Origin: an uncultured Spirochaetaceae bacterium
GTDB lineage: Bacteria > Spirochaetota > Spirochaetia > Treponematales > Treponemataceae
DNA length: 54,230 nt
Assembly (NCBI GenBank): GCA_902802305.1
Contig: CADCLG010000013.1
Span: 69,566-123,795 of the forward strand
Direction of reading: 5' to 3'
This document shows, piece after piece, positions 1-54,230 of this stretch; the stretch's first letter is position 1, and every line of letters starts with the position of its first letter. A program made the position numbers and the translations under genes. The notes beneath the pieces are model-generated. The model searched no databases. It saw nothing but the letters and a program-made list of their open reading frames with translations, and was not told where the DNA came from.

Positions 1-1
1 A

Positions 2-1120
2 ATCACGCCGGAAAAGAAAAAGGAACTTGAAGAGAATATTTCAAAGCATTTTGTGAACACTTTTAAGTATACTGGAACAGTCTCCTTTTATAAGTGGAAG
101 ACTTTTTCAGATTCACTTGGCTTGACTTTTGAATATACAAATCTTAATTCTACGGATGACGGATTTCATAATCAGTTTTCTGGCGCTGTAAAAAATACGG
201 CAAAGGTAAAGTCGATTTTAGGTAGTACGAACAGTGATGATGTCAGCAATGACAACAATGGAAACAACAGCGACATCAACTCCAATCCTCAATTTGTACT
301 AACTCTCCCTCTTGCCGCTAAGTTCTGTGATAAAAACTTTGCCTTTACGCCAAAGCTTGGCTTCGGGCTTGAAACTTCTTATATTGATTTGTATTTTGAC
401 GGCTACAGAATGACTCAGTTTCCTACGATGGATGATTTGTATTGGGATTCAGCAGGTTATCATGGAAATCCTGATTTGATTCCAGAAGATGGCTGGGGAG
501 CTGATTTTACAACTAATGTTCACAATGTCTGGCTGCCTTTTTCGGTATGTATTTTTACAAATTATTATGAAAACAAAATCAAGTGGGCCTATACTAACGA
601 CACCTGGAAGCCTATGAATGTAGCAAGTGCCTTTTATCTTGGTGCAGATTTTAATTTTGAAAAATCTTTCTGGAAGGACAGGATTACGCTAAAAGGAAAC
701 TGCGAATATCTTTATACAAAGCTTCTGGATAAGGGGTCATCAGATTATGGAAACAAAATTATGTGGACTCCAGATTTTGTAGGCAGACTTACCTTACAGT
801 GCAATTTGCCAAAGACAGAAAGATTTCCCAAAAGTTCGCTGTGTGCGGATGTAAATTACACTGGAAAGCGTTATGTTTCAAATCTGAATATTTCTTATCT
901 GGAACCATATTTTTTACTTAATCTTTCGCTGCAATCAGAGTTTAAGGTAAATATCAGAAAGCCTAAGTGGACAAGTGAAGTTACAGGGACTCAGGAACTG
1001 ACAATTCTTCCTTACCTGCGGCTGGATAATCTTTTGAATACAAGTTATGAATCTATAGAAGATTATCCAATGCCGGGGATTTCGCTGTCGATGGGGTGTA
1101 AAATCAAAGCGGAGAGATAG
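2..1120 (+). CDS. TonB-dependent receptor, C-terminal part (partial at left edge)
   Basis: The frame is open from base 2, so the gene begins outside the window; the GTG at 53 is not a convincing start. About 370 residues remain. They look like the beta-barrel of an outer-membrane TonB-dependent receptor: alternating aromatic strands, an internal TGKRYVSNLN segment followed by LEPYFLLNLSL, and a C-terminal block (LRLDNLLNTSYESIEDYPMP, then GISLSMG) that matches the usual end of these receptors. The family imports siderophores, cobalamin or glycans using TonB/ExbBD energy. The plug domain, and so any clue to substrate, is missing. The extreme C-terminal residue is Arg rather than the usual aromatic residue. 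The next gene is on the opposite strand and ends 4 bp away. Confidence 0.82.
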   Translation: MTPEKKKELEENISKHFVNTFKYTGTVSFYKWKTFSDSLGLTFEYTNLNSTDDGFHNQFSGAVKNTAKVKSILGSTNSDDVSNDNNGNNSDINSNPQFVLTLPLAAKFCDKNFAFTPKLGFGLETSYIDLYFDGYRMTQFPTMDDLYWDSAGYHGNPDLIPEDGWGADFTTNVHNVWLPFSVCIFTNYYENKIKWAYTNDTWKPMNVASAFYLGADFNFEKSFWKDRITLKGNCEYLYTKLLDKGSSDYGNKIMWTPDFVGRLTLQCNLPKTERFPKSSLCADVNYTGKRYVSNLNISYLEPYFLLNLSLQSEFKVNIRKPKWTSEVTGTQELTILPYLRLDNLLNTSYESIEDYPMPGISLSMGCKIKAER

Positions 1121-1124
1121 ATAT

Positions 1125-1448
1125 TTATTTTGACATTGCATCTGCAATTTTGATAAGAATCTGTTTGTCGTGAGGAGAAAGCTTTTCATAAGATTCCGAA
1201 AGCTGGACTTTTCCAGAATTCATCATTAATTCAGTATTCAGACGTGGAGAATCACCATCAACGAGATATTCAACTGTAACACCTAAATACTTTGCAATTT
1301 TTACAGCAGTTTCAACATTGGGTAAAATCCCCCTTGCATCAATATAGGACAGAAATGTACTGTTGCTTATTCCAACTGCGGCGGAAACTTCTTTTACAAG
1401 AAGTCCTCTATATTTTATTTCTTCTCGTAATCTTTCCCTAAATCCCAT
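1125..1448 (-). CDS. XRE-family helix-turn-helix regulator, divergent from the BspA-like lipoprotein
   Basis: A 107-residue protein. Residues about 3-65 form an HTH_3/XRE DNA-binding domain (VKEVSAAVGISNSTFLSYID is the helix-turn-helix, then the usual LGVTVEYLVDG end). The C-terminal 40 residues are a charged helix that may mediate dimerisation. It is transcribed away from the large lipoprotein gene at 1572. The 123-bp gap carries an inverted repeat that could be its operator, so local repression of itself and of the lipoprotein is likely. No clear ribosome binding site precedes the ATG. A regulator of the same length sits in the same position next to the second InlB-repeat lipoprotein at 9698. 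Confidence 0.85.
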   Translation of the reverse strand: MGFRERLREEIKYRGLLVKEVSAAVGISNSTFLSYIDARGILPNVETAVKIAKYLGVTVEYLVDGDSPRLNTELMMNSGKVQLSESYEKLSPHDKQILIKIADAMSK

Positions 1449-1518
1449 ATTTCAATAATATCATCATTTTGATGTCCAAAACTTGACAGCGATATTATCT
1501 TGATTTAATGTATATATA

Positions 1519-1536
1519 ACATCAACATCTTGATGT
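1519..1536. promoter_or_regulatory. Inverted-repeat operator candidate
   Basis: A perfect inverted repeat, ACATCAA-N4-TTGATGT, lies in the divergent intergenic region. Its right half runs into TATAAT (1536-1541), a plausible -10 box for the lipoprotein gene, so a bound protein would block that promoter. A related, less perfect palindrome (CATCA-TTT-TGATG) is at 1462-1474, next to the regulator start. The XRE protein encoded at 1125-1448 is the obvious candidate ligand; this is inferred from position. Confidence 0.55.
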
Positions 1537-1571
1537 ATAATTATTATTTTGTTTATTCATAAGGAGTGTAT

Positions 1572-4500
1572 ATGAAGAAACTTTATTGTATTTTGTCATT
1601 TTTTTTAATGTTATTTATATCCTGTAATATAGGCGCTAAAGATGAGACAAAGAAATATAGAGTTACTTATAAAAGTGAGTTTGGAATTGTTCCAGAGACA
1701 ATCACAATTGAAGAAGGAACGATTCTAAATGAATCACAACTTCCAAAATTAACAGAAGAAACATCAGAATATAATTTTATCGGGTGGTATGATGATAACA
1801 AACAGAAAGCAGAGGCAGGTATTTACAAGATTATTAGAGATACAACATTCTATGCAAAATGGGAATATACACTTGCAAAATCAAATATAACAATTAATGT
1901 AATTAACGAATCAGATATCAATGTTAAATTTGAAACAACTAATGATTCAATAACATTTTCTGCACCTCAAGGGTATGACTCATACATATGGTTTTTTGAA
2001 GGAGACCAGATTTCAACAGATTCAATATATATACTATCAACATCATCTTTAGGAAAAGATTCTTACGAAGTTTATCTGGAAGCAGAACTTAACGGAAAAC
2101 TATATTCATATTATGCCATGGTAAAGAAAAATGATAATCTCTCAGAAACTGACATAGATGATTTTGAAAATACTTCATCAATTTGTGCAATTATCTATAT
2201 CAATTTTGATAATGTTGCTAGAACTATTCTGCCTGTAGATACTATTAAACCAGAAGAACTATCAGATTTCGTACTTTCAGGTACACAAAACGGCTCTGAA
2301 AAAGTTCTATCTACATGGCAAAACTTCAATGATATAAATAAAACTCCTACGAAAATAAAACCTGGTAATTGGACTCTTAAACTTAAGGCACAAAAGGGAA
2401 ATTATATTTATTCAGCACAAACCGAAGCTGCACTAGACGTTGGTGACAATATGATTTCATTTAATCTAATTAGAAATGATGATACAGAAGGCTTTGGTTC
2501 TGTAAACTTTACTCTCGATTTTTCCGATGCCCAACATCCTGAAAATGTAAAAAGTGCTGTTGCACATATAGAAAACCTTGACGGCACAAAACCAATTGGT
2601 TTTGAACCACAAAGTCTTGAAATCAACAATAATTATGTAAACTATAAAGCAGACAATATTCCATCAGGAACATACAGAATGTTTGTTTCTCTTTATGCAG
2701 ATTCAAATAACAACCTGATTCTTGCAAATTACAAAGAAGTTTTAAAAATCGCTTCTAATCTAGAATCGAAACGTACACACAAACTCAATACTTTTAAGGA
2801 ATTATTTCATATAAACTATCATCTAAATGATTCAGAAAATAGTCCTGCAATATTCACAGAATCTGCAACAGAAACTTTCACTTCATATAGTGGAAAAATA
2901 AAACTTCCAGCCTTAAGCAGAGGAAAAGGCTGGTATTTCTTGAATTGGTATTCTGACAGTGAACTTACTAACCCTATATCCGAACTAGACACATCTTGCT
3001 GTAACGATATTGATGTATATGCAGGTTGGGACCTAGGATTAACAAGTTTTAGTATAACAGGAAATGATGAGCTTTACATCTATGATACATGTGAAAGAAC
3101 TAATCAAATAAATACTTCACACTCTATTTATGAATATTACGTTGAATATAAAGGCAATGGTGTTGAAATAACGACAGAACCTTTAGAAGAATCAATTTTA
3201 GTTTCAATTAAGAATGAAACTTCATCAATCAAAGACAGTTCAGGAGAAGATATAAAAATTACATTAACTTCAAATGATAAAATAAAAGTATATACAATAC
3301 ATGCAGTTAGATTTTTTGATTGCAATTCAAGAGAATGCTATGAAATTATAAAAAATCGAACTGAAAATATAAATATATTATATTGTGCAGAAGAAATTGA
3401 TAATTATTTTTATGGCTCTATGAATAATAATACTTATACAGTCTCTTTATGCTTATATAATACCAAAACAATTAAAGCACAAGCGTTTCAAGGATGCAAA
3501 GGTTTAGTAAGTATAATACTTCCTGAAGAATTAACTGAAATTGGAACAGAAGCATTTAGTGATTGTTCGGAATTAAACAAAGTGATAATTCCTGCTAATG
3601 TAAAAAATATAGGTGAAAGTGCATTTTATGGTTGTAAAAAAATAAGTGAAATTTCAATTCCAAACGAAATACACACTATAAATGCTGGAACTTTCAGCTA
3701 TTGTACAAATCTTTCTAAAGTTACAATTCCAAAAAGTGTAACAAGCATAGGAAATTCTGCATTTAGTGGATGTTCAAGTATTAATGCAATTATTATTCCA
3801 GAGAGTGTAACAAATATAGGTGAATATGCTTTCAGTAACTGCATAGGTATTACTGAAATTGATATTCCAAATGGAATACACTCTATAAACACTGGTACAT
3901 TCTTCAAATGTACAAATCTTTCTAAAGTTACAATTCCAGAAAGCATAACAAGGATAGGTAAAAATGCATTTTATGGATGTTCGAGTATTTCTGAGATTAC
4001 GATTCCAGAAAACGTAACAACGATAGAAGACGGTGCATTTTATGGATGTTCAGGTTTTACTGAAATTACAATTCCTGATGGGGTACACACTATAAACGCT
4101 GAAACATTCAGCTATTGTACAAATCTTTCTAAGGTCAGAATTCCAGAAAATGTGACAAGTATAGGAAATTCTGCATTTAGTGGATGTTCAAGTATTAATG
4201 CAATTATTATTCCAGAGAGTGTAAAAAATATAGGTGAAAATGCATTCCGTTACTGCACAGGTATTACTGAAATTGCAATTCCTGATGGGGTACACGCTAT
4301 AAACACTGGTACATTCTTCAAATGTACAAATCTTTCTAAAGTTACAATTCCAGAAAGTATAACAAGGATAGGTAAAAATGCATTTTATGGATGTTCGAGT
4401 ATTTCTGAGATTACGATTCCAGAGAACGTAACAACGATAGAAGACGGTGCATTTTATGGATGTTCAGGTTTTACAGAAATTACAATTCCTAATAGTATAC

Positions 4501-5540
4501 TAAGTATTGGTAAAAATGTGTTTGCAAACTGTAACAACCTCAGTACTATTATTTTTTCGGGAAATATCGAGCAATGGTGTTCTATTAATTTTTCTTCAAG
4601 TATTATTTCATCTTTATCGAAATTGATAATTAATAATGAAGAAATTTCTAAACTAACAATTCCTGAAAGCGTAACAAGTATAGGTCAATTTGCTTTTTCC
4701 GGTTACAAGGGACTTACTGAAATTAAATTTCCAGATAATTTAATTAGTATAGGTGAAAGTGCATTCTCAGATTGTATAAATTTAAAAGACTTTTCAATTC
4801 CAGATAGCGTTGAAAATATAGGAAAATCGGCTTTCAAAAATTGTACAAGTTTGACAAAAATTTCAATTCCATCAAGAGTAAAAAAATTAGAATCTTTGGT
4901 ATTTTTTCAATGCAAAGGATTAACCGAAGTAAATCTTGCTTATGGTATAATCAGCATAGATGGAACATTTAGTTCCTGTTCTAATCTTACAAAAATAATA
5001 ATTCCAGACTCTGTAACAAGTTTAAATTCTTTAGCTTTTGGAGACTGCAAAAACCTTACTGAAGTTACTCTTCCTTACAGTTTAAAATATATAGGCGGGA
5101 TGGCATTTTCTGGATGTCAAAAGTTATCTATTATTAATTATACGGGCACAATCGATCAATGGTGTTCTATTAAGTTTGATTTAACTCCTTTTATGACTGA
5201 TGCAAAATTAATTATTGATAACGAAGAAATAACAGATGTCCAACTTTCTAAAAATATAACAAAAATAGGCAATTTAGTTTTCTCTGGATATAAGTGGCTA
5301 AGAAAAGTTGTAATATCAGAAACAGTAACAAGCATTGGAAATTCTGCATTTTCGTCTTGTCCCAATCTCACAGAAATTACAATTCCTTCAAGCGTAACAT
5401 ATATAGGAAGGAGAGCTTTCTCAGATAGTAAAAATCTTAGAATTAACTATTCAGGTTCCAAAAGTGATTTCATAAAAATACAATACTATGATATTGGTAT
5501 CAATATTATTTATTGTAACGATGGTGAATTGGAATTGTAA
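1572..5540 (+). CDS. BspA-like leucine-rich-repeat surface lipoprotein
   Basis: The ATG at 1572 is chosen over an in-frame GTG at 1566 because AAGGAG (1561-1566) sits 5 bp before it. The protein has about 1322 residues. The N terminus is a lipoprotein signal with lipobox FIS-C (Cys18). An InlB B/Listeria-Bacteroides repeat spans roughly residues 28-100 and a second roughly 410-490. From about residue 630 to the end there are many 23-residue LRR_5 (BspA-type) repeats of the form SIGxxAFxxCxxLxxIxIPxxV. Such proteins are surface-exposed and in other bacteria bind host matrix proteins or mediate adhesion; that role here is inference. Two partly degenerate inserts (each with EQWCSI or DQWCSI and IINNEEIS-like text) interrupt the repeats. 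A 414-bp segment is tandemly duplicated. Confidence 0.88.
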   Translation: MKKLYCILSFFLMLFISCNIGAKDETKKYRVTYKSEFGIVPETITIEEGTILNESQLPKLTEETSEYNFIGWYDDNKQKAEAGIYKIIRDTTFYAKWEYTLAKSNITINVINESDINVKFETTNDSITFSAPQGYDSYIWFFEGDQISTDSIYILSTSSLGKDSYEVYLEAELNGKLYSYYAMVKKNDNLSETDIDDFENTSSICAIIYINFDNVARTILPVDTIKPEELSDFVLSGTQNGSEKVLSTWQNFNDINKTPTKIKPGNWTLKLKAQKGNYIYSAQTEAALDVGDNMISFNLIRNDDTEGFGSVNFTLDFSDAQHPENVKSAVAHIENLDGTKPIGFEPQSLEINNNYVNYKADNIPSGTYRMFVSLYADSNNNLILANYKEVLKIASNLESKRTHKLNTFKELFHINYHLNDSENSPAIFTESATETFTSYSGKIKLPALSRGKGWYFLNWYSDSELTNPISELDTSCCNDIDVYAGWDLGLTSFSITGNDELYIYDTCERTNQINTSHSIYEYYVEYKGNGVEITTEPLEESILVSIKNETSSIKDSSGEDIKITLTSNDKIKVYTIHAVRFFDCNSRECYEIIKNRTENINILYCAEEIDNYFYGSMNNNTYTVSLCLYNTKTIKAQAFQGCKGLVSIILPEELTEIGTEAFSDCSELNKVIIPANVKNIGESAFYGCKKISEISIPNEIHTINAGTFSYCTNLSKVTIPKSVTSIGNSAFSGCSSINAIIIPESVTNIGEYAFSNCIGITEIDIPNGIHSINTGTFFKCTNLSKVTIPESITRIGKNAFYGCSSISEITIPENVTTIEDGAFYGCSGFTEITIPDGVHTINAETFSYCTNLSKVRIPENVTSIGNSAFSGCSSINAIIIPESVKNIGENAFRYCTGITEIAIPDGVHAINTGTFFKCTNLSKVTIPESITRIGKNAFYGCSSISEITIPENVTTIEDGAFYGCSGFTEITIPNSILSIGKNVFANCNNLSTIIFSGNIEQWCSINFSSSIISSLSKLIINNEEISKLTIPESVTSIGQFAFSGYKGLTEIKFPDNLISIGESAFSDCINLKDFSIPDSVENIGKSAFKNCTSLTKISIPSRVKKLESLVFFQCKGLTEVNLAYGIISIDGTFSSCSNLTKIIIPDSVTSLNSLAFGDCKNLTEVTLPYSLKYIGGMAFSGCQKLSIINYTGTIDQWCSIKFDLTPFMTDAKLIIDNEEITDVQLSKNITKIGNLVFSGYKWLRKVVISETVTSIGNSAFSSCPNLTEITIPSSVTYIGRRAFSDSKNLRINYSGSKSDFIKIQYYDIGINIIYCNDGELEL
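3660..4488 (+). repeat. 414-bp tandem duplication inside the LRR region
   Basis: Bases about 3660-4074 and 4075-4488 align with a constant offset of 414 bp, equal to six 23-residue LRR units (138 codons). The last 180 bp of the two copies differ at only a few positions, well above the similarity between neighbouring 69-bp units. The event is in frame and looks recent. Confidence 0.85.
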
Positions 5541-5569
5541 ATATATTTTAATTTCTATATGAGGTTTCA

Positions 5570-6784
5570 ATGAGTAATGATGAAATAGAAAAATATAGAT
5601 GCTTATTAAAAAAAGCCGACAATATCAAAATCCGTTGTGAACAAGAATGGCAGAAAAGTGGGAAATTTTTTAACGTTTTTGAAGCATTAGCTGTAGAAAA
5701 AAAAGAAATCAGGCACAGTGCCTTTCTTGCAACTCTTTTGGATCCAAGAAAGCTCCATGGTCTTGAAGATACAATTCTAAAACTGTTCATGGTACGCATA
5801 AACTTTAGTGATTTTCCAACAAAAAATGCCGAGATAAAAACAGAAGAAGTTAAAGGCGAAAACGGACGACTTGATATTTCAATTTCTGCCCAAGACATAA
5901 CAGGAAACAAATATAAGGTTATAATTGAAAACAAAATTGGAACAGGGGCTCATTCAAAACAGCTTCGAAATTATATGAAAAGTTTAAAGGAAGATAAAAT
6001 TGACAAATATAAGTTAATTTATCTTACGTTATATGGAAATGAACCTAATAAAGAAGAACAGGTTCAACCTGAAGATATAAAAAATTTTAAAACATTGTCT
6101 TATATTGATGATATTTATCAGATTCTATCAGAAGCAATTAATATTCAAAATAATCCACCATACCCTGTTCAAGAAATAATCCGTGAATATATTTTGACAA
6201 TCAAAAAACTTACAAATCAAGGAGTCGATAAAAAAATGGCTGAAAATCTATCAGAACTACTTCTAGTAGATAACAATATGCAACTTGCAAGAGAATTGAA
6301 TGAGGCCCGAGAACAATTACGTAATGAAACACTTAAAGATTTCATAATTTACATTAATGAAGCTCTTAAGGATAAAGGTAAGACAGTTTTAATCAATAAA
6401 AGTGAAAAGGTAAATATTGATGATTTGGTTAAAAACTATTTTACCTTGAAAAAGGAATTCTGGATTATCATACAAACTCCGATAGATAATTCAAAAGGTC
6501 TATATTTTCAATTATCATTTGTTTCTAATAGAGTCGAAGGAGCAGGTGAGGTTTGGGAAGAAATAATTCAGAAACAAAAATCAAATACATTAAATTTGAC
6601 AGAATTGAACAGGAAATACACAGAAGCCTTAAAGAAAAATCCACATAAGGATTACTTGAATTTTATTGATGAAAGAAATGAAGGAATAAAAAATTTTGTC
6701 CGGAAGAATCAGGAAGAAAAGAAAATGTACACTCATCAATATATTGAAGAATGCTTTAATTGTATTAACAAAGTAATAAAATAA
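5570..6784 (+). CDS. PD-(D/E)XK nuclease superfamily protein (PDDEXK_4-like)
   Basis: A 404-residue protein. An N-terminal block (FNVFEALAVEKKEIRHSAFL, then LLDPRKLHG) leads to a nuclease core with GRLDISI (Asp102) and IIENKIG (Glu120, Lys122), the D...ExK signature of the PD-(D/E)XK fold, followed by a conserved QLxNYM helix. This matches the family annotated as PF14281, of unknown biological role and often found in accessory regions. The C-terminal half is helical and unassigned. GAGG lies upstream of the ATG. The gene follows the BspA-like lipoprotein by 29 bp on the same strand and may be read through from it. Alternative: a solitary restriction-type or anti-phage nuclease. Confidence 0.75.
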   Translation: MSNDEIEKYRCLLKKADNIKIRCEQEWQKSGKFFNVFEALAVEKKEIRHSAFLATLLDPRKLHGLEDTILKLFMVRINFSDFPTKNAEIKTEEVKGENGRLDISISAQDITGNKYKVIIENKIGTGAHSKQLRNYMKSLKEDKIDKYKLIYLTLYGNEPNKEEQVQPEDIKNFKTLSYIDDIYQILSEAINIQNNPPYPVQEIIREYILTIKKLTNQGVDKKMAENLSELLLVDNNMQLARELNEAREQLRNETLKDFIIYINEALKDKGKTVLINKSEKVNIDDLVKNYFTLKKEFWIIIQTPIDNSKGLYFQLSFVSNRVEGAGEVWEEIIQKQKSNTLNLTELNRKYTEALKKNPHKDYLNFIDERNEGIKNFVRKNQEEKKMYTHQYIEECFNCINKVIK

Positions 6785-6871
6785 TTCAATATCTACAATT
6801 TCAGACATCACAATAGAATTGGCAAAAAAAAATAAAGTATGTTATTATTACCAACAAGAGGTTTATATTTT

Positions 6872-7126
6872 ATGCCAAAAGCATTATTGGATTTTTTAGG
6901 ATTTAAGTTTTTCTTTTGGTCAAATGAAGAAAAACGTATTCATGTTCATGTCTGTAAAGGAAATCCAAGACCAAATGCAACAAAATTCTGGGTTACTCAC
7001 GAAGGTATTGAGTTAGCCTATAACGACGAAACTATATCTGCTGAGGATTTGAATAAAATCCAAAAATATATTTGGGCAAACCGTGATACAATCATTGCAC
7101 GCTGGTTTCAACACTTTGGAAATTAG
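6872..7126 (+). CDS. DUF4160 domain protein
   Basis: The ATG at 6872 (84 residues) is preferred to the in-frame ATG at 6839 because AAGAGG lies about 10 bp before it and because DUF4160 proteins start with MPxx. The sequence has the family pattern: a short N-terminal strand, FFFWSNEEKRIHVHV with the conserved His residues, and a C-terminal IWANRDTIIARWFQH helix. DUF4160 proteins are small and usually encoded beside a second small protein, and are often listed as toxin-antitoxin-like, with no proven biochemistry that I know of. The next gene begins 9 bp downstream, so the two are surely co-translated. Confidence 0.75.
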   Translation: MPKALLDFLGFKFFFWSNEEKRIHVHVCKGNPRPNATKFWVTHEGIELAYNDETISAEDLNKIQKYIWANRDTIIARWFQHFGN

Positions 7127-7135
7127 GAGAAAGAC

Positions 7136-7396
7136 ATGGAAAACTATTACAGTACTGTCGATGGAATTGTTTTGACTTTTTCTAAGGTTCACAAGAACGG
7201 TATTTTTGATGAAATTGATGTTAGATTTGAGCGTCCAAATAACAAAGGTGGCTTTGATTTTGCAGAGGGAAAACTTCCAAATAATATGTTCTACAAAACT
7301 TACGGTTTTTCTGAAGACGAACTCATGGATTTAGAGAATTACTTGCGAAATAATGCCTTTTTAATTTGGGAACTCGCAAGTAATTCTGCCGCATAA
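7136..7396 (+). CDS. Small hypothetical protein, partner of the DUF4160 gene
   Basis: An 86-residue acidic protein with a strong AGGAGA ribosome site 6-8 bp before the ATG. I do not recognise a named domain. It begins with beta-rich text (VDGIVLTFSKVHKNGIFDEI, then DVRFERP) and ends in a short helix (EDELMDLENYLRNNAFLIWE). Its position right after a DUF4160 gene recalls the DUF4160/DUF2442 pairs, and it may be a divergent counterpart. Its stop codon directly abuts the stop codon of the convergent alpha-galactosidase gene, with no base between them. Confidence 0.6.
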   Translation: MENYYSTVDGIVLTFSKVHKNGIFDEIDVRFERPNNKGGFDFAEGKLPNNMFYKTYGFSEDELMDLENYLRNNAFLIWELASNSAA

Positions 7397-8722
7397 TTAT
7401 TCTTCTCGGGTCACACTAATCTTAAACGCCTTGCATGCATGAGGTTCCAGCACAAACTCAGTCTTTGCACCTAAATCCTTATGCTCCCACAAATCGCGGA
7501 TATTGTCGTCTTTTCCCAGTGTAAGGTTCATTTTGATGGTCTGTGGCTTTTCGCTAAGGTTGAAATAACATTCATAATAAGAAATATTATCTTCACACTC
7601 ATTTACCCAGACAACGATATCTTCATTGCAGCTGCTGGAGCTCTGGAAAGCCTGATAAGGATTTTTATTCATGGCGATAATTTCGTCATTTGTCAGAAGA
7701 GTTAAATTAAAATCATCCAGCTGAGGCAAATCGGTACCAATCATAAGCGGGGCACGGAAGATTGACCAGAGAGTAATCATAGTTCGGGTTTCTTCTTTTG
7801 TAAACTTGCAGTTCCAGCCCTTTTCTTTTGCGTCAAAGGCAGCCCAACCATAACCAAGCTTACCCATTGGAAGCATATCGCAATCTGGCCAGTTTCCTTC
7901 TCCAGAATGTGACTGCCATACTTCACAACGTTCAAACATTGCTTTTAACAATTTCCAGTCATCCCAGAAATCATCAGTAATACGCCACATATTTGCAAAG
8001 GTTTTATAATGATGGGCTTTTTCAATCACAGCAGGTCCAGGACTTAGCGAAAGAACCATAGGACGACCACTGTTTTTAATTGCAGCGGCCATCATCTCTA
8101 CTTCCTTTTCGTAAATCGGCTCTTTTACATGACGGCAGATATCATCAACTTTTACAAAATCAACTCCCCACTGAGCAAACAATTCCAAAATTGAATCATA
8201 ATAATCCTGTGCGTAAGGCTTTTTAAAATCAACACCGTACATATCAGGATTCCATGCACAGGTTGAATATGCGCAGGCAATCTGATCTGCAGTTACAAGA
8301 GTGCCGTCGTGAGTTTTTATAGGAAGATGTTCATGGGCGGCAAAACGTGGGATTCCTCTCATAATATGAATACCAAACTTTAAACCTAGGGAATGAATGT
8401 AATCTGCAAGTGGTTTGAAGCCGGCTCCATCTTTACTGCTTGGAAAACGATTTTCGGCAGGAATCTGACGTGAATACTGGTCAACATTAAAACGGCTGAA
8501 AGGAATATACTGAATATTTTCTCCGTTTCTTGTTCCAGCATTTGGGTCTGACCACTGAATATCTATAACTATGTACTCCCATCCATGTTGTTTTAAGTTT
8601 TTTGCCATGTAATCAGCATTTGCACGAACTTGCTGCTCGTTTACCATTGTGTTGTAATAATCGTAACTGTTCCAGCCCATTGGCGGTACGGGTGCTACAT
8701 CGTTTTTACTGTAAAAGTCCAT
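7397..8722 (-). CDS. Alpha-galactosidase, glycoside hydrolase family 27
   Basis: About 441 residues. The ATG at 8722 is chosen over an in-frame TTG at 8728 because AAGGAG lies 6 bp before it. The N terminus PPMGWNSYDYY and the following VIDIQWSDPNA are hallmark GH27 sequences. The catalytic nucleophile should be the first Asp of FVKVDDIC (near residue 190) and the acid/base the second Asp of WRITDDFWD (near residue 250; the RxxxD motif). A C-terminal beta domain follows. No signal peptide is seen, so it probably acts in the cytoplasm on imported alpha-galactosides such as melibiose or raffinose. It starts 2 bp after the phosphatase gene stop, so the two are translationally close. The substrate could be another alpha-linked sugar. 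Confidence 0.88.
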   Translation of the reverse strand: MDFYSKNDVAPVPPMGWNSYDYYNTMVNEQQVRANADYMAKNLKQHGWEYIVIDIQWSDPNAGTRNGENIQYIPFSRFNVDQYSRQIPAENRFPSSKDGAGFKPLADYIHSLGLKFGIHIMRGIPRFAAHEHLPIKTHDGTLVTADQIACAYSTCAWNPDMYGVDFKKPYAQDYYDSILELFAQWGVDFVKVDDICRHVKEPIYEKEVEMMAAAIKNSGRPMVLSLSPGPAVIEKAHHYKTFANMWRITDDFWDDWKLLKAMFERCEVWQSHSGEGNWPDCDMLPMGKLGYGWAAFDAKEKGWNCKFTKEETRTMITLWSIFRAPLMIGTDLPQLDDFNLTLLTNDEIIAMNKNPYQAFQSSSSCNEDIVVWVNECEDNISYYECYFNLSEKPQTIKMNLTLGKDDNIRDLWEHKDLGAKTEFVLEPHACKAFKISVTREE

Positions 8723-8724
8723 TT

Positions 8725-9180
8725 TCAACTCCTTAATATTTTTTCCAGAAAGGCTTCGCAGCCTTCCAATACATCTTCAAAAGTCTGGTCAAAGTTTCCT
8801 GTATACCAGGGGTCGGCAATATCGCGGTCTTTTCCTGCAAAGGAAAGAAGCATTTTTATTTTGTGATCAGGGTCGTTAGCCCAGCAACGGTTCATGTAAT
8901 AAAGATTTTCATCGTCCATGGCAATAAGATAATCGTACTTATCGTAATCATTCGGACGAATCTGACGGGCGGCACGTCGGCTGAATGGAATCTTCTGTTC
9001 GCGGAGTTTTGTGCGGGTTCCGTAATGCATGTCGTTTCCAATTTCTTCGCGACTGGTAGCAGCTGATTCAATTAAAAAGTCTGACTCGCGGCCGGCACGG
9101 AGTACCAGCTCCTTCATTACAAACTCAGCCATTGGAGAACGGCAGATATTTCCGTGACAAACAAAAAGTATTTTTATCAT
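8725..9180 (-). CDS. Low-molecular-weight protein tyrosine phosphatase
   Basis: A 151-residue cytoplasmic phosphatase. The P-loop CHGNICRS (Cys8 nucleophile, Arg14) is at the N terminus and the general-acid loop DPWY (Asp123) near the C terminus, as in all LMW-PTPs. It dephosphorylates phosphotyrosine or small phosphate esters; the target is unknown. It lies between an XRE regulator gene and the GH27 gene on the same strand, but also seems to have its own promoter. On the minus strand TTGAAA (9210-9215), a 17-bp spacer and GATAAA (9187-9192) end only 6 bp before the ATG, with no Shine-Dalgarno sequence. That would give a leaderless transcript. Confidence 0.9.
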   Translation of the reverse strand: MIKILFVCHGNICRSPMAEFVMKELVLRAGRESDFLIESAATSREEIGNDMHYGTRTKLREQKIPFSRRAARQIRPNDYDKYDYLIAMDDENLYYMNRCWANDPDHKIKMLLSFAGKDRDIADPWYTGNFDQTFEDVLEGCEAFLEKILRS

Positions 9181-9186
9181 ATTGTA

Positions 9187-9215
9187 TTTATCGTATAATT
9201 ATAATTTTTTTTCAA
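9187..9215 (-). promoter_or_regulatory. Promoter for the phosphatase gene, predicted leaderless
   Basis: Read on the minus strand: TTGAAA, exactly 17 bp, GATAAA, then 6 bp and ATG. Transcription from the usual distance would begin at or next to the A of the start codon. The -35 box lies inside the last codons of the upstream regulator gene. Confidence 0.5.
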
Positions 9216-9522
9216 GAAGTTCCCTCAAGGCAGATTTCATTTGACTTGAAAGTCCTTCAACTATCTTTTCGGTAAACAAATTTTTGTCAAACGAAACATA
9301 ATTATGAGGGCAACCCTCTTCTTCAAACAATTGTGAAGGTTTTATTTTGAGGGCACTGGAAATTGCATCAATAGTTTCTGCAGAAGGGAATTTTGACTGA
9401 GCTTCCAGATTCGTAATATATTTTGGATTTAAGCCGAGTTTTTCCGAAAGAGCTTCCTGAGTCAAGCCTTGCAGCTTTCTGTAATATCGTAAATTCTGTC
9501 TGAAAATTTCTCTGACTGTCAT
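9199..9522 (-). CDS. XRE-family helix-turn-helix regulator, divergent from the second InlB-repeat lipoprotein
   Basis: A 107-residue protein with an HTH_3 domain at residues about 6-66 (LTQEALSEKLGLNPKYITNL is the helix-turn-helix; then IDAISSALKIKPSQLF) and a 40-residue C-terminal tail ending in a basic helix. The nearest target is the divergent lipoprotein at 9698, whose promoter region holds an ATGTA-N4-TACAT palindrome and repeated AGATG motifs. The arrangement copies the regulator/lipoprotein pair at 1125-5540. No Shine-Dalgarno sequence is visible. Confidence 0.85.
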   Translation of the reverse strand: MTVREIFRQNLRYYRKLQGLTQEALSEKLGLNPKYITNLEAQSKFPSAETIDAISSALKIKPSQLFEEEGCPHNYVSFDKNLFTEKIVEGLSSQMKSALRELLEKKL

Positions 9523-9567
9523 AAGTAAAGTTTAAGACTTTAATTATCATTTTGTACCTTTTAATAG

Positions 9568-9581
9568 ATGTATTTTTACAT
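9568..9581. promoter_or_regulatory. Palindromic operator candidate upstream of the second lipoprotein
   Basis: ATGTA-TTTT-TACAT is a perfect short palindrome between the two divergent genes, ending 3 bp before the lipoprotein -35 box. Related half-sites (AGATGTA) recur at about 9628-9634, and TAGATGAT overlaps the -10 region. The likely ligand is the regulator at 9199-9522. Confidence 0.45.
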
Positions 9582-9584
9582 TTA

Positions 9585-9613
9585 TTGACAAATAGTATCT
9601 TATAGATGATAAT
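9585..9613 (+). promoter_or_regulatory. Strong sigma-70 promoter for the second InlB-repeat lipoprotein
   Basis: A perfect TTGACA (9585-9590), a 17-bp spacer and GATAAT (9608-9613). The expected start of transcription is near 9620, leaving a leader of about 80 nt before the ATG at 9698. Confidence 0.65.
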
Positions 9614-9697
9614 TTATACTGTCTTTTAGATGTAAAATATACAAAAATGTCAGTCACATCATCTAAAAAGATAGTTTTTTTATTTATGGAGACTTAT

Positions 9698-12475
9698 ATG
9701 AAAAAGAAATCCACTAAAGTTATTTTGGGAATAGTATTTTTACTTGCATCGCTATTCATAACCTCATGTGACCAGGTTCAAGGTCTGCTTAATAATTTAC
9801 AGTACACAATAACTTATGAAAGCGAATTTGGAACCGCACCTTCTACAGCTACAAAAACAAGTGGAACTATTCTTACAGCTAATGATTTGCCTGAACTTAT
9901 AGCCGACGGACACACCTTTGGCGGCTGGTATTTAAAAGGAACTGCCACAAAAATTACGGCTGCATCTAATTACGCAATTTCTTCTAACATAACTCTTGTT
10001 GCAAAATGGGATGAAAAAATCAATTCAGACCCAAATCCAAATGATCCTGCCAGTCAAAACAATCCTATAGCAACAATTTCTATACAGGATCTGGCAAATC
10101 CTATTAATATTGATAAGAATTATTTATGGGTAGAAGGACAAATTGATTACAATCAGCAGATAAACTATCAGCTTACTAAAGACATAACAAGTCAATTTAC
10201 AAGCCTTCCAAAAGCAGGTGACACCATAAAATTTACATGGAAAGGTGTTTCTGATATTGACATAAAAAGGCTTATGATTAGACCTACTGAAACTTCCGAA
10301 GCAGTTAACTTTTGGGCTGAATTAATTGACATGAACCAGGATCAGTGCATAATTGCCAGCAATGTAAAAAAAGACACAGAGTTCGACAAAACACTTTCTT
10401 TTACGTTGAAAAAAGCTCCCGTAGAAAATATATGTCTAACTATTTGGTATGAACTTGAAGATGCACCTGGTCCTGCAAAGATTTACAAATCTTTAAATGA
10501 CCTTCAACAGGGAAGTAAGGATACCCCAACCTCCAGCGAAAATGGTCATCTTACATTTACAAATCTTACACTTTATAACAACTACAATACTGTTATAGAT
10601 GGTAACAAAATTACATATACATCAAAGGAAAATGCTGAAAATGGTTGGGCTGCTGCTTACTGGGTATATGATGATATTGAAGCTTATGACAAAATCAGAA
10701 TTACCCTTAAAACTGAAAGCATTAATGAGTATGGTGCGAAAATGCAGATTGGAGCTTTAGATTCATCTGATTTATATACACATGATAATTCAGATGAATG
10801 GGTTCAAATAGATAACGACGCCCCTTACCGTAAAACAGTTTCTTATTCTATTAAGGACTTTAAAAATGGTTTAAATAAGCAGAGCTTTAATGCTATAGAG
10901 TTTGAAAACTGTTCCAACAACGGCGACTGGAGCAATAATGGAGAAAAAATTATTTGGGGAGATAACTGGTCTGTTACAATAGAAAAAATTGAACTTTTTA
11001 AATTGGATAAAAATAAGGAAGATAAAGTTTTATTTGACCCAAATGTTACAGGTTTTACAGCACCAGCCAGCAATGAATGTACAACAGCCATGGTAGAAAA
11101 GCTCGGACAAAAATATCTTAAAATTACAACAAACGACTGGGGCAATAATGTTCATATTTTTGATTCAGATAATTCTCCTGATTTAAGTGGTTATCTTTAT
11201 TATAAAATTGAAGCCTACACTGATAAAGACCTTGAGAATATGGCTGATACTCATGCAGGAATTGTACTTGCAAACTATGGTGCCGACATCAATGAAACAG
11301 GTTACGACATGAATCGTTCATGTGATTTGTATATAGAAAAGCCTTTTTCTGAAATCTCAATTTATACAGCAGTAGTTGATACACCTAGCTTTACAGATAT
11401 TAATCCTTATATTCAAACAGCAGGCTCCCCAATAGACGGACATTCCATTTACATTGGTCGTATAGTCGCTACCAACAATGAAGATCCTGATTATATACCT
11501 TTTAAAAACCTTATTCAGGACTGGCATTTTCCACAACAGTATGAGGGAGAAACTCCAATTGTAAGAGAGCCGACAAAATTTACGAAAGATGGAAATCCTA
11601 CAATAAATGGTAACTCTATAACAGCAAACGGAGAATATGATGTCGTTTACTGGAATCTGAATAATTTTGCAGACTGGGAAAACTATGATGTTGTAACGCT
11701 CACCCTAAGCGATATTTCTGTTCCTGCTGTTCCTAGTACTTTTACAATTAAAGTAAATTACAGTGAATCTCAGAACTGGGATGTAATAAATATTGATTAT
11801 CCTTGGATAGAACCAACCTGGCGTGATTTAACTTACAACATTTCAGATTTAAAGGAACGATTTAAAAAGCTTGGTATTGCAAAAGGCCAGGAAAAAATCG
11901 GCATTCAAGCTCCAAAAGGAAGTTCTTACAAATTAAACTGGATAATTTTTGGTAAATATGCCCATCAGGATGATTTAGTTCTTTTTGATCCTGGAGCAGA
12001 AGGCTTTATAGCACCAGAAGGAACAAGTGTAGAAACTATTGATGGTGAAAAATACCTTAAGGTTACGAGTGATGGTTCTAATGGCAATCCAATTGCCCTT
12101 TCAAAAACCTTTAATGTCACAGAATACCAGGGCTTTAAGGCAAAATACTTTGTAAAGGATGCAGATAAAACTGAAAACGATGAAAATCAATTTGGATTTT
12201 CATTTATGCTTTCTTATGATGAAAATCATGATGAAAACTATGATGAATGGGTTCAAAACTTGCCAAATAATGATACAGTAAAAAATATACAAACAGAATT
12301 AAAAAGCTATCCTATAAGTTTTAAATATCCTAGCAACTATCCTGACAACAAAGTTGTATTAAAAGTAAACGAAATCCGCTATTGGACTAATAAAAACGGT
12401 TACAATGGTGACTGGACTGATATAGGTGGCAAAACCTTCTACATTGGTAAGGTTGTAGCTTATACAGAAAGATAA
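9698..12475 (+). CDS. Large InlB-repeat lipoprotein with repeated carbohydrate-binding-like modules
   Basis: The ATG at 9698 follows GGAGA by 5 bp; the earlier ATG at 9647 has no such site. About 925 residues. Lipobox FITS-C (Cys24). An InlB B/Listeria-Bacteroides repeat follows (YTITYESEFGTAP ... FGGWY ... LVAKW, residues about 36-100). The remainder is beta-rich. A module beginning VLFDPNVTGFTAP (near residue 443) is repeated as VLFDPGAEGFIAP (near residue 757), each followed by KYLKIT or KYLKVT. Earlier stretches with VIDGNKITYTSKENAE and YWNLNNFADWENYDVVTLTL recall galactose-binding-like carbohydrate-binding modules; this is inference, and I see no catalytic domain. Probably anchored on the cell surface and concerned with polysaccharides or host surfaces. 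Confidence 0.78.
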   Translation: MKKKSTKVILGIVFLLASLFITSCDQVQGLLNNLQYTITYESEFGTAPSTATKTSGTILTANDLPELIADGHTFGGWYLKGTATKITAASNYAISSNITLVAKWDEKINSDPNPNDPASQNNPIATISIQDLANPINIDKNYLWVEGQIDYNQQINYQLTKDITSQFTSLPKAGDTIKFTWKGVSDIDIKRLMIRPTETSEAVNFWAELIDMNQDQCIIASNVKKDTEFDKTLSFTLKKAPVENICLTIWYELEDAPGPAKIYKSLNDLQQGSKDTPTSSENGHLTFTNLTLYNNYNTVIDGNKITYTSKENAENGWAAAYWVYDDIEAYDKIRITLKTESINEYGAKMQIGALDSSDLYTHDNSDEWVQIDNDAPYRKTVSYSIKDFKNGLNKQSFNAIEFENCSNNGDWSNNGEKIIWGDNWSVTIEKIELFKLDKNKEDKVLFDPNVTGFTAPASNECTTAMVEKLGQKYLKITTNDWGNNVHIFDSDNSPDLSGYLYYKIEAYTDKDLENMADTHAGIVLANYGADINETGYDMNRSCDLYIEKPFSEISIYTAVVDTPSFTDINPYIQTAGSPIDGHSIYIGRIVATNNEDPDYIPFKNLIQDWHFPQQYEGETPIVREPTKFTKDGNPTINGNSITANGEYDVVYWNLNNFADWENYDVVTLTLSDISVPAVPSTFTIKVNYSESQNWDVINIDYPWIEPTWRDLTYNISDLKERFKKLGIAKGQEKIGIQAPKGSSYKLNWIIFGKYAHQDDLVLFDPGAEGFIAPEGTSVETIDGEKYLKVTSDGSNGNPIALSKTFNVTEYQGFKAKYFVKDADKTENDENQFGFSFMLSYDENHDENYDEWVQNLPNNDTVKNIQTELKSYPISFKYPSNYPDNKVVLKVNEIRYWTNKNGYNGDWTDIGGKTFYIGKVVAYTER

Positions 12476-12498
12476 GAATCCGGCTGATTTTACATTTT

Positions 12499-12541
12499 CC
12501 AGGCTTGTTCACCGTAATGTGGACAAGCCTGGATTTTTTTA
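12499..12541 (+). terminator. Rho-independent terminator after the lipoprotein
   Basis: CCAGGCTTGT (12499-12508) pairs perfectly with ACAAGCCTGG (12523-12532). A few more pairs, including a G-T wobble, extend the stem inward. A run of T follows at 12534-12541. There is no T tail on the other strand. Confidence 0.85.
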
Positions 12542-12551
12542 AGCAATCTTA

Positions 12552-13412
12552 TTACAGCATCCTAGTTGCTTTTTTATATTCCGCAAAGCCTGGCTTGCGT
12601 GACTGTCTTTTATCTGCCATAGGAATGCTGATAAAAAGGAACATGAGGGTGTTTACAAGAGCCCCAGTAAGAAGCCACCACTGACCGCCTAAAGCAGCTA
12701 CACTTGCAAGACCAATTCCCCACCACATAAGGATTTCGCAGGCATAATTCGGATGACGGTCGTGCTTCCATAAGCCGGTGCGGATAAAACCACCCGTTCC
12801 TTCTGCTCTAAAGCGGTGCATCTGAACATCGGCAATTCCCTGAAAAACTGCTGCAAGAAAGCTGAGAATTATAAAAATAAGACATGCAGGACGGAAAGCA
12901 GCCCCTTCAGAAATTGCAGTTACAGCTGGAAGAACACAAAGATATACAACAAAAGTCGGGAAAAGATGGATTCCAAAAAAGTTTACAAAAGGATAAAGTC
13001 TGCCCGATTTTTCCTTGAGCATGACATAGCGCCAGTCCTGATATTCAAAACTCTCGAAATTATAAATCCAGTTGGCAGTAAGACGCAGAGCCCAGAAAAG
13101 CACTGCTGCAAAAAGAAGACCGCAAAGAAGACCAGCGCCATTAGCTCCAGTCCCGCTTACCTTAGCAAGAGCAATACCAAGAATCACCGGCGGCTGAACG
13201 CTCCAGTATGGGTCATAAACAGAGGCATTTTTAAAAATCAGGCTGAAAATAAAAACCAAAACTGTTGCAAGAACATCAGCAATAAAGAGAGACACTTGAT
13301 ATGAAAAGGAATAAATGTCTGTCAGATAATTATAAGTAAAAAGTCCGCAGAAGGCAGCAAGGACATAAATAAAGATTATCAAGGTCAGGGATGCGGCCCG
13401 ATTTTTAATCAT
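12552..13412 (-). CDS. DUF1295 / steroid 5-alpha-reductase-like integral membrane protein
   Basis: A 286-residue protein with about seven hydrophobic segments. The C-terminal signature TGLWKHDRHPNYACEILMWW is the conserved RHPNYxGE...WWG region of DUF1295 (PF06966), related to NAD(P)H-dependent steroid 5-alpha-reductases and isoprenylcysteine methyltransferases. The substrate is unknown and may be a membrane lipid or isoprenoid. The start at 13412 is supported by AGGAG 8 bp upstream. That site falls right after the gltX terminator, so the gene either has its own promoter or relies on read-through. Confidence 0.8.
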   Translation of the reverse strand: MIKNRAASLTLIIFIYVLAAFCGLFTYNYLTDIYSFSYQVSLFIADVLATVLVFIFSLIFKNASVYDPYWSVQPPVILGIALAKVSGTGANGAGLLCGLLFAAVLFWALRLTANWIYNFESFEYQDWRYVMLKEKSGRLYPFVNFFGIHLFPTFVVYLCVLPAVTAISEGAAFRPACLIFIILSFLAAVFQGIADVQMHRFRAEGTGGFIRTGLWKHDRHPNYACEILMWWGIGLASVAALGGQWWLLTGALVNTLMFLFISIPMADKRQSRKPGFAEYKKATRML

Positions 13413-13426
13413 AATTCATTCTCCTA

Positions 13427-13454
13427 AAAAGATTCCCGCGTCAAGCGCGGGAAT
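13427..13454 (-). terminator. Terminator of gltX
   Basis: ATTCCCGCG (13432-13440) and CGCGGGAAT (13446-13454) form a perfect 9-bp GC-rich stem with a 5-base loop. Read on the minus strand it is followed by CTTTTTA, giving the U tail directly downstream of the gltX stop codon. Confidence 0.8.
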
Positions 13455-13458
13455 GACA

Positions 13459-15033
13459 TTAGAGTGTAGCAATTGTCTTTTCAATTCTTGCAAGAGAACG
13501 CTCTTTTCCAAGAACTGCAATTGAACCGATAAGCGGAGGAGAAACACGGCTGCCGGTAACTGCCATACGAATTGGCATCATAAAGTCACCGAGTTTAATT
13601 CCAAGCTCTTCGGCCTTAGCCTTAGCAAACTCTTCTGCACCTTCGTGGTCAAGCTCAAATACCTTGCCTACAAATTCCTTTGCAGCTTCAAGAACTTCCT
13701 TAGTCTTGGCAGCGTCAATGCGCTTTGGAATAATCTGATCTGCAGGAGGAACAGCAGGTTCTGTAAACATAAAGTGAACCATTTCGGCTGCTTCTGTTAA
13801 GAACTTCAAACGTTCCTGAATAAGAGGCATAAGACCCATAAGTGTTTTTTCAACATCTTCGGTGCTCATGTTCATAGACTTGTCTACACAGTATGGGCGA
13901 CCGTCTTCGCCAAGAGCAACGCCAGAGAACTCAGGACCAACATTTGGTTTTGGCTGAGGATTTTCCGGATTGATTTCAAGTGTAGCATCGCCGGTTCCAG
14001 TAATAAATGGAAGAGTCCACTTGTATAATTCTTCTGTAGAAAGCTGGCGGATATAGTTTCCGTTGTAGTATTCAAGCTTTTTGTAGTCGAATACAGCAGG
14101 AGCCTTGTTCAAATGGTCAAGCTTAAAGGATTTTGCAAGCTCTTCGAGAGTATAGAATTCTTTTCCTTCTTCGTAAGAACAACCAAGCATTGCAACATAA
14201 TTTACAATTGCCTGTGGAAGATATCCGCGGGCACGGAATTCATTAACAGAAGTTGAACCATGGCGTTTAGACAATTTTTTTCCATCAGAACCGTTTACCA
14301 TTGGAAGATGACAGAATTCAGGATGCTCCCAGCCAAAAGCGCGGTACATCTGAACGTGGAGTGGAGTTGAAGGAATCCATTCCTGAGCACGCATAACATG
14401 ACTGATTTTCATAAAATGGTCATCAACAATATTTGCAAGATGATAAGTTGGGAAACCATCAGATTTCAACAAAACTGGATCAGGAGAAATATCTTCATTC
14501 TTCCATACAATATCACCAAGAATATGATCAGAGAATTTTGTCTCCCCTTCCAGCGGAACCTTAAGACGAATTACATAAGGTTTTCCTGCATCAAGATTTG
14601 CCTTTACTTCCTCAGGAGTAAGAGTACGACAATGGCGGTCATAACCAGGAGCCATCTTATTTTCAGTCTGAATTTTGCGGATTCGTTCAAGGCGTTCAGC
14701 ATCACAAAAACAATAATATGCCTCACCCTTTTCTACAAGCTCGTATGCATATTTTTTATAAAGCTCAAAACGCTCACTCTGAACATAAGGACCATAATCA
14801 CCGCCCTTGTCACCGCCTTCATCCCAATCGATTCCAAGCCATGCCATTGTGTCATAAAGATTCTGAACATATTTTTCGTCATAGCGGGTGCGGTCTGTAT
14901 CTTCCAATCGAAGAATAAACTTTCCATTTTGAGAACGTGCAAAAAGATAATTAAAAAGTGCAGTGCGAACACCACCAATGTGCTGCATTCCAGTTGGAGA
15001 CGGAGCATAACGTACACGAACTTCTTTTTCCAT
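13459..15033 (-). CDS. gltX: Glutamate-tRNA ligase
   Basis: A 524-residue class I aminoacyl-tRNA synthetase. YAPSPTGMQHIGG carries the HIGH-type motif (residues 18-21) and KKLSKRHG the KMSKS-type motif (near residue 257). The Rossmann core, the glutamate-binding RLEDTDRTR stretch and the alpha-helical anticodon-binding region are all present; the length is slightly above the usual 470-490. It charges tRNA-Glu (and possibly tRNA-Gln, if an amidotransferase exists elsewhere) in the cytoplasm. AAGAGG lies 11 bp before the ATG. A terminator hairpin lies just downstream. Confidence 0.96.
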   Translation of the reverse strand: MEKEVRVRYAPSPTGMQHIGGVRTALFNYLFARSQNGKFILRLEDTDRTRYDEKYVQNLYDTMAWLGIDWDEGGDKGGDYGPYVQSERFELYKKYAYELVEKGEAYYCFCDAERLERIRKIQTENKMAPGYDRHCRTLTPEEVKANLDAGKPYVIRLKVPLEGETKFSDHILGDIVWKNEDISPDPVLLKSDGFPTYHLANIVDDHFMKISHVMRAQEWIPSTPLHVQMYRAFGWEHPEFCHLPMVNGSDGKKLSKRHGSTSVNEFRARGYLPQAIVNYVAMLGCSYEEGKEFYTLEELAKSFKLDHLNKAPAVFDYKKLEYYNGNYIRQLSTEELYKWTLPFITGTGDATLEINPENPQPKPNVGPEFSGVALGEDGRPYCVDKSMNMSTEDVEKTLMGLMPLIQERLKFLTEAAEMVHFMFTEPAVPPADQIIPKRIDAAKTKEVLEAAKEFVGKVFELDHEGAEEFAKAKAEELGIKLGDFMMPIRMAVTGSRVSPPLIGSIAVLGKERSLARIEKTIATL

Positions 15034-15075
15034 AAAACAAAAAACCTCTTACTATAAATACAAATAATAATTATA

Positions 15076-15199
15076 CGGGCGTTTCTGCCTGCCGGGACAG
15101 TCAGTCGGGCTTTCCAGGGTTCCGCTTTCGCTCCATTCGCAGCAGTTTCGCCAACGCTCAACCGCCGCGAACGCTACGCGCCCTTACAATCCCTAACGC
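15076..15199. repeat. GC-rich intergenic repeat-like block
   Basis: About 124 bp of markedly GC-rich sequence in an otherwise AT-rich spacer between gltX and the next gene. It begins CGGGCGTTTCTGCC and ends CCCTAACGC; the inner GCGTT (15079-15083) and AACGC (15195-15199) are inverted. No start codon with a ribosome site or convincing coding frame was found. Its compact, compositionally alien form suggests a dispersed intergenic element. Only one copy is present in the window, so repetition itself is inferred. Confidence 0.45.
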
Positions 15200-15318
15200 A
15201 TTTCACGTATTCAGATACTACATCAATTTTATACAAAATACAACTGAATGAAAATATAACAAAAAATTATCCTGAATTCCTTCCGATTTTTTTACATTTT
15301 CGACTAATAAATAGGTGT

Positions 15319-16350
15319 ATGAAGATTATCAAATTTTTGAGTTTTTTGGCGCTTGTGCTTGTTTTGACAGCGTGTAGTGGCTCCTGTTCGGAAGATGCTT
15401 TGTCTGGCGGAATGAATCTTAACGGTCAGAATCGGGACATTCTTTCACTGGTTACCTGGAATGTACAGACTTTTTTTGATGGAGAAAAGGATGGAAGTGA
15501 GTACAGCGATTTTCAGAAGAGCGGAAACTGGAACCGGGAAAAATACTCTGCGCGGTTGGAACGTTTGTGTAATGTGATTACTACTTTGAATGCTGACATT
15601 TTTGTTCTTGAAGAAATTGAGAATGAAGGGATTTTGCAGGATGTAAGTAATTATTTGTCAGGGACTTCGTGGAAGGCAAAGAATTTATACTCTTATTCGT
15701 GTTTTGCTAAACCGGCAGGAACGGGAATTGGTATTGGTATTTTGTCGAAGTATGAATTAACTGATTTTACAAGTCATTCACTGGATATCAGAACTCAGAA
15801 GGTTGAAAATCCGAGTATGCGCTATTTGATTCAGGTTACGATTGATATTGATGGCAGAGAACTGGTTCTTTTTGCAAATCATTGGAAATCGATGAGCGGG
15901 AGTAAGGAAGATACAGAGGTTTGGCGAGACTGGCAGGAATCTTTACTTGCAGACCGTCTAATCGGGTTAAAGAGCGTTGGAATTTTGCCGGCGGTTGCCT
16001 GCGGAGATTTTAACAGGGATATCGGGAGGTTTGTAAAAGAAAAACAAACCGCCGGCGATGTTCTTTTAAGGTGCAGCAGATTCGGAAAAAGAGAGTCCAT
16101 CTCCGTCCTTTCCCCCTGGTACAGCGCAAACGGCGCCCTTTCCACCGAAATCGGAAGCTACTGGTTTCAGGAAAAATGGGAACGGATTGACCATGTTTTT
16201 GCCTCAGGGGAAGTTGAAATCCTGTCTTTTGCACCGGCTGCTTTTTCCCCCTGGGCGACTGACGGAAAAATTCCTATTCCATATAAAATTTCAACAGGAG
16301 AAGGCTACTCGGACCACCTGCCCCTGCTTTGCAAAATCAGGTTGAAATAG
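15319..16350 (+). CDS. Endonuclease/exonuclease/phosphatase-family lipoprotein
   Basis: A 343-residue lipoprotein. Signal peptide with lipobox LTA-C (Cys19), then an EEP domain with all the usual motifs: TWNVQTFFD (Asn48), VLEEIEN (metal-binding Glu near 98), FANHWKS (catalytic His near 187), CGDFNRD, and a C-terminal YSDHLPL. The active site looks complete, so it is probably a periplasmic or surface nuclease, or a phosphodiesterase such as a sphingomyelinase-like enzyme; the substrate cannot be told from sequence. Base composition becomes more GC-rich near the 3' half (16,050-16,300), for which I see no clear cause. The next gene is convergent. Confidence 0.85.
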   Translation: MKIIKFLSFLALVLVLTACSGSCSEDALSGGMNLNGQNRDILSLVTWNVQTFFDGEKDGSEYSDFQKSGNWNREKYSARLERLCNVITTLNADIFVLEEIENEGILQDVSNYLSGTSWKAKNLYSYSCFAKPAGTGIGIGILSKYELTDFTSHSLDIRTQKVENPSMRYLIQVTIDIDGRELVLFANHWKSMSGSKEDTEVWRDWQESLLADRLIGLKSVGILPAVACGDFNRDIGRFVKEKQTAGDVLLRCSRFGKRESISVLSPWYSANGALSTEIGSYWFQEKWERIDHVFASGEVEILSFAPAAFSPWATDGKIPIPYKISTGEGYSDHLPLLCKIRLK

Positions 16351-16353
16351 AAT

Positions 16354-16806
16354 TTAAATAGAAATAATGCGGTCATCCTGGAGAATAATGCTCCAGGTGT
16401 GAAGAGACTTAAAAACATCGGAGGTAGAATTCATTCCGGTAAGGATAACTAATCCTTGCAGATTTTCTATCAGCTCTGGATAAAATTCTGACAACTGACA
16501 ATCTGTATCTTCCGGAACGTACACAAGATTTATTCTTGTTGAAATCATTGGAAAGGAGGCTTGCGTATGAAAAAAACTTAAATCATCTTTGTTAAAATAA
16601 AACATTTCTGGGTAAACTTCATTTTTCAGAAAAAAATCGTAAATCGGAAAAATGTTTTTTTTCTGGGACAGCTCACAGAAGAAGCCGCATTCAGAAAAAT
16701 TCTTGATAAAGCCTGTATTTTTAAGTGTATTAAAAAAATACAGAAGATTATCATAATAATTTTTTGAATTGCCTGTTAGCTTTAGAATTTGTTTTTCCAT
16801 GTACAT
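16354..16806 (-). CDS. Hypothetical protein
   Basis: A 150-residue soluble protein that I do not recognise. It has an aromatic- and Phe-rich N-terminal half (KNYYDNLLYFFNTLKNTGF) and a C-terminal stretch (ELIENLQGLVILTGMNSTSD) resembling an alpha/beta turn. Two in-frame ATGs (16806 and 16800) are possible and neither has a convincing Shine-Dalgarno sequence. It ends 3 bp from the stop of the convergent EEP lipoprotein gene. No transmembrane segment or signal peptide is evident. Confidence 0.55.
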   Translation of the reverse strand: MYMEKQILKLTGNSKNYYDNLLYFFNTLKNTGFIKNFSECGFFCELSQKKNIFPIYDFFLKNEVYPEMFYFNKDDLSFFHTQASFPMISTRINLVYVPEDTDCQLSEFYPELIENLQGLVILTGMNSTSDVFKSLHTWSIILQDDRIISI

Positions 16807-16904
16807 TTTATTTTATACAAAAAACCACCTCGACATCTACTGGGTGTCATATTATTTTTAGAATAAATTACTCTTTTCTTTGACGTTTTTGTTTGGGAAA
16901 AGTT

Positions 16905-17225
16905 ATGTACAAGAACAAATTTGGTAGCAGAAATAATATTGCAGGTTTGAATGTTGCGGCAATCAGAAAGGAGAAAAATTGGTCACAGCAGGAACTTGCA
17001 GTAAAACTTCAGAATATTAATCATGATGTGGGGAAAAACGGAATCCAGGAGCTTGAAAGTGGAACACGTTTTGTCACAGACATTGAATTAGTAGCCCTAT
17101 CAAAGGTTCTGAATGTGTCAGTAGAAAAACTGCTGGACACATCTTCCATTCAGGTTGCAAACTATGACAAATCCGACTCTTCTTTTGGTCTCAAACAAAT
17201 TGCCTCCCCATCTGATGAATACTGA
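16905..17225 (+). CDS. XRE-family helix-turn-helix regulator
   Basis: About 106 residues from the ATG at 16905; an in-frame TTG at 16893 adds four residues and is less likely. Residues about 14-78 form an HTH_3 domain (IRKEKNWSQQELAVKLQNIN is helix 1 and 2; VALSKVLNVSVEKLLD is the domain end). A slightly longer turn than usual (NINHDVGKNGIQ) is typical of a subgroup of Firmicute and spirochaete XRE proteins. The 30-residue tail is polar. It lies upstream of purE on the same strand but purE has its own promoter, so control of purine genes is only a possibility. Confidence 0.8.
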   Translation: MYKNKFGSRNNIAGLNVAAIRKEKNWSQQELAVKLQNINHDVGKNGIQELESGTRFVTDIELVALSKVLNVSVEKLLDTSSIQVANYDKSDSSFGLKQIASPSDEY

Positions 17226-17255
17226 TATTTTTTTATTTGCTTTTTTTACCCTATA

Positions 17256-17284
17256 TTGAGAGTAAATGGATTTTGTGCTATAAA
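17256..17284 (+). promoter_or_regulatory. Promoter of the purine operon, predicted leaderless
   Basis: TTGAGA (17256-17261), exactly 17 bp, TATAAA (17279-17284), then 6 bp to the purE ATG at 17291. There is no Shine-Dalgarno sequence between the -10 box and the ATG. Transcription would start at or next to the start codon. Confidence 0.6.
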
Positions 17285-17290
17285 ATACGT

Positions 17291-17785
17291 ATGAAAGTAG
17301 CAATTTTTTTTGGTTCAAAGTCCGATAAAGACACAATGAAAAAAGCCGCTGACGTTCTTGCAGAGTTTGGCGTTGAATACAAAGCCTTTATAATTTCTGC
17401 ACATAGAGCAGGCGAACTGTTAAGGAAAACCGTACAAGAAATTGAAAAAGATGGTTTTGAAGTAATTATCGCTGGAGCCGGTCTTGCAGCCGCACTTCCA
17501 GGTGTAATTGCAGGAATTACAACACTTCCTGTAATCGGTGTTCCTTTGGAGTGTATTTCTGAAAAATCTAATGGACTTGGTGGTATGGATGCACTGTTAT
17601 CAATTGTACAGATGCCTCCGCAGATTCCTGTGGCTACAGTCGGAATAGGAAATGCAAAAAATGCAGCCTATCTGGCAGTTCAGATTCTGGCAATAAAATA
17701 TCCGGAACTTCGTGAACAATTGGTTTCATTCAGAAAGAAGTTAGCAGACGATGCAGCAGCAAGTGGAATAGACATTCAGTTTTAG
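17291..17785 (+). CDS. purE: PurE-family 5-(carboxyamino)imidazole ribonucleotide mutase
   Basis: The ATG at 17291 gives the family start MKVAIFFGSKSD and about 164 residues; the longer frame from 17237 lies across the promoter. Class I PurE features are present: GSKSD phosphate loop, ISAHRAGE, and LLSIVQMPPQIPVATVGIGN. Two departures stand out. The usual GAGGAAHLPG is GAGLAAALPG, so the conserved His is Ala, and about five residues are inserted (CISEKSNGLGG) before MDALLSIVQMP. It should interconvert N5-CAIR and CAIR in purine synthesis. No purK lies in the window. First gene of purE-purM-purN. Confidence 0.9.
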   Translation: MKVAIFFGSKSDKDTMKKAADVLAEFGVEYKAFIISAHRAGELLRKTVQEIEKDGFEVIIAGAGLAAALPGVIAGITTLPVIGVPLECISEKSNGLGGMDALLSIVQMPPQIPVATVGIGNAKNAAYLAVQILAIKYPELREQLVSFRKKLADDAAASGIDIQF

Positions 17786-17807
17786 ATAAAAATCATAGGA
17801 GCAAATT

Positions 17808-18902
17808 ATGGCAACTTACAAAGAATCAGGTGTAGATGTAGAAGAAGGTTACCGCGCAGTAAATATGTACAAAGAACATGCAAAAAGAACTGCAATTCCA
17901 GGATTATTGACTGGTTTGGGAAGCTTTAATGGAATGTTTGAAGTACCTAAAGGAATTAAAAATCCTGTTATGGTCAGCGGAACTGATGGTGTTGGAACAA
18001 AACTGGATATTGCCTTCCAGATGAAGAAATATGATACAGTCGGAATTGACTGCGTTGCTATGAGTGTAAATGACATTCTTTGTTCTGGTGTTCAACCTTT
18101 GTTCTTCCTTGATTATATTGCCTGTGGAAAACTTGATGCTGCCGTTGCCGCTGATTTGGTAAAAGGTGTTGCTGACGGTTGTGTAGAAACTGGCTGTGCT
18201 CTGCTTGGTGGTGAAACTGCCGAAATGCCTGGATTCTATGATGAAGGAAAATATGATTTAGCTGGTTTTGGTGTTGGAATTGGCGAAAAAAAGGACATGA
18301 TAACCGGCGAAGACATTAAAGAAGGTGATGTTCTCATTGGTTTGTCTTCTACAGGTGTTCATTCAAATGGTTTCAGTCTGGTACGAAAATTAGTTCCAAA
18401 TCCAAACGATGCCTTTGTAGTTGATGGAAAAGAAACAGGAAAAACAATCGGTGAAGTTTTGCTTACTCCTACCCGTATTTATGTTAAGCCTGTTATGGAA
18501 GTTTTAGGCCGCTATAAAAAAGCAGTTCATGGCATGGTTCATGTTACTGGTGGCGGTTTCTATGAAAATATTCCTCGAATGTATCCAAAAGCTAAGAACG
18601 GCAAAAAGCAGTTGATTTCTATTATCAAACGTGATTCTTGGGATATTCTTCCTATTTTTGGAGAATTAATTAGACGCGGCGCTGATTTGGACAATGTTTA
18701 TAACACATTCAACATGGGAATTGGTTTTGTTCTTGCTGTTTCTGCAAAAGAAGCTGATGAAATCATCGATATGTTCAATGCAAACGCTAAAAAATATGCC
18801 CGTGAAAATGAAGCTCCTATGAAGGCTTACAAAATCGGAAGAGTTGCTTATGCTGCCGGTTCAGTAAATGGTCAGAAAGATTCTGTTTTGTTTGAGGATT
18901 AA
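17808..18902 (+). CDS. purM: Phosphoribosylformylglycinamidine cyclo-ligase (AIR synthetase)
   Basis: A 364-residue cytoplasmic enzyme that closes the imidazole ring, converting FGAM and ATP to AIR. Hallmarks are YKESGVDVEEGYRAV at the N terminus, the VSGTDGVGTKLDIA glycine-rich loop, CVAMSVNDILCSGVQPLFFL, and the LLGGETAEMPG motif of the PurM/SelD superfamily. Length is normal (about 345-360). AGGAG lies 5-6 bp before the ATG and the gene starts 22 bp after purE, so it is in the same operon. It provides the substrate that PurK/PurE carboxylate. Confidence 0.95.
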   Translation: MATYKESGVDVEEGYRAVNMYKEHAKRTAIPGLLTGLGSFNGMFEVPKGIKNPVMVSGTDGVGTKLDIAFQMKKYDTVGIDCVAMSVNDILCSGVQPLFFLDYIACGKLDAAVAADLVKGVADGCVETGCALLGGETAEMPGFYDEGKYDLAGFGVGIGEKKDMITGEDIKEGDVLIGLSSTGVHSNGFSLVRKLVPNPNDAFVVDGKETGKTIGEVLLTPTRIYVKPVMEVLGRYKKAVHGMVHVTGGGFYENIPRMYPKAKNGKKQLISIIKRDSWDILPIFGELIRRGADLDNVYNTFNMGIGFVLAVSAKEADEIIDMFNANAKKYARENEAPMKAYKIGRVAYAAGSVNGQKDSVLFED

Positions 18903-18936
18903 TATTCTAAAGAACTAATAATTTAAGGACTGATAA

Positions 18937-19563
18937 ATGAAATTAAGAACATGCGTACTTGTTTCAGGCGGTGGAACAAACTTACAGGCATTAATCGATT
19001 ACCAGAAAGAAAAGGGCGAAAGCTGTCCTTATGAAATTGTTGTTGTTATAAGCGACCATAAAGATGCATTTGCTCTGGAACGCGCTAAAAATGCCGGTAT
19101 TCCAACTGCCATAAAAAGTCCCTACGCAGTAATGGGCAAAGAAACTGCACAGGCTGCTTCCCGAGAGGAAAAACGACAGGCGGTTTCAAATGCAATGCTG
19201 CAGGTATGCAATGAATATAAGGTAGATGCTATTGTTGAAGCAGGCTGTCTTACTGTTCTTGTCGGCGATATTCTTACAAAATACGAAAACAAAATAATAA
19301 ACCTGCATCCAGCTCTTTTGCCAAAGTTTGGCGGAGTTGGAATGTGGGGACATCATGTGCACGAAGCAGTTCTTGCAGCAGGCGAAAAAGAAAGCGGTTG
19401 TACAGTTCATCTTGTAACAAGCGAATGTGACGGCGGAAAGATTCTTCTGCAAAAGAAAGTTCCTGTTATGCCTGATGATACACCAGATACTTTATACGCC
19501 CGTATTGCACCAGAAGAGCATAAAGCTATTGTAGAAGGCCTTCTGCTTTTGTGTAATCAATAA
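18937..19563 (+). CDS. purN: Phosphoribosylglycinamide formyltransferase
   Basis: A 208-residue formyl-transferase that makes FGAR from GAR using 10-formyl-tetrahydrofolate. VLVSGGGTNLQALID is the nucleotide-binding start; IINLHPALLPKFGG carries the catalytic Asn and His, and SECDGGKIL the catalytic Asp. An extra segment near residues 65-85 (KETAQAASREEKRQ) makes it slightly longer than the E. coli enzyme. AAGGA precedes the ATG. Third gene of the purEMN run. Its last 38 bp overlap the 3' end of the convergent addA-like gene. Confidence 0.93.
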   Translation: MKLRTCVLVSGGGTNLQALIDYQKEKGESCPYEIVVVISDHKDAFALERAKNAGIPTAIKSPYAVMGKETAQAASREEKRQAVSNAMLQVCNEYKVDAIVEAGCLTVLVGDILTKYENKIINLHPALLPKFGGVGMWGHHVHEAVLAAGEKESGCTVHLVTSECDGGKILLQKKVPVMPDDTPDTLYARIAPEEHKAIVEGLLLLCNQ

Positions 19564-22500
19564 AAGCAACGCTACAATCAATAGAATCGCAGTTTTCTGT
19601 AATATCTACGGCTTTTCCAAAACGCAGATAATACAGGAAACAGCGAATATTTTTTTCATCCTTTACACCCATCATCTGAGCTATGGCATGCCGATAACAG
19701 GCCAGCTGATTAAAATAAATAGCCGGTTCAATACTTTGATTTGTTTTATAATCAACAATTGAATAATTCCCGTCGTCTTCCTGGAATACTAAGTCTATAC
19801 TTCCTTTTACAATTTTTTCACCAATACGATTTCTAAAAGAATATTCGCTTTTATGCCATTTTGACTTTATCGCTGCTTTTCCTAAATCACTATTTTTGAA
19901 CATTTCCTGCATTTTAGAACAAGCCGCCTTTATTACAGGTAAATCCCGCTCCTGATTTTCAAGACCTATAATTTCGCGGTTGGAATACACTGGCTCCTGC
20001 CCCGTAATCAGAGCTTCCATATAAGCATGGGCAATAGTACCAAAATTATTAAAACCAAAACGAGGTGCAGAGGCTTCAACAATTTTGTTTATCTCGCTGA
20101 AAGGAAGGTCAAATCTGAAATGAAAATTATTTGCAAGATAATCTTTACCCCAATTTTCAGGAATTGATTCTTCGTCTGCTTCATGCAGCTGGCTTGGAAG
20201 CAGGTACTTTTTTGGAACAGCTTCCTTTTCAATCACTTCTGCATTTTCATAAAGCTTCTGTTTAATTAATGAATTAATCAGGGCAGCTTTAGCAGCGGGT
20301 GTATTTCTGCTTTCATTCACGGCTTCTTTTTCAACTTCTTCCAAATCATAGGGAGGAATATTTTCTACATCAAAAAACCCGAAATTTTTTACAGTTTCAT
20401 TTGAATCACCATTTTCATAATAATTTATAACAGGTTCCAGAGTATGATAAATTGTATCAAGCTTTATCTCACTTCCCGGATAATACTTATCAGCGGCTTC
20501 CGGATTATCTGCATATTTACCATTTGTAATATATAATTCAGAAATAGCGCGAGTTACTGCAACATAAACAAGTCTGCGAAGTTCTGCATTTTCTTTCTTT
20601 TTATTTTCAAGAACTACAGAATCATAAAAATAATTTGACTTATTATCAGGGAAGCTTTTACAAGGCGGTGTATTTACAGTAATTCCAAACCTTTCACTTG
20701 AAAAAACAGGAGCAGCATTAGAATCATTCACGCCTTTCTTGTGAGTTCCGCAAATAAATACAACCGGATATTCAAGTCCCTTGCTCTTATGAATACTCAT
20801 TAAAGACACACCAGCTGCCTTATCCAAAGGAATATCCATATTTTCCAGCTTGCCATTTTGATCTGCATAAACCCTAACACTATCAACAAAATCAGAAAGA
20901 CTCATGTTTAAAAGCTCTGACTGGCGGGCAAGTTCAAAAATCAAATCGTACATTTTATTGTACATGTAAACTTTTGTATTCCACAAGGTTTCATATCGAT
21001 AACCTGCCCCGTACCATAATTTAGAAATACAAGTTGTAAGAGAATCTGTTTTAGAACTTTCCTTAAAGTCTTCATAAAAAGCTTTTGCATGTAAATATCT
21101 CTGCAAACTGTCACCAGTTAAAAGCTCCATGCCTTTTCCATCAAAAGGATTTTCTTCTTCAAGGAGTAGGGCTTCTGCTTCTTCCACAGAGAGATTGACA
21201 AAAGGTGAACGCAAAACCTGACCATAAGAAAACCTGTCATTTTCATAGACGCAGATTCTTAAAAATGAAAAAACATCATTAACAAGTCCGTCATTAAAAA
21301 AGCCTGTGACAGTCTCAGTGTTATAAGGGATTCCATGCTCCAGAAGCTTACGCTCATAAAGAGGCTGCAGATTATAACTCCTAAAAAGAATTACAATATC
21401 TTGCGGCTGGTATTTTTTTCCATTCACACCTTTTTCTGCAAGCTCCTTGATTTTTTCACAAACCCAGTTTGCTTCGGCTTCTTCTTCGATAATCTGATTT
21501 TCCTTTGCTTCTGTAGAAGTTTTATATCGTGCAATGTGAATATGAGGCTCAAAAAACTTATCAGGATTTTCCAATTCTTTTGCAGGAGCATTTTTAGGCA
21601 GCTTTACATTATGATATACAGCTTCATAAGCAGGAATAAGCTCCGGCTGCATGCCACATTCCTCTTCTTTTTTTATCCTTTCTTCATCTTTTTGGGTAAA
21701 AAATACAGAAAGCTCTCCACCAAAAATTATATTAAAGGCTTTTATTAAAGAAGGATGAGAACGGTAATTTATTTCCATGCTCAGATTTCCATCTTTAAAA
21801 TCCTGGGACAAGGCTCTGAAAACCGAAACATCGGCACCACGGAAACGATAAATACTCTGTTTTTCATCACCTACAAAAAACAATTTATCCGGGCACAAAT
21901 CTTCCGGGCGAGGAATGCCCTTATTGTGAAGCTCAAGTTTTTCGGAAAGCATAAAAAGCAAATCACGCTGCTGACTGTTGTTGTCCTGAAACTCATCAAT
22001 CATTATGGCCTTGTATTTTTCTTTTTCAACCTGTCTTATTTCAGGGAAATCACGCAAAATACAAACTGCAAGACTGGCAATATCCTTAAAAGTAAGCAGG
22101 CCCATAGTCCGCTTTAAGTCATTTATTTTATTCTGAAAGTTGTCCAGCAAAATGGTAAGCTCTTTTGTAATTGAAAAACCGGAAACATAATTACAGAGCG
22201 AAATTAAAGAATCAGATTCTGTTCTTAGACTTTTTATTATTTCCTTTAATTCTTCCCCGCCCTTTTTTGGTGCCCCTTTTAAGCTGATGTTTGCAATTTT
22301 TTTTATTGCAAGGGTAAACTCTTCCAGTTGGCGAGAATCGGATTTTTCAATATCTTCATTTTTAAGTAATGGTTCTTCTGGAACTCCATCATCAAGAAGA
22401 GAACTCAAAGTTAGCATAAACTGTAACTGGGAATTGCCGTCAAAATCCCTGTAGGCCTGGTATAACTGAGAAAGAATATCCATATTTTTCTTAGAAAGCT

Positions 22501-23065
22501 TTTTCCAGGCACAAATAATTTCTTCCTTTTGAAGTTCTAGACCTTTTTCAAAATCTATGGGTTCAGCAATTGTGGAATCTGCCATAAAGGGTTCGACAAA
22601 AAGCTCGTTTGTAATCTGGGCATAATCCTTTGTTTTTACAAGGGCTTTAATGGCAGGACTGTCTCTGTGCTCCAGAATAAAAGGAAGGGCAAGATTTTCA
22701 ATACTTTTTTTAACAGCTTTTTCGTCCTGAGTAAAGTCGGGAGCAATGCCGTAAAGATGACAGCCCATTTTGGCAACAGAATTACAATAACTGTCTATAG
22801 TTTTTATATTAGCCTTATAAAAATCCCGGGCTTTTTGGGGAGCTTTTTCTTTTAGAACCTTGTAGATTCGTGATGACATTTCTACGGTAGCTTTTTTAGT
22901 AAAGGTCAAAGTAAGAATCTGATCAACCTCGCAATTGCGGTTTAAAACCAAATCTGTAAAACGCTCCGAAAGAACTGTTGTTTTTCCAGAACCTGCACCC
23001 GCACTTACAACCGCATTAAAATCGGCCTTGATTGCCGCTTTCTGATATTCATCTATTTCACGCAT
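19526..23065 (-). CDS. addA: AddA/RecB-like helicase-nuclease (UvrD family with PD-(D/E)XK domain)
   Basis: 1179 residues. Walker A AGAGSGKT at 22-29; MIDEFQD (Walker B), SIYRFRGADVSVF, SIHKSKGLEYPVVF and YVAVTRA are the SF1A helicase motifs. A C-terminal RecB-type nuclease follows (GSIDLVFQEDDG ... SIVDYKTN, with the Asp and DxK residues). With the adjacent AddB-like protein it would process DNA double-strand ends for recombination. AGGAG lies 8 bp before the ATG, and the gene begins 30 bp after the addB-like stop. Its 3' end overlaps purN by 38 bp. Confidence 0.9.
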   Translation of the reverse strand: MREIDEYQKAAIKADFNAVVSAGAGSGKTTVLSERFTDLVLNRNCEVDQILTLTFTKKATVEMSSRIYKVLKEKAPQKARDFYKANIKTIDSYCNSVAKMGCHLYGIAPDFTQDEKAVKKSIENLALPFILEHRDSPAIKALVKTKDYAQITNELFVEPFMADSTIAEPIDFEKGLELQKEEIICAWKKLSKKNMDILSQLYQAYRDFDGNSQLQFMLTLSSLLDDGVPEEPLLKNEDIEKSDSRQLEEFTLAIKKIANISLKGAPKKGGEELKEIIKSLRTESDSLISLCNYVSGFSITKELTILLDNFQNKINDLKRTMGLLTFKDIASLAVCILRDFPEIRQVEKEKYKAIMIDEFQDNNSQQRDLLFMLSEKLELHNKGIPRPEDLCPDKLFFVGDEKQSIYRFRGADVSVFRALSQDFKDGNLSMEINYRSHPSLIKAFNIIFGGELSVFFTQKDEERIKKEEECGMQPELIPAYEAVYHNVKLPKNAPAKELENPDKFFEPHIHIARYKTSTEAKENQIIEEEAEANWVCEKIKELAEKGVNGKKYQPQDIVILFRSYNLQPLYERKLLEHGIPYNTETVTGFFNDGLVNDVFSFLRICVYENDRFSYGQVLRSPFVNLSVEEAEALLLEEENPFDGKGMELLTGDSLQRYLHAKAFYEDFKESSKTDSLTTCISKLWYGAGYRYETLWNTKVYMYNKMYDLIFELARQSELLNMSLSDFVDSVRVYADQNGKLENMDIPLDKAAGVSLMSIHKSKGLEYPVVFICGTHKKGVNDSNAAPVFSSERFGITVNTPPCKSFPDNKSNYFYDSVVLENKKKENAELRRLVYVAVTRAISELYITNGKYADNPEAADKYYPGSEIKLDTIYHTLEPVINYYENGDSNETVKNFGFFDVENIPPYDLEEVEKEAVNESRNTPAAKAALINSLIKQKLYENAEVIEKEAVPKKYLLPSQLHEADEESIPENWGKDYLANNFHFRFDLPFSEINKIVEASAPRFGFNNFGTIAHAYMEALITGQEPVYSNREIIGLENQERDLPVIKAACSKMQEMFKNSDLGKAAIKSKWHKSEYSFRNRIGEKIVKGSIDLVFQEDDGNYSIVDYKTNQSIEPAIYFNQLACYRHAIAQMMGVKDEKNIRCFLYYLRFGKAVDITENCDSIDCSVAFIDYTKAEGLLQ

Positions 23066-23095
23066 AATTTTTTCTCCTCACACTTCCGCAAAAAC

Positions 23096-25843
23096 TTATA
23101 GAGATTTTCCCACAGTAAAAATCTTGCGGCATATAGCCCTGTAAGTACAGTCATAACATTCAGAAAAATCCTTTTTGGGATTTTCAAAATACTTTTGATT
23201 ACGAATATTGTCCGCATAAACCTTCAGTGCTTCTTCAAACTTTTCCATTACAGGTGCAAAAGATTCCAGCTCAATTTCCTTAGGCTGACATTCTTTTATA
23301 CTGTAAAACATACAGGTATCAACAGGAAACTTTTGCTTCTGATTCTTCAAAAGAAAAAGATACATAGGCATCTGGAAATCTGGATATTCAACCTCGGGAT
23401 GTTTAATTAAATCTTCCTGAGTAAGAACAGGAGGAATTGCATTTTTTGTTGACTTAAAATCAATCAGAATAAAACCTCCATCTTCGGGATTTTGCAAAAG
23501 ACAGTCAGCATATCCCTCACATAAAAGTTTATTTTCTTCTATTTTATACTCAAACTTCTGCTCAGTGCCGTAAACAGAAAATCCTTCAAACTTAAAGGCT
23601 ATTGCAGTTATTGTTTTAAGCATTTCTTCAAAAAGTGCTTCTTCTGTTGTATTTAGAACTTCCCTTGCCAGATAACTTTTATGGTTTCTGCCGTATTCCT
23701 TATCTTTAATTGCAGTTACAATACATTCCCTAAGAATCTGAACATGGCTTTCCGGCAGCTCCTCATTTTCAATTGACAGTACCTGATTTGATGCTTTAAG
23801 GGCATTCAAAAATAATTCAAGGATTTTATGCTTGAGAGTTCCCTGAGCAAACTGATTCATAAGGGCTGCTTCATCATCAAGCTGATTCAAAGAGATGATA
23901 TAATAAAGAAGCCAGCTGCGTTGACATTCAAAAAAGCGCCTGAGGTGGGTTGCAGAAACCTTTAAATAATCTCCATCAAAACGCCCGGCAGCAACTTTTT
24001 CCTTTATCACTGCTTCTACATTTTCTGAAACGGGCTTCTGTCCGCCAGAAAGCTGGGCTTTTATCCAGAAATCAAAACCTTCTTTTCCAAGCTGTGTGAT
24101 TTTTGAAATTGGATTATGATTTTCCAGCAGGGACTTTCTTTCTTCCTGATAAAAATCTTCGTTAAAATAATCCGGTTCTTTAGAAAGATAATTTTCTTCT
24201 TCCAGATAACTTGTGGCTTGTGAATAGCCTGTAAAGGTTTTTGCGGCACAAGTAAAAATTGCCGGATGGCTGTAAGAGTTCATTGAATAAAGTCTGATAA
24301 AGGCTTCTGAAATATTTGGATCATCAGCTTTAAGAAGGAGACGGCGTTTGTCTTCGCGTAAAAAAGAAAGCTGCTTATAAACTACAGAAAGTGCGCTCTG
24401 ACTTGAATCCAAAATTACATGACAGCTGAAAGGCGCTACTGCACTCATTTTATATGGAAGAATCTGTACCCCTCTGTTGTCGGTCTGTTCAAGATACAAG
24501 GTGCTGTCCAGCTTATTTATAAAAAACTTATAGGGATTTTCAACATGACAATCCGGGAAATTACGCTCCAAATCAATGAGACTACCCAGTTCAGAAATAC
24601 AACGGCTGATTAAACGGTCAGTTTTTGGCGGACACTTATCCATATCAAAAAACTTGGCTCGGAAGGTAAAATAAGCAGTACGGATTTTTTCAAAGGTTTC
24701 CGCCTTTACAATGTTTTCCGCAAGTTTTTTCAGAGTCTGATAATAAGGTTTAAGTTCGGGATTTATCTTGTAATTATCTGAAAAGGATTTAAGCCAGATA
24801 TCATTTTTTTGATTTTTATATACAAAATTGCAGATACAGTTGTTGGTCTGGCCAAAAGCAATAAGCTCTTTTGAAAGCTCCGGATTTTTCCAGGGCAGCT
24901 CTGTATTAAAAAGCAGGCTCTTCAGACTTTCAAAATTAAAATCATTTGCTACACAATTTTGCAGTTGAAGGAAAAATGTTCCAGAACCAGTTGAAGAAAG
25001 GGATTTTGACGCTCTGATTACATGAGGGATTTCATAAAGCTCAAGTTCCCGATCCAGATAAACACCATAACTGTCCAAATCTGGAACGCTGATTGCAATT
25101 TCGTCCCAGGGAAGCTTTTCTTTATAATGGATTTGCCGTAAGAGAAGAGCGACTGCTTTTAATTCTGAACGGGAGTTTTTGAAAAACTGAACTTTAGGCA
25201 GGGCAGAAGAAATGTCGTTTTCTGTAACCTCCTGCTGGGACAAATGAATTAGACTTATATCTTCGGAGGAGTTTTCCAACAGAGCTTTATATTCCGTATA
25301 ATCAGACAAAATCTCCGGATAAAAAATAAAATAATGATTTCCGTCTTTTTTAAAAGGAGGCTTTTCCCAGGCAGGATCAAAAAGTTTATGAGAATCAAGA
25401 AAGTTTTTATAAAGCTCATAAAGCTTCAACAAATCCAAATCTTCATCATCAGCATCTTTACCAGAATGTTCATAATAACTTTTCCAGATTGAAAGACTTG
25501 GCAGGATTCCACTTATCCAATTCAGAAAATTAGAGGCATTTTTTGCATATTTTGGAGGGATTATACTTTTAAAAAAAGGTGCTTTTGCATTTTGAGCCAG
25601 AACTCCTTCACAAAAAATCTGGCGCATGGTGGAAGGAATGGAAGTTCTATCTGTCTGATGGCTTTTTACGGACTGACTTTTAAAATCATCCCAGGCAAGA
25701 AAGCGTTCCATTGCTACTGCTGAAACATCTGTAACGAGAGTTGCCTTGTCTGCCCACAAATCTGCTGCTGTCTGAGTAGGAAAAACAAAAACCGTATTTA
25801 AATCAAGTATATTCTCTTTAATTATTTTTTCTATTGGATTCAT
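23096..25843 (-). CDS. addB: AddB-like exonuclease subunit (PD-(D/E)XK nuclease with Fe-S cysteines)
   Basis: About 915 residues from the ATG at 25843 (MNPIEKIIKENIL). A longer frame starting at 25942 would run through the divergent promoter region and the start of the next gene. The C-terminal nuclease has EGYADCLL and ILIDFKST. Cys residues in RRFFECQRSW and in CYDCTYRAIC (C-x2-C-x5-C) match the 4Fe-4S staple of AddB. The N-terminal region reads VFVFPTQTAADLW where B. subtilis AddB has a Walker A motif, so ATP binding is probably lost, as in some other AddB lineages. First gene of addB-addA. No Shine-Dalgarno sequence is seen. Confidence 0.82.
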   Translation of the reverse strand: MNPIEKIIKENILDLNTVFVFPTQTAADLWADKATLVTDVSAVAMERFLAWDDFKSQSVKSHQTDRTSIPSTMRQIFCEGVLAQNAKAPFFKSIIPPKYAKNASNFLNWISGILPSLSIWKSYYEHSGKDADDEDLDLLKLYELYKNFLDSHKLFDPAWEKPPFKKDGNHYFIFYPEILSDYTEYKALLENSSEDISLIHLSQQEVTENDISSALPKVQFFKNSRSELKAVALLLRQIHYKEKLPWDEIAISVPDLDSYGVYLDRELELYEIPHVIRASKSLSSTGSGTFFLQLQNCVANDFNFESLKSLLFNTELPWKNPELSKELIAFGQTNNCICNFVYKNQKNDIWLKSFSDNYKINPELKPYYQTLKKLAENIVKAETFEKIRTAYFTFRAKFFDMDKCPPKTDRLISRCISELGSLIDLERNFPDCHVENPYKFFINKLDSTLYLEQTDNRGVQILPYKMSAVAPFSCHVILDSSQSALSVVYKQLSFLREDKRRLLLKADDPNISEAFIRLYSMNSYSHPAIFTCAAKTFTGYSQATSYLEEENYLSKEPDYFNEDFYQEERKSLLENHNPISKITQLGKEGFDFWIKAQLSGGQKPVSENVEAVIKEKVAAGRFDGDYLKVSATHLRRFFECQRSWLLYYIISLNQLDDEAALMNQFAQGTLKHKILELFLNALKASNQVLSIENEELPESHVQILRECIVTAIKDKEYGRNHKSYLAREVLNTTEEALFEEMLKTITAIAFKFEGFSVYGTEQKFEYKIEENKLLCEGYADCLLQNPEDGGFILIDFKSTKNAIPPVLTQEDLIKHPEVEYPDFQMPMYLFLLKNQKQKFPVDTCMFYSIKECQPKEIELESFAPVMEKFEEALKVYADNIRNQKYFENPKKDFSECYDCTYRAICRKIFTVGKSL

Positions 25844-25910
25844 AAATACTATTATATCATAAAAATATTTAGTTTTTGTGCTAAAATGTCGAAGAATTAA
25901 TGAGGTTTTT

Positions 25911-28331
25911 ATGAATAATTTCTTTAAACGCTTTTCCATCATTTTTTTACTTACATTACTTTTTAGTTTACCAGTGTTCTCTCAGGACTGGTATTTATGC
26001 TTAGGGTCTTTTAAAAACGAAAAAAATGCACAGGCCCTTGTAGAATCCTTAAAATATAATGGTTTTGATTCTATCATCGATAATTATGAAAAAAACTCGG
26101 AGCTTTATTATCGTGTTTTGCTTGCACCGGGTTACAGTGACAGAAATATTGCCCGCAGTAAAATCAAAGAAATAGAAAAAAATCCTGTAATCAAAAAGCT
26201 TAAGATACGCGGAATCTGGATTTGTACTGCAAGTGATAAAATTACGGCAAGTCCTGCACCTCAAAAGCCGGTAGATGTTACAAAGGATGTGGTAATTGAA
26301 AAAGAAGCAAAAAAGCAAACACCGGCAGCAATTACACCAACAGAAGAAGTTCCAGTACAAACTACAGACGCAAAGAGCGTAAATACCGTAAGCCAGACAG
26401 AAAGTAAAAAGGCTGAAACAACTGACAAAGCTTCATCAAAGAAAACAACAAAAAAAACTACCGCAAAAACAGACAAAAAGACTGAAAAAACGACAGAAAA
26501 AGCTGTAAAGACTGAAACTGCAACAGAAAGTGCAAAAAATACAAATACAGCAACAAAGTCCGAAGCACCTGCAAAACCAGAAAAGGATGTACTCCAGGAA
26601 GAACTTCCACCTATAGAGGAAGATGAAGTTTATGATTCAGACATGCTTTCTCAGGCTAAAAAAATTGAAAAAGAAATTGCAGCAAAAAATACGGCCACTA
26701 GCAAAACACAAGTAAAGGAAACAGCAGAAACTGTTGCTGAAAAAGAAACAGAAAGTCCAGTTGAGGCAGAAAGTTTAGAAGCAGAAAGTTCTGTTACTGA
26801 AGAAAGTTCAAATAAAGAAGCAGAAAGTTCTGCCACAGAAGAAGAAAATGCAGAAGAATCAAAGGAAGCAGAAAAATCAGAAGAAACTGAAGAAGAACCT
26901 GAAGAAGAACCTGAAGAAGAACCTGAAGAAGAAAATGCTGAAGATTTAAAAGAAGAAGAGGAAAAAGAGGAAGAGAAAGAAGAAGAGGAAGAAGAACTTC
27001 CATCAATCACACTTGAAATAAACAATGCCGCAACAGATTCCTTAAAAGTGAATTACGCAGAGGATGTAGCATTCTCTGAAGAAAAACCATATACACTTTT
27101 TGTACGCTCTTACAGGGATTCAAAACGCGCAGAATATGACAAAAAACGTCTTGAAATGTTGGATTCACAGCCTTCAGTTATAAAAACTTATTCAGAAGCA
27201 AAAGGATTTCTCTTTAATCTTTATGCAGGTGCCTTTGAAACAGAAGAAGAAGCTGAAGAACTTGCAAAATCTTTGGAAAAACTTGGAATTGAAAACACAG
27301 AAATTCAGAATTACAACCTGATTTATTCAAGCATAAAAAAATATAATGATTTTGTTCTCAACACAGCAATTACTGCTTTCAATCTTGAAAATGCAAGAAT
27401 TCCGGACAGCCTTAATGCGGACATTCAAAGTTGTATAAAAGATTTTCCACTGAATAACGATTATGAAATTGAAGAAATGATTATTTATGACGTTAAAAAC
27501 ATAATTGCCGATGAACTTGATGACGAATGGACTCAAGATTTGGAAAATTATATTTATCAAAAAGAAAGAGTAACAGCCGCAGTAACTTCTATTTTGAAAG
27601 ATCCATTATTTGGAAACAGCCTGACAGTTTATCTTCAAAAAGGAAAAGCCTTTAATACAGAAGAAATAAAAACAGAAACAGAGCGTAAAATCACTATAGG
27701 GATTGAAGACTATCACGGATTTATTTCGGAAGAAGATGACATTTACACTTTTACAGGCATAAACGCTGACAATGATTTACTGATTAAAATTGTTGCTGAC
27801 AACCTTACAGATATTCAGTTTAACACTTACCTGACAACTGTTTTTGCCCAGAATGAACTTTACAATAACAGCAGCTTTAAAAATTCAATTGCTTCCATTG
27901 CCAAAGCAAATTTAGAAAAAGGAAGAAAGTTTGAAACCTGTCTGATTGGAAAAATTAATGAAGAAGATGCAAGAGAAATCTATGGGGATTATGCAAAAAC
28001 AGTCAGCGGAAACACCTGGATTTGGTCATACTTTTCTCAGGATGATGAACAGATTGAAAGCATATCTCTAAATCTGATTTATGACTGGCTCTCAGAAAAA
28101 TACTATGATGACTTCATGAACAAGCAAATGGAACTTCAAATCAGCGAGACAAACAGACCTTCATTTGTTCCTTTTGTAGATTCATGGTATTATAAGGAAG
28201 CCTCTGAGCAGCTGATTCAATTGTCAGCAAAGGTAAAATCATTCTTCATTGTCGCCAGTGCATTTGAAGATCCATTTACAGAAAGAGATTTGGTTTACTT
28301 TATAGAAGATACCGAATTGCTCAAACACTAA
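25911..28331 (+). CDS. Secreted SPOR-domain protein with Glu-rich linker
   Basis: The ATG at 25911 follows TGAGG by 5 bp. About 806 residues. N-terminal signal peptide (FFKRFSIIFLLTLLFSLPVF). A SPOR-like fold at residues about 25-100 (WYLCLGSFKNEKNAQALVES) and a second pair of SPOR-like repeats at about 395-480 (YTLFVRSYRDSKRAEYDKKR ... FNLYAGAFETEEEAEEL). Between them are about 130 residues rich in Lys/Thr/Ala and then a Glu-rich run with repeated EEPEEEPEEE text. The C-terminal 330 residues are unassigned. SPOR domains bind denuded peptidoglycan at division sites, so a periplasmic envelope or division role is likely. The E-rich tract makes opposite-strand Ser-rich reading frames that are not genes. 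Confidence 0.75.
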   Translation: MNNFFKRFSIIFLLTLLFSLPVFSQDWYLCLGSFKNEKNAQALVESLKYNGFDSIIDNYEKNSELYYRVLLAPGYSDRNIARSKIKEIEKNPVIKKLKIRGIWICTASDKITASPAPQKPVDVTKDVVIEKEAKKQTPAAITPTEEVPVQTTDAKSVNTVSQTESKKAETTDKASSKKTTKKTTAKTDKKTEKTTEKAVKTETATESAKNTNTATKSEAPAKPEKDVLQEELPPIEEDEVYDSDMLSQAKKIEKEIAAKNTATSKTQVKETAETVAEKETESPVEAESLEAESSVTEESSNKEAESSATEEENAEESKEAEKSEETEEEPEEEPEEEPEEENAEDLKEEEEKEEEKEEEEEELPSITLEINNAATDSLKVNYAEDVAFSEEKPYTLFVRSYRDSKRAEYDKKRLEMLDSQPSVIKTYSEAKGFLFNLYAGAFETEEEAEELAKSLEKLGIENTEIQNYNLIYSSIKKYNDFVLNTAITAFNLENARIPDSLNADIQSCIKDFPLNNDYEIEEMIIYDVKNIIADELDDEWTQDLENYIYQKERVTAAVTSILKDPLFGNSLTVYLQKGKAFNTEEIKTETERKITIGIEDYHGFISEEDDIYTFTGINADNDLLIKIVADNLTDIQFNTYLTTVFAQNELYNNSSFKNSIASIAKANLEKGRKFETCLIGKINEEDAREIYGDYAKTVSGNTWIWSYFSQDDEQIESISLNLIYDWLSEKYYDDFMNKQMELQISETNRPSFVPFVDSWYYKEASEQLIQLSAKVKSFFIVASAFEDPFTERDLVYFIEDTELLKH

Positions 28332-28354
28332 AACAGTTCGTAGTTAGGAAGAAA

Positions 28355-28954
28355 ATGAAAAAGAAAATTGCATCATTGTTGATTATCATTTTTTGCTGTA
28401 TCCCCCTGTTTTCGTTTCCAAAGTTTGAAATTGATTTTGGTGCAACATTCAATTTTTCGTTTGCTCGATATACTTTCGTAAATTCAGAAAAATATCTGAG
28501 CAGTAATCTGGGGACTACACTTGGTGTTAGCTTTCCGATTTATAAAAACTTTGGTGCCTTCTATTCCAACAACTTAGCAACCATCTACAGTCTTGGTATA
28601 AATTATGAATGGCCATTAACTGATAAAAGCTGGCTTCGTTTTGATTTAGGCTATTCTACCTCCGCAATAGAAGTAGCTGATGGTAATTACGGTGGTGGCC
28701 GCGGTCTGGCAGTAAATTTAAATTATTCCTATAAAATCACTAATAGAATTGCTGTAAGAATGGCATTAAAAAATAACTTTGCCTGGAAACAAAGAGAATA
28801 TGAATACCAGTATCCTTCAACATATTCTGGAATGTATTACATAAAACCACCAGCTTATACTGCAGCAGGCTTTTTCACATGGTCAACAACCCCGGCTATT
28901 GAAGTAGTATTTTTATTGGGAAAACAAGTTCCAACGACTGGAGAAGAAAATTGA
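28355..28954 (+). CDS. Predicted outer-membrane beta-barrel protein
   Basis: 199 residues. An N-terminal signal peptide (KKKIASLLIIIFCCIPLFSF) is followed by amphipathic beta-strands rich in Tyr, Phe, Asn and Gly (YSLGINYEWPLTDKSWLRF, LAVNLNYSYKITNRIAVRM), as in small eight-stranded barrels. It has no recognised family beyond that. AGGAAG precedes the ATG. It is 24 bp after the SPOR-domain gene and overlaps the next lipoprotein gene by 4 bp if that starts at TTG 28951, so the group is probably one envelope operon. Confidence 0.65.
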   Translation: MKKKIASLLIIIFCCIPLFSFPKFEIDFGATFNFSFARYTFVNSEKYLSSNLGTTLGVSFPIYKNFGAFYSNNLATIYSLGINYEWPLTDKSWLRFDLGYSTSAIEVADGNYGGGRGLAVNLNYSYKITNRIAVRMALKNNFAWKQREYEYQYPSTYSGMYYIKPPAYTAAGFFTWSTTPAIEVVFLLGKQVPTTGEEN

Positions 28955-29433
28955 AAAATATGATTTATAATAAAGGTATTTTCCGCCTTTTGCAGATTTT
29001 TTTAATTTCTATTTCGTTATTTTTCTTTTCAGGCTGTCCTTTTGTATTAGTAAATAATACAATTGAAATACTTTCAACTACAGATACCGATAAATACAAG
29101 CTTGACGCAAACATTGAGACAATAAAGTCAAACAATTCCATATTTATAACTGTAATTCCAAAGACTGAAAAGGCACTTTCTTATACACTTTTTGAAATAA
29201 AAGATGGAAAGGTTACAGAAATTGACAGAATTGCAAATGAAAATGCCTATACCATTAAAGACGATGGTACTTTTAGATTAAACATAATTCCGAAAGCAAC
29301 ATTTTCTATACAGGGGCAAAAGCGTGGAACTTTTTATGTAGCTGTAGAAGTTGATGATAAATCATACAAAAAAGATGACGATATAAGCATATATACAAAG
29401 CTTCTGTTTACAAAACTGATTTCTGTATTATAA
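28951..29433 (+). CDS. Small lipoprotein of unknown function
   Basis: 160 residues if translation starts at TTG 28951; ATG 28960 would remove three residues. GGAGAAG (28940-28946) is placed correctly for the TTG and too far from the ATG, and the TTG overlaps the stop of the previous gene. The signal peptide ends in lipobox FSG-C (Cys29 from the TTG). The mature part is about 130 residues, beta-rich, with FITVIPKTEKALSYTLFEI; it looks like a small Ig-like or transthyretin-like fold, but I cannot name a family. Confidence 0.65.
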   Translation: MKNMIYNKGIFRLLQIFLISISLFFFSGCPFVLVNNTIEILSTTDTDKYKLDANIETIKSNNSIFITVIPKTEKALSYTLFEIKDGKVTEIDRIANENAYTIKDDGTFRLNIIPKATFSIQGQKRGTFYVAVEVDDKSYKKDDDISIYTKLLFTKLISVL

Positions 29434-29463
29434 TCAAAAATAGTGATGCAGAAGGAATGAATT

Positions 29464-29856
29464 ATGAAAAAGCTTACACTTACCTGGAAAAAAATTATAA
29501 GTACAATCCTTGGTTTTCTTGGAATCGGGACTTTAGTTTCATGCTATGGAATGCCTTTGGGCTACTCTAGCGTATATATCTCTGGAAGTGTTAACGGTGA
29601 CATAGATGGAGACCCGGACACTCCAGAACAGCCCATCCCAAATATTGAAATCCGCGTTAATGATGAATATCAAGGTACAACAAATATTGAAGGAAAATTC
29701 TTCTTTTGTTTAGATTATGAAGGAGTATATAAAGTATCTTTTGTAGATGTAGATGATGAAGAAAACGGCAGCTTTAAGACAAAAACAATTCCTCCTTTAG
29801 ATACTACTGGAAAAAGTGATATTGATTTAGGTCCTATTACCCTCGAGAAAAAATAA
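29464..29856 (+). CDS. Small lipoprotein with carboxypeptidase-regulatory-like fold
   Basis: 130 residues. The signal sequence ends in lipobox TLVS-C (Cys27). The mature part has [28 protein letters not shown] and [11 protein letters not shown], the pattern of a single carboxypeptidase-regulatory-like or CnaB-type beta domain. It resembles the short lipoproteins that in Bacteroides-type genomes are encoded beside a radical SAM enzyme (MKK...LLGFxSC...YG.P). No radical SAM gene is present in this window, so that link is only a similarity. It is the last gene before pyrB, which has its own ribosome site 90 bp downstream. Confidence 0.65.
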
Positions 29857-29945
29857 AAATACAAAGAATACAAAAGAATAAAAAAGACTTCCAAAACTAT
29901 TTGTTTCGTGCTAGTATTACAAAAATTAGTTTTTGGAGTTGTACA

Positions 29946-30869
29946 ATGCTGACTGGTCGTCATTTAATTCAACCGGATGATTTATCCGTTTCAGAAATTA
30001 ATGAGATTTGTTCTTTGGCAGAACAGATTATCGTTGATCCTAAATCTTTTCAAGATGTGTGTCGCGGGAAAATTCTCGCGACACTTTTTTTTGAGCCTAG
30101 CACCAGAACAAGGCTTAGTTTTGAAGCGGCAATGCTCCGACTTGGTGGTTCTGTAGAAGGTTTTTCAGATGCAGACAATACATCATCAGTAAAAGGCGAA
30201 ACCCTTGCAGATACAATCCGCGTAGTTTCTTCTTATGCAGATATAATTGCCATGCGTTCACCAAAAGAAGGAGCGGCTCTTCTTGCAAGCAAATATTCAG
30301 CCTGCCCTATTATAAATGCCGGTGATGGCGGACACTTTCATCCGACACAAACCCTTACTGATTTAGTTACAATCAGACAACTGCTGGGTGGTTTGGAAAA
30401 TCATACAGTAGGATTCTGCGGCGACTTGAAGTTTGGACGCACAGTTCATTCCCTTGCAGAAGCATTAAGACACTTCAAAGGAAATAAGTTCATATTCATC
30501 AGTCCAAAAGAGCTTTCGGTACCTGATTATCTTATTACAAATATTCTTGAGCCGGCTGGAATTGAATATAAAATTGTAGAAAGCCTTGATGAAGTAATCG
30601 GCGAAATGGATATTCTTTACATGACCCGAGTTCAAAAGGAAAGATTCTTTAATGAACAGGATTATATCCGCTTAAAGGACAGCTACATTCTGGACAGCGA
30701 AAAAATGAAAATGGCCCGCAAAAACATGATTGTTCTTCATCCTCTTCCACGCGTAAACGAAATCACACCAGAAGTAGACAATGACCCAAGAGCTGCCTAC
30801 TTTAAGCAGGTAAAATACGGAATGTACGCCCGTATGGCACTTATAGCAAAATTGACAGGAGCATTATAA
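29946..30869 (+). CDS. pyrB: Aspartate carbamoyltransferase, catalytic chain
   Basis: The ATG at 29946 ([13 protein letters not shown]) follows GGAG by 7 bp; the longer frame from 29901 has no such site. 307 residues, the usual length. [20 protein letters not shown] binds carbamoyl phosphate; [12 protein letters not shown] and HPLPRVNEI are the other family signatures. It makes N-carbamoyl-aspartate in pyrimidine synthesis and works with PyrI. Its stop overlaps the pyrI start (TAATG), so translation is coupled. Confidence 0.96.
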
Positions 30870-31348
30870 TGTTGAACGTAAATACAATTAAAAATGGACT
30901 TGTAATCGACCATATAAGAGCGGGAGCCGGCTGGCAGATTTATCAGTGGCTGGGATTAAATAAAGCCCCCTTCACTTCCTGCCTTATTCAGAATGTTCCT
31001 TCAGAAAAATCAGGTAAAAAGGATATCATCAAAATTGATAACATAATCAACATAGATTATTCAGTACTTGGCTTCATTGATCCGGATATTTGTGTAAACG
31101 TAATTGAAAACGAACAGATTGTGCGAAAAATCACAATGGAACTGCCTTCAAAGGTACAGGGGGTTTTCAATTGCAAAAATCCACGCTGCATTACTCAGAC
31201 CGAACATTATGTAAAACCGACCTTTATTCTTGCTGACAAAAAGAAAGGACTTTATAAATGCGAATATTGTGACACTCTTTATCTGGCAGGAACAGGAACC
31301 AGTTCGGCAAGCTCATCAAGCGCGGGTACAGTTTCAGGGGGAAATTAA
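30869..31348 (+). CDS. pyrI: Aspartate carbamoyltransferase, regulatory chain
   Basis: 159 residues. The N-terminal allosteric domain contains VIDHIRAGAGWQIYQWLGL and the C-terminal zinc domain has the four cysteines in FNCKNPRCI and YKCEYCDT. It binds nucleotides and transmits feedback control to PyrB. The start overlaps the pyrB stop by one base, with AGGAG 7 bp upstream. The tail after the zinc domain is a low-complexity Ser/Gly stretch (GTSSASSSSAGT) not needed for the fold. Confidence 0.94.
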   Translation: MLNVNTIKNGLVIDHIRAGAGWQIYQWLGLNKAPFTSCLIQNVPSEKSGKKDIIKIDNIINIDYSVLGFIDPDICVNVIENEQIVRKITMELPSKVQGVFNCKNPRCITQTEHYVKPTFILADKKKGLYKCEYCDTLYLAGTGTSSASSSSAGTVSGGN

Positions 31349-31350
31349 TA

Positions 31351-32808
31351 GTGGCAAAAATCACCTTAATTTACAACGCTCAACTTTTGGACGAAAATAC
31401 GGACGGTCCGGGAGCAATTCTTATAGAAGATAAACAGATTCGCTCGATTTTTCAGGGATATTTTACCTCGCTGGAAACAGTTACTGACTTTGCCCGCTCA
31501 GTTTTAAAAGAGGATGGCTACAGCCCTTCGGAAAAAATTGAGTTTTATAATGCCCAGGGGCTCACTGTAACTCCAGCCTTTATAGACATGCATGTTCATC
31601 TTCGTTATCCGGGACAAACACAAAAAGAAGATTTGGAAAGCGGATTAAAAGCCGCAATTGCAGGTGGAGTTGGAACCGTGGTTGCAATGCCAAATACAAA
31701 ACCGGTAGTTTCTTCTTATGAGATGGCTTTGCAGATTGAAAAAGAAGCTGCTGCTTTGGGACTGGCACATGTTTTTCAGACCGTAAGTCTTACCAGGGAT
31801 TTTGGCGGAGAAGATACATCTCACCTTGATAAGATTGAACGGGCTAACATTCCGGTGATTACTGAAGATGGAAAAGATGTGCTTTCTTCTGCCTTGATGC
31901 TGGAAGCAATGACTAAGGCCGCAAAAAAAGGAATTATTGTAAGCTGCCATAGTGAAGATATGACTCTGGGAATGATGGCTTTTCCTTATCGTCAGAATGC
32001 CCTTAAAATTATGAAGGAAAACGGACTTTCTGCCTGGGGAGCTGGTGATATCACAAATATTGACAAAAAGGCTATTTCAAAGATTGATAAAGATCTTACT
32101 AGAGCGAATAATTATCTTGCTCTAGCTGAGGACGTTGCAACTGTAAGAAACATAATGCTTGCTCGTCAGGCTGATTGTCATGTTCATATTGCGCATGTCA
32201 GTACAAAAAAATCCATTGATGCTGTAAGGGAAGGAAAAAAACTTGCAGAAAATCTTTTTAAAAAACACAATGAAAACAACAAAAGCAAAAGCTGCAATTT
32301 TACTGTTACCTGTGAAGTAACTCCTCATCATCTTGCCTTGGCTGGTACAGAAGAACCAATGATTCGCGCACTGGTAAATCCTCCTCTTCGCCCCGAATCG
32401 GACAGACTTGCTTTAATTGAAGCCCTGCGGGACGGAACAGCAGACGTTATTTCTACAGATCATGCGCCTCACACTATGGATGACAAGGCTGCCGGCTCTC
32501 CTGGTTTTACAGGAATTGAAACTTCCTACGCAGTTTGCAACACTGTTTTAGTAAAGCAAAATGACCTTCATCCAAGAAGATTAAGTCAGCTGATGTCTGC
32601 TAATCCAGCCCGCATACTGGGTCTTAACAAAGGACTTTTAAAGCCTGGTTATGATGCTGATTTAACCCTGCTTAATCCAGATGAAGAATGGACAGTTTAC
32701 GCAAAAGACTTTTTCAGCAAAGGAAAGGCAACTCCTTTTGAAGGAAAAAGGCTTACAGGAAAAGTCCACACCGTTTTTATTGACGGAAAAATGGTGTTTG
32801 AGAGATAA
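31351..32808 (+). CDS. pyrC: Dihydroorotase
   Basis: 485 residues from a GTG start two bases after pyrI, preceded by AGGGGGAA. The type I amidohydrolase motifs are present: MHVHLRYPGQTQKEDLESG (metal-binding HxH), GTVVAMPNTKPV, HVHIAHVST, and STDHAPHT. It cyclises carbamoyl-aspartate to dihydroorotate in the cytoplasm. It is somewhat longer than typical bacterial type I enzymes because of insertions near residues 30-55 and 295-315 (LFKKHNENNKSKSC). Last gene of the pyrBIC operon; the next gene is convergent. Confidence 0.93.
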   Translation: MAKITLIYNAQLLDENTDGPGAILIEDKQIRSIFQGYFTSLETVTDFARSVLKEDGYSPSEKIEFYNAQGLTVTPAFIDMHVHLRYPGQTQKEDLESGLKAAIAGGVGTVVAMPNTKPVVSSYEMALQIEKEAAALGLAHVFQTVSLTRDFGGEDTSHLDKIERANIPVITEDGKDVLSSALMLEAMTKAAKKGIIVSCHSEDMTLGMMAFPYRQNALKIMKENGLSAWGAGDITNIDKKAISKIDKDLTRANNYLALAEDVATVRNIMLARQADCHVHIAHVSTKKSIDAVREGKKLAENLFKKHNENNKSKSCNFTVTCEVTPHHLALAGTEEPMIRALVNPPLRPESDRLALIEALRDGTADVISTDHAPHTMDDKAAGSPGFTGIETSYAVCNTVLVKQNDLHPRRLSQLMSANPARILGLNKGLLKPGYDADLTLLNPDEEWTVYAKDFFSKGKATPFEGKRLTGKVHTVFIDGKMVFER

Positions 32809-32832
32809 GTTGCTTTATCGCGGCAAAAAAAA

Positions 32833-33558
32833 TTATTTATACAGCAAAAAGATTGTCGGGACTTTACCCAGTTCCGGCAATTTTTCTTTTTTCCACTGCT
32901 CTACTGTGCGGGTTTTAATATATTCTTCGGCGCAAGTTATTCCCGAAGCAATACAAAGCTTTGTTTGAGGACGCAAACTGTGAAGAATTGTTTCTATCAT
33001 TTTTGCGTTTCGGTAGGGAGTTTCTATAAAAAGCTGAGTCTGATCTTCGTTATAAATCTTATTTTCAAGTTTTTTTAAAGCTTTTACGCGCTGAGAATTT
33101 TCTACAGGAAGATATCCGTTGAAAGCAAAAGACTGTCCGTTGAAGCCACTTGCCATAACCGACATAATTATTGAAGAAGGACCAACCAGAGGAATTACAC
33201 GCAGTTTTTTTGACTGGGCGATTGCGACAACATCAGCACCTGGATCTGCAATTGCAGGACACCCTGCTTCCGAAATAATACCAGCTTCCGAAATAATACC
33301 AAGTGGCTGACCATTTTGAAGAGGCTCCAGATATTGGCCGATAATTTTGCGGTCAGTGTGACGATTCAGTTCATAAAAAGTAAGTTCATCGATATCAATG
33401 CTCTTTTCAACCTTTTTTAAGAAGCGTCGGGCCGATCGAATATTTTCTACAATAAAATGTTTGATGTTTACAATTATATCATGATTATAAGACGGTAAAA
33501 CCTGATTGATTTCTGTTTCCCCAAGAGTAACGGGAATTAAATATAATGCTGCTTCCAT
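32833..33558 (-). CDS. Tetrapyrrole-methylase-family SAM-dependent methyltransferase (RsmI-like) with internal duplication
   Basis: About 241 residues from the ATG at 33558 (MEAALYLIPVTLGE), preceded by GGAAGGA; an in-frame ATG at 33579 has no ribosome site. The fold is that of RsmI/YraL-type enzymes: LYLIPVTLG at the start, ENIRSARRFLKKV, FYELNRHT, and IPLVGPSSIIMSVMASGF. The region equivalent to SDAGTPxxxDPG reads GIISEAGIISEAGCPAIADP. Six residues are duplicated by an 18-bp tandem repeat at the nucleotide level (33266-33301). This is in frame, but it falls in a conserved active-site loop and may alter or abolish function. It converges on pyrC. Confidence 0.78.
   Translation of the reverse strand: MEAALYLIPVTLGETEINQVLPSYNHDIIVNIKHFIVENIRSARRFLKKVEKSIDIDELTFYELNRHTDRKIIGQYLEPLQNGQPLGIISEAGIISEAGCPAIADPGADVVAIAQSKKLRVIPLVGPSSIIMSVMASGFNGQSFAFNGYLPVENSQRVKALKKLENKIYNEDQTQLFIETPYRNAKMIETILHSLRPQTKLCIASGITCAEEYIKTRTVEQWKKEKLPELGKVPTIFLLYK
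33266..33301. repeat. 18-bp exact tandem duplication
   Basis: Two adjacent identical 18-bp copies, 33266-33283 and 33284-33301, each beginning GCTTCCGAAATAATACCA on the plus strand. The duplication adds six codons to the RsmI-like gene without changing frame. Confidence 0.9.
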
Positions 33559-33644
33559 AATCCTTCCATTTTTCCCCATACAGATGATGTCATAATTTTT
33601 TGCCGAGATTATTCATTATTCTACACTTTTTTGACAATAAAGTC

Positions 33645-33671
33645 TTGACATATTCGACAAAAACCTATAAA
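33645..33671 (+). promoter_or_regulatory. Possible promoter of the tRNA cluster
   Basis: TTGACA (33645-33650) and TATAAA (33666-33671) are separated by 15 bp, slightly short of the optimum, and end 16 bp before the first tRNA. A second TTGACA at 33631-33636 has no well-placed partner. Confidence 0.4.
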
Positions 33672-33687
33672 TTATAACTCACTTAAT

Positions 33688-33773
33688 GGAGCGATACCAA
33701 AGCGGTCGTACTGGGGCGGTCTTGAAAACCGTTGTAGCGCAAGTTACCGGGGGTTCGAATCCCTCTCGCTCCG
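33688..33773 (+). tRNA. tRNA-Ser (TGA)
   Basis: The acceptor stem GGAGCGA pairs with TCGCTCC (33766-33772), discriminator G. Anticodon loop CTTGAAA, flanked by GCGGT and ACCGT, gives anticodon TGA. The long variable arm and the TTCGAAT T-loop fit a class II serine tRNA. The CCA end is not encoded. Confidence 0.93.
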
Positions 33774-33779
33774 TCCGCT

Positions 33780-33864
33780 GGAGGTGTGGTAGAGCGGTAA
33801 TACAACGGATTGCTAATCCGTCGGTTCCGAAAGGGCCGGGCAGGTTCAACTCCTGTCGCCTCCG
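33780..33864 (+). tRNA. tRNA-Ser (GCT)
   Basis: GGAGGTG pairs with CGCCTCC (33857-33863, one G-T pair), discriminator G. The stem ACGGA / TCCGT encloses TTGCTAA, anticodon GCT, reading AGC and AGU. A long variable arm is present, with a GGTTC-type T arm. It lies only 6 bp after the previous tRNA, so both are in one transcript. CCA is not encoded. Confidence 0.93.
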
Positions 33865-33898
33865 ATCTAAACACCTAGTTAAGCCAGTGTTTGAGTAT

Positions 33899-33973
33899 GA
33901 GATTGTAGCTCAGCTGGATTAGAGCACCACCCTGCGGAGGTGGGGGTCGCACGTTCGAATCGTGTCAGTCTCA
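33899..33973 (+). tRNA. tRNA-Arg (GCG)
   Basis: GAGATTG pairs with CAGTCTC (33966-33972), discriminator A. The D arm is GCTC/GAGC, and the anticodon stem CCACC/GGTGG encloses CTGCGGA, so the anticodon is GCG and codons CGC and CGU are read. The T arm is GCACG-TTCGAAT-CGTGT. Most bacteria use ACG (deaminated by TadA) for these codons, so GCG is unusual. A tyrosine recombinase gene lies just downstream, so the 3' end of this tRNA is the likely integration site. Confidence 0.9.
33945..33973 (+). other. Candidate attL: 3' end of tRNA-Arg
   Basis: Tyrosine integrases commonly use the T arm and 3' end of a tRNA gene as attachment site, and the integrase gene starts 230 bp downstream, reading away from the tRNA. 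I looked for a second copy of this 29-bp stretch to the right and saw none, so the matching attR is presumably outside the window. Confidence 0.35.
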
Positions 33974-33981
33974 AAAGAAGT

Positions 33982-34006
33982 AGCTCGTCTATGACGGGCT
34001 CTTTTT
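33982..34006 (+). terminator. Terminator of the tRNA operon
   Basis: AGCTCGTC (33982-33989) pairs with GACGGGCT (33993-34000) with one G-T wobble and a 3-base loop. CTTTTT follows directly. It lies 9 bp after the mature tRNA-Arg end. Confidence 0.75.
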
Positions 34007-34108
34007 ATATGTAACTACTTGTATTATCAAGAGTTAGGTCGGAAGTATTTTAATTTTAACTACCTGTAAGTATTAGAGTAGGCGTTAAAAACAGTTTAGA
34101 TTTACGCA

Positions 34109-34141
34109 GATTGGATAAACGATTGGATACAAAATCGGATA
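34109..34141 (+). repeat. Three 12-bp iterated repeats before the integrase gene
   Basis: GATTGGATA occurs at 34109 and 34121 and AATCGGATA at 34133, exactly 12 bp apart. They lie 60 bp upstream of the integrase start. Possible roles are arm-type integrase sites, an iteron-like origin for the primase, or a regulator site. Confidence 0.6.
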
Positions 34142-34202
34142 CTATTCAGTTTTGCTTAAATCTGTCTCAATGTTACTCAGTTGTAACTATGAGGAGGTTT
34201 TT

Positions 34203-35534
34203 ATGCGCCAATTCTATCTTGGCAGGAACAGTTCTGGCTATTACAGGGTTTATTTCATAGACCCTGTAACAGGTATCCGCGATTCTGGAAAAAGCACTCA
34301 CACTAAAGACAAAGTTGAAGCTACTATGATTGCAACATCCTGGTTGCAAAATGGGGTTCCTGATTGTCGAAGTAATTCCCGTTTTTTTTCAAATCCCACT
34401 TCTTTAATTCCAATCAACTTAAAAAACATGGTGGAGCATCTTTCGGAAGATGATGCCCGGATTGTGTTTTCTCTTCTTTGTGAGAAGTTTGATTCTCTAG
34501 CTTCTCTTTCTTACTCTCAACATCCAAATCATTTAAAATCAAAAACTCAAAATGAAGCAGGCATTAAGCTCTCTGAATTTCTCATCTCTTTTTGGGATTA
34601 TGAAACAAGTGATTTTATTAAACGCTATCTTGCAAAAGGCAAACAGATGTCCAGAAAACATACTGACAACATGAAAAGTCTTGCAAAGAATTACTGGCTT
34701 CCTTATTTTGGCGAAGACAAGCTTATTGAAGATTTGGATGAAGAAGAACTTGAAGATTTCTTTTTCTATCTTTTTTCTGAACGTGGACTTAAAGGTGGTA
34801 CTGTAAACAAAGCTATTAACTGTGGTAGCCGGGCTTTGCGTTATCTTTTTGAAAAGCACAAGATTCCTTCAAACCCTATGGCTGGCATTGAGCGTTACGG
34901 AACGGATGAACTCAAACGAGGTATTCCAACTGAGTCGGAAGTAAAAGCCCTTTTGAATCTAGAATGGAATAATCCTGTTGGAAAACTTGCTTTTGAACTT
35001 GCGGCTTATTGTGGCTTGCGAGCTGGGGAAATCAGCGGACTTCGTGTATGTGATATTGATCTTGAAGCAGAAATTATTCATGTACGTCACAGCTGGAGCG
35101 AGATGGATGGATTGAAATCAACTAAAAATACTGATGAGCGTGATGTCCCAATTGATCGCTTTATTGCTGTAAGGCTTTTAAACAGAGCTCGTGAAAATCC
35201 ACTTTACTCTGATACAAGTTATGCCTTCTTTAGCAACGTAAAACCCGAACAGCCTTTCTGGCCGTCTTACTACCAGGATAGTTTTTATGAAGCTATGGCA
35301 GAAATTGGCATAAGTGAGGAACAGCGAAAAGAACGCAATATTGTATTCCACAGCTTGCGACATTTCTGTGCAACTATTCTTTCTCAGCGTACAGACATGA
35401 AAACTGTTCAGGCAATTCTTGGCCACAGAAGTGAAAAGATGTCTATTCACTACTCTGACCATGACACAGAAGAAAAATTAAGCAACATTAAAATCATCAT
35501 GCAGGATGCTTGGAAAAACTATAAGACTGCTTAA
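34203..35534 (+). CDS. Tyrosine recombinase / integrase
   Basis: The ATG at 34203 follows AGGAGG by 6 bp; the longer frame from 34152 has no ribosome site. 443 residues. N-terminal arm-type region (FYLGRNSSGYYRVYFID), then a SAM-like core-binding domain (residues about 110-230), then the catalytic domain. The latter has GLRAGEISGLRV (first Arg), HSLRHFCATIL (HxxR), LGHRS and the nucleophile Tyr in SIHYSDH. All catalytic residues seem present. It should integrate or excise the island at the neighbouring tRNA-Arg gene. The next gene is a small ORF with its own ribosome site. Confidence 0.92.
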   Translation: MRQFYLGRNSSGYYRVYFIDPVTGIRDSGKSTHTKDKVEATMIATSWLQNGVPDCRSNSRFFSNPTSLIPINLKNMVEHLSEDDARIVFSLLCEKFDSLASLSYSQHPNHLKSKTQNEAGIKLSEFLISFWDYETSDFIKRYLAKGKQMSRKHTDNMKSLAKNYWLPYFGEDKLIEDLDEEELEDFFFYLFSERGLKGGTVNKAINCGSRALRYLFEKHKIPSNPMAGIERYGTDELKRGIPTESEVKALLNLEWNNPVGKLAFELAAYCGLRAGEISGLRVCDIDLEAEIIHVRHSWSEMDGLKSTKNTDERDVPIDRFIAVRLLNRARENPLYSDTSYAFFSNVKPEQPFWPSYYQDSFYEAMAEIGISEEQRKERNIVFHSLRHFCATILSQRTDMKTVQAILGHRSEKMSIHYSDHDTEEKLSNIKIIMQDAWKNYKTA

Positions 35535-35551
35535 GAAAAACGGAGGGGTCA

Positions 35552-35602
35552 ATGAAAAACAAAACCTGGTACCTGGGAACTATACTCTGTGCCGATAAAT
35601 AA
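35552..35602 (+). CDS. Possible 16-residue peptide ORF
   Basis: A short frame MKNKTWYLGTILCADK follows a strong GGAGGGG site by about 4 bp, 18 bp after the integrase stop and 15 bp before the next gene. It is too short to assign. It could be a leader peptide or a remnant of a larger gene. Confidence 0.25.
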   Translation: MKNKTWYLGTILCADK

Positions 35603-35616
35603 AGTGAGGTGAATAT

Positions 35617-35868
35617 ATGAAAAGAAACCGTTATAAGGAAATTGATGAAATGGCTTACGAGATTTTTAAATACTTTAAAGAAAAAGCCAGAGAACATCGT
35701 TATGGCGATATAACTGTGACGCTAACCATGCATGATGGTTACCCGGTTAAAATAACTAAAAGAGTTGGCATACCTATAAAAATGGATCCAATTACAAATA
35801 AATCTATTCTAGAAGAAAAATCAGGAGTTTTTAAAAATCAGGATACTCCTTCTGAAAAGATAACATAA
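35617..35868 (+). CDS. Small hypothetical protein between integrase and primase
   Basis: 83 residues, basic at the N terminus, with GAGGTG about 7 bp before the ATG. The middle (GDITVTLTMHDGYPVKITKR) resembles the short beta element of small YezD/DUF2292-like proteins (strand, DG turn, strand, then basic residues), but similarity is weak. It lies 19 bp before the primase gene on the same strand. Small proteins in this position on integrative elements are often regulators or excision helpers; that is inference here. Confidence 0.5.
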   Translation: MKRNRYKEIDEMAYEIFKYFKEKAREHRYGDITVTLTMHDGYPVKITKRVGIPIKMDPITNKSILEEKSGVFKNQDTPSEKIT

Positions 35869-35887
35869 TAGCCTAAAGGGAGGGCAA

Positions 35888-37357
35888 ATGAAAATAAATG
35901 AAACAAATCTTACATCGCAGCAAAAACAGGCATTGTTTGCTTTTGCAAAGGATTTAAAAGCAAATAAGTATGTTACTGGTGAAATGCAATTTACGGATAT
36001 CACAAACTGTGATTATTTTTTGAAGGCTTACGGAGATTCTATCCGCTATTGCAGTAAATGGAAAAAGTTCTTGTTATGGAATGGGACCTGTTGGGAAATT
36101 GATGATGAAGACAGAGTTTCTGCAATGTACAAAAGTTTTATTCACGAAATGTACAGAGTTCTTAGAGTTATCACCGACATAAAATTGCAGTCAGATTTTG
36201 AAAAACATATTATGAGAAGTGAAAACTATAAACGCATATTAGCTGCAATCGGAATTATGACTATGACCGAATCCATAAGAATTAAAAGCGATAGAATGGA
36301 TTTGGAACATTACCTTTTTAATGCAGATAAACTTACAATCAATCTAAGAACTGGAGAATGTTTTTCGCCAGATAAGGAACAGCTCATTACAAAAAAGAGC
36401 AACTTCATTTATGACAAGAATGCACAGTGTCCTATCTGGAATATGTTTTTGAAACAGATTTTTAATAACGATACTGAGCTTATTCGTTTTGTTCAAAAGG
36501 CAATGGGATATTCTTTAAGTGGTGATATGTCTGAGCAGTGTATGTTTTTTCTTTATGGCAACGGTGCAAATGGAAAGTCTACATTTTTAAATGTTCTGGA
36601 ATATTTGTTTGGAAATTACGCCAATGCTGCAGGAACAGAAACCTTTATGAAAAAGCCATCTGAACAGTCAAATGACCTTGCCAGACTAAAAGGAGCCAGA
36701 CTTGTTACTACAAGTGAAGCTGAACAGGGAAAAACTCTAAGTGAAAGCTTGATAAAGCAAATTACTGGCGGCGATAAGATTACAGCCAGATTCCTTTACG
36801 GAGAGTTTTTTGACTTTAATCCAACTTTCAAGATTTTTATGGCAACAAACCATAAGCCAAAAATTAAGGGTGGCGACAATGGCATCTGGCGAAGAATCAA
36901 GATGATACCTTTTACTGTAACAATTCCACCAGAAAAACGAGACAAACATCTTACTGAAAAACTGATTGCCGAAAACTCTGGTATTTTAAACTGGCTTTTG
37001 CAAGGCTACAAGCTTTGGGAAAAAGAAGGTCTTAGCAATGAGCCACAAGCCGTTTCTGAGGCAATTGCAGGCTACAGAGATGATATGGATAGCATTCAAA
37101 ACTTTATTACGGATTGTCTCGAAATTGATGCAAGCCAGAAGTGCCGCTTAGACAACACAGTTTTGTACACAGCTTATGAAAAGTGGTGTGTCAGAAACAA
37201 TGAACTAAAAATGAGTCACAAATGGCTTAGCACTCAGATGCAGGAAAAAGGGTTTCAAAAGCGATTAAGCAATGGTTCTCGTTTTTGGCCGGGATTAGAT
37301 ATCCGCCCGGAATGGCGAAAATACCTGACTCAACAAAACTCTACCCCACAAGCATAA
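35888..37357 (+). CDS. Phage/plasmid primase-helicase, D5/P4 family
   Basis: 489 residues. The N-terminal part is a D5_N-type region (FLKAYGDSIRYCSKWKKFLL, then WNGTCWEIDD). It is followed by an SF3 helicase with Walker A YGNGANGKSTF, a Walker B-like segment (RLKGARLVTTSEAEQGK) and sensor-type FMATNHKPKI, plus the C-terminal winged-helix-like region usual for TIGR01613. It lacks an N-terminal primase catalytic domain, so the primase may be supplied by the host or another gene. It probably starts element replication. AGGGAGGG lies just before the ATG. Two broken relatives are found at 52,928-53,990. Confidence 0.88.
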   Translation: MKINETNLTSQQKQALFAFAKDLKANKYVTGEMQFTDITNCDYFLKAYGDSIRYCSKWKKFLLWNGTCWEIDDEDRVSAMYKSFIHEMYRVLRVITDIKLQSDFEKHIMRSENYKRILAAIGIMTMTESIRIKSDRMDLEHYLFNADKLTINLRTGECFSPDKEQLITKKSNFIYDKNAQCPIWNMFLKQIFNNDTELIRFVQKAMGYSLSGDMSEQCMFFLYGNGANGKSTFLNVLEYLFGNYANAAGTETFMKKPSEQSNDLARLKGARLVTTSEAEQGKTLSESLIKQITGGDKITARFLYGEFFDFNPTFKIFMATNHKPKIKGGDNGIWRRIKMIPFTVTIPPEKRDKHLTEKLIAENSGILNWLLQGYKLWEKEGLSNEPQAVSEAIAGYRDDMDSIQNFITDCLEIDASQKCRLDNTVLYTAYEKWCVRNNELKMSHKWLSTQMQEKGFQKRLSNGSRFWPGLDIRPEWRKYLTQQNSTPQA

Positions 37358-37480
37358 AGTGTGAATTAGGAAAATCGGAGAGGGTTTGGAGGCTTTTTTT
37401 ACTTGCTCTAATAATTTTTTTAACAGTGCCATTCCTTGACATCATAACATATTATAATAATGACAATATAAGGGGGACAT

Positions 37481-38116
37481 ATGAGGTGCAATATTGCATA
37501 TTATCTGGATCATGATTTTGAGAATATGAATGCGGTAGGTTTTCTTCTTGAATTTAGAAAAAGGATAAAACCTTTGAATGCTGTTTTTACAGGTTGTGAC
37601 GATACGTCATATACAGACATTTCTAAGGTAAATATTCAAACTGGTTGGATGATTTACTGTTATGACGAGGACTACGAAACAGCTTTTTCTGGCGGACATT
37701 GTTTTAGTATTCATCTCTATGATAGAGGAAAAAAAAGAGGCTGGAATATTACTGTTAATGACAAGACTATAGATTTATGGATAGATGACGACGAACTTGG
37801 TTTTTCTCCTGACCGACGATGGAGAAGTTTTACTGAAAATTATAAGAATAATACTGATAAAACTGTTGAAAATCGGATAAATAAAACTTTACAGGAAATT
37901 AAAGATTATATTATACCTGTTTTTCATTGCACAAAAATAATAGCGGTTGGTGACCAGGGAGATTATCAAGAGTTTGAACTTGATATGGAAAACGGAAAAA
38001 CTATTGATGAAGCCTTGCAGAATGAAAAGGTTAATAAAGAATACCATGTAAAAATCTATAAACATGGTAGTTCTGAGGCATTTTCTGACAAAGACTGTTT
38101 GGAATTGCCTGTCTGA
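37481..38116 (+). CDS. Hypothetical protein (island cargo)
   Basis: 211 residues, acidic, no signal peptide or membrane segment. AAGGGGGA precedes the ATG. I do not recognise a family. The first half has Cys, His and aromatic residues in a beta-rich context (VNIQTGWMIYCYDEDYETAF, FSIHLYDRGKKRGWNI) and the second half is charged and helical. It stands alone between the primase gene and the decayed methyltransferase chimera. A role as an island-specific effector cannot be excluded. Confidence 0.55.
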   Translation: MRCNIAYYLDHDFENMNAVGFLLEFRKRIKPLNAVFTGCDDTSYTDISKVNIQTGWMIYCYDEDYETAFSGGHCFSIHLYDRGKKRGWNITVNDKTIDLWIDDDELGFSPDRRWRSFTENYKNNTDKTVENRINKTLQEIKDYIIPVFHCTKIIAVGDQGDYQEFELDMENGKTIDEALQNEKVNKEYHVKIYKHGSSEAFSDKDCLELPV

Positions 38117-38171
38117 ATGTGTGAGCTTTAATAAGGAATTCTGACTTTTTACACTAAAAAATTGGATAATG

Positions 38172-38180
38172 TGGTATAAT
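38172..38180 (+). promoter_or_regulatory. Extended -10 promoter ahead of the cargo cassette
   Basis: TGGTATAAT matches the TG-N-TATAAT extended -10 element; no good -35 box is seen 17 bp upstream (CACTAA). It lies 54 bp before the ATG of the chimeric pseudogene and could also drive the cassette that follows. Confidence 0.5.
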
Positions 38181-38233
38181 ATTATACTTGATATAGAAAT
38201 AATTGTGTTTGAAGTAAAAAACGAGGAATTAAA

Positions 38234-38874
38234 ATGTCAGAAGCCACAAAAGATTTTTTCAAACTTCATAGTCAAATAATAGAACAGTTCAAAGCTTTTT
38301 CTCAGAGCTTTGTTGATATTGAAGATCCTCAAATCTTAAAAGAATTAGAAAAATATGGTAATGATAAATCTATGTGGCCAGAGCCTCTGATTCAGTTTAA
38401 TCCATCTTATCAAGAAGGATCGGCATTTTCTGATTTAATTTCTGAAGGGCTCACAAATCTTTACAACCTTTATTATCAGGAAAATCTGGACATTAAGGCT
38501 GTAATCAAAACCGCAAAATGTTCAGAAGAAGATGCTGCCTGGGGTATAAACGAAATCCAGATAATGCACAGCATCCAGGTAGAATACGGCATGGCAGGAG
38601 CCTCCGCTTACGGCTGGAACGATATCATATTAAATCACGGCTTTTATGACCTAGAGTTCCTCCCAGAAAACGACCGCCATCGCTACACTGCCTGCCGAGA
38701 AGTCCGCAAAGAAATCATGAGCCGCCTCCTAAAACTCAACAACACCTGCCATCAGCAAGAAATCGGAGCAGCTTCGTTGACGAGAATGGAAAGCTTATAA
38801 AGAAAGATTCTAGAAAAGGTAAGAAAGCAAATAAGAAAATACAGGAAAATAATCAGCCTAGTTTGTTTGATTAG
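38234..38874 (+). pseudogene. Chimeric remnant: DUF1998-type helicase N terminus joined to PglX-like methyltransferase C terminus
   Basis: The open frame (38234-38800, 188 codons) seems to be two fused gene ends. Residues about 20-75 (FSQSFVDIEDPQI ... WPEPLIQFNPSYQEG ... LISEGLTNLY) resemble the start of large DEAD/DEAH helicases of the DUF1998 type. From about residue 124 (SAYGWNDI, then NDRHRYTACREVRKEIMSRL and LLKLNNTCHQQE) it resembles the extreme C terminus of BREX/DISARM-type N6-adenine methyltransferases. GC content rises sharply at about 38,570, where the second part begins. After 38,775 the frame shifts by one; the shifted frame continues to QPSLFD and a stop at 38872-38874, a typical end for such methylases. 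Family matches are from memory. Confidence 0.55.
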
Positions 38875-38886
38875 AGGAGATAATTT

Positions 38887-39819
38887 GTGGAAAAAATAGC
38901 ATATCATTACACAACCATAAATGGTTTTTACTCTATCGTGAAAGACAAACGCCTTTTATTGACCAGTTTAAGAAACATGAATGATCCATCTGAAGGTGGA
39001 TATTCTGTAGACACATTTATGGTTGATTACAAAGAAATTGAAAGTCAATATGGGAGCAAATATCCTTTTTTAACTATATTAAAAGAGCAGGCAGAACAAC
39101 ATCAAGAAGAGTTTAAGGAAGTATGTAATATGCCTACAGAACCATATAGCACATGTTTCAGCCGAAAACGGGATAGTCTTTCTCATTGGGAAAGATATTC
39201 TCAGGGAATGACGGGAATATGTATAGGCTTTGACTTAGACGTACTTTATAGTATTAATCTGCCCATGCTAGAAGCTTTTTCAATCAAAGAAATATCTTAT
39301 GATAAAGAATCTAGAAAAAATAGAATCTTTGAAGGTCTAAAAAAGTATTATGAACAAATTAAGCAAAACACAAAAGAACCTGATGACAATAAGATTTGTG
39401 ATATATTGAAAATCAAAGGATATACACATTTGGCGGCAACATACCAATCTATTCTTTATTTTGTTAAAGAAAATTATTGGAATGAAGAGGCAGAAATTCG
39501 TCTTTTATATGATGATTGTTCTTGGCATAATAAAATTAGATTGTTTAAGCAAATAGAAGATACATGGAAAATCAAAATTACAGATAAGGCCGAACAATGG
39601 CATGATCTTAGTGGTCTAGCAAATAAGGAATTTGTTATTTTTTCAACAATAAGATCTTGTCGATATTTAAATCTTGATGAAGATTGGACTTCAAAGCTTA
39701 TACCTGAAATTATAATTGGTCCGTTTTCACGGCAAAATAGTTCTGAATTGAATGATTTTATAGTGGATTCAGGATTAAAAGAAACAAAGGTTTTAAAATC
39801 AGAAATAAAGATTCGGTAA
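38887..39819 (+). CDS. DUF2971 domain protein
   Basis: 310 residues from a GTG start with GAGGAG 8 bp upstream. The N-terminal HYTTINGFYSIVKDKRLLLT, LRNMNDPSEG and CFSRKRDSLSHWERYSQGMT are typical DUF2971 text (PF11185), a family of unknown activity common in mobile and defence-rich regions. The conserved His, Asn-Asp-Pro and Ser-x-x-Trp residues suggest an enzyme-like pocket. It is the first gene of the tight cassette; the UvrD-like helicase starts 17 bp downstream. It could be a sensor or effector of the system; that is inference. Confidence 0.75.
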   Translation: MEKIAYHYTTINGFYSIVKDKRLLLTSLRNMNDPSEGGYSVDTFMVDYKEIESQYGSKYPFLTILKEQAEQHQEEFKEVCNMPTEPYSTCFSRKRDSLSHWERYSQGMTGICIGFDLDVLYSINLPMLEAFSIKEISYDKESRKNRIFEGLKKYYEQIKQNTKEPDDNKICDILKIKGYTHLAATYQSILYFVKENYWNEEAEIRLLYDDCSWHNKIRLFKQIEDTWKIKITDKAEQWHDLSGLANKEFVIFSTIRSCRYLNLDEDWTSKLIPEIIIGPFSRQNSSELNDFIVDSGLKETKVLKSEIKIR

Positions 39820-39836
39820 TCTAAGAGGATAAAAAA

Positions 39837-41954
39837 ATGGCAACAGATTTGGAACAAGTAAATAGGCTAAAAACTCTCAATGGTACAGATCCAGCTCTCT
39901 TTGTTCTTGCGATTTATTCATACATTGAATATTACTGTAAAAAAGAATTAGGTGAAGAAAACTGGAATAATGAAACTCCTTTTTTTAGAATTCTGAAAGA
40001 TTTTAGATATCAAAAACAACCAAATCTTGATTATATTGAACGACGTGAATTAAATGAAAATATTTCAAGTCTGATAGAAGGACATATTATAACAAACGGT
40101 ATACGTCATCAGTTTGATCCTTTGTCAAAGGAGGAAGTTACAGCCCATGTAGAACAGTTCTTAAAATTCGCCAAGACTTTTAACCTCCCAAATTATGGTA
40201 TACTAAAAACTCTTGATGATAAAAAACTTTGGGATAGTCGCAAAAATCCAGAAGAAACAGCAAAAGAACTTCGTGAACTTAATCAAAAGATTGAAACACT
40301 TACAAAAGAAAATGCAAATCAGATTGATATTGCAAAATATAATGAGCTTTCTCGTGAGTTAAAATCACTTCAGTCAGAATTAGAAGAAAGGGAATCCTTC
40401 AAATTAAAAGTTGCAAAAAGAAATGATGATTTGAGAAGAGAAAACTTTGAAAAGAATAACCGGATAAAAGAACTCGAACAGTTGTTGGCGGATGAAAAGA
40501 AAACACAGCAGTACATTAACAATACTCTACGTCTTACAAATTATACCCGCACACGTTCAGATTACGAAAAAGAATTACTTCGATTAACTCCAGAACAGAA
40601 TCAAATTGTAAACATGATTGATTTTGGAAGTGATTATCTGATAAAAGGTTCTGCAGGAACAGGTAAATCTGTAGTTATAATGAAGTTGCTGGAAAAATTA
40701 AAAGAAACAAATAATAGAAAAATAGATAATATCAAGTTTATAACTTATACAAAGAACCTTGTAAAATACAATAAGTATGTAGCAAAGCTTTTTAATATTT
40801 CATCTGACAATGGAATGGTTGTGTCTTTGGATTCTTTCTTATGGGGACTTTTTAGCACCTATACAGAACGACCGGGTATTTATAATGGAAAAGATATAAG
40901 CAATGCGGTTACTCGAATAAATTTAACAGATTGTCCTCTTTCCAAAACAGATTTTAAAAATGAGTTAATTAAGTTTATTCTTCCTAATGCAATTACAAAG
41001 AAAGAATACTGTGAAGATGTAATAGAACGGAAAGGAATGTTAGTTCCTCTAAAGAAAGTTGTGCGAGAAAAGGTATGGGAATACTGTGAAAAATGCTTTG
41101 AATTACTTGAAGCACGAAGCACATTAAATGCAGATTATTGTTTTTATAAATATGCGGTTGCAATAAAAGAAGGGCAATTTGATTTTAAGGATGAACAATT
41201 ATTAGACTACCTTATCATCGATGAAGTTCAGGACTTGAATGCTGCAAAACTTATAATTTGCAAAAGTCTTGTTAAGAAGAGCCTTATCATGGCAGGTGAC
41301 AATGATCAGTCAATATTTGGTTTAGGTTTTAGCTGGAAATCTGCTGGAATTAATATTGTTGGAAAAACAAAGATTCTTCACACTAATTTTAGAAATACAA
41401 ATGAGATAAATGATGTAGCGGAAAAATATAGAGCTACAATTGTAAATAATGATATTGAAAACAGACCTCTTACTTTTAGGGTTGGACCCAAACCTGAGGT
41501 ACATTTTTTGTATTCTACAAGTGACTTTGGAAACGAAGTATTTAATTATGCAGAAATGTGCATAAAGCAGTTAGGTTATTCTCCAGAGAACATTTGTATC
41601 ATTATTAACAATCCAGCTTTAGATTTAAAGGAATCTTTACAGCAGCGGTTTAGAACTGAATTAGATGTAGATCTTAAATCAATTGATGATGAAGAGTTTT
41701 CATTTGAAGAAGAAAATGTAATCAGATATACAAGTACACGAACATCAAAAGGTTTGGATTTTCCTGTAGTTCTTTACGTACTCAACAAAACTTTGTATAG
41801 CTTTGATGGATTTGATGACGAGAATAAATCTAAGTGTAATCGCAATGCAATTTACACTGCTCTAACACGCTCAATGGATTTGCTGCATGTATTTGTTGAT
41901 AAGAATACCGAGGAACCTGAGATTAGAGACTTGATTGGAATAATAAACAACTAA
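39837..41954 (+). CDS. SF1 (UvrD/DUF2075-like) helicase with novel N-terminal region
   Basis: 705 residues. Residues 1-130 are helical and have no family I can name; 130-245 are a predicted coiled coil (LRELNQKIETLTKENANQI, LKSLQSELEERESFK). The helicase domain has Walker A KGSAGTGKS (near 272), LIIDEVQDLN (near 460), MAGDNDQSIFG, YTSTRTSKGLDFPVV (near 635) and YTALTRSMD (near 671). All SF1A motifs are seen, so it is probably active. Short spacers on both sides (17 and 21 bp) place it in one operon with the DUF2971 gene and the RecD-like gene. Confidence 0.85.
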   Translation: MATDLEQVNRLKTLNGTDPALFVLAIYSYIEYYCKKELGEENWNNETPFFRILKDFRYQKQPNLDYIERRELNENISSLIEGHIITNGIRHQFDPLSKEEVTAHVEQFLKFAKTFNLPNYGILKTLDDKKLWDSRKNPEETAKELRELNQKIETLTKENANQIDIAKYNELSRELKSLQSELEERESFKLKVAKRNDDLRRENFEKNNRIKELEQLLADEKKTQQYINNTLRLTNYTRTRSDYEKELLRLTPEQNQIVNMIDFGSDYLIKGSAGTGKSVVIMKLLEKLKETNNRKIDNIKFITYTKNLVKYNKYVAKLFNISSDNGMVVSLDSFLWGLFSTYTERPGIYNGKDISNAVTRINLTDCPLSKTDFKNELIKFILPNAITKKEYCEDVIERKGMLVPLKKVVREKVWEYCEKCFELLEARSTLNADYCFYKYAVAIKEGQFDFKDEQLLDYLIIDEVQDLNAAKLIICKSLVKKSLIMAGDNDQSIFGLGFSWKSAGINIVGKTKILHTNFRNTNEINDVAEKYRATIVNNDIENRPLTFRVGPKPEVHFLYSTSDFGNEVFNYAEMCIKQLGYSPENICIIINNPALDLKESLQQRFRTELDVDLKSIDDEEFSFEEENVIRYTSTRTSKGLDFPVVLYVLNKTLYSFDGFDDENKSKCNRNAIYTALTRSMDLLHVFVDKNTEEPEIRDLIGIINN

Positions 41955-41975
41955 AAGTATAAGGAGACGAAAATT

Positions 41976-44900
41976 ATGGCTACACATATGAGTATAAGAT
42001 TGGCATGGCATAATGATGGATGGAATGGACATATTTGTCAGAAACCTTGTGAAAATCCTTATTGTGTTGGTCAGCACTCATATCCAGGTGATCTGATTGC
42101 TAATAACCGGGATATTGAATATGAAACAGCACATGCAGGTGAACCGTGTTCAGATAATCCTTGTGCTGTTGCTTGCGGCCTTAGTGTAAATGCTTTTGGT
42201 AAAGATCCAATAAAAGTTCGTGTAGATACTCCTGATTTCTGGAATAAAAAAGATGCAGATCCTATAAAAATAGAACTACCACCATACACTGTTTGTACAT
42301 GGTGCTATGAGCCAATGTACAGTGAAGATGTAAAAATCCATGGCAATTCAAAACAAAAATATGATTATAATAAAAGAAAAGTTGGTGCTGAGAAGTATTT
42401 TTCTCAATTTGAACCAGGGAAATCCTTGATTTTTTATTATGCCGGTTATAGTAATCCTTTTTCAGAAAATGAAGAAAATAATTATGTAATTACAGGTATT
42501 TCTCGAGTAAAGAAAATAGAGTCTACCTATTACTATGACAATACTAGTGAAGAAATACAGAAGAGATATGCAGGTGGTTTTGTATGGCAAAGACCTATCA
42601 CTTCAACTTATCCAGACGAGGGTTTTTGTATTCCATATTGGAAATATATTGATGATGAAAAAATAATTGAACGAATACTTATAAAGCCTCAGAATCGTTC
42701 TCCATTTAAGTATGGTAGCCGCGAAGTAGATAATGATGATGCAATTGAAGTAGTAAACCAGTTAATAGCAGTTGTTGATGCTTTGATAGATATAGGTGAC
42801 GAAACCGAAGATTGGACAAAACGAAAAGAATGGCTTAACAGTGTTCTGAATGAACTTTGGGTATCTCGCGGTCCATATCCTGGATTCCCATCAGTTTTAG
42901 AGACCCTTGGATTAAAGAGGCTTATTTCTTCTTATACCTCGCTAACAACAGATGATGAAATGAAATCTTATATGCACTCTGTAAGAGATTTACTAGATGG
43001 CAAAAAAGATGATGTTAAAGGCGATGTATTTGATACCGCTACCCTAAAAAAAGTTCGAAGAGAATATCAGCTTTTTGGAATAGATACAGCAGACTTCTTG
43101 TTTAATAAGCTTTCAAGATTTGACTTAACAGCAAATCAGGTAAAAAACATAATTGATGAAAATAGGGAAAATGTATCTATTACGGCTACATTGGAAGAGA
43201 TGTCAGAGAATCCTTATACCATTTTTGAGCAGTATGTTGGTTATGATTCGGATGACACAATTCCTTTATATAAAATTGATAACGGTGTAATTCCTTCTCC
43301 AGAATTTGGAATTAATGAGCTTCTTGATAATGGTTCTACTGAAAGATTACGTGCTTTCTGTGTAGATGAGTTAAATAGAATTCCAGCTCATTCTTTTGGG
43401 AAAGCAGAAACTATTCTTGAGCGAATAAATGCAAGATTAGACCGTTTACCAGAATGGAAACGTTATGCCTATAAAATGCAGAACTTTAATGTAGAGACGG
43501 AAATTCTTGATGGGGCTCTTGAAAGAAAGAAGGATGATGAAGGTTCATTATATCTTTATTTGAAAGATGTATATGAAGATGAAAGAACTGTAGAAGAAAT
43601 ATTGCGAGAGCTTGCAGATAGATCTGATATACAATTAAAGATGGCTATTACACCAGAAAAATTCAAGGAGAAGCTTCGTAAGAAAGATTCTGCTCTTGCA
43701 AAAAAAGTTCCTGACCAATATGAAGAAATACTAGACCATCAGGCAGATATTTGTATGCAGATTTTTACGAAGCCTCTTTGTGTCCTTGCTGGTGCTGCAG
43801 GTACAGGTAAAACTACGGTTATACGCTCCATACTTGATAATATTGATCGCGTACATGGTGCCGGAACCAGTTTCTTGCTCATGGCTCCAACAGGTAAAGC
43901 TACAGAAAGAATTAAAACTCAAAACGAAAAACCTTCAAAAACTATTCATTCACATTTGGCTAAAAATGGATGGATAAACGAAAACTTTACTCTAAAGCGT
44001 TTTGGCGGTGCTCTTGGACAAGATTATAACACTATAATTATTGATGAATGTTCCATGATCGACCTTAATGTATTCGCTACACTGCTGAAATCTATCAATT
44101 GGAATAATGTTCAAAGATTAATACTGATTGGAGATCCAAATCAGTTGCCACCAATAGGCAGGGGCAAAGTCTTTGCTGATACTATTGAATGGCTAAAAGT
44201 AAAGTATCCAGACAATGTTGGTATTCTTACTGATAATATCCGTCAGCTTGAAAATACTGTAGAGCAAAAAGGACATGGTATTCTTGACCTTGCTGAGATT
44301 TTCATTCAGGAAAACCAGCAGACAGAAGATGAGGCAAAAGCCGCAAATCTAAAAGTAAAAAAAGAGGAGCTCTTCGAGAAAATTGTAGAAAATGGTAACG
44401 GTGATATAGATAAAGACCTGGCTGTTTATTTCTGGAATGAACAAGAAGAACTTGAACAACTTCTAACGAATGTAATGACACGTGATATGAAGCAATATAC
44501 CGGTCTAGAAATGTCTGGAGAAAAAGTTTCAAATGATAAACTCTGGCAGCAAATGATTCGAGATGAAGAAGGTAAGAGTAATCCAGAAATCATACAAGTT
44601 ATCTCTCCTTATCGAGGTGAATTTTATGGTACAGAATCATTAAACCAGTTAATGCAAAAGACATTCAATTCTCATTGGAGCAAGAAAAAATTAGACGGCA
44701 TTGGATATTTTGACAAAGTTATACAGTTCCGAAATAGACCTCAATCAGATCCTGCTTATGCATATCAAGAAAGTACAAAAACAAATATAAAAGCAGAAAT
44801 TTATAATGGAGAGATTGGCTTAACATTAATTCATGGTTTTGATGCTTTTGATAAAAAATATATGTGGAAAGGTAATATAGACCGTTTTCAGGTAGCCTTT

Positions 44901-45626
44901 TCTGGTAAATCTAGAAAAGGATTAAGATATAACTATGGTCAAGATCTTGGACAAGATGTTGATGGAAGATATATAAAAGAACAGAAAGTACTTGAAAATC
45001 TTGAATTAGCATATGCTATTAGTGTTCATAAATCACAGGGCTCTGAGTTTGATTATGTTTATATTGTTATTCCTCATAAGGATAGCCATCTTCTATCAAT
45101 GGAATTACTTTATACTGCATTAACAAGAGCTCAAAAAAAGGTAACTATATTCTTGCAACAAGATATAAGCACTTTGACCTCATTAAGTCATACTGAAAAG
45201 TCAGCAGTACTAAAAATAAATTCTTCGATATATAAGTTTGAGCCATTACCTGATGCTTTGCTTTATGCTGGAAACAATTGGTATGAAGACGGAAAAAATA
45301 TAGCAACACTTTCAAAATATTTTGTTCGCTCTAAATCTGAAGCAATTATAACTAATATGCTTTCAGAAAGAAATATTCCTTTTAAGTACGAAGAGCCTTT
45401 ATATGCTCCAGATGGAACTATGTACTTGCCTGATTTTACCGTAAAGTTTAGAGGGGAAGAATACTATTGGGAGCATGTAGGTAGGACAAACGATAAGGCT
45501 TATATGGCACATTGGACTAAGAAAGAAGCTTGGTACAATAAACATTTCCCAGGCAAATTACTAGTTACAATGGAAAGCAATAATCTTTCTAAAGATGCGG
45601 AAGAATTGATTGAAAAGAATATGTGA
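41976..45626 (+). CDS. RecD-like SF1 helicase with Cys-rich N terminus and nuclease-like C terminus
   Basis: 1216 residues. AAGGAG precedes the ATG. The first 100 residues carry cysteines and histidines (HICQKPCENPYC; later EPCSDNPCAVAC; CTWCYEPM) that could bind zinc. Residues 130-590 are unassigned and helical. The helicase has Walker A AGAAGTGKTT (near 606), IIIDECSMID (near 687), IGDPNQLPPIG, and a UvrD_C_2 end VHKSQGSEFDYVYI (near 1018) with LLYTALTRAQ. The last 90 residues (YLPDFTVKFRG, then YYWEHVGRTND and WTKKEAWY) look like a PD-(D/E)XK/Vsr-type nuclease end. A helicase-nuclease acting on DNA is likely. It is followed after 19 bp by the GHKL-helicase gene. Confidence 0.85.
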   Translation: MATHMSIRLAWHNDGWNGHICQKPCENPYCVGQHSYPGDLIANNRDIEYETAHAGEPCSDNPCAVACGLSVNAFGKDPIKVRVDTPDFWNKKDADPIKIELPPYTVCTWCYEPMYSEDVKIHGNSKQKYDYNKRKVGAEKYFSQFEPGKSLIFYYAGYSNPFSENEENNYVITGISRVKKIESTYYYDNTSEEIQKRYAGGFVWQRPITSTYPDEGFCIPYWKYIDDEKIIERILIKPQNRSPFKYGSREVDNDDAIEVVNQLIAVVDALIDIGDETEDWTKRKEWLNSVLNELWVSRGPYPGFPSVLETLGLKRLISSYTSLTTDDEMKSYMHSVRDLLDGKKDDVKGDVFDTATLKKVRREYQLFGIDTADFLFNKLSRFDLTANQVKNIIDENRENVSITATLEEMSENPYTIFEQYVGYDSDDTIPLYKIDNGVIPSPEFGINELLDNGSTERLRAFCVDELNRIPAHSFGKAETILERINARLDRLPEWKRYAYKMQNFNVETEILDGALERKKDDEGSLYLYLKDVYEDERTVEEILRELADRSDIQLKMAITPEKFKEKLRKKDSALAKKVPDQYEEILDHQADICMQIFTKPLCVLAGAAGTGKTTVIRSILDNIDRVHGAGTSFLLMAPTGKATERIKTQNEKPSKTIHSHLAKNGWINENFTLKRFGGALGQDYNTIIIDECSMIDLNVFATLLKSINWNNVQRLILIGDPNQLPPIGRGKVFADTIEWLKVKYPDNVGILTDNIRQLENTVEQKGHGILDLAEIFIQENQQTEDEAKAANLKVKKEELFEKIVENGNGDIDKDLAVYFWNEQEELEQLLTNVMTRDMKQYTGLEMSGEKVSNDKLWQQMIRDEEGKSNPEIIQVISPYRGEFYGTESLNQLMQKTFNSHWSKKKLDGIGYFDKVIQFRNRPQSDPAYAYQESTKTNIKAEIYNGEIGLTLIHGFDAFDKKYMWKGNIDRFQVAFSGKSRKGLRYNYGQDLGQDVDGRYIKEQKVLENLELAYAISVHKSQGSEFDYVYIVIPHKDSHLLSMELLYTALTRAQKKVTIFLQQDISTLTSLSHTEKSAVLKINSSIYKFEPLPDALLYAGNNWYEDGKNIATLSKYFVRSKSEAIITNMLSERNIPFKYEEPLYAPDGTMYLPDFTVKFRGEEYYWEHVGRTNDKAYMAHWTKKEAWYNKHFPGKLLVTMESNNLSKDAEELIEKNM

Positions 45627-45645
45627 TAACAGGGAGAATACTGAA

Positions 45646-48600
45646 ATGAATGAGCTTGAAAATGAATATTTTATTCTACTTAATAAAGATAGAACAGATA
45701 GTGCCAATACATTAGAAAAGCCATCTATGAAAGGCATTAAAAAAAGCGTTGTTGATAAGTATTCTGATCAAGCCCATTTTATATATGAGCTCTTACAAAA
45801 TGCAGATGATGTACATGCAACAGAAGTTTCTTTTTCTCTTGAAAAGGAGCAACTAGTTTTTTTACATAACGGAACAAGGTATTTCTCAATTTCAAATCCT
45901 AAAACCGAAGATGCAGACGGTGAAAATGGAACTCTTGGAGATTTGAATGCTATAACATCAATAGCAAATTCCAGTAAGACTGATGATGGTGCAAAAATTG
46001 GAAAATTTGGAGTTGGTTTTAAAGCGGTATTTCAATATACAAATACTCCAATTATTTATGATCCAAATGTATTTTTTAAAATAGAGAGATTTATTGTACC
46101 TATTCTTTTAGATAAAGATTATCCAAATAGAAAAAAGAATGAAACAGTTTTCGTCTTCCCTTTTGATGATAAAGTAAAAGAAAAGAAAGAAGCATACGAA
46201 GATATTCAAATAAAACTTGATTCATTAATCTACCCAATCTTATTCTTAAAAAATCTTAATTCAATAACTTATTCGACTCTTTCTGAAACAGGTTCGTACA
46301 AAAAGACTGTTTTAGAATCATTTACAAAAAACAATATTTTGTGTGAGAACATAGAATTTATAAAATCTTTGAACAATAATAATGAAAAGCATTGCTTATG
46401 GCTTTTCTCTCAGCAGTTAGATAAAAATAAAATTTCAGTTGGCTTTTTTACTAATAATAAAGGGAAAATAATCGAAGAAAAACAAACTGCATTTTGTTTT
46501 TTCCCAACTAAAGTAAATACAAATTTAAATTTTATAATAAATGCACCATTTTTATTAACAGACAGTAGGGAAGGTATTAAAGCTGGAAATAATCATAATA
46601 AGCAGATGATTCAATCATTGGCAGAATTAGCAGCATCAGCGTTAGAAATACTAAAAGAAATATCAATTACTAAGAGAATAGAATTGTTTGATGATGAGAC
46701 TTTTATAAATCTAATACCTTATAATGAAAATTTGTATATAAGTGAAAATGAAAGAACTCAGATCTCATTATTACCATTTTATACTGAAATTAAGAATAAA
46801 ATAACATCTTCAGAATTAATTCCTTGTGGAAAATTAGCTTTCACGAATTATAATAATGCTTGTTGGGCAACTTATCCAAACATTCCAGAGCTATTTTCAA
46901 ATGAGCAATTAGGCACTCTTGTTGATAATCAAAATGTAAAATGGATTTTGCCAACAATTGGCCGAAACGAAACATTGCGAACGAATTCAAAATTATGTAG
47001 CTACATCGATGGCTTAGCGTCCAAAAAATTTGATGATGAAGAAATAATTAAATTGATTACTTCAGAGTTTATTGAACATCAAGATATTCAATGGTTATTT
47101 AAATTCTATGACTTTATAAATTCTTCAAATCAAAGAAAACAATATGCAAAACATAAACCAATATTCTTAAATAAGCAAAGGAAAGCTTCTGAAGCATTTG
47201 ATATCAATAATCATTTAATATTATTCATAACAGATACTGATAACTCTAATTATAATTCTATCTTACAAGATTTATTACAAGATGAAAAAACAAGGGAACT
47301 CATTAATTCATATGGTATAAAAAAACCTGAATTAAAAGACGAAGTTTATAATAAAATAATTCCAGATTACAATGAACTAAAAGATGAAAAGAATGCTTTT
47401 AAAAAGATTTTTTCTTATTATAAGAAATGTCCACAAGATGAAATAACTGAATATGAGACGTATCTAAAAAAGCTTTTATTCAGAGGAACTAAAGATAAAG
47501 ATTATCCGTCTGATCTTTATTTACGAACGAAACTTTTAACAGAATTCTTTATAGAGCAACCAAATTATCTGGATTTGGATTACTATAAATCCTTAATAAA
47601 TTCAAACGAATATGAACTTCTTAATAAGTTATTTAGTCGACTTGATGTTAATGACCTCCCTAAGAAACAGAGTAAATACATTGGGAAATTTTCTTACAAT
47701 GAAATTATAGAAAGAGGACTTTTCAATACAGAAGAAGGGGGGTATAGAGAGAAGGAATATACAGAATATTATTTTGAAGGAATAAATTCTAATCTTCACT
47801 ATATAATTGACAACGAAGATACAGATAAATCTTTAACTTTATGGAAAGTATTAAATCTTTTATGTAAAAAATATTATTCAAGGCAATATCATTTATGTTC
47901 TGGATATGAGTTCATCATCGGAAGATGCAAGTATTTTTTCCGATACAATCGTTCAGTTACTTATAATACAGAGCTAAATAAACTTCTCCTTAATGGTAAA
48001 TGGCTTGTAAACAAAGCTGGTTGTTTTGTAACAGCAAAATCAATAAATAAAAATGATTTAGCGGAGTTTTATTTTTCAGAAGACGATGACTATTCATTAT
48101 TACTCAACTTTCTTGATATTCATGAAGCTGTACAAGAAGAACCTTATGAAACAGCAAATCTAACTGAAGAACAAAAACGAAAGATTGAATTTGCAAATAA
48201 ACTGAAAGAGTATGGCATAGAAAATGAGGAAGATTTAGAAGCATTTAGAGAATTTAAGCGTCAACGAGATGCACAGCGATATTCAGCAGAAAATGCCGAT
48301 AACGTCAGTTCCCATAATGCTCAATCAGAAACAAGTACTGATGATAAAGATATCGATGATATTTTTGATGAAGATTCTAAAGATAATGATGAACAAACAG
48401 AAAAGGAGCCATTAAATAAAGCCACTACAGAAGTTCTCAAAAATATTGCCAAACGAACAAAACATAAATCTGAACATTCAGTAAAGAGGATTCCTGAAGA
48501 CGAGGAACCGGATGAGGATGAATTACTGCCATCATCTGTTGATTATAGCAAAAAGATTGAGCGTGCTTTAGAAAAAAGTGCAGCCGAAGTTAAACGAATA

Positions 48601-50862
48601 TCCTATTTAGAAGGTCTGCAAAAAACAGCACTTGAAGAAACGCAAAACAACAAATATTCCTATAAATGGTTTAATACACTTCTCGAAATGGAGAGTATTA
48701 ATAGTGGGGAATCAAATGCAAATAGTAAAGAAGTTTCAATTAGTTTTTCAACTGTGGAAAGAGAATCTGGAACAAAACGAACTTTAGTATTAAAGCATCC
48801 AAATCGTTATATTCCACAATTTATGGAAGATTTAGCAGATATTCCTCTTGTTCTTCATATGGGAGAGCAGACTAAAACTGTAGCCATTGAAGTTGCAAGT
48901 ATTAAGTCATATACACTTCGTGTAAAAATGAAAAATGCCTCAGATATCGATGGAATTGATCTTGATACAGTTACATCTGCAACGATTGATGCAAAAAGTC
49001 CTACATTTTTGATTGAAGAGCTTAGAAAACAATTTGCAGAGTTAAAATTGTCAGATGAATATAATATGCAGAAGAATCTCTGTAAGAACATAGAATTTGT
49101 ATTTGGACCTCCAGGAACAGGAAAAACAACACATCTTGCTCAAAAGGTTTTAATTCCAATGATGCGGGAAAATAAAAAATGTAAGGTATTAGTCTTGACT
49201 CCAACTAATAAATCTGCCGATGTTTTGGTAAAACGAATAATGGAAGTCTCAGGACGTGACCATACATACAAAAATTGGCTTGTTCGTTTCGGTGCTACAG
49301 GAGATGAAGAAATTGAACAAAGTCCGGTGTATAGGGATAAGACTTTTGATATTCGAACTCTTGAAAAAAATGTAACAGTTACAACTATTGCAAGATTTCC
49401 GTATGATTTCTTCATGCCAGAAGGAAGCCGATTATTTTTGTATGGAATAGATTGGGATTATATTGTAATCGATGAAGCCTCTATGATTCCAATTGCAAAC
49501 ATCGTATTACCTTTATATAAAAAGACACCAAGAAAGTTTATTATTGCGGGTGACCCATTCCAGATAGAACCAATTACCTCAGTTGATCTTTGGAAAAATG
49601 AAAATATATATACAATGGTTCACCTTGATTCTTTTGTAGAGCCTAAGACCATACCCCATACATATAATGTAGAATTTTTGACAACACAGTACAGAAGTAT
49701 TCCTGATGTTGGTTTTATCTTTAGTAATTTTGCTTATGGTGGAATATTAAAACATCATCGTACATCCGATAGTCAACGACAATTAAATTTAGGAGATGAT
49801 TTTGGTATTCAAACCTTAAATGTTATTAAGTTTCCTGTAAGTAAATATGAAAGTATTTACCGCTGCAAGAGACTTCAACATAGCAGTTCATATCAGGTCT
49901 ATTCTGCTTTGTTCACATTTGAATATGTTTGTTATCTTTCAAGAGCAATTTCTGAGAAAAATTCAGGACAGCTTTTTAAGATTGGTGTAATTGCACCTTA
50001 TAGAGCACAAGCCGATATGATTGATAAATTATTGGCATCTGAAAAACTTCCTAAGGAAGTTGATGTTCAAGTTGGAACAATTCATGGTTTTCAAGGAGAT
50101 GAATGTGATATTATTTTTGCAGTGTTTAACACTCCACCTTCAATCTCTTCTTCAAATGAAATGTTCTTAAACAAAAGAAATATCATAAATGTATCTATTA
50201 GCAGAGCACGCGATTACTTATTTGTCGTCATGCCAGATGATAAGACTGAGAATATTCAAAATCTTCGATTGGTAAAAAGGGTTGAAGATCTGATTCACAG
50301 TACAAATTCATGGACAGAATTTCATTCATCAGATTTAGAACAATCAATGTTCGGTGATTCGCAATATTTGGAAAATAATGCGTTCTCTACTAGCCATCAG
50401 AGTGTAAATGTTTATGGTCTACCAGAAAAATGTTATGAAGTTCGAGCAGAAGATACAGCAATTGATGTTCAAATCCATAAGCCTTCTATTAATAAAGGAA
50501 CATCTAAAGAATTAGAAAATGAAACTTTAGATGAGATCAGAAATGACGAATATATTGATTCTTATCAGCTGAAAGAGGAATTAATTCCTGAAGAACTGAG
50601 AAAAACGGCAATAGATCTTCCTGTAAAGGGAGCAATAAAAGGTTGGTGCTATTTAGTTCCTTATGAAGGAAAAGTTAAGGACCATACTTTAAAGCAAACT
50701 GAAGTAATGTTTATACCGCTAATGAGAAACGGACAAGAGAAAATGGTTACTGTTTCGGTGGTAAAAGAAGATAGGATAATTTACATTGCAAAGGGAATGT
50801 TTAAATTATATGAACAAGGATTAAGTGCAATAGAAGGAATAGAATTGAAAAAGATTTTTTAA
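45646..50862 (+). CDS. Giant GHKL-ATPase / SF1B-helicase fusion protein
   Basis: 1738 residues; the ATG at 45646 follows GGGAG by 9 bp and replaces an overlapping TTG at 45610. The N terminus is a sacsin/NOV-like Bergerat ATPase: FIYELLQNADD (N-box, residues 45-55), FLHNGTRYF (G1-like, 72-80) and IGKFGVGFKAVF (G2, 118-129). Then come about 700 helical residues and a very acidic linker (about 865-980). The helicase follows: FGPPGTGKTT (near 1153), VIDEASMIPI (near 1273), IAGDPFQIEPI, TTQYRSIPDVG, TIHGFQGDECDIIF (near 1480) and NVSISRARDYLFVV, i.e. UPF1/Dna2-like. A C-terminal beta region of about 170 residues is unassigned. Likely an ATP-switched DNA or RNA motor; I know of no characterised close relative. 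Confidence 0.85.
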   Translation: MNELENEYFILLNKDRTDSANTLEKPSMKGIKKSVVDKYSDQAHFIYELLQNADDVHATEVSFSLEKEQLVFLHNGTRYFSISNPKTEDADGENGTLGDLNAITSIANSSKTDDGAKIGKFGVGFKAVFQYTNTPIIYDPNVFFKIERFIVPILLDKDYPNRKKNETVFVFPFDDKVKEKKEAYEDIQIKLDSLIYPILFLKNLNSITYSTLSETGSYKKTVLESFTKNNILCENIEFIKSLNNNNEKHCLWLFSQQLDKNKISVGFFTNNKGKIIEEKQTAFCFFPTKVNTNLNFIINAPFLLTDSREGIKAGNNHNKQMIQSLAELAASALEILKEISITKRIELFDDETFINLIPYNENLYISENERTQISLLPFYTEIKNKITSSELIPCGKLAFTNYNNACWATYPNIPELFSNEQLGTLVDNQNVKWILPTIGRNETLRTNSKLCSYIDGLASKKFDDEEIIKLITSEFIEHQDIQWLFKFYDFINSSNQRKQYAKHKPIFLNKQRKASEAFDINNHLILFITDTDNSNYNSILQDLLQDEKTRELINSYGIKKPELKDEVYNKIIPDYNELKDEKNAFKKIFSYYKKCPQDEITEYETYLKKLLFRGTKDKDYPSDLYLRTKLLTEFFIEQPNYLDLDYYKSLINSNEYELLNKLFSRLDVNDLPKKQSKYIGKFSYNEIIERGLFNTEEGGYREKEYTEYYFEGINSNLHYIIDNEDTDKSLTLWKVLNLLCKKYYSRQYHLCSGYEFIIGRCKYFFRYNRSVTYNTELNKLLLNGKWLVNKAGCFVTAKSINKNDLAEFYFSEDDDYSLLLNFLDIHEAVQEEPYETANLTEEQKRKIEFANKLKEYGIENEEDLEAFREFKRQRDAQRYSAENADNVSSHNAQSETSTDDKDIDDIFDEDSKDNDEQTEKEPLNKATTEVLKNIAKRTKHKSEHSVKRIPEDEEPDEDELLPSSVDYSKKIERALEKSAAEVKRISYLEGLQKTALEETQNNKYSYKWFNTLLEMESINSGESNANSKEVSISFSTVERESGTKRTLVLKHPNRYIPQFMEDLADIPLVLHMGEQTKTVAIEVASIKSYTLRVKMKNASDIDGIDLDTVTSATIDAKSPTFLIEELRKQFAELKLSDEYNMQKNLCKNIEFVFGPPGTGKTTHLAQKVLIPMMRENKKCKVLVLTPTNKSADVLVKRIMEVSGRDHTYKNWLVRFGATGDEEIEQSPVYRDKTFDIRTLEKNVTVTTIARFPYDFFMPEGSRLFLYGIDWDYIVIDEASMIPIANIVLPLYKKTPRKFIIAGDPFQIEPITSVDLWKNENIYTMVHLDSFVEPKTIPHTYNVEFLTTQYRSIPDVGFIFSNFAYGGILKHHRTSDSQRQLNLGDDFGIQTLNVIKFPVSKYESIYRCKRLQHSSSYQVYSALFTFEYVCYLSRAISEKNSGQLFKIGVIAPYRAQADMIDKLLASEKLPKEVDVQVGTIHGFQGDECDIIFAVFNTPPSISSSNEMFLNKRNIINVSISRARDYLFVVMPDDKTENIQNLRLVKRVEDLIHSTNSWTEFHSSDLEQSMFGDSQYLENNAFSTSHQSVNVYGLPEKCYEVRAEDTAIDVQIHKPSINKGTSKELENETLDEIRNDEYIDSYQLKEELIPEELRKTAIDLPVKGAIKGWCYLVPYEGKVKDHTLKQTEVMFIPLMRNGQEKMVTVSVVKEDRIIYIAKGMFKLYEQGLSAIEGIELKKIF

Positions 50863-50913
50863 TAACCGAAAATATATAACAAGAATGTATAGAAAATTTA
50901 TAAGGAGAAGTAT

Positions 50914-52476
50914 ATGACCAACACTATAGACATCACAAAATTCCGAGAAGGAAATCGCTACGAAGCAAAGCTTGCAAAAGGCGGACTTCCAAACAGTATT
51001 TGGGAAACATATTCTGCTTTTGCAAATACCGATGGCGGGCTTATTCTTCTTGGAGTAAAAGAAAATAAAGACCACTCGTTTACTGTAGAAGGTGTTGATA
51101 ATCCAGAACCTCTGATTAAGAACTTTTGGGATATTGTAAATAATCAGAACAAGGTGAGCATAAATCTTCTTTTGGATAAACATGTTTATACCAAGGAAAT
51201 CGATGGTAAGCAGGTTATTTTTATAGAAGTTCCACGTGCAGAGCGTCAGTTCCGACCTGTGTATCTTAATAAAGATGTTTTTTCTGGAACTTATCATCGC
51301 AATGGCGAAGGAGATTATCATTGTACAAAAGAAGATATTTCTGAAATGTTCCGCGATGCTACTGTTGCAAGCACAGATACAAAAGTTCTTACAGAAATGG
51401 ATGAAAGTGTATTCTGCAAAGATTCTGTAAATGCTTACCGCAATAGGTTTCGAAGTCTGCATGTGAATCATGTTTGGGATTCTTTAGATGATACTGATTT
51501 TCTGCGTAAAATAGGTGCGCTTGGGTTAAGTTCAGAAACAGGAAAGCTTCATCCAACGGCTGCTGGTCTTTTAATGTTTGGCTTTGAATACGAAATTGTA
51601 CGTGAGTTCCCTCAATACTTTTTGGATTATCAGGAAAAGTTTGATTCAAAAATCCGCTGGTCGGACAGAGTTGTTTCCAGTTCTGGCGAATGGAGTGGAA
51701 ATATCTTTGACTTTTTCTTTAAGATTGCCACAAAATTGACGGAAGATATAAAACGTCCATTTAAGCTTGAAGGAATGTTTAGAGTTGATGATACTCCTGT
51801 TCATAAGGCAATTCGGGAAGCTTTTGTTAATACTCTGGTTAATGCAGATTATTATGGAAGACAAGGAATTGTAATTCAGAAATATCCTGATAAATTTGTT
51901 TTTGAAAATCCGGGGTCTTTTAGAATCCCTCTAAAAGATGCTTTTGATGGTGGTACTTCAGATCCACGTAATGCAACAATTCTTAAAATGTTTTCTATGA
52001 TTGATATTGGAGAACGTGCTGGAAGTGGTATTCCAGGGATTGTTTCTGTTTGGGAAGAAAACTTTAAGAGTAAACCTGTATATATTCAGACTTCTAATCC
52101 TTCTCGTGTAAAAACTGAACTTGATATTTCTGTTTTTGTTCAGTCTGATGAAATTTCAAGCGATAAATCAAGCGATAATCCAGATTTTAAAGCGATAAAT
52201 CAGTTTTCAAGCGATAAATCAAGCGATAAAAACGAATTTCAAGCGATAAATAAAGTTTCAAGCGATAAATCTAATCAAAAGCAGGAAGATGTCGAAAAAG
52301 ATTTATTGGCTATTTTGGCTGATAAACAGGAGCATTCTGTTTCTGAACTTGCAAAAATTGTAGGATTGAGCCCGGCTAGAACTCGAGCTATTGCTGCAGA
52401 ACTGGTATCTAAAGGTTTAATTTCTGCAATAGGTGCAAACAGAAACAGGACATATAAACTTGTAGATAAGGAATAA
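50914..52476 (+). CDS. AlbA_2 (Schlafen-type) ATP-binding protein with C-terminal winged helix
   Basis: 520 residues. AAGGAG lies about 7 bp before the ATG. Residues about 10-140 form an AlbA_2 domain (EGNRYEAKLAKGGLPNSIWE, TYSAFANTDGGLILLGV). At about 280-400 there is a HATPase_c_4-type segment (VHKAIREAFVNTLVNADYY; AGSGIPGIVSVW). Residues about 410-455 are a Ser/Asp/Lys-rich linker with repeats. The C terminus is a MarR-like winged helix (HSVSELAKIVGLSPARTRA). The family is common in gut bacteria and usually annotated as a transcriptional regulator; RNA or DNA binding is plausible. It follows the cassette after 51 bp and may regulate it or be separate cargo. A terminator follows. Confidence 0.85.
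   Translation: MTNTIDITKFREGNRYEAKLAKGGLPNSIWETYSAFANTDGGLILLGVKENKDHSFTVEGVDNPEPLIKNFWDIVNNQNKVSINLLLDKHVYTKEIDGKQVIFIEVPRAERQFRPVYLNKDVFSGTYHRNGEGDYHCTKEDISEMFRDATVASTDTKVLTEMDESVFCKDSVNAYRNRFRSLHVNHVWDSLDDTDFLRKIGALGLSSETGKLHPTAAGLLMFGFEYEIVREFPQYFLDYQEKFDSKIRWSDRVVSSSGEWSGNIFDFFFKIATKLTEDIKRPFKLEGMFRVDDTPVHKAIREAFVNTLVNADYYGRQGIVIQKYPDKFVFENPGSFRIPLKDAFDGGTSDPRNATILKMFSMIDIGERAGSGIPGIVSVWEENFKSKPVYIQTSNPSRVKTELDISVFVQSDEISSDKSSDNPDFKAINQFSSDKSSDKNEFQAINKVSSDKSNQKQEDVEKDLLAILADKQEHSVSELAKIVGLSPARTRAIAAELVSKGLISAIGANRNRTYKLVDKE
52150..52270 (+). repeat. AAGCGATAA repeats within the AlbA_2 protein linker
   Basis: AAGCGATAA, usually followed by AT or AA, occurs seven times in about 120 bp. 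Some copies are read as Ser-Asp-Lys and others, shifted by one base, as Ala-Ile-Asn, so the same DNA motif encodes two different peptide motifs in one protein. Confidence 0.8.
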
Positions 52477-52483
52477 GATTTTA

Positions 52484-52518
52484 AATTGCCAACAAATTAT
52501 TGGCAATTTCGTTTTCCC
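52484..52518 (+). terminator. Terminator after the AlbA_2 gene
   Basis: AATTGCCAA (52484-52492) and TTGGCAATT (52500-52508) form a perfect 9-bp stem with a 7-base loop, 8 bp after the stop codon, followed by TCGTTTTC. The stem is AT-rich and the T tract is interrupted, so it is of moderate strength. Confidence 0.65.
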
Positions 52519-52927
52519 CCGTGCCCCCATATGTGTTCTTCCAACCCACAAGTGTGCTCTGTATCGTTAAAACAGAACGCTTTTGAAACGTGAGAAGTCA
52601 ATCTTTTTAAGTGAATCAGAACACAAAAGAGGTTTTTAGAACAGATGAAGAACGGTTTTTCGAGTAAACTTGTTCTTTGCTTTGACTGTTATTATCTGTT
52701 TTTGAGTAGTATAGAGTATTATGCAGTATACTTTTGTTTTATTATTTTTTCTTTGACTTACTTTTATAAGAAAAAGTATATACAAAATAAATTTATAAAC
52801 TAATTTATTTTTTAATATGAACTGTTCTTTCTGTACTGTACTTTAAACAACTGTTGAAGTAAATGAAACTTTTTGGAAGGATTTTTAGACCGTCGCGCAC
52901 GCTCCCCCTTACACAAAAAAAATATAA
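52519..52927. other. Gene-free AT-rich stretch
   Basis: About 400 bp with no coding frame I can support on either strand. It starts with short C-rich runs (TTTTCCCCC, GTGCCCCC) and includes long AT-rich text at 52,680-52,860 with scattered TATA-like words. Near 52,895-52,915 a GC-rich patch (CCGTCGCGCACGCTCCCCC) marks a sudden composition change that may be a junction with the primase remnant that follows. Confidence 0.5.
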
Positions 52928-53001
52928 ATGTAGAAAAGATTGAGCGTGCTATAACAGTAGAATTTAGACAATGGTGCGGGCTTGCAGTGAAGTTGGAATG
53001 A
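52928..53001 (+). pseudogene. 3' remnant of a D5/P4-type primase-helicase gene
   Basis: The frame ends EFRQWCGLAVKLE followed by a stop at 52999-53001, matching the C terminus of the truncated copy at 53,160-53,990 (GLRQWCGLAVKLEWK). Only about 24 codons remain. The following non-coding 60 bp (to about 53,062) are also shared with the sequence after the other copy (53,991-54,045). Confidence 0.75.
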
Positions 53002-53159
53002 TAATAGGTTACTACGGAAGACTTTCCCCGATAGCAGAACGCTGGAGGACTGGACATCGGAGAGAGCTTTGGAAAGCTTTATTTATTACGTATTTTTTTT
53101 GTTGTCTAAATCTTCAAAATCCATTTCAGAAGACACCATAAATTATTACACATCATCAT

Positions 53160-53990
53160 ATATGTCAAAAGGCTTGCGGTTATGCTCTGAGTGGGGACGT
53201 TAGTGAGCAGTGTCTTTTTATTCTCTGGGGAACTGGTGCCAATGGTAAATCAACTTTTTTGAATGTACTGCTTCATCTGTTTGGAGATTACGGCTGCAGC
53301 ACTGGTATTGAAACCTTTACTAAAAAGAATAAAGAACAGAGTAACGACCTGGCACGTCTTAAAGGTTCAAGGCTTGTTACTACCAGCGAGATTGAACAGG
53401 GATGCCCGATGAGTGAAAGCCTGATTAAAAGCGTTACTGGTGAAGATACATTGACGGCACGATTTTTGTATGGCGAGTATTTTTCTTTTAAGCCGACTTT
53501 TAAGATTTTTATGGCGACTAATCATAAGCCGAAAATCCGCGGAGCTGATAACGGTATTTGGCGACTTATTAAAATGATTCCTTTTGATGTAACAATTCCA
53601 CCGGAACAGAGAGACAAAAATCTTACTGAAAAGCTGATTTCTGAAAACTCAGGAATTTTGAACTGGCTTTTACAGGGCTATGCGATGTGGAGGAAGGAAG
53701 GACTTGAAGAGCCGAAAGCTATAAGAGAAGCAAACGCAGAATACAGAATGGATATGGATAGCGTTGGAACTTTTGTAACGGATTGTCTTGAGCTGGATGC
53801 TTCCTTACAGTGGGGGCTTCCTACAAATATGCTTTATCAGACTTATATAAAATGGTGCAGCAGAAACAATGAGCGTGTTATGAGTCAGAAATGGCTTGGT
53901 ATGAGGATGAGAGAGAAAGGCTTTAAGCGTGTTATTACAGGCGGCTTGAGACAATGGTGCGGGCTTGCGGTGAAACTTGAATGGAAATAG
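53160..53990 (+). pseudogene. 5'-truncated D5/P4-type primase-helicase gene
   Basis: Similarity to the intact gene at 35,888 begins at about 53,160 (ICQKACGYALSGDVSEQCL against FVQKAMGYSLSGDMSEQCM) and runs to the stop. An in-frame stop at 53139-53141 precedes it and the whole N-terminal half is missing. Walker A WGTGANGKSTF, TTSEIEQG and FMATNHKPKI are intact. A TTG at 53259 could start a shorter protein, but that would lack the Walker A motif. The upstream joint lies in low-complexity AT-rich sequence. Confidence 0.8.
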
Positions 53991-54146
53991 GTTACTGCGA
54001 AGGACTCTCTCCGAGGCAGAACGCTGGAGGGCTGTACATCGGAGACAATATGTTGTGACTTCCCTTTGCAGAAACGTGGATTTTGCTACAATAAGAATAA
54101 CGACAAATCTTAAGGTAGCATTACCAAAATGCAAAAGGAGCACAAC

Positions 54147-54230
54147 ATGGAAAGTATAGTTTATGTAGGAATCGATGTCCACAAGGACACTTATTCAATT
54201 TGCTGCTACAAAGCAAGGGAAGACAGATTT
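54147..54230 (+). CDS. IS110-family transposase, N terminus (partial at right edge)
   Basis: AAGGAG (54134-54139) lies 7 bp before the ATG. The first 28 residues, including YVGIDVHKDTYSI, are the start of the DEDD/RuvC-like catalytic domain of IS110 transposases; the Asp in GIDVHKD is the first catalytic residue. The rest is outside the window. IS110 elements lack normal terminal inverted repeats, and the long non-coding end upstream (about 54,046-54,146) may encode the bridge RNA seen in this family. Confidence 0.85.
   Translation, partial: MESIVYVGIDVHKDTYSICCYKAREDRF

Follow-up and report, generated by a model that had tools for sequence, protein, structure and literature searches.

The window, that is, the whole stretch of 54,230 nucleotides analysed here, carries an integrative island, as proposed in a preliminary description of this DNA, and all the features described below lie on its + strand. 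The gene of a tyrosine integrase (34152..35534; Phage_integrase 1e-21) adjoins three tRNA genes (Ser/Ser/Arg), the last of which, tRNA-Arg (33898..33974), is a possible attachment site, and is followed by the gene of a P4-type phage/plasmid primase-helicase (35888..37357; TIGR01613 1.3e-97). No second copy of the 3' 21 bases of the tRNA-Arg occurs in the window at three mismatches or fewer, and the right-hand border of the island is thus not seen. The decayed defence-type gene that had also been proposed is recognisable as o4 (38234..38800), a fragment of a restriction-type gene, disrupted close to its 3' end, that matches the DrmMI (6e-15), type IIG (5.7e-14) and DrmD (6.9e-14) models. An o4 relative of 231 aa (69% over residues 1-180) is likewise located upstream of a DUF2971 gene in another locus, L125.

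Four genes follow, separated by spacers of 17, 21 and 19 bp, as originally described, and purine-rich sequences before A, B and D agree with the ribosome sites noted at that time. Gene A (38887..39819, GTG start) encodes a DUF2971 protein of 310 aa (Pfam DUF2971 8.4e-10), gene B (39837..41954) a UvrD-like helicase of 705 aa (Pfam UvrD 1.5e-15), gene C (41976..45626) a RecD2-like helicase of 1216 aa with a predicted nuclease end (AAA_19/RecD-type core 5.9e-28), and gene D (45646..50862) a fusion of a GHKL ATPase with a UPF1-like SF1 helicase (sacsin ATPase 2e-17; AAA_12/AAA_11 1e-25), the start of which is taken as the ATG at 45646 (the mechanical ORF opens at TTG 45610). The domain calls made earlier for these proteins are supported by Pfam, with the nuclease end of C standing as a prediction. 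A downstream neighbour, gene E (50914..52476; AlbA_2/HATPase_c_4/HTH by Pfam), lies 51 bp after D, and no E relative occurs directly 3' of D in the other C-D loci.

The N-terminal part of C (41976..43187) contains conserved His/Cys residues that may form a zinc site; its start is poorly modelled, and no fold is assigned to this part. The motor core (43188..45239) adopts a RecD2-like fold in the structure model, of which only residues 412-1072 are well tested in the VIA list, and its SF1 motifs are intact, including the Walker A motif GAAGTGKTT (residues 606-614). The C-terminal end (45330..45620) is a predicted PD-(D/E)xK-like nuclease domain with the modelled order alpha-beta-beta-beta-alpha-beta, in which the putative catalytic residues E1122, D1153, E1166 and K1183 are invariant in the alignment, K1183 sitting in a helix rather than in an ExK motif. 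Taken alone, the last 127 residues gave no credible match in Pfam or PDB profile searches. The whole protein matches the PADLOC model PDC-S68 with 1777 bits over residues 1-1214 of 1216. This model, the S of which presumably denotes a single-gene candidate, covers C alone; D has no PDC-S68 match, and the name was not found in the literature searched. The view that no named system corresponds to this locus has thus to be narrowed: no named match holds C and D as a pair, whereas C is already known to PADLOC as PDC-S68. In a plasmid search C returned 429 records, seven of which cover at least 80% of the query (the best three are 41-42% identical), and no C relatives were found in viral contigs.

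In D, the N-terminal GHKL ATPase (45706..46710) contains the N-box and the glycine motifs, and is modelled as a GHKL-plus-transducer fold resembling sacsin, GyrB and MutL. Its likeness to MutL, GyrB and sacsin SR1 is one of fold only, as D is fused to a UPF1-like helicase and Pfam detects no mismatch-repair or gyrase domain in it. The SF1 helicase core (49078..50253; AAA_12 1e-25) has an intact Walker A motif, GPPGTGKTT, and matches Smubp-2, Sen1 and Upf1 in profile searches.

The preliminary description regarded the four genes as a single system. Their tight spacing on one strand, with spacers that contain no terminator-like site, would fit a defence system of four co-transcribed genes in a narrow lineage, composed of a DUF2971 sensor or effector, a UvrD-like motor, a RecD-nuclease and a GHKL-helicase. 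Moreover, B lies directly upstream of C a second time, in L013, beside DruE, and a B cluster (89%) and a D cluster (66%) both have a longest contig of 68858, which may be the same contig. However, such an exact coincidence between B and D contigs occurs only once, with 0.45 expected, and the genome survey separates the genes: A relatives are present in none of the 28 C-bearing genomes (E 1e-8) and B relatives in one of them (E 1e-20). For A and B this is the rare co-occurrence that the preliminary description had named as evidence against its own reading. Each has a scattered distribution of its own, A being found in 25 of 118 and B in 23 of 196 genomes of the genus (own genome included in both counts), where the B family occurs in varied settings. 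No full-length A, C or D relative adjoins B in the 24 same-genus B loci fetched, several of them on short contigs and with L089 and L090 not counted because they are C loci; two neighbours there match only helicase motifs, those of D in L069 and those of C in L086. Among the best four A loci outside the window, three adjoin restriction/defence genes and one is nearly alone, with other genes present. A weakly matches the PADLOC candidate PDC-S31, gave no credible match in a PDB sequence search and has no relatives among the viral contigs searched. With B, a plasmid search returned no record covering 80% and a phage search two records with partial matches. No named four-gene system was matched in PADLOC, and two apparent joint contigs of C and B, of 5094 and 5376, were rejected as too short for both genes. 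A is likely an independent neighbour of C-D, and A and B are likely separate defence-island genes, which may share a transcript with C-D here; a single four-gene system is not borne out, and we consider it improbable.

The borders of the shared DNA show which two of the genes belong together. The C-D unit (41965..50862) is defined by its DNA homology to L028, which extends from 11 bp before C to 50861, at the end of D. Although the start of C in L028 is 97% identical to that of the window, the DNA upstream of it is unlike, which also speaks against a four-gene system. These sharp borders come from one comparison, L028 being a C-D deletion remnant. D is located directly 3' of C in six of the 28 C loci (L004, L005, L006, L007, L020 and L025); in a seventh case, L026/L140, the pair of one genome is split over two contigs, and L028 is the eighth. 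Genome-wide (E 1e-60), D was detected in seven of the 28 C-bearing genomes, and neither whole nor as a remnant in 20 of them. When 260 genomes from the family to which the L020 genome belongs were searched with D, two matches were obtained, each lying immediately 3' of a C relative; one is in a new genome, in which D begins 15 bp after a C relative of only 26% identity. C-D is therefore a recurrent portable two-gene unit, found side by side in distant bacteria, as follows from the repeated position of D behind C and from the restriction of the L028 homology to the C-D span. No description of such a pair was found among the papers listed in the literature searches.

The presence of D beside C was mapped on a C tree of 28 rows, which leaves out the C pieces shorter than 1000 aa (L021, L022, L026, L028, L029 and L031) and L129, a repeat of L040. 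The D-neighbour label needs one change on this tree (shuffled mean 6.5, none of 500 shuffles as low), the seven-row D group having a support of 38 and six of its rows one of 99. When the best 120 C clusters were compared with the best 120 D clusters, the longest contig was equally long in eight, against 0.7 expected, and each of the eight belongs to the 48 closest C clusters. Against the C-D reading, D also occurs without an adjoining C, in L120/L123, L121, L122 and L128, and in L129 the two genes are about 9 kb apart. Furthermore, C is 83% identical between L006 and L025 and D only 56%, so that C and D have been re-paired at times. Distance matrices, too, were compared for signs of co-inheritance; for seven loci they give r 0.93, a value reached in 212 of 5040 permutations. 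This result leans on the distant L129 and was set aside. In the 13-row D alignment, L069 is a helicase relative that has no GHKL part.

The surroundings change from locus to locus. Neighbours include type III Mod/Res, type ISP, type IV, HsdR, DruE and SNF2/DrmD-like genes, and 10 of the 28 loci have a member of a second GHKL family upstream of C. Mod and Res precede C in L019, L027 and L090, Res only in L008, a partial Res in L020 and a type ISP gene in L039, and no recognised restriction/GHKL neighbour directly adjoins C in L014, L016, L018 and L024. The content upstream of C-D itself ranges from restriction genes, such as the Eco57I and ResIII-type genes of L004, to other genes, A and B in the window. 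Since a methylase and a ResIII-type helicase also precede D in L122, L128 and L120/L123 (not in L121), and o4 matches DrmMI/DrmD models, C-D might form the tail of a restriction-type operon that has these two genes upstream and serve there in processing, the window copy having lost the restriction core, of which o4 is perhaps a trace. However, L005 and L007 have no restriction gene directly upstream and L025 just a divergent HsdR, and the o4 relative in L125 pairs with an A relative and not with C-D, so that we hold this explanation to be possible yet doubtful. A further alternative is that C and D act on mobile islands as helicases for repair or element maintenance rather than as defence effectors. 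The integrative island with its P4-type primase, and the relatives on some plasmids and virus-labelled contigs, would be compatible with such a role; the recurrent placement next to restriction and Druantia-like genes and the full-length match of C to a curated defence-candidate model make it unlikely.

Several described systems resemble C-D in parts. The sacsin-type GHKL N-terminus of D resembles Tiamat (TmtA), the best model of which matches D residues 48-812 of 1750 (7.5e-42). D differs in ending in an AAA_11/AAA_12 SF1 helicase, with the TmtA match stopping at residue 812; full-length TmtA has no helicase, and in L125 TmtA is matched over its full length by a protein that has a NOV_C end. 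Compared with RecD2 and the RecD of RecBCD, C is extended by some 400 residues at its N-terminus and by the predicted nuclease end. Gabija, ARMADA and Druantia have in common with C-D the logic of a helicase plus a nuclease. Gabija consists of GajA beside GajB; B weakly matches GajB (1.5e-7), and none of the nine ORFs in 34152-52473 matches GajA. A DruE gene is found near C in L013, whereas A-E have no DruE match; as for YprA-type helicases in general (DrmA/ArmC/DruE), neither DrmA nor DruE is matched in A-E at 0.01, and only o4 matches DrmMI/DrmD. The models used are those of PADLOC 2.0.0, a release older than ARMADA, and the main text of the ARMADA preprint, in the portion available, mentions neither RecD nor GHKL nor sacsin (PMC12458937). 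RecD, GHKL, HSP90, UvrD, sacsin and Upf1 are likewise absent from the main text of a paper on BREX diversity (PMC12839542). Of Mokosh (MkoA/MkoC), only the UPF1-like helicase part of D is matched (residues 1281-1548, 2.5e-29). Mokosh I and II are linked to PLD in a table of PMC10952713, and Pfam finds no PLD-type domain in A-E at 0.01.

The reading that we favour, with moderate confidence, is that C-D is an accessory DNA-destruction engine lying behind two separately distributed genes, A and B. In this model, the trigger could be, for instance, ends or gaps that arise in phage replication or through a restriction enzyme encoded nearby, and D, the GHKL-domain ATPase-helicase, would close as an ATP-gated clamp on the invading DNA. 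D would then load C or drive it, and C in turn would unwind this DNA and cut it by its predicted C-terminal nuclease. A physical partnership of C and D and a nuclease activity of C are predicted by this scheme, and DNA, rather than RNA, is the putative target, as protection against phage is the putative outcome. The nucleic-acid surveillance proposed at the outset, which combines a nuclease and motors with a GHKL switch, describes C plus D in a defence setting fairly well, though not four genes. A broader version, which we put forward tentatively and rate below even, would make C-D an undescribed portable immune engine, in which a GHKL ATP clamp fused to a UPF1-like motor loads a RecD2-type helicase-nuclease, and which would serve as an exchangeable effector cartridge behind many different sensors, namely type III, ISP, type I and IV restriction genes and Druantia-like genes. 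In an alternative layout, D would be replaced by an SNF2 motor together with a GHKL protein that has no helicase.

The novelty lies in the C-D pair and its modular use, and the locus cautions that four neat, tightly spaced genes are not necessarily one system. Should the proposal hold, a single helicase-nuclease cartridge serves repeatedly behind recognition systems of different chemistry; this would help to explain the additional helicase genes in restriction-type loci, and the role of the accessory helicase would become testable with two genes.

The four ORFs at 38887-50862 of the window lie on one strand, and the gaps of 17, 21 and 19 bp between them, given in the preliminary description, are real according to the ORF calls and the spacers read in the window. 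Domain searches identify them as a DUF2971 gene (A, 38887-39819), a UvrD-like gene (B, 39837-41954), a RecD-like gene with a nuclease-like end (C, 41976-45626) and a fusion of a sacsin-type GHKL ATPase with an SF1 helicase (D, 45646-50862). The integrative-island setting is likewise borne out, with a tyrosine integrase adjoining three tRNAs and then a P4-type primase upstream of the cassette, as is the presence of a decayed defence-type gene beside it, the broken ORF o4 (38234-38800), which matches the DrmMI, DrmD and type IIG models of PADLOC. A fifth gene (E, an AlbA_2/HATPase_c_4 gene, 50914-52476) starts 51 bp after D, and because the window stops at the contig end (G000 C13, 69566-123795 of 123795), no right border of the island is seen. 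A second P4-type primase piece (53259-53990) matches part of the first primase (35888-37357; residues 234-477) at 67%. The cassette stands between the two, as a tandem of two related elements would place it. Elsewhere in the window, in low-GC DNA, a 1324-aa ORF lies immediately 5' of a PDDEXK_4 nuclease gene (1566-6784), possibly forming another defence pair.

A profile scan for C over one genome per species (84,980 species) yielded 28 loci, which are a sample of close relatives because the scan rests on two short peptide patterns. D was found in seven of the 28 C-bearing genomes and B in one (locus L013, beside a Druantia-type DruE gene), whereas A was found in none, in a run without a positive control, yet with a query that matched 25 of 118 genus genomes (E 1e-8, own genome included). 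The co-occurrence proposed for all four genes is borne out for D with C but not for A and B, and a single A-B-C-D system is not supported.

D immediately follows C at six of these loci (L004, L005, L006, L007, L020, L025), although the copy in L007 is broken. In a seventh genome C runs off the end of its contig (L026), the remaining C and then D being found on another contig, and in an eighth case, from a Spirochaetaceae genome bin (L028, 3490-4651), a deletion joins the start of C to the end of D, leaving a D part without the GHKL domain. The L028 remnant has 90-94% homology to the window in three pieces, from 41965 (11 bp before C) to 50861 (the end of D), and the L028 DNA preceding this homology has no likeness to the window; the ends of the homology are the clearest sign of where the limits of the recurrent unit lie. 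A search for D across the family to which the L020 genome belongs (260 genomes searched) gave two matches, L020 and genome G887. In G887 a full-length C relative is followed, after 15 bp, by D (45-47%). The pairing is therefore deep, since this C relative is only 26% identical. On a tree of the C proteins (28 rows), a single change accounts for the D-neighbour label, and three are needed for the GHKL-upstream label. Among metagenome clusters, eight longest-contig sizes are common to the best 120 C and the best 120 D entries (0.7 expected), all eight within the 48 closest C clusters. That C-D is a recurrent portable unit is well supported.

D also occurs without C. A methylase and a ResIII-type helicase precede it in the near-copies L120 and L123, in L122 and in L128, and neither does in L121. 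In L129 a single gene cluster contains both C and D, separated by about 9 kb. L120 and L123 are virus-labelled contigs with the order methylase, ResIII-type helicase, D. D (E 1e-60) was present in the window's own genome only, of 392 genomes of its phylum, and C (E 1e-100) in 2/390 genomes of its order and in 4/348 of the family of the L020 genome, two of the four being fragments.

The surroundings of C change from locus to locus. Upstream of it lie type III Mod and Res genes (L019, L027, L090), Res (L008; part of it in L020), a type ISP gene (L039), DruE with the B relative (L013), an ankyrin protein (L089), two GHKL pieces (L023) or, directly before C, a mads-like set of two mad3-like genes flanking a 455-aa gene (L012, 4121-9963). 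With D present, the upstream genes include type IV, DUF262 and HNH-type genes (L006), Eco57I and T5orf172-ResIII genes (L004) and a divergent HsdR (L025); in L022, C is split and has type III genes downstream. L005 and L007, with D, and L014, L016, L018 and L024, without D, show no recognised restriction gene immediately upstream of C. An SF2/SNF2/GHKL set precedes C in Bacillota and Spirochaetota genome bins (L009, L010, L011, L015, L017, L021, L029, L030, L031), the recurrent order being SF2 helicase, DrmD-like SNF2, helicase-free sacsin/GHKL protein, C and often a 200-aa gene. In L009, the first and last genes of the set have no PADLOC match at 1e-10, and the GHKL protein, the one member of this second family scanned, has no helicase domain by Pfam. 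Leaving out the L028 remnant, a GHKL gene lies at or near C in 17 of the 28 C loci (seven D, ten of the second family; about 1.4 kb from C in L017). Of the ten, L009, L010, L011, L015 and L030 are near-copies in the C tree and L029 is apparently a sixth, so that these do not count as independent events.

A and B each show a scattered distribution. Of 196 genus genomes, 23 (own included) have a B relative at E 1e-60, and among the 200 genomes of the genus only the own one has a close copy. The genus is probably Treponema, judging from the names that B relatives bear. The own genome holds a second, 43% identical relative (G000:C26:14375-16498) adjoining a large helicase gene (L069), whose protein matches the D helicase core at 22%. 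Neighbours vary across the 24 B loci fetched, several on short contigs; none was labelled as a full-length A, C or D relative, and in L086 the adjacent protein matches a motif stretch of C. One B and one D cluster have the same longest-contig size, 68858, a hint that B and D occur together elsewhere. Apart from the window's own, only four A relatives match at full length. One has a methylase and an 894-aa gene upstream and an AAA protein downstream (L124), one follows HsdR (L127) and one is nearly alone (L126). The fourth, in the window's genus (L125, 8635-17416), has an o4 relative before it and, after it, a full-length Tiamat match (705 bits), a 150-aa gene and a GmrSD_N gene. DUF2971 and o4 seem to travel as a pair.

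The absence of a named system with this gene set, as first proposed, agrees with the PADLOC models, of which no one system's set spans A-D. PDC-S68 covers the full length of C (1777 bits), whereas A has a weak match to PDC-S31 (1.6e-9) and B matches the NERD+UvrD and GajB models partially. Likeness of D to Tiamat TmtA is confined to residues 48-812, in its first half, and Mokosh helicase models match its second half. Neither the name PDC-S68 nor a description of the C-D pair was found in the literature searched. The ARMADA preprint covers helicase-rich systems, and RecD, GHKL and sacsin are absent from its main text (PMC12458937); the 2013 HEPN paper treats sacsin, with no C-D-like pair in the sections searched (PMC3710099). 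Other PDC names are used in PMC11514479 and PMC13356809, and the portions covered of PMC10952713 and PMC13092281 contain nothing on the pair.

Most likely, the GHKL domain of D would dimerise upon ATP and clamp DNA, its UPF1-like motor would travel along one strand, and C would unwind 5'-3' and cut with its last domain, a predicted nuclease. Clamping of DNA by an ATP-dependent GHKL dimer is the mode of action of MutL and GyrB, and 5'-3' unwinding is that of RecD2. In this inferred mechanism, the ends or gaps would come from a neighbouring restriction or sensor system.
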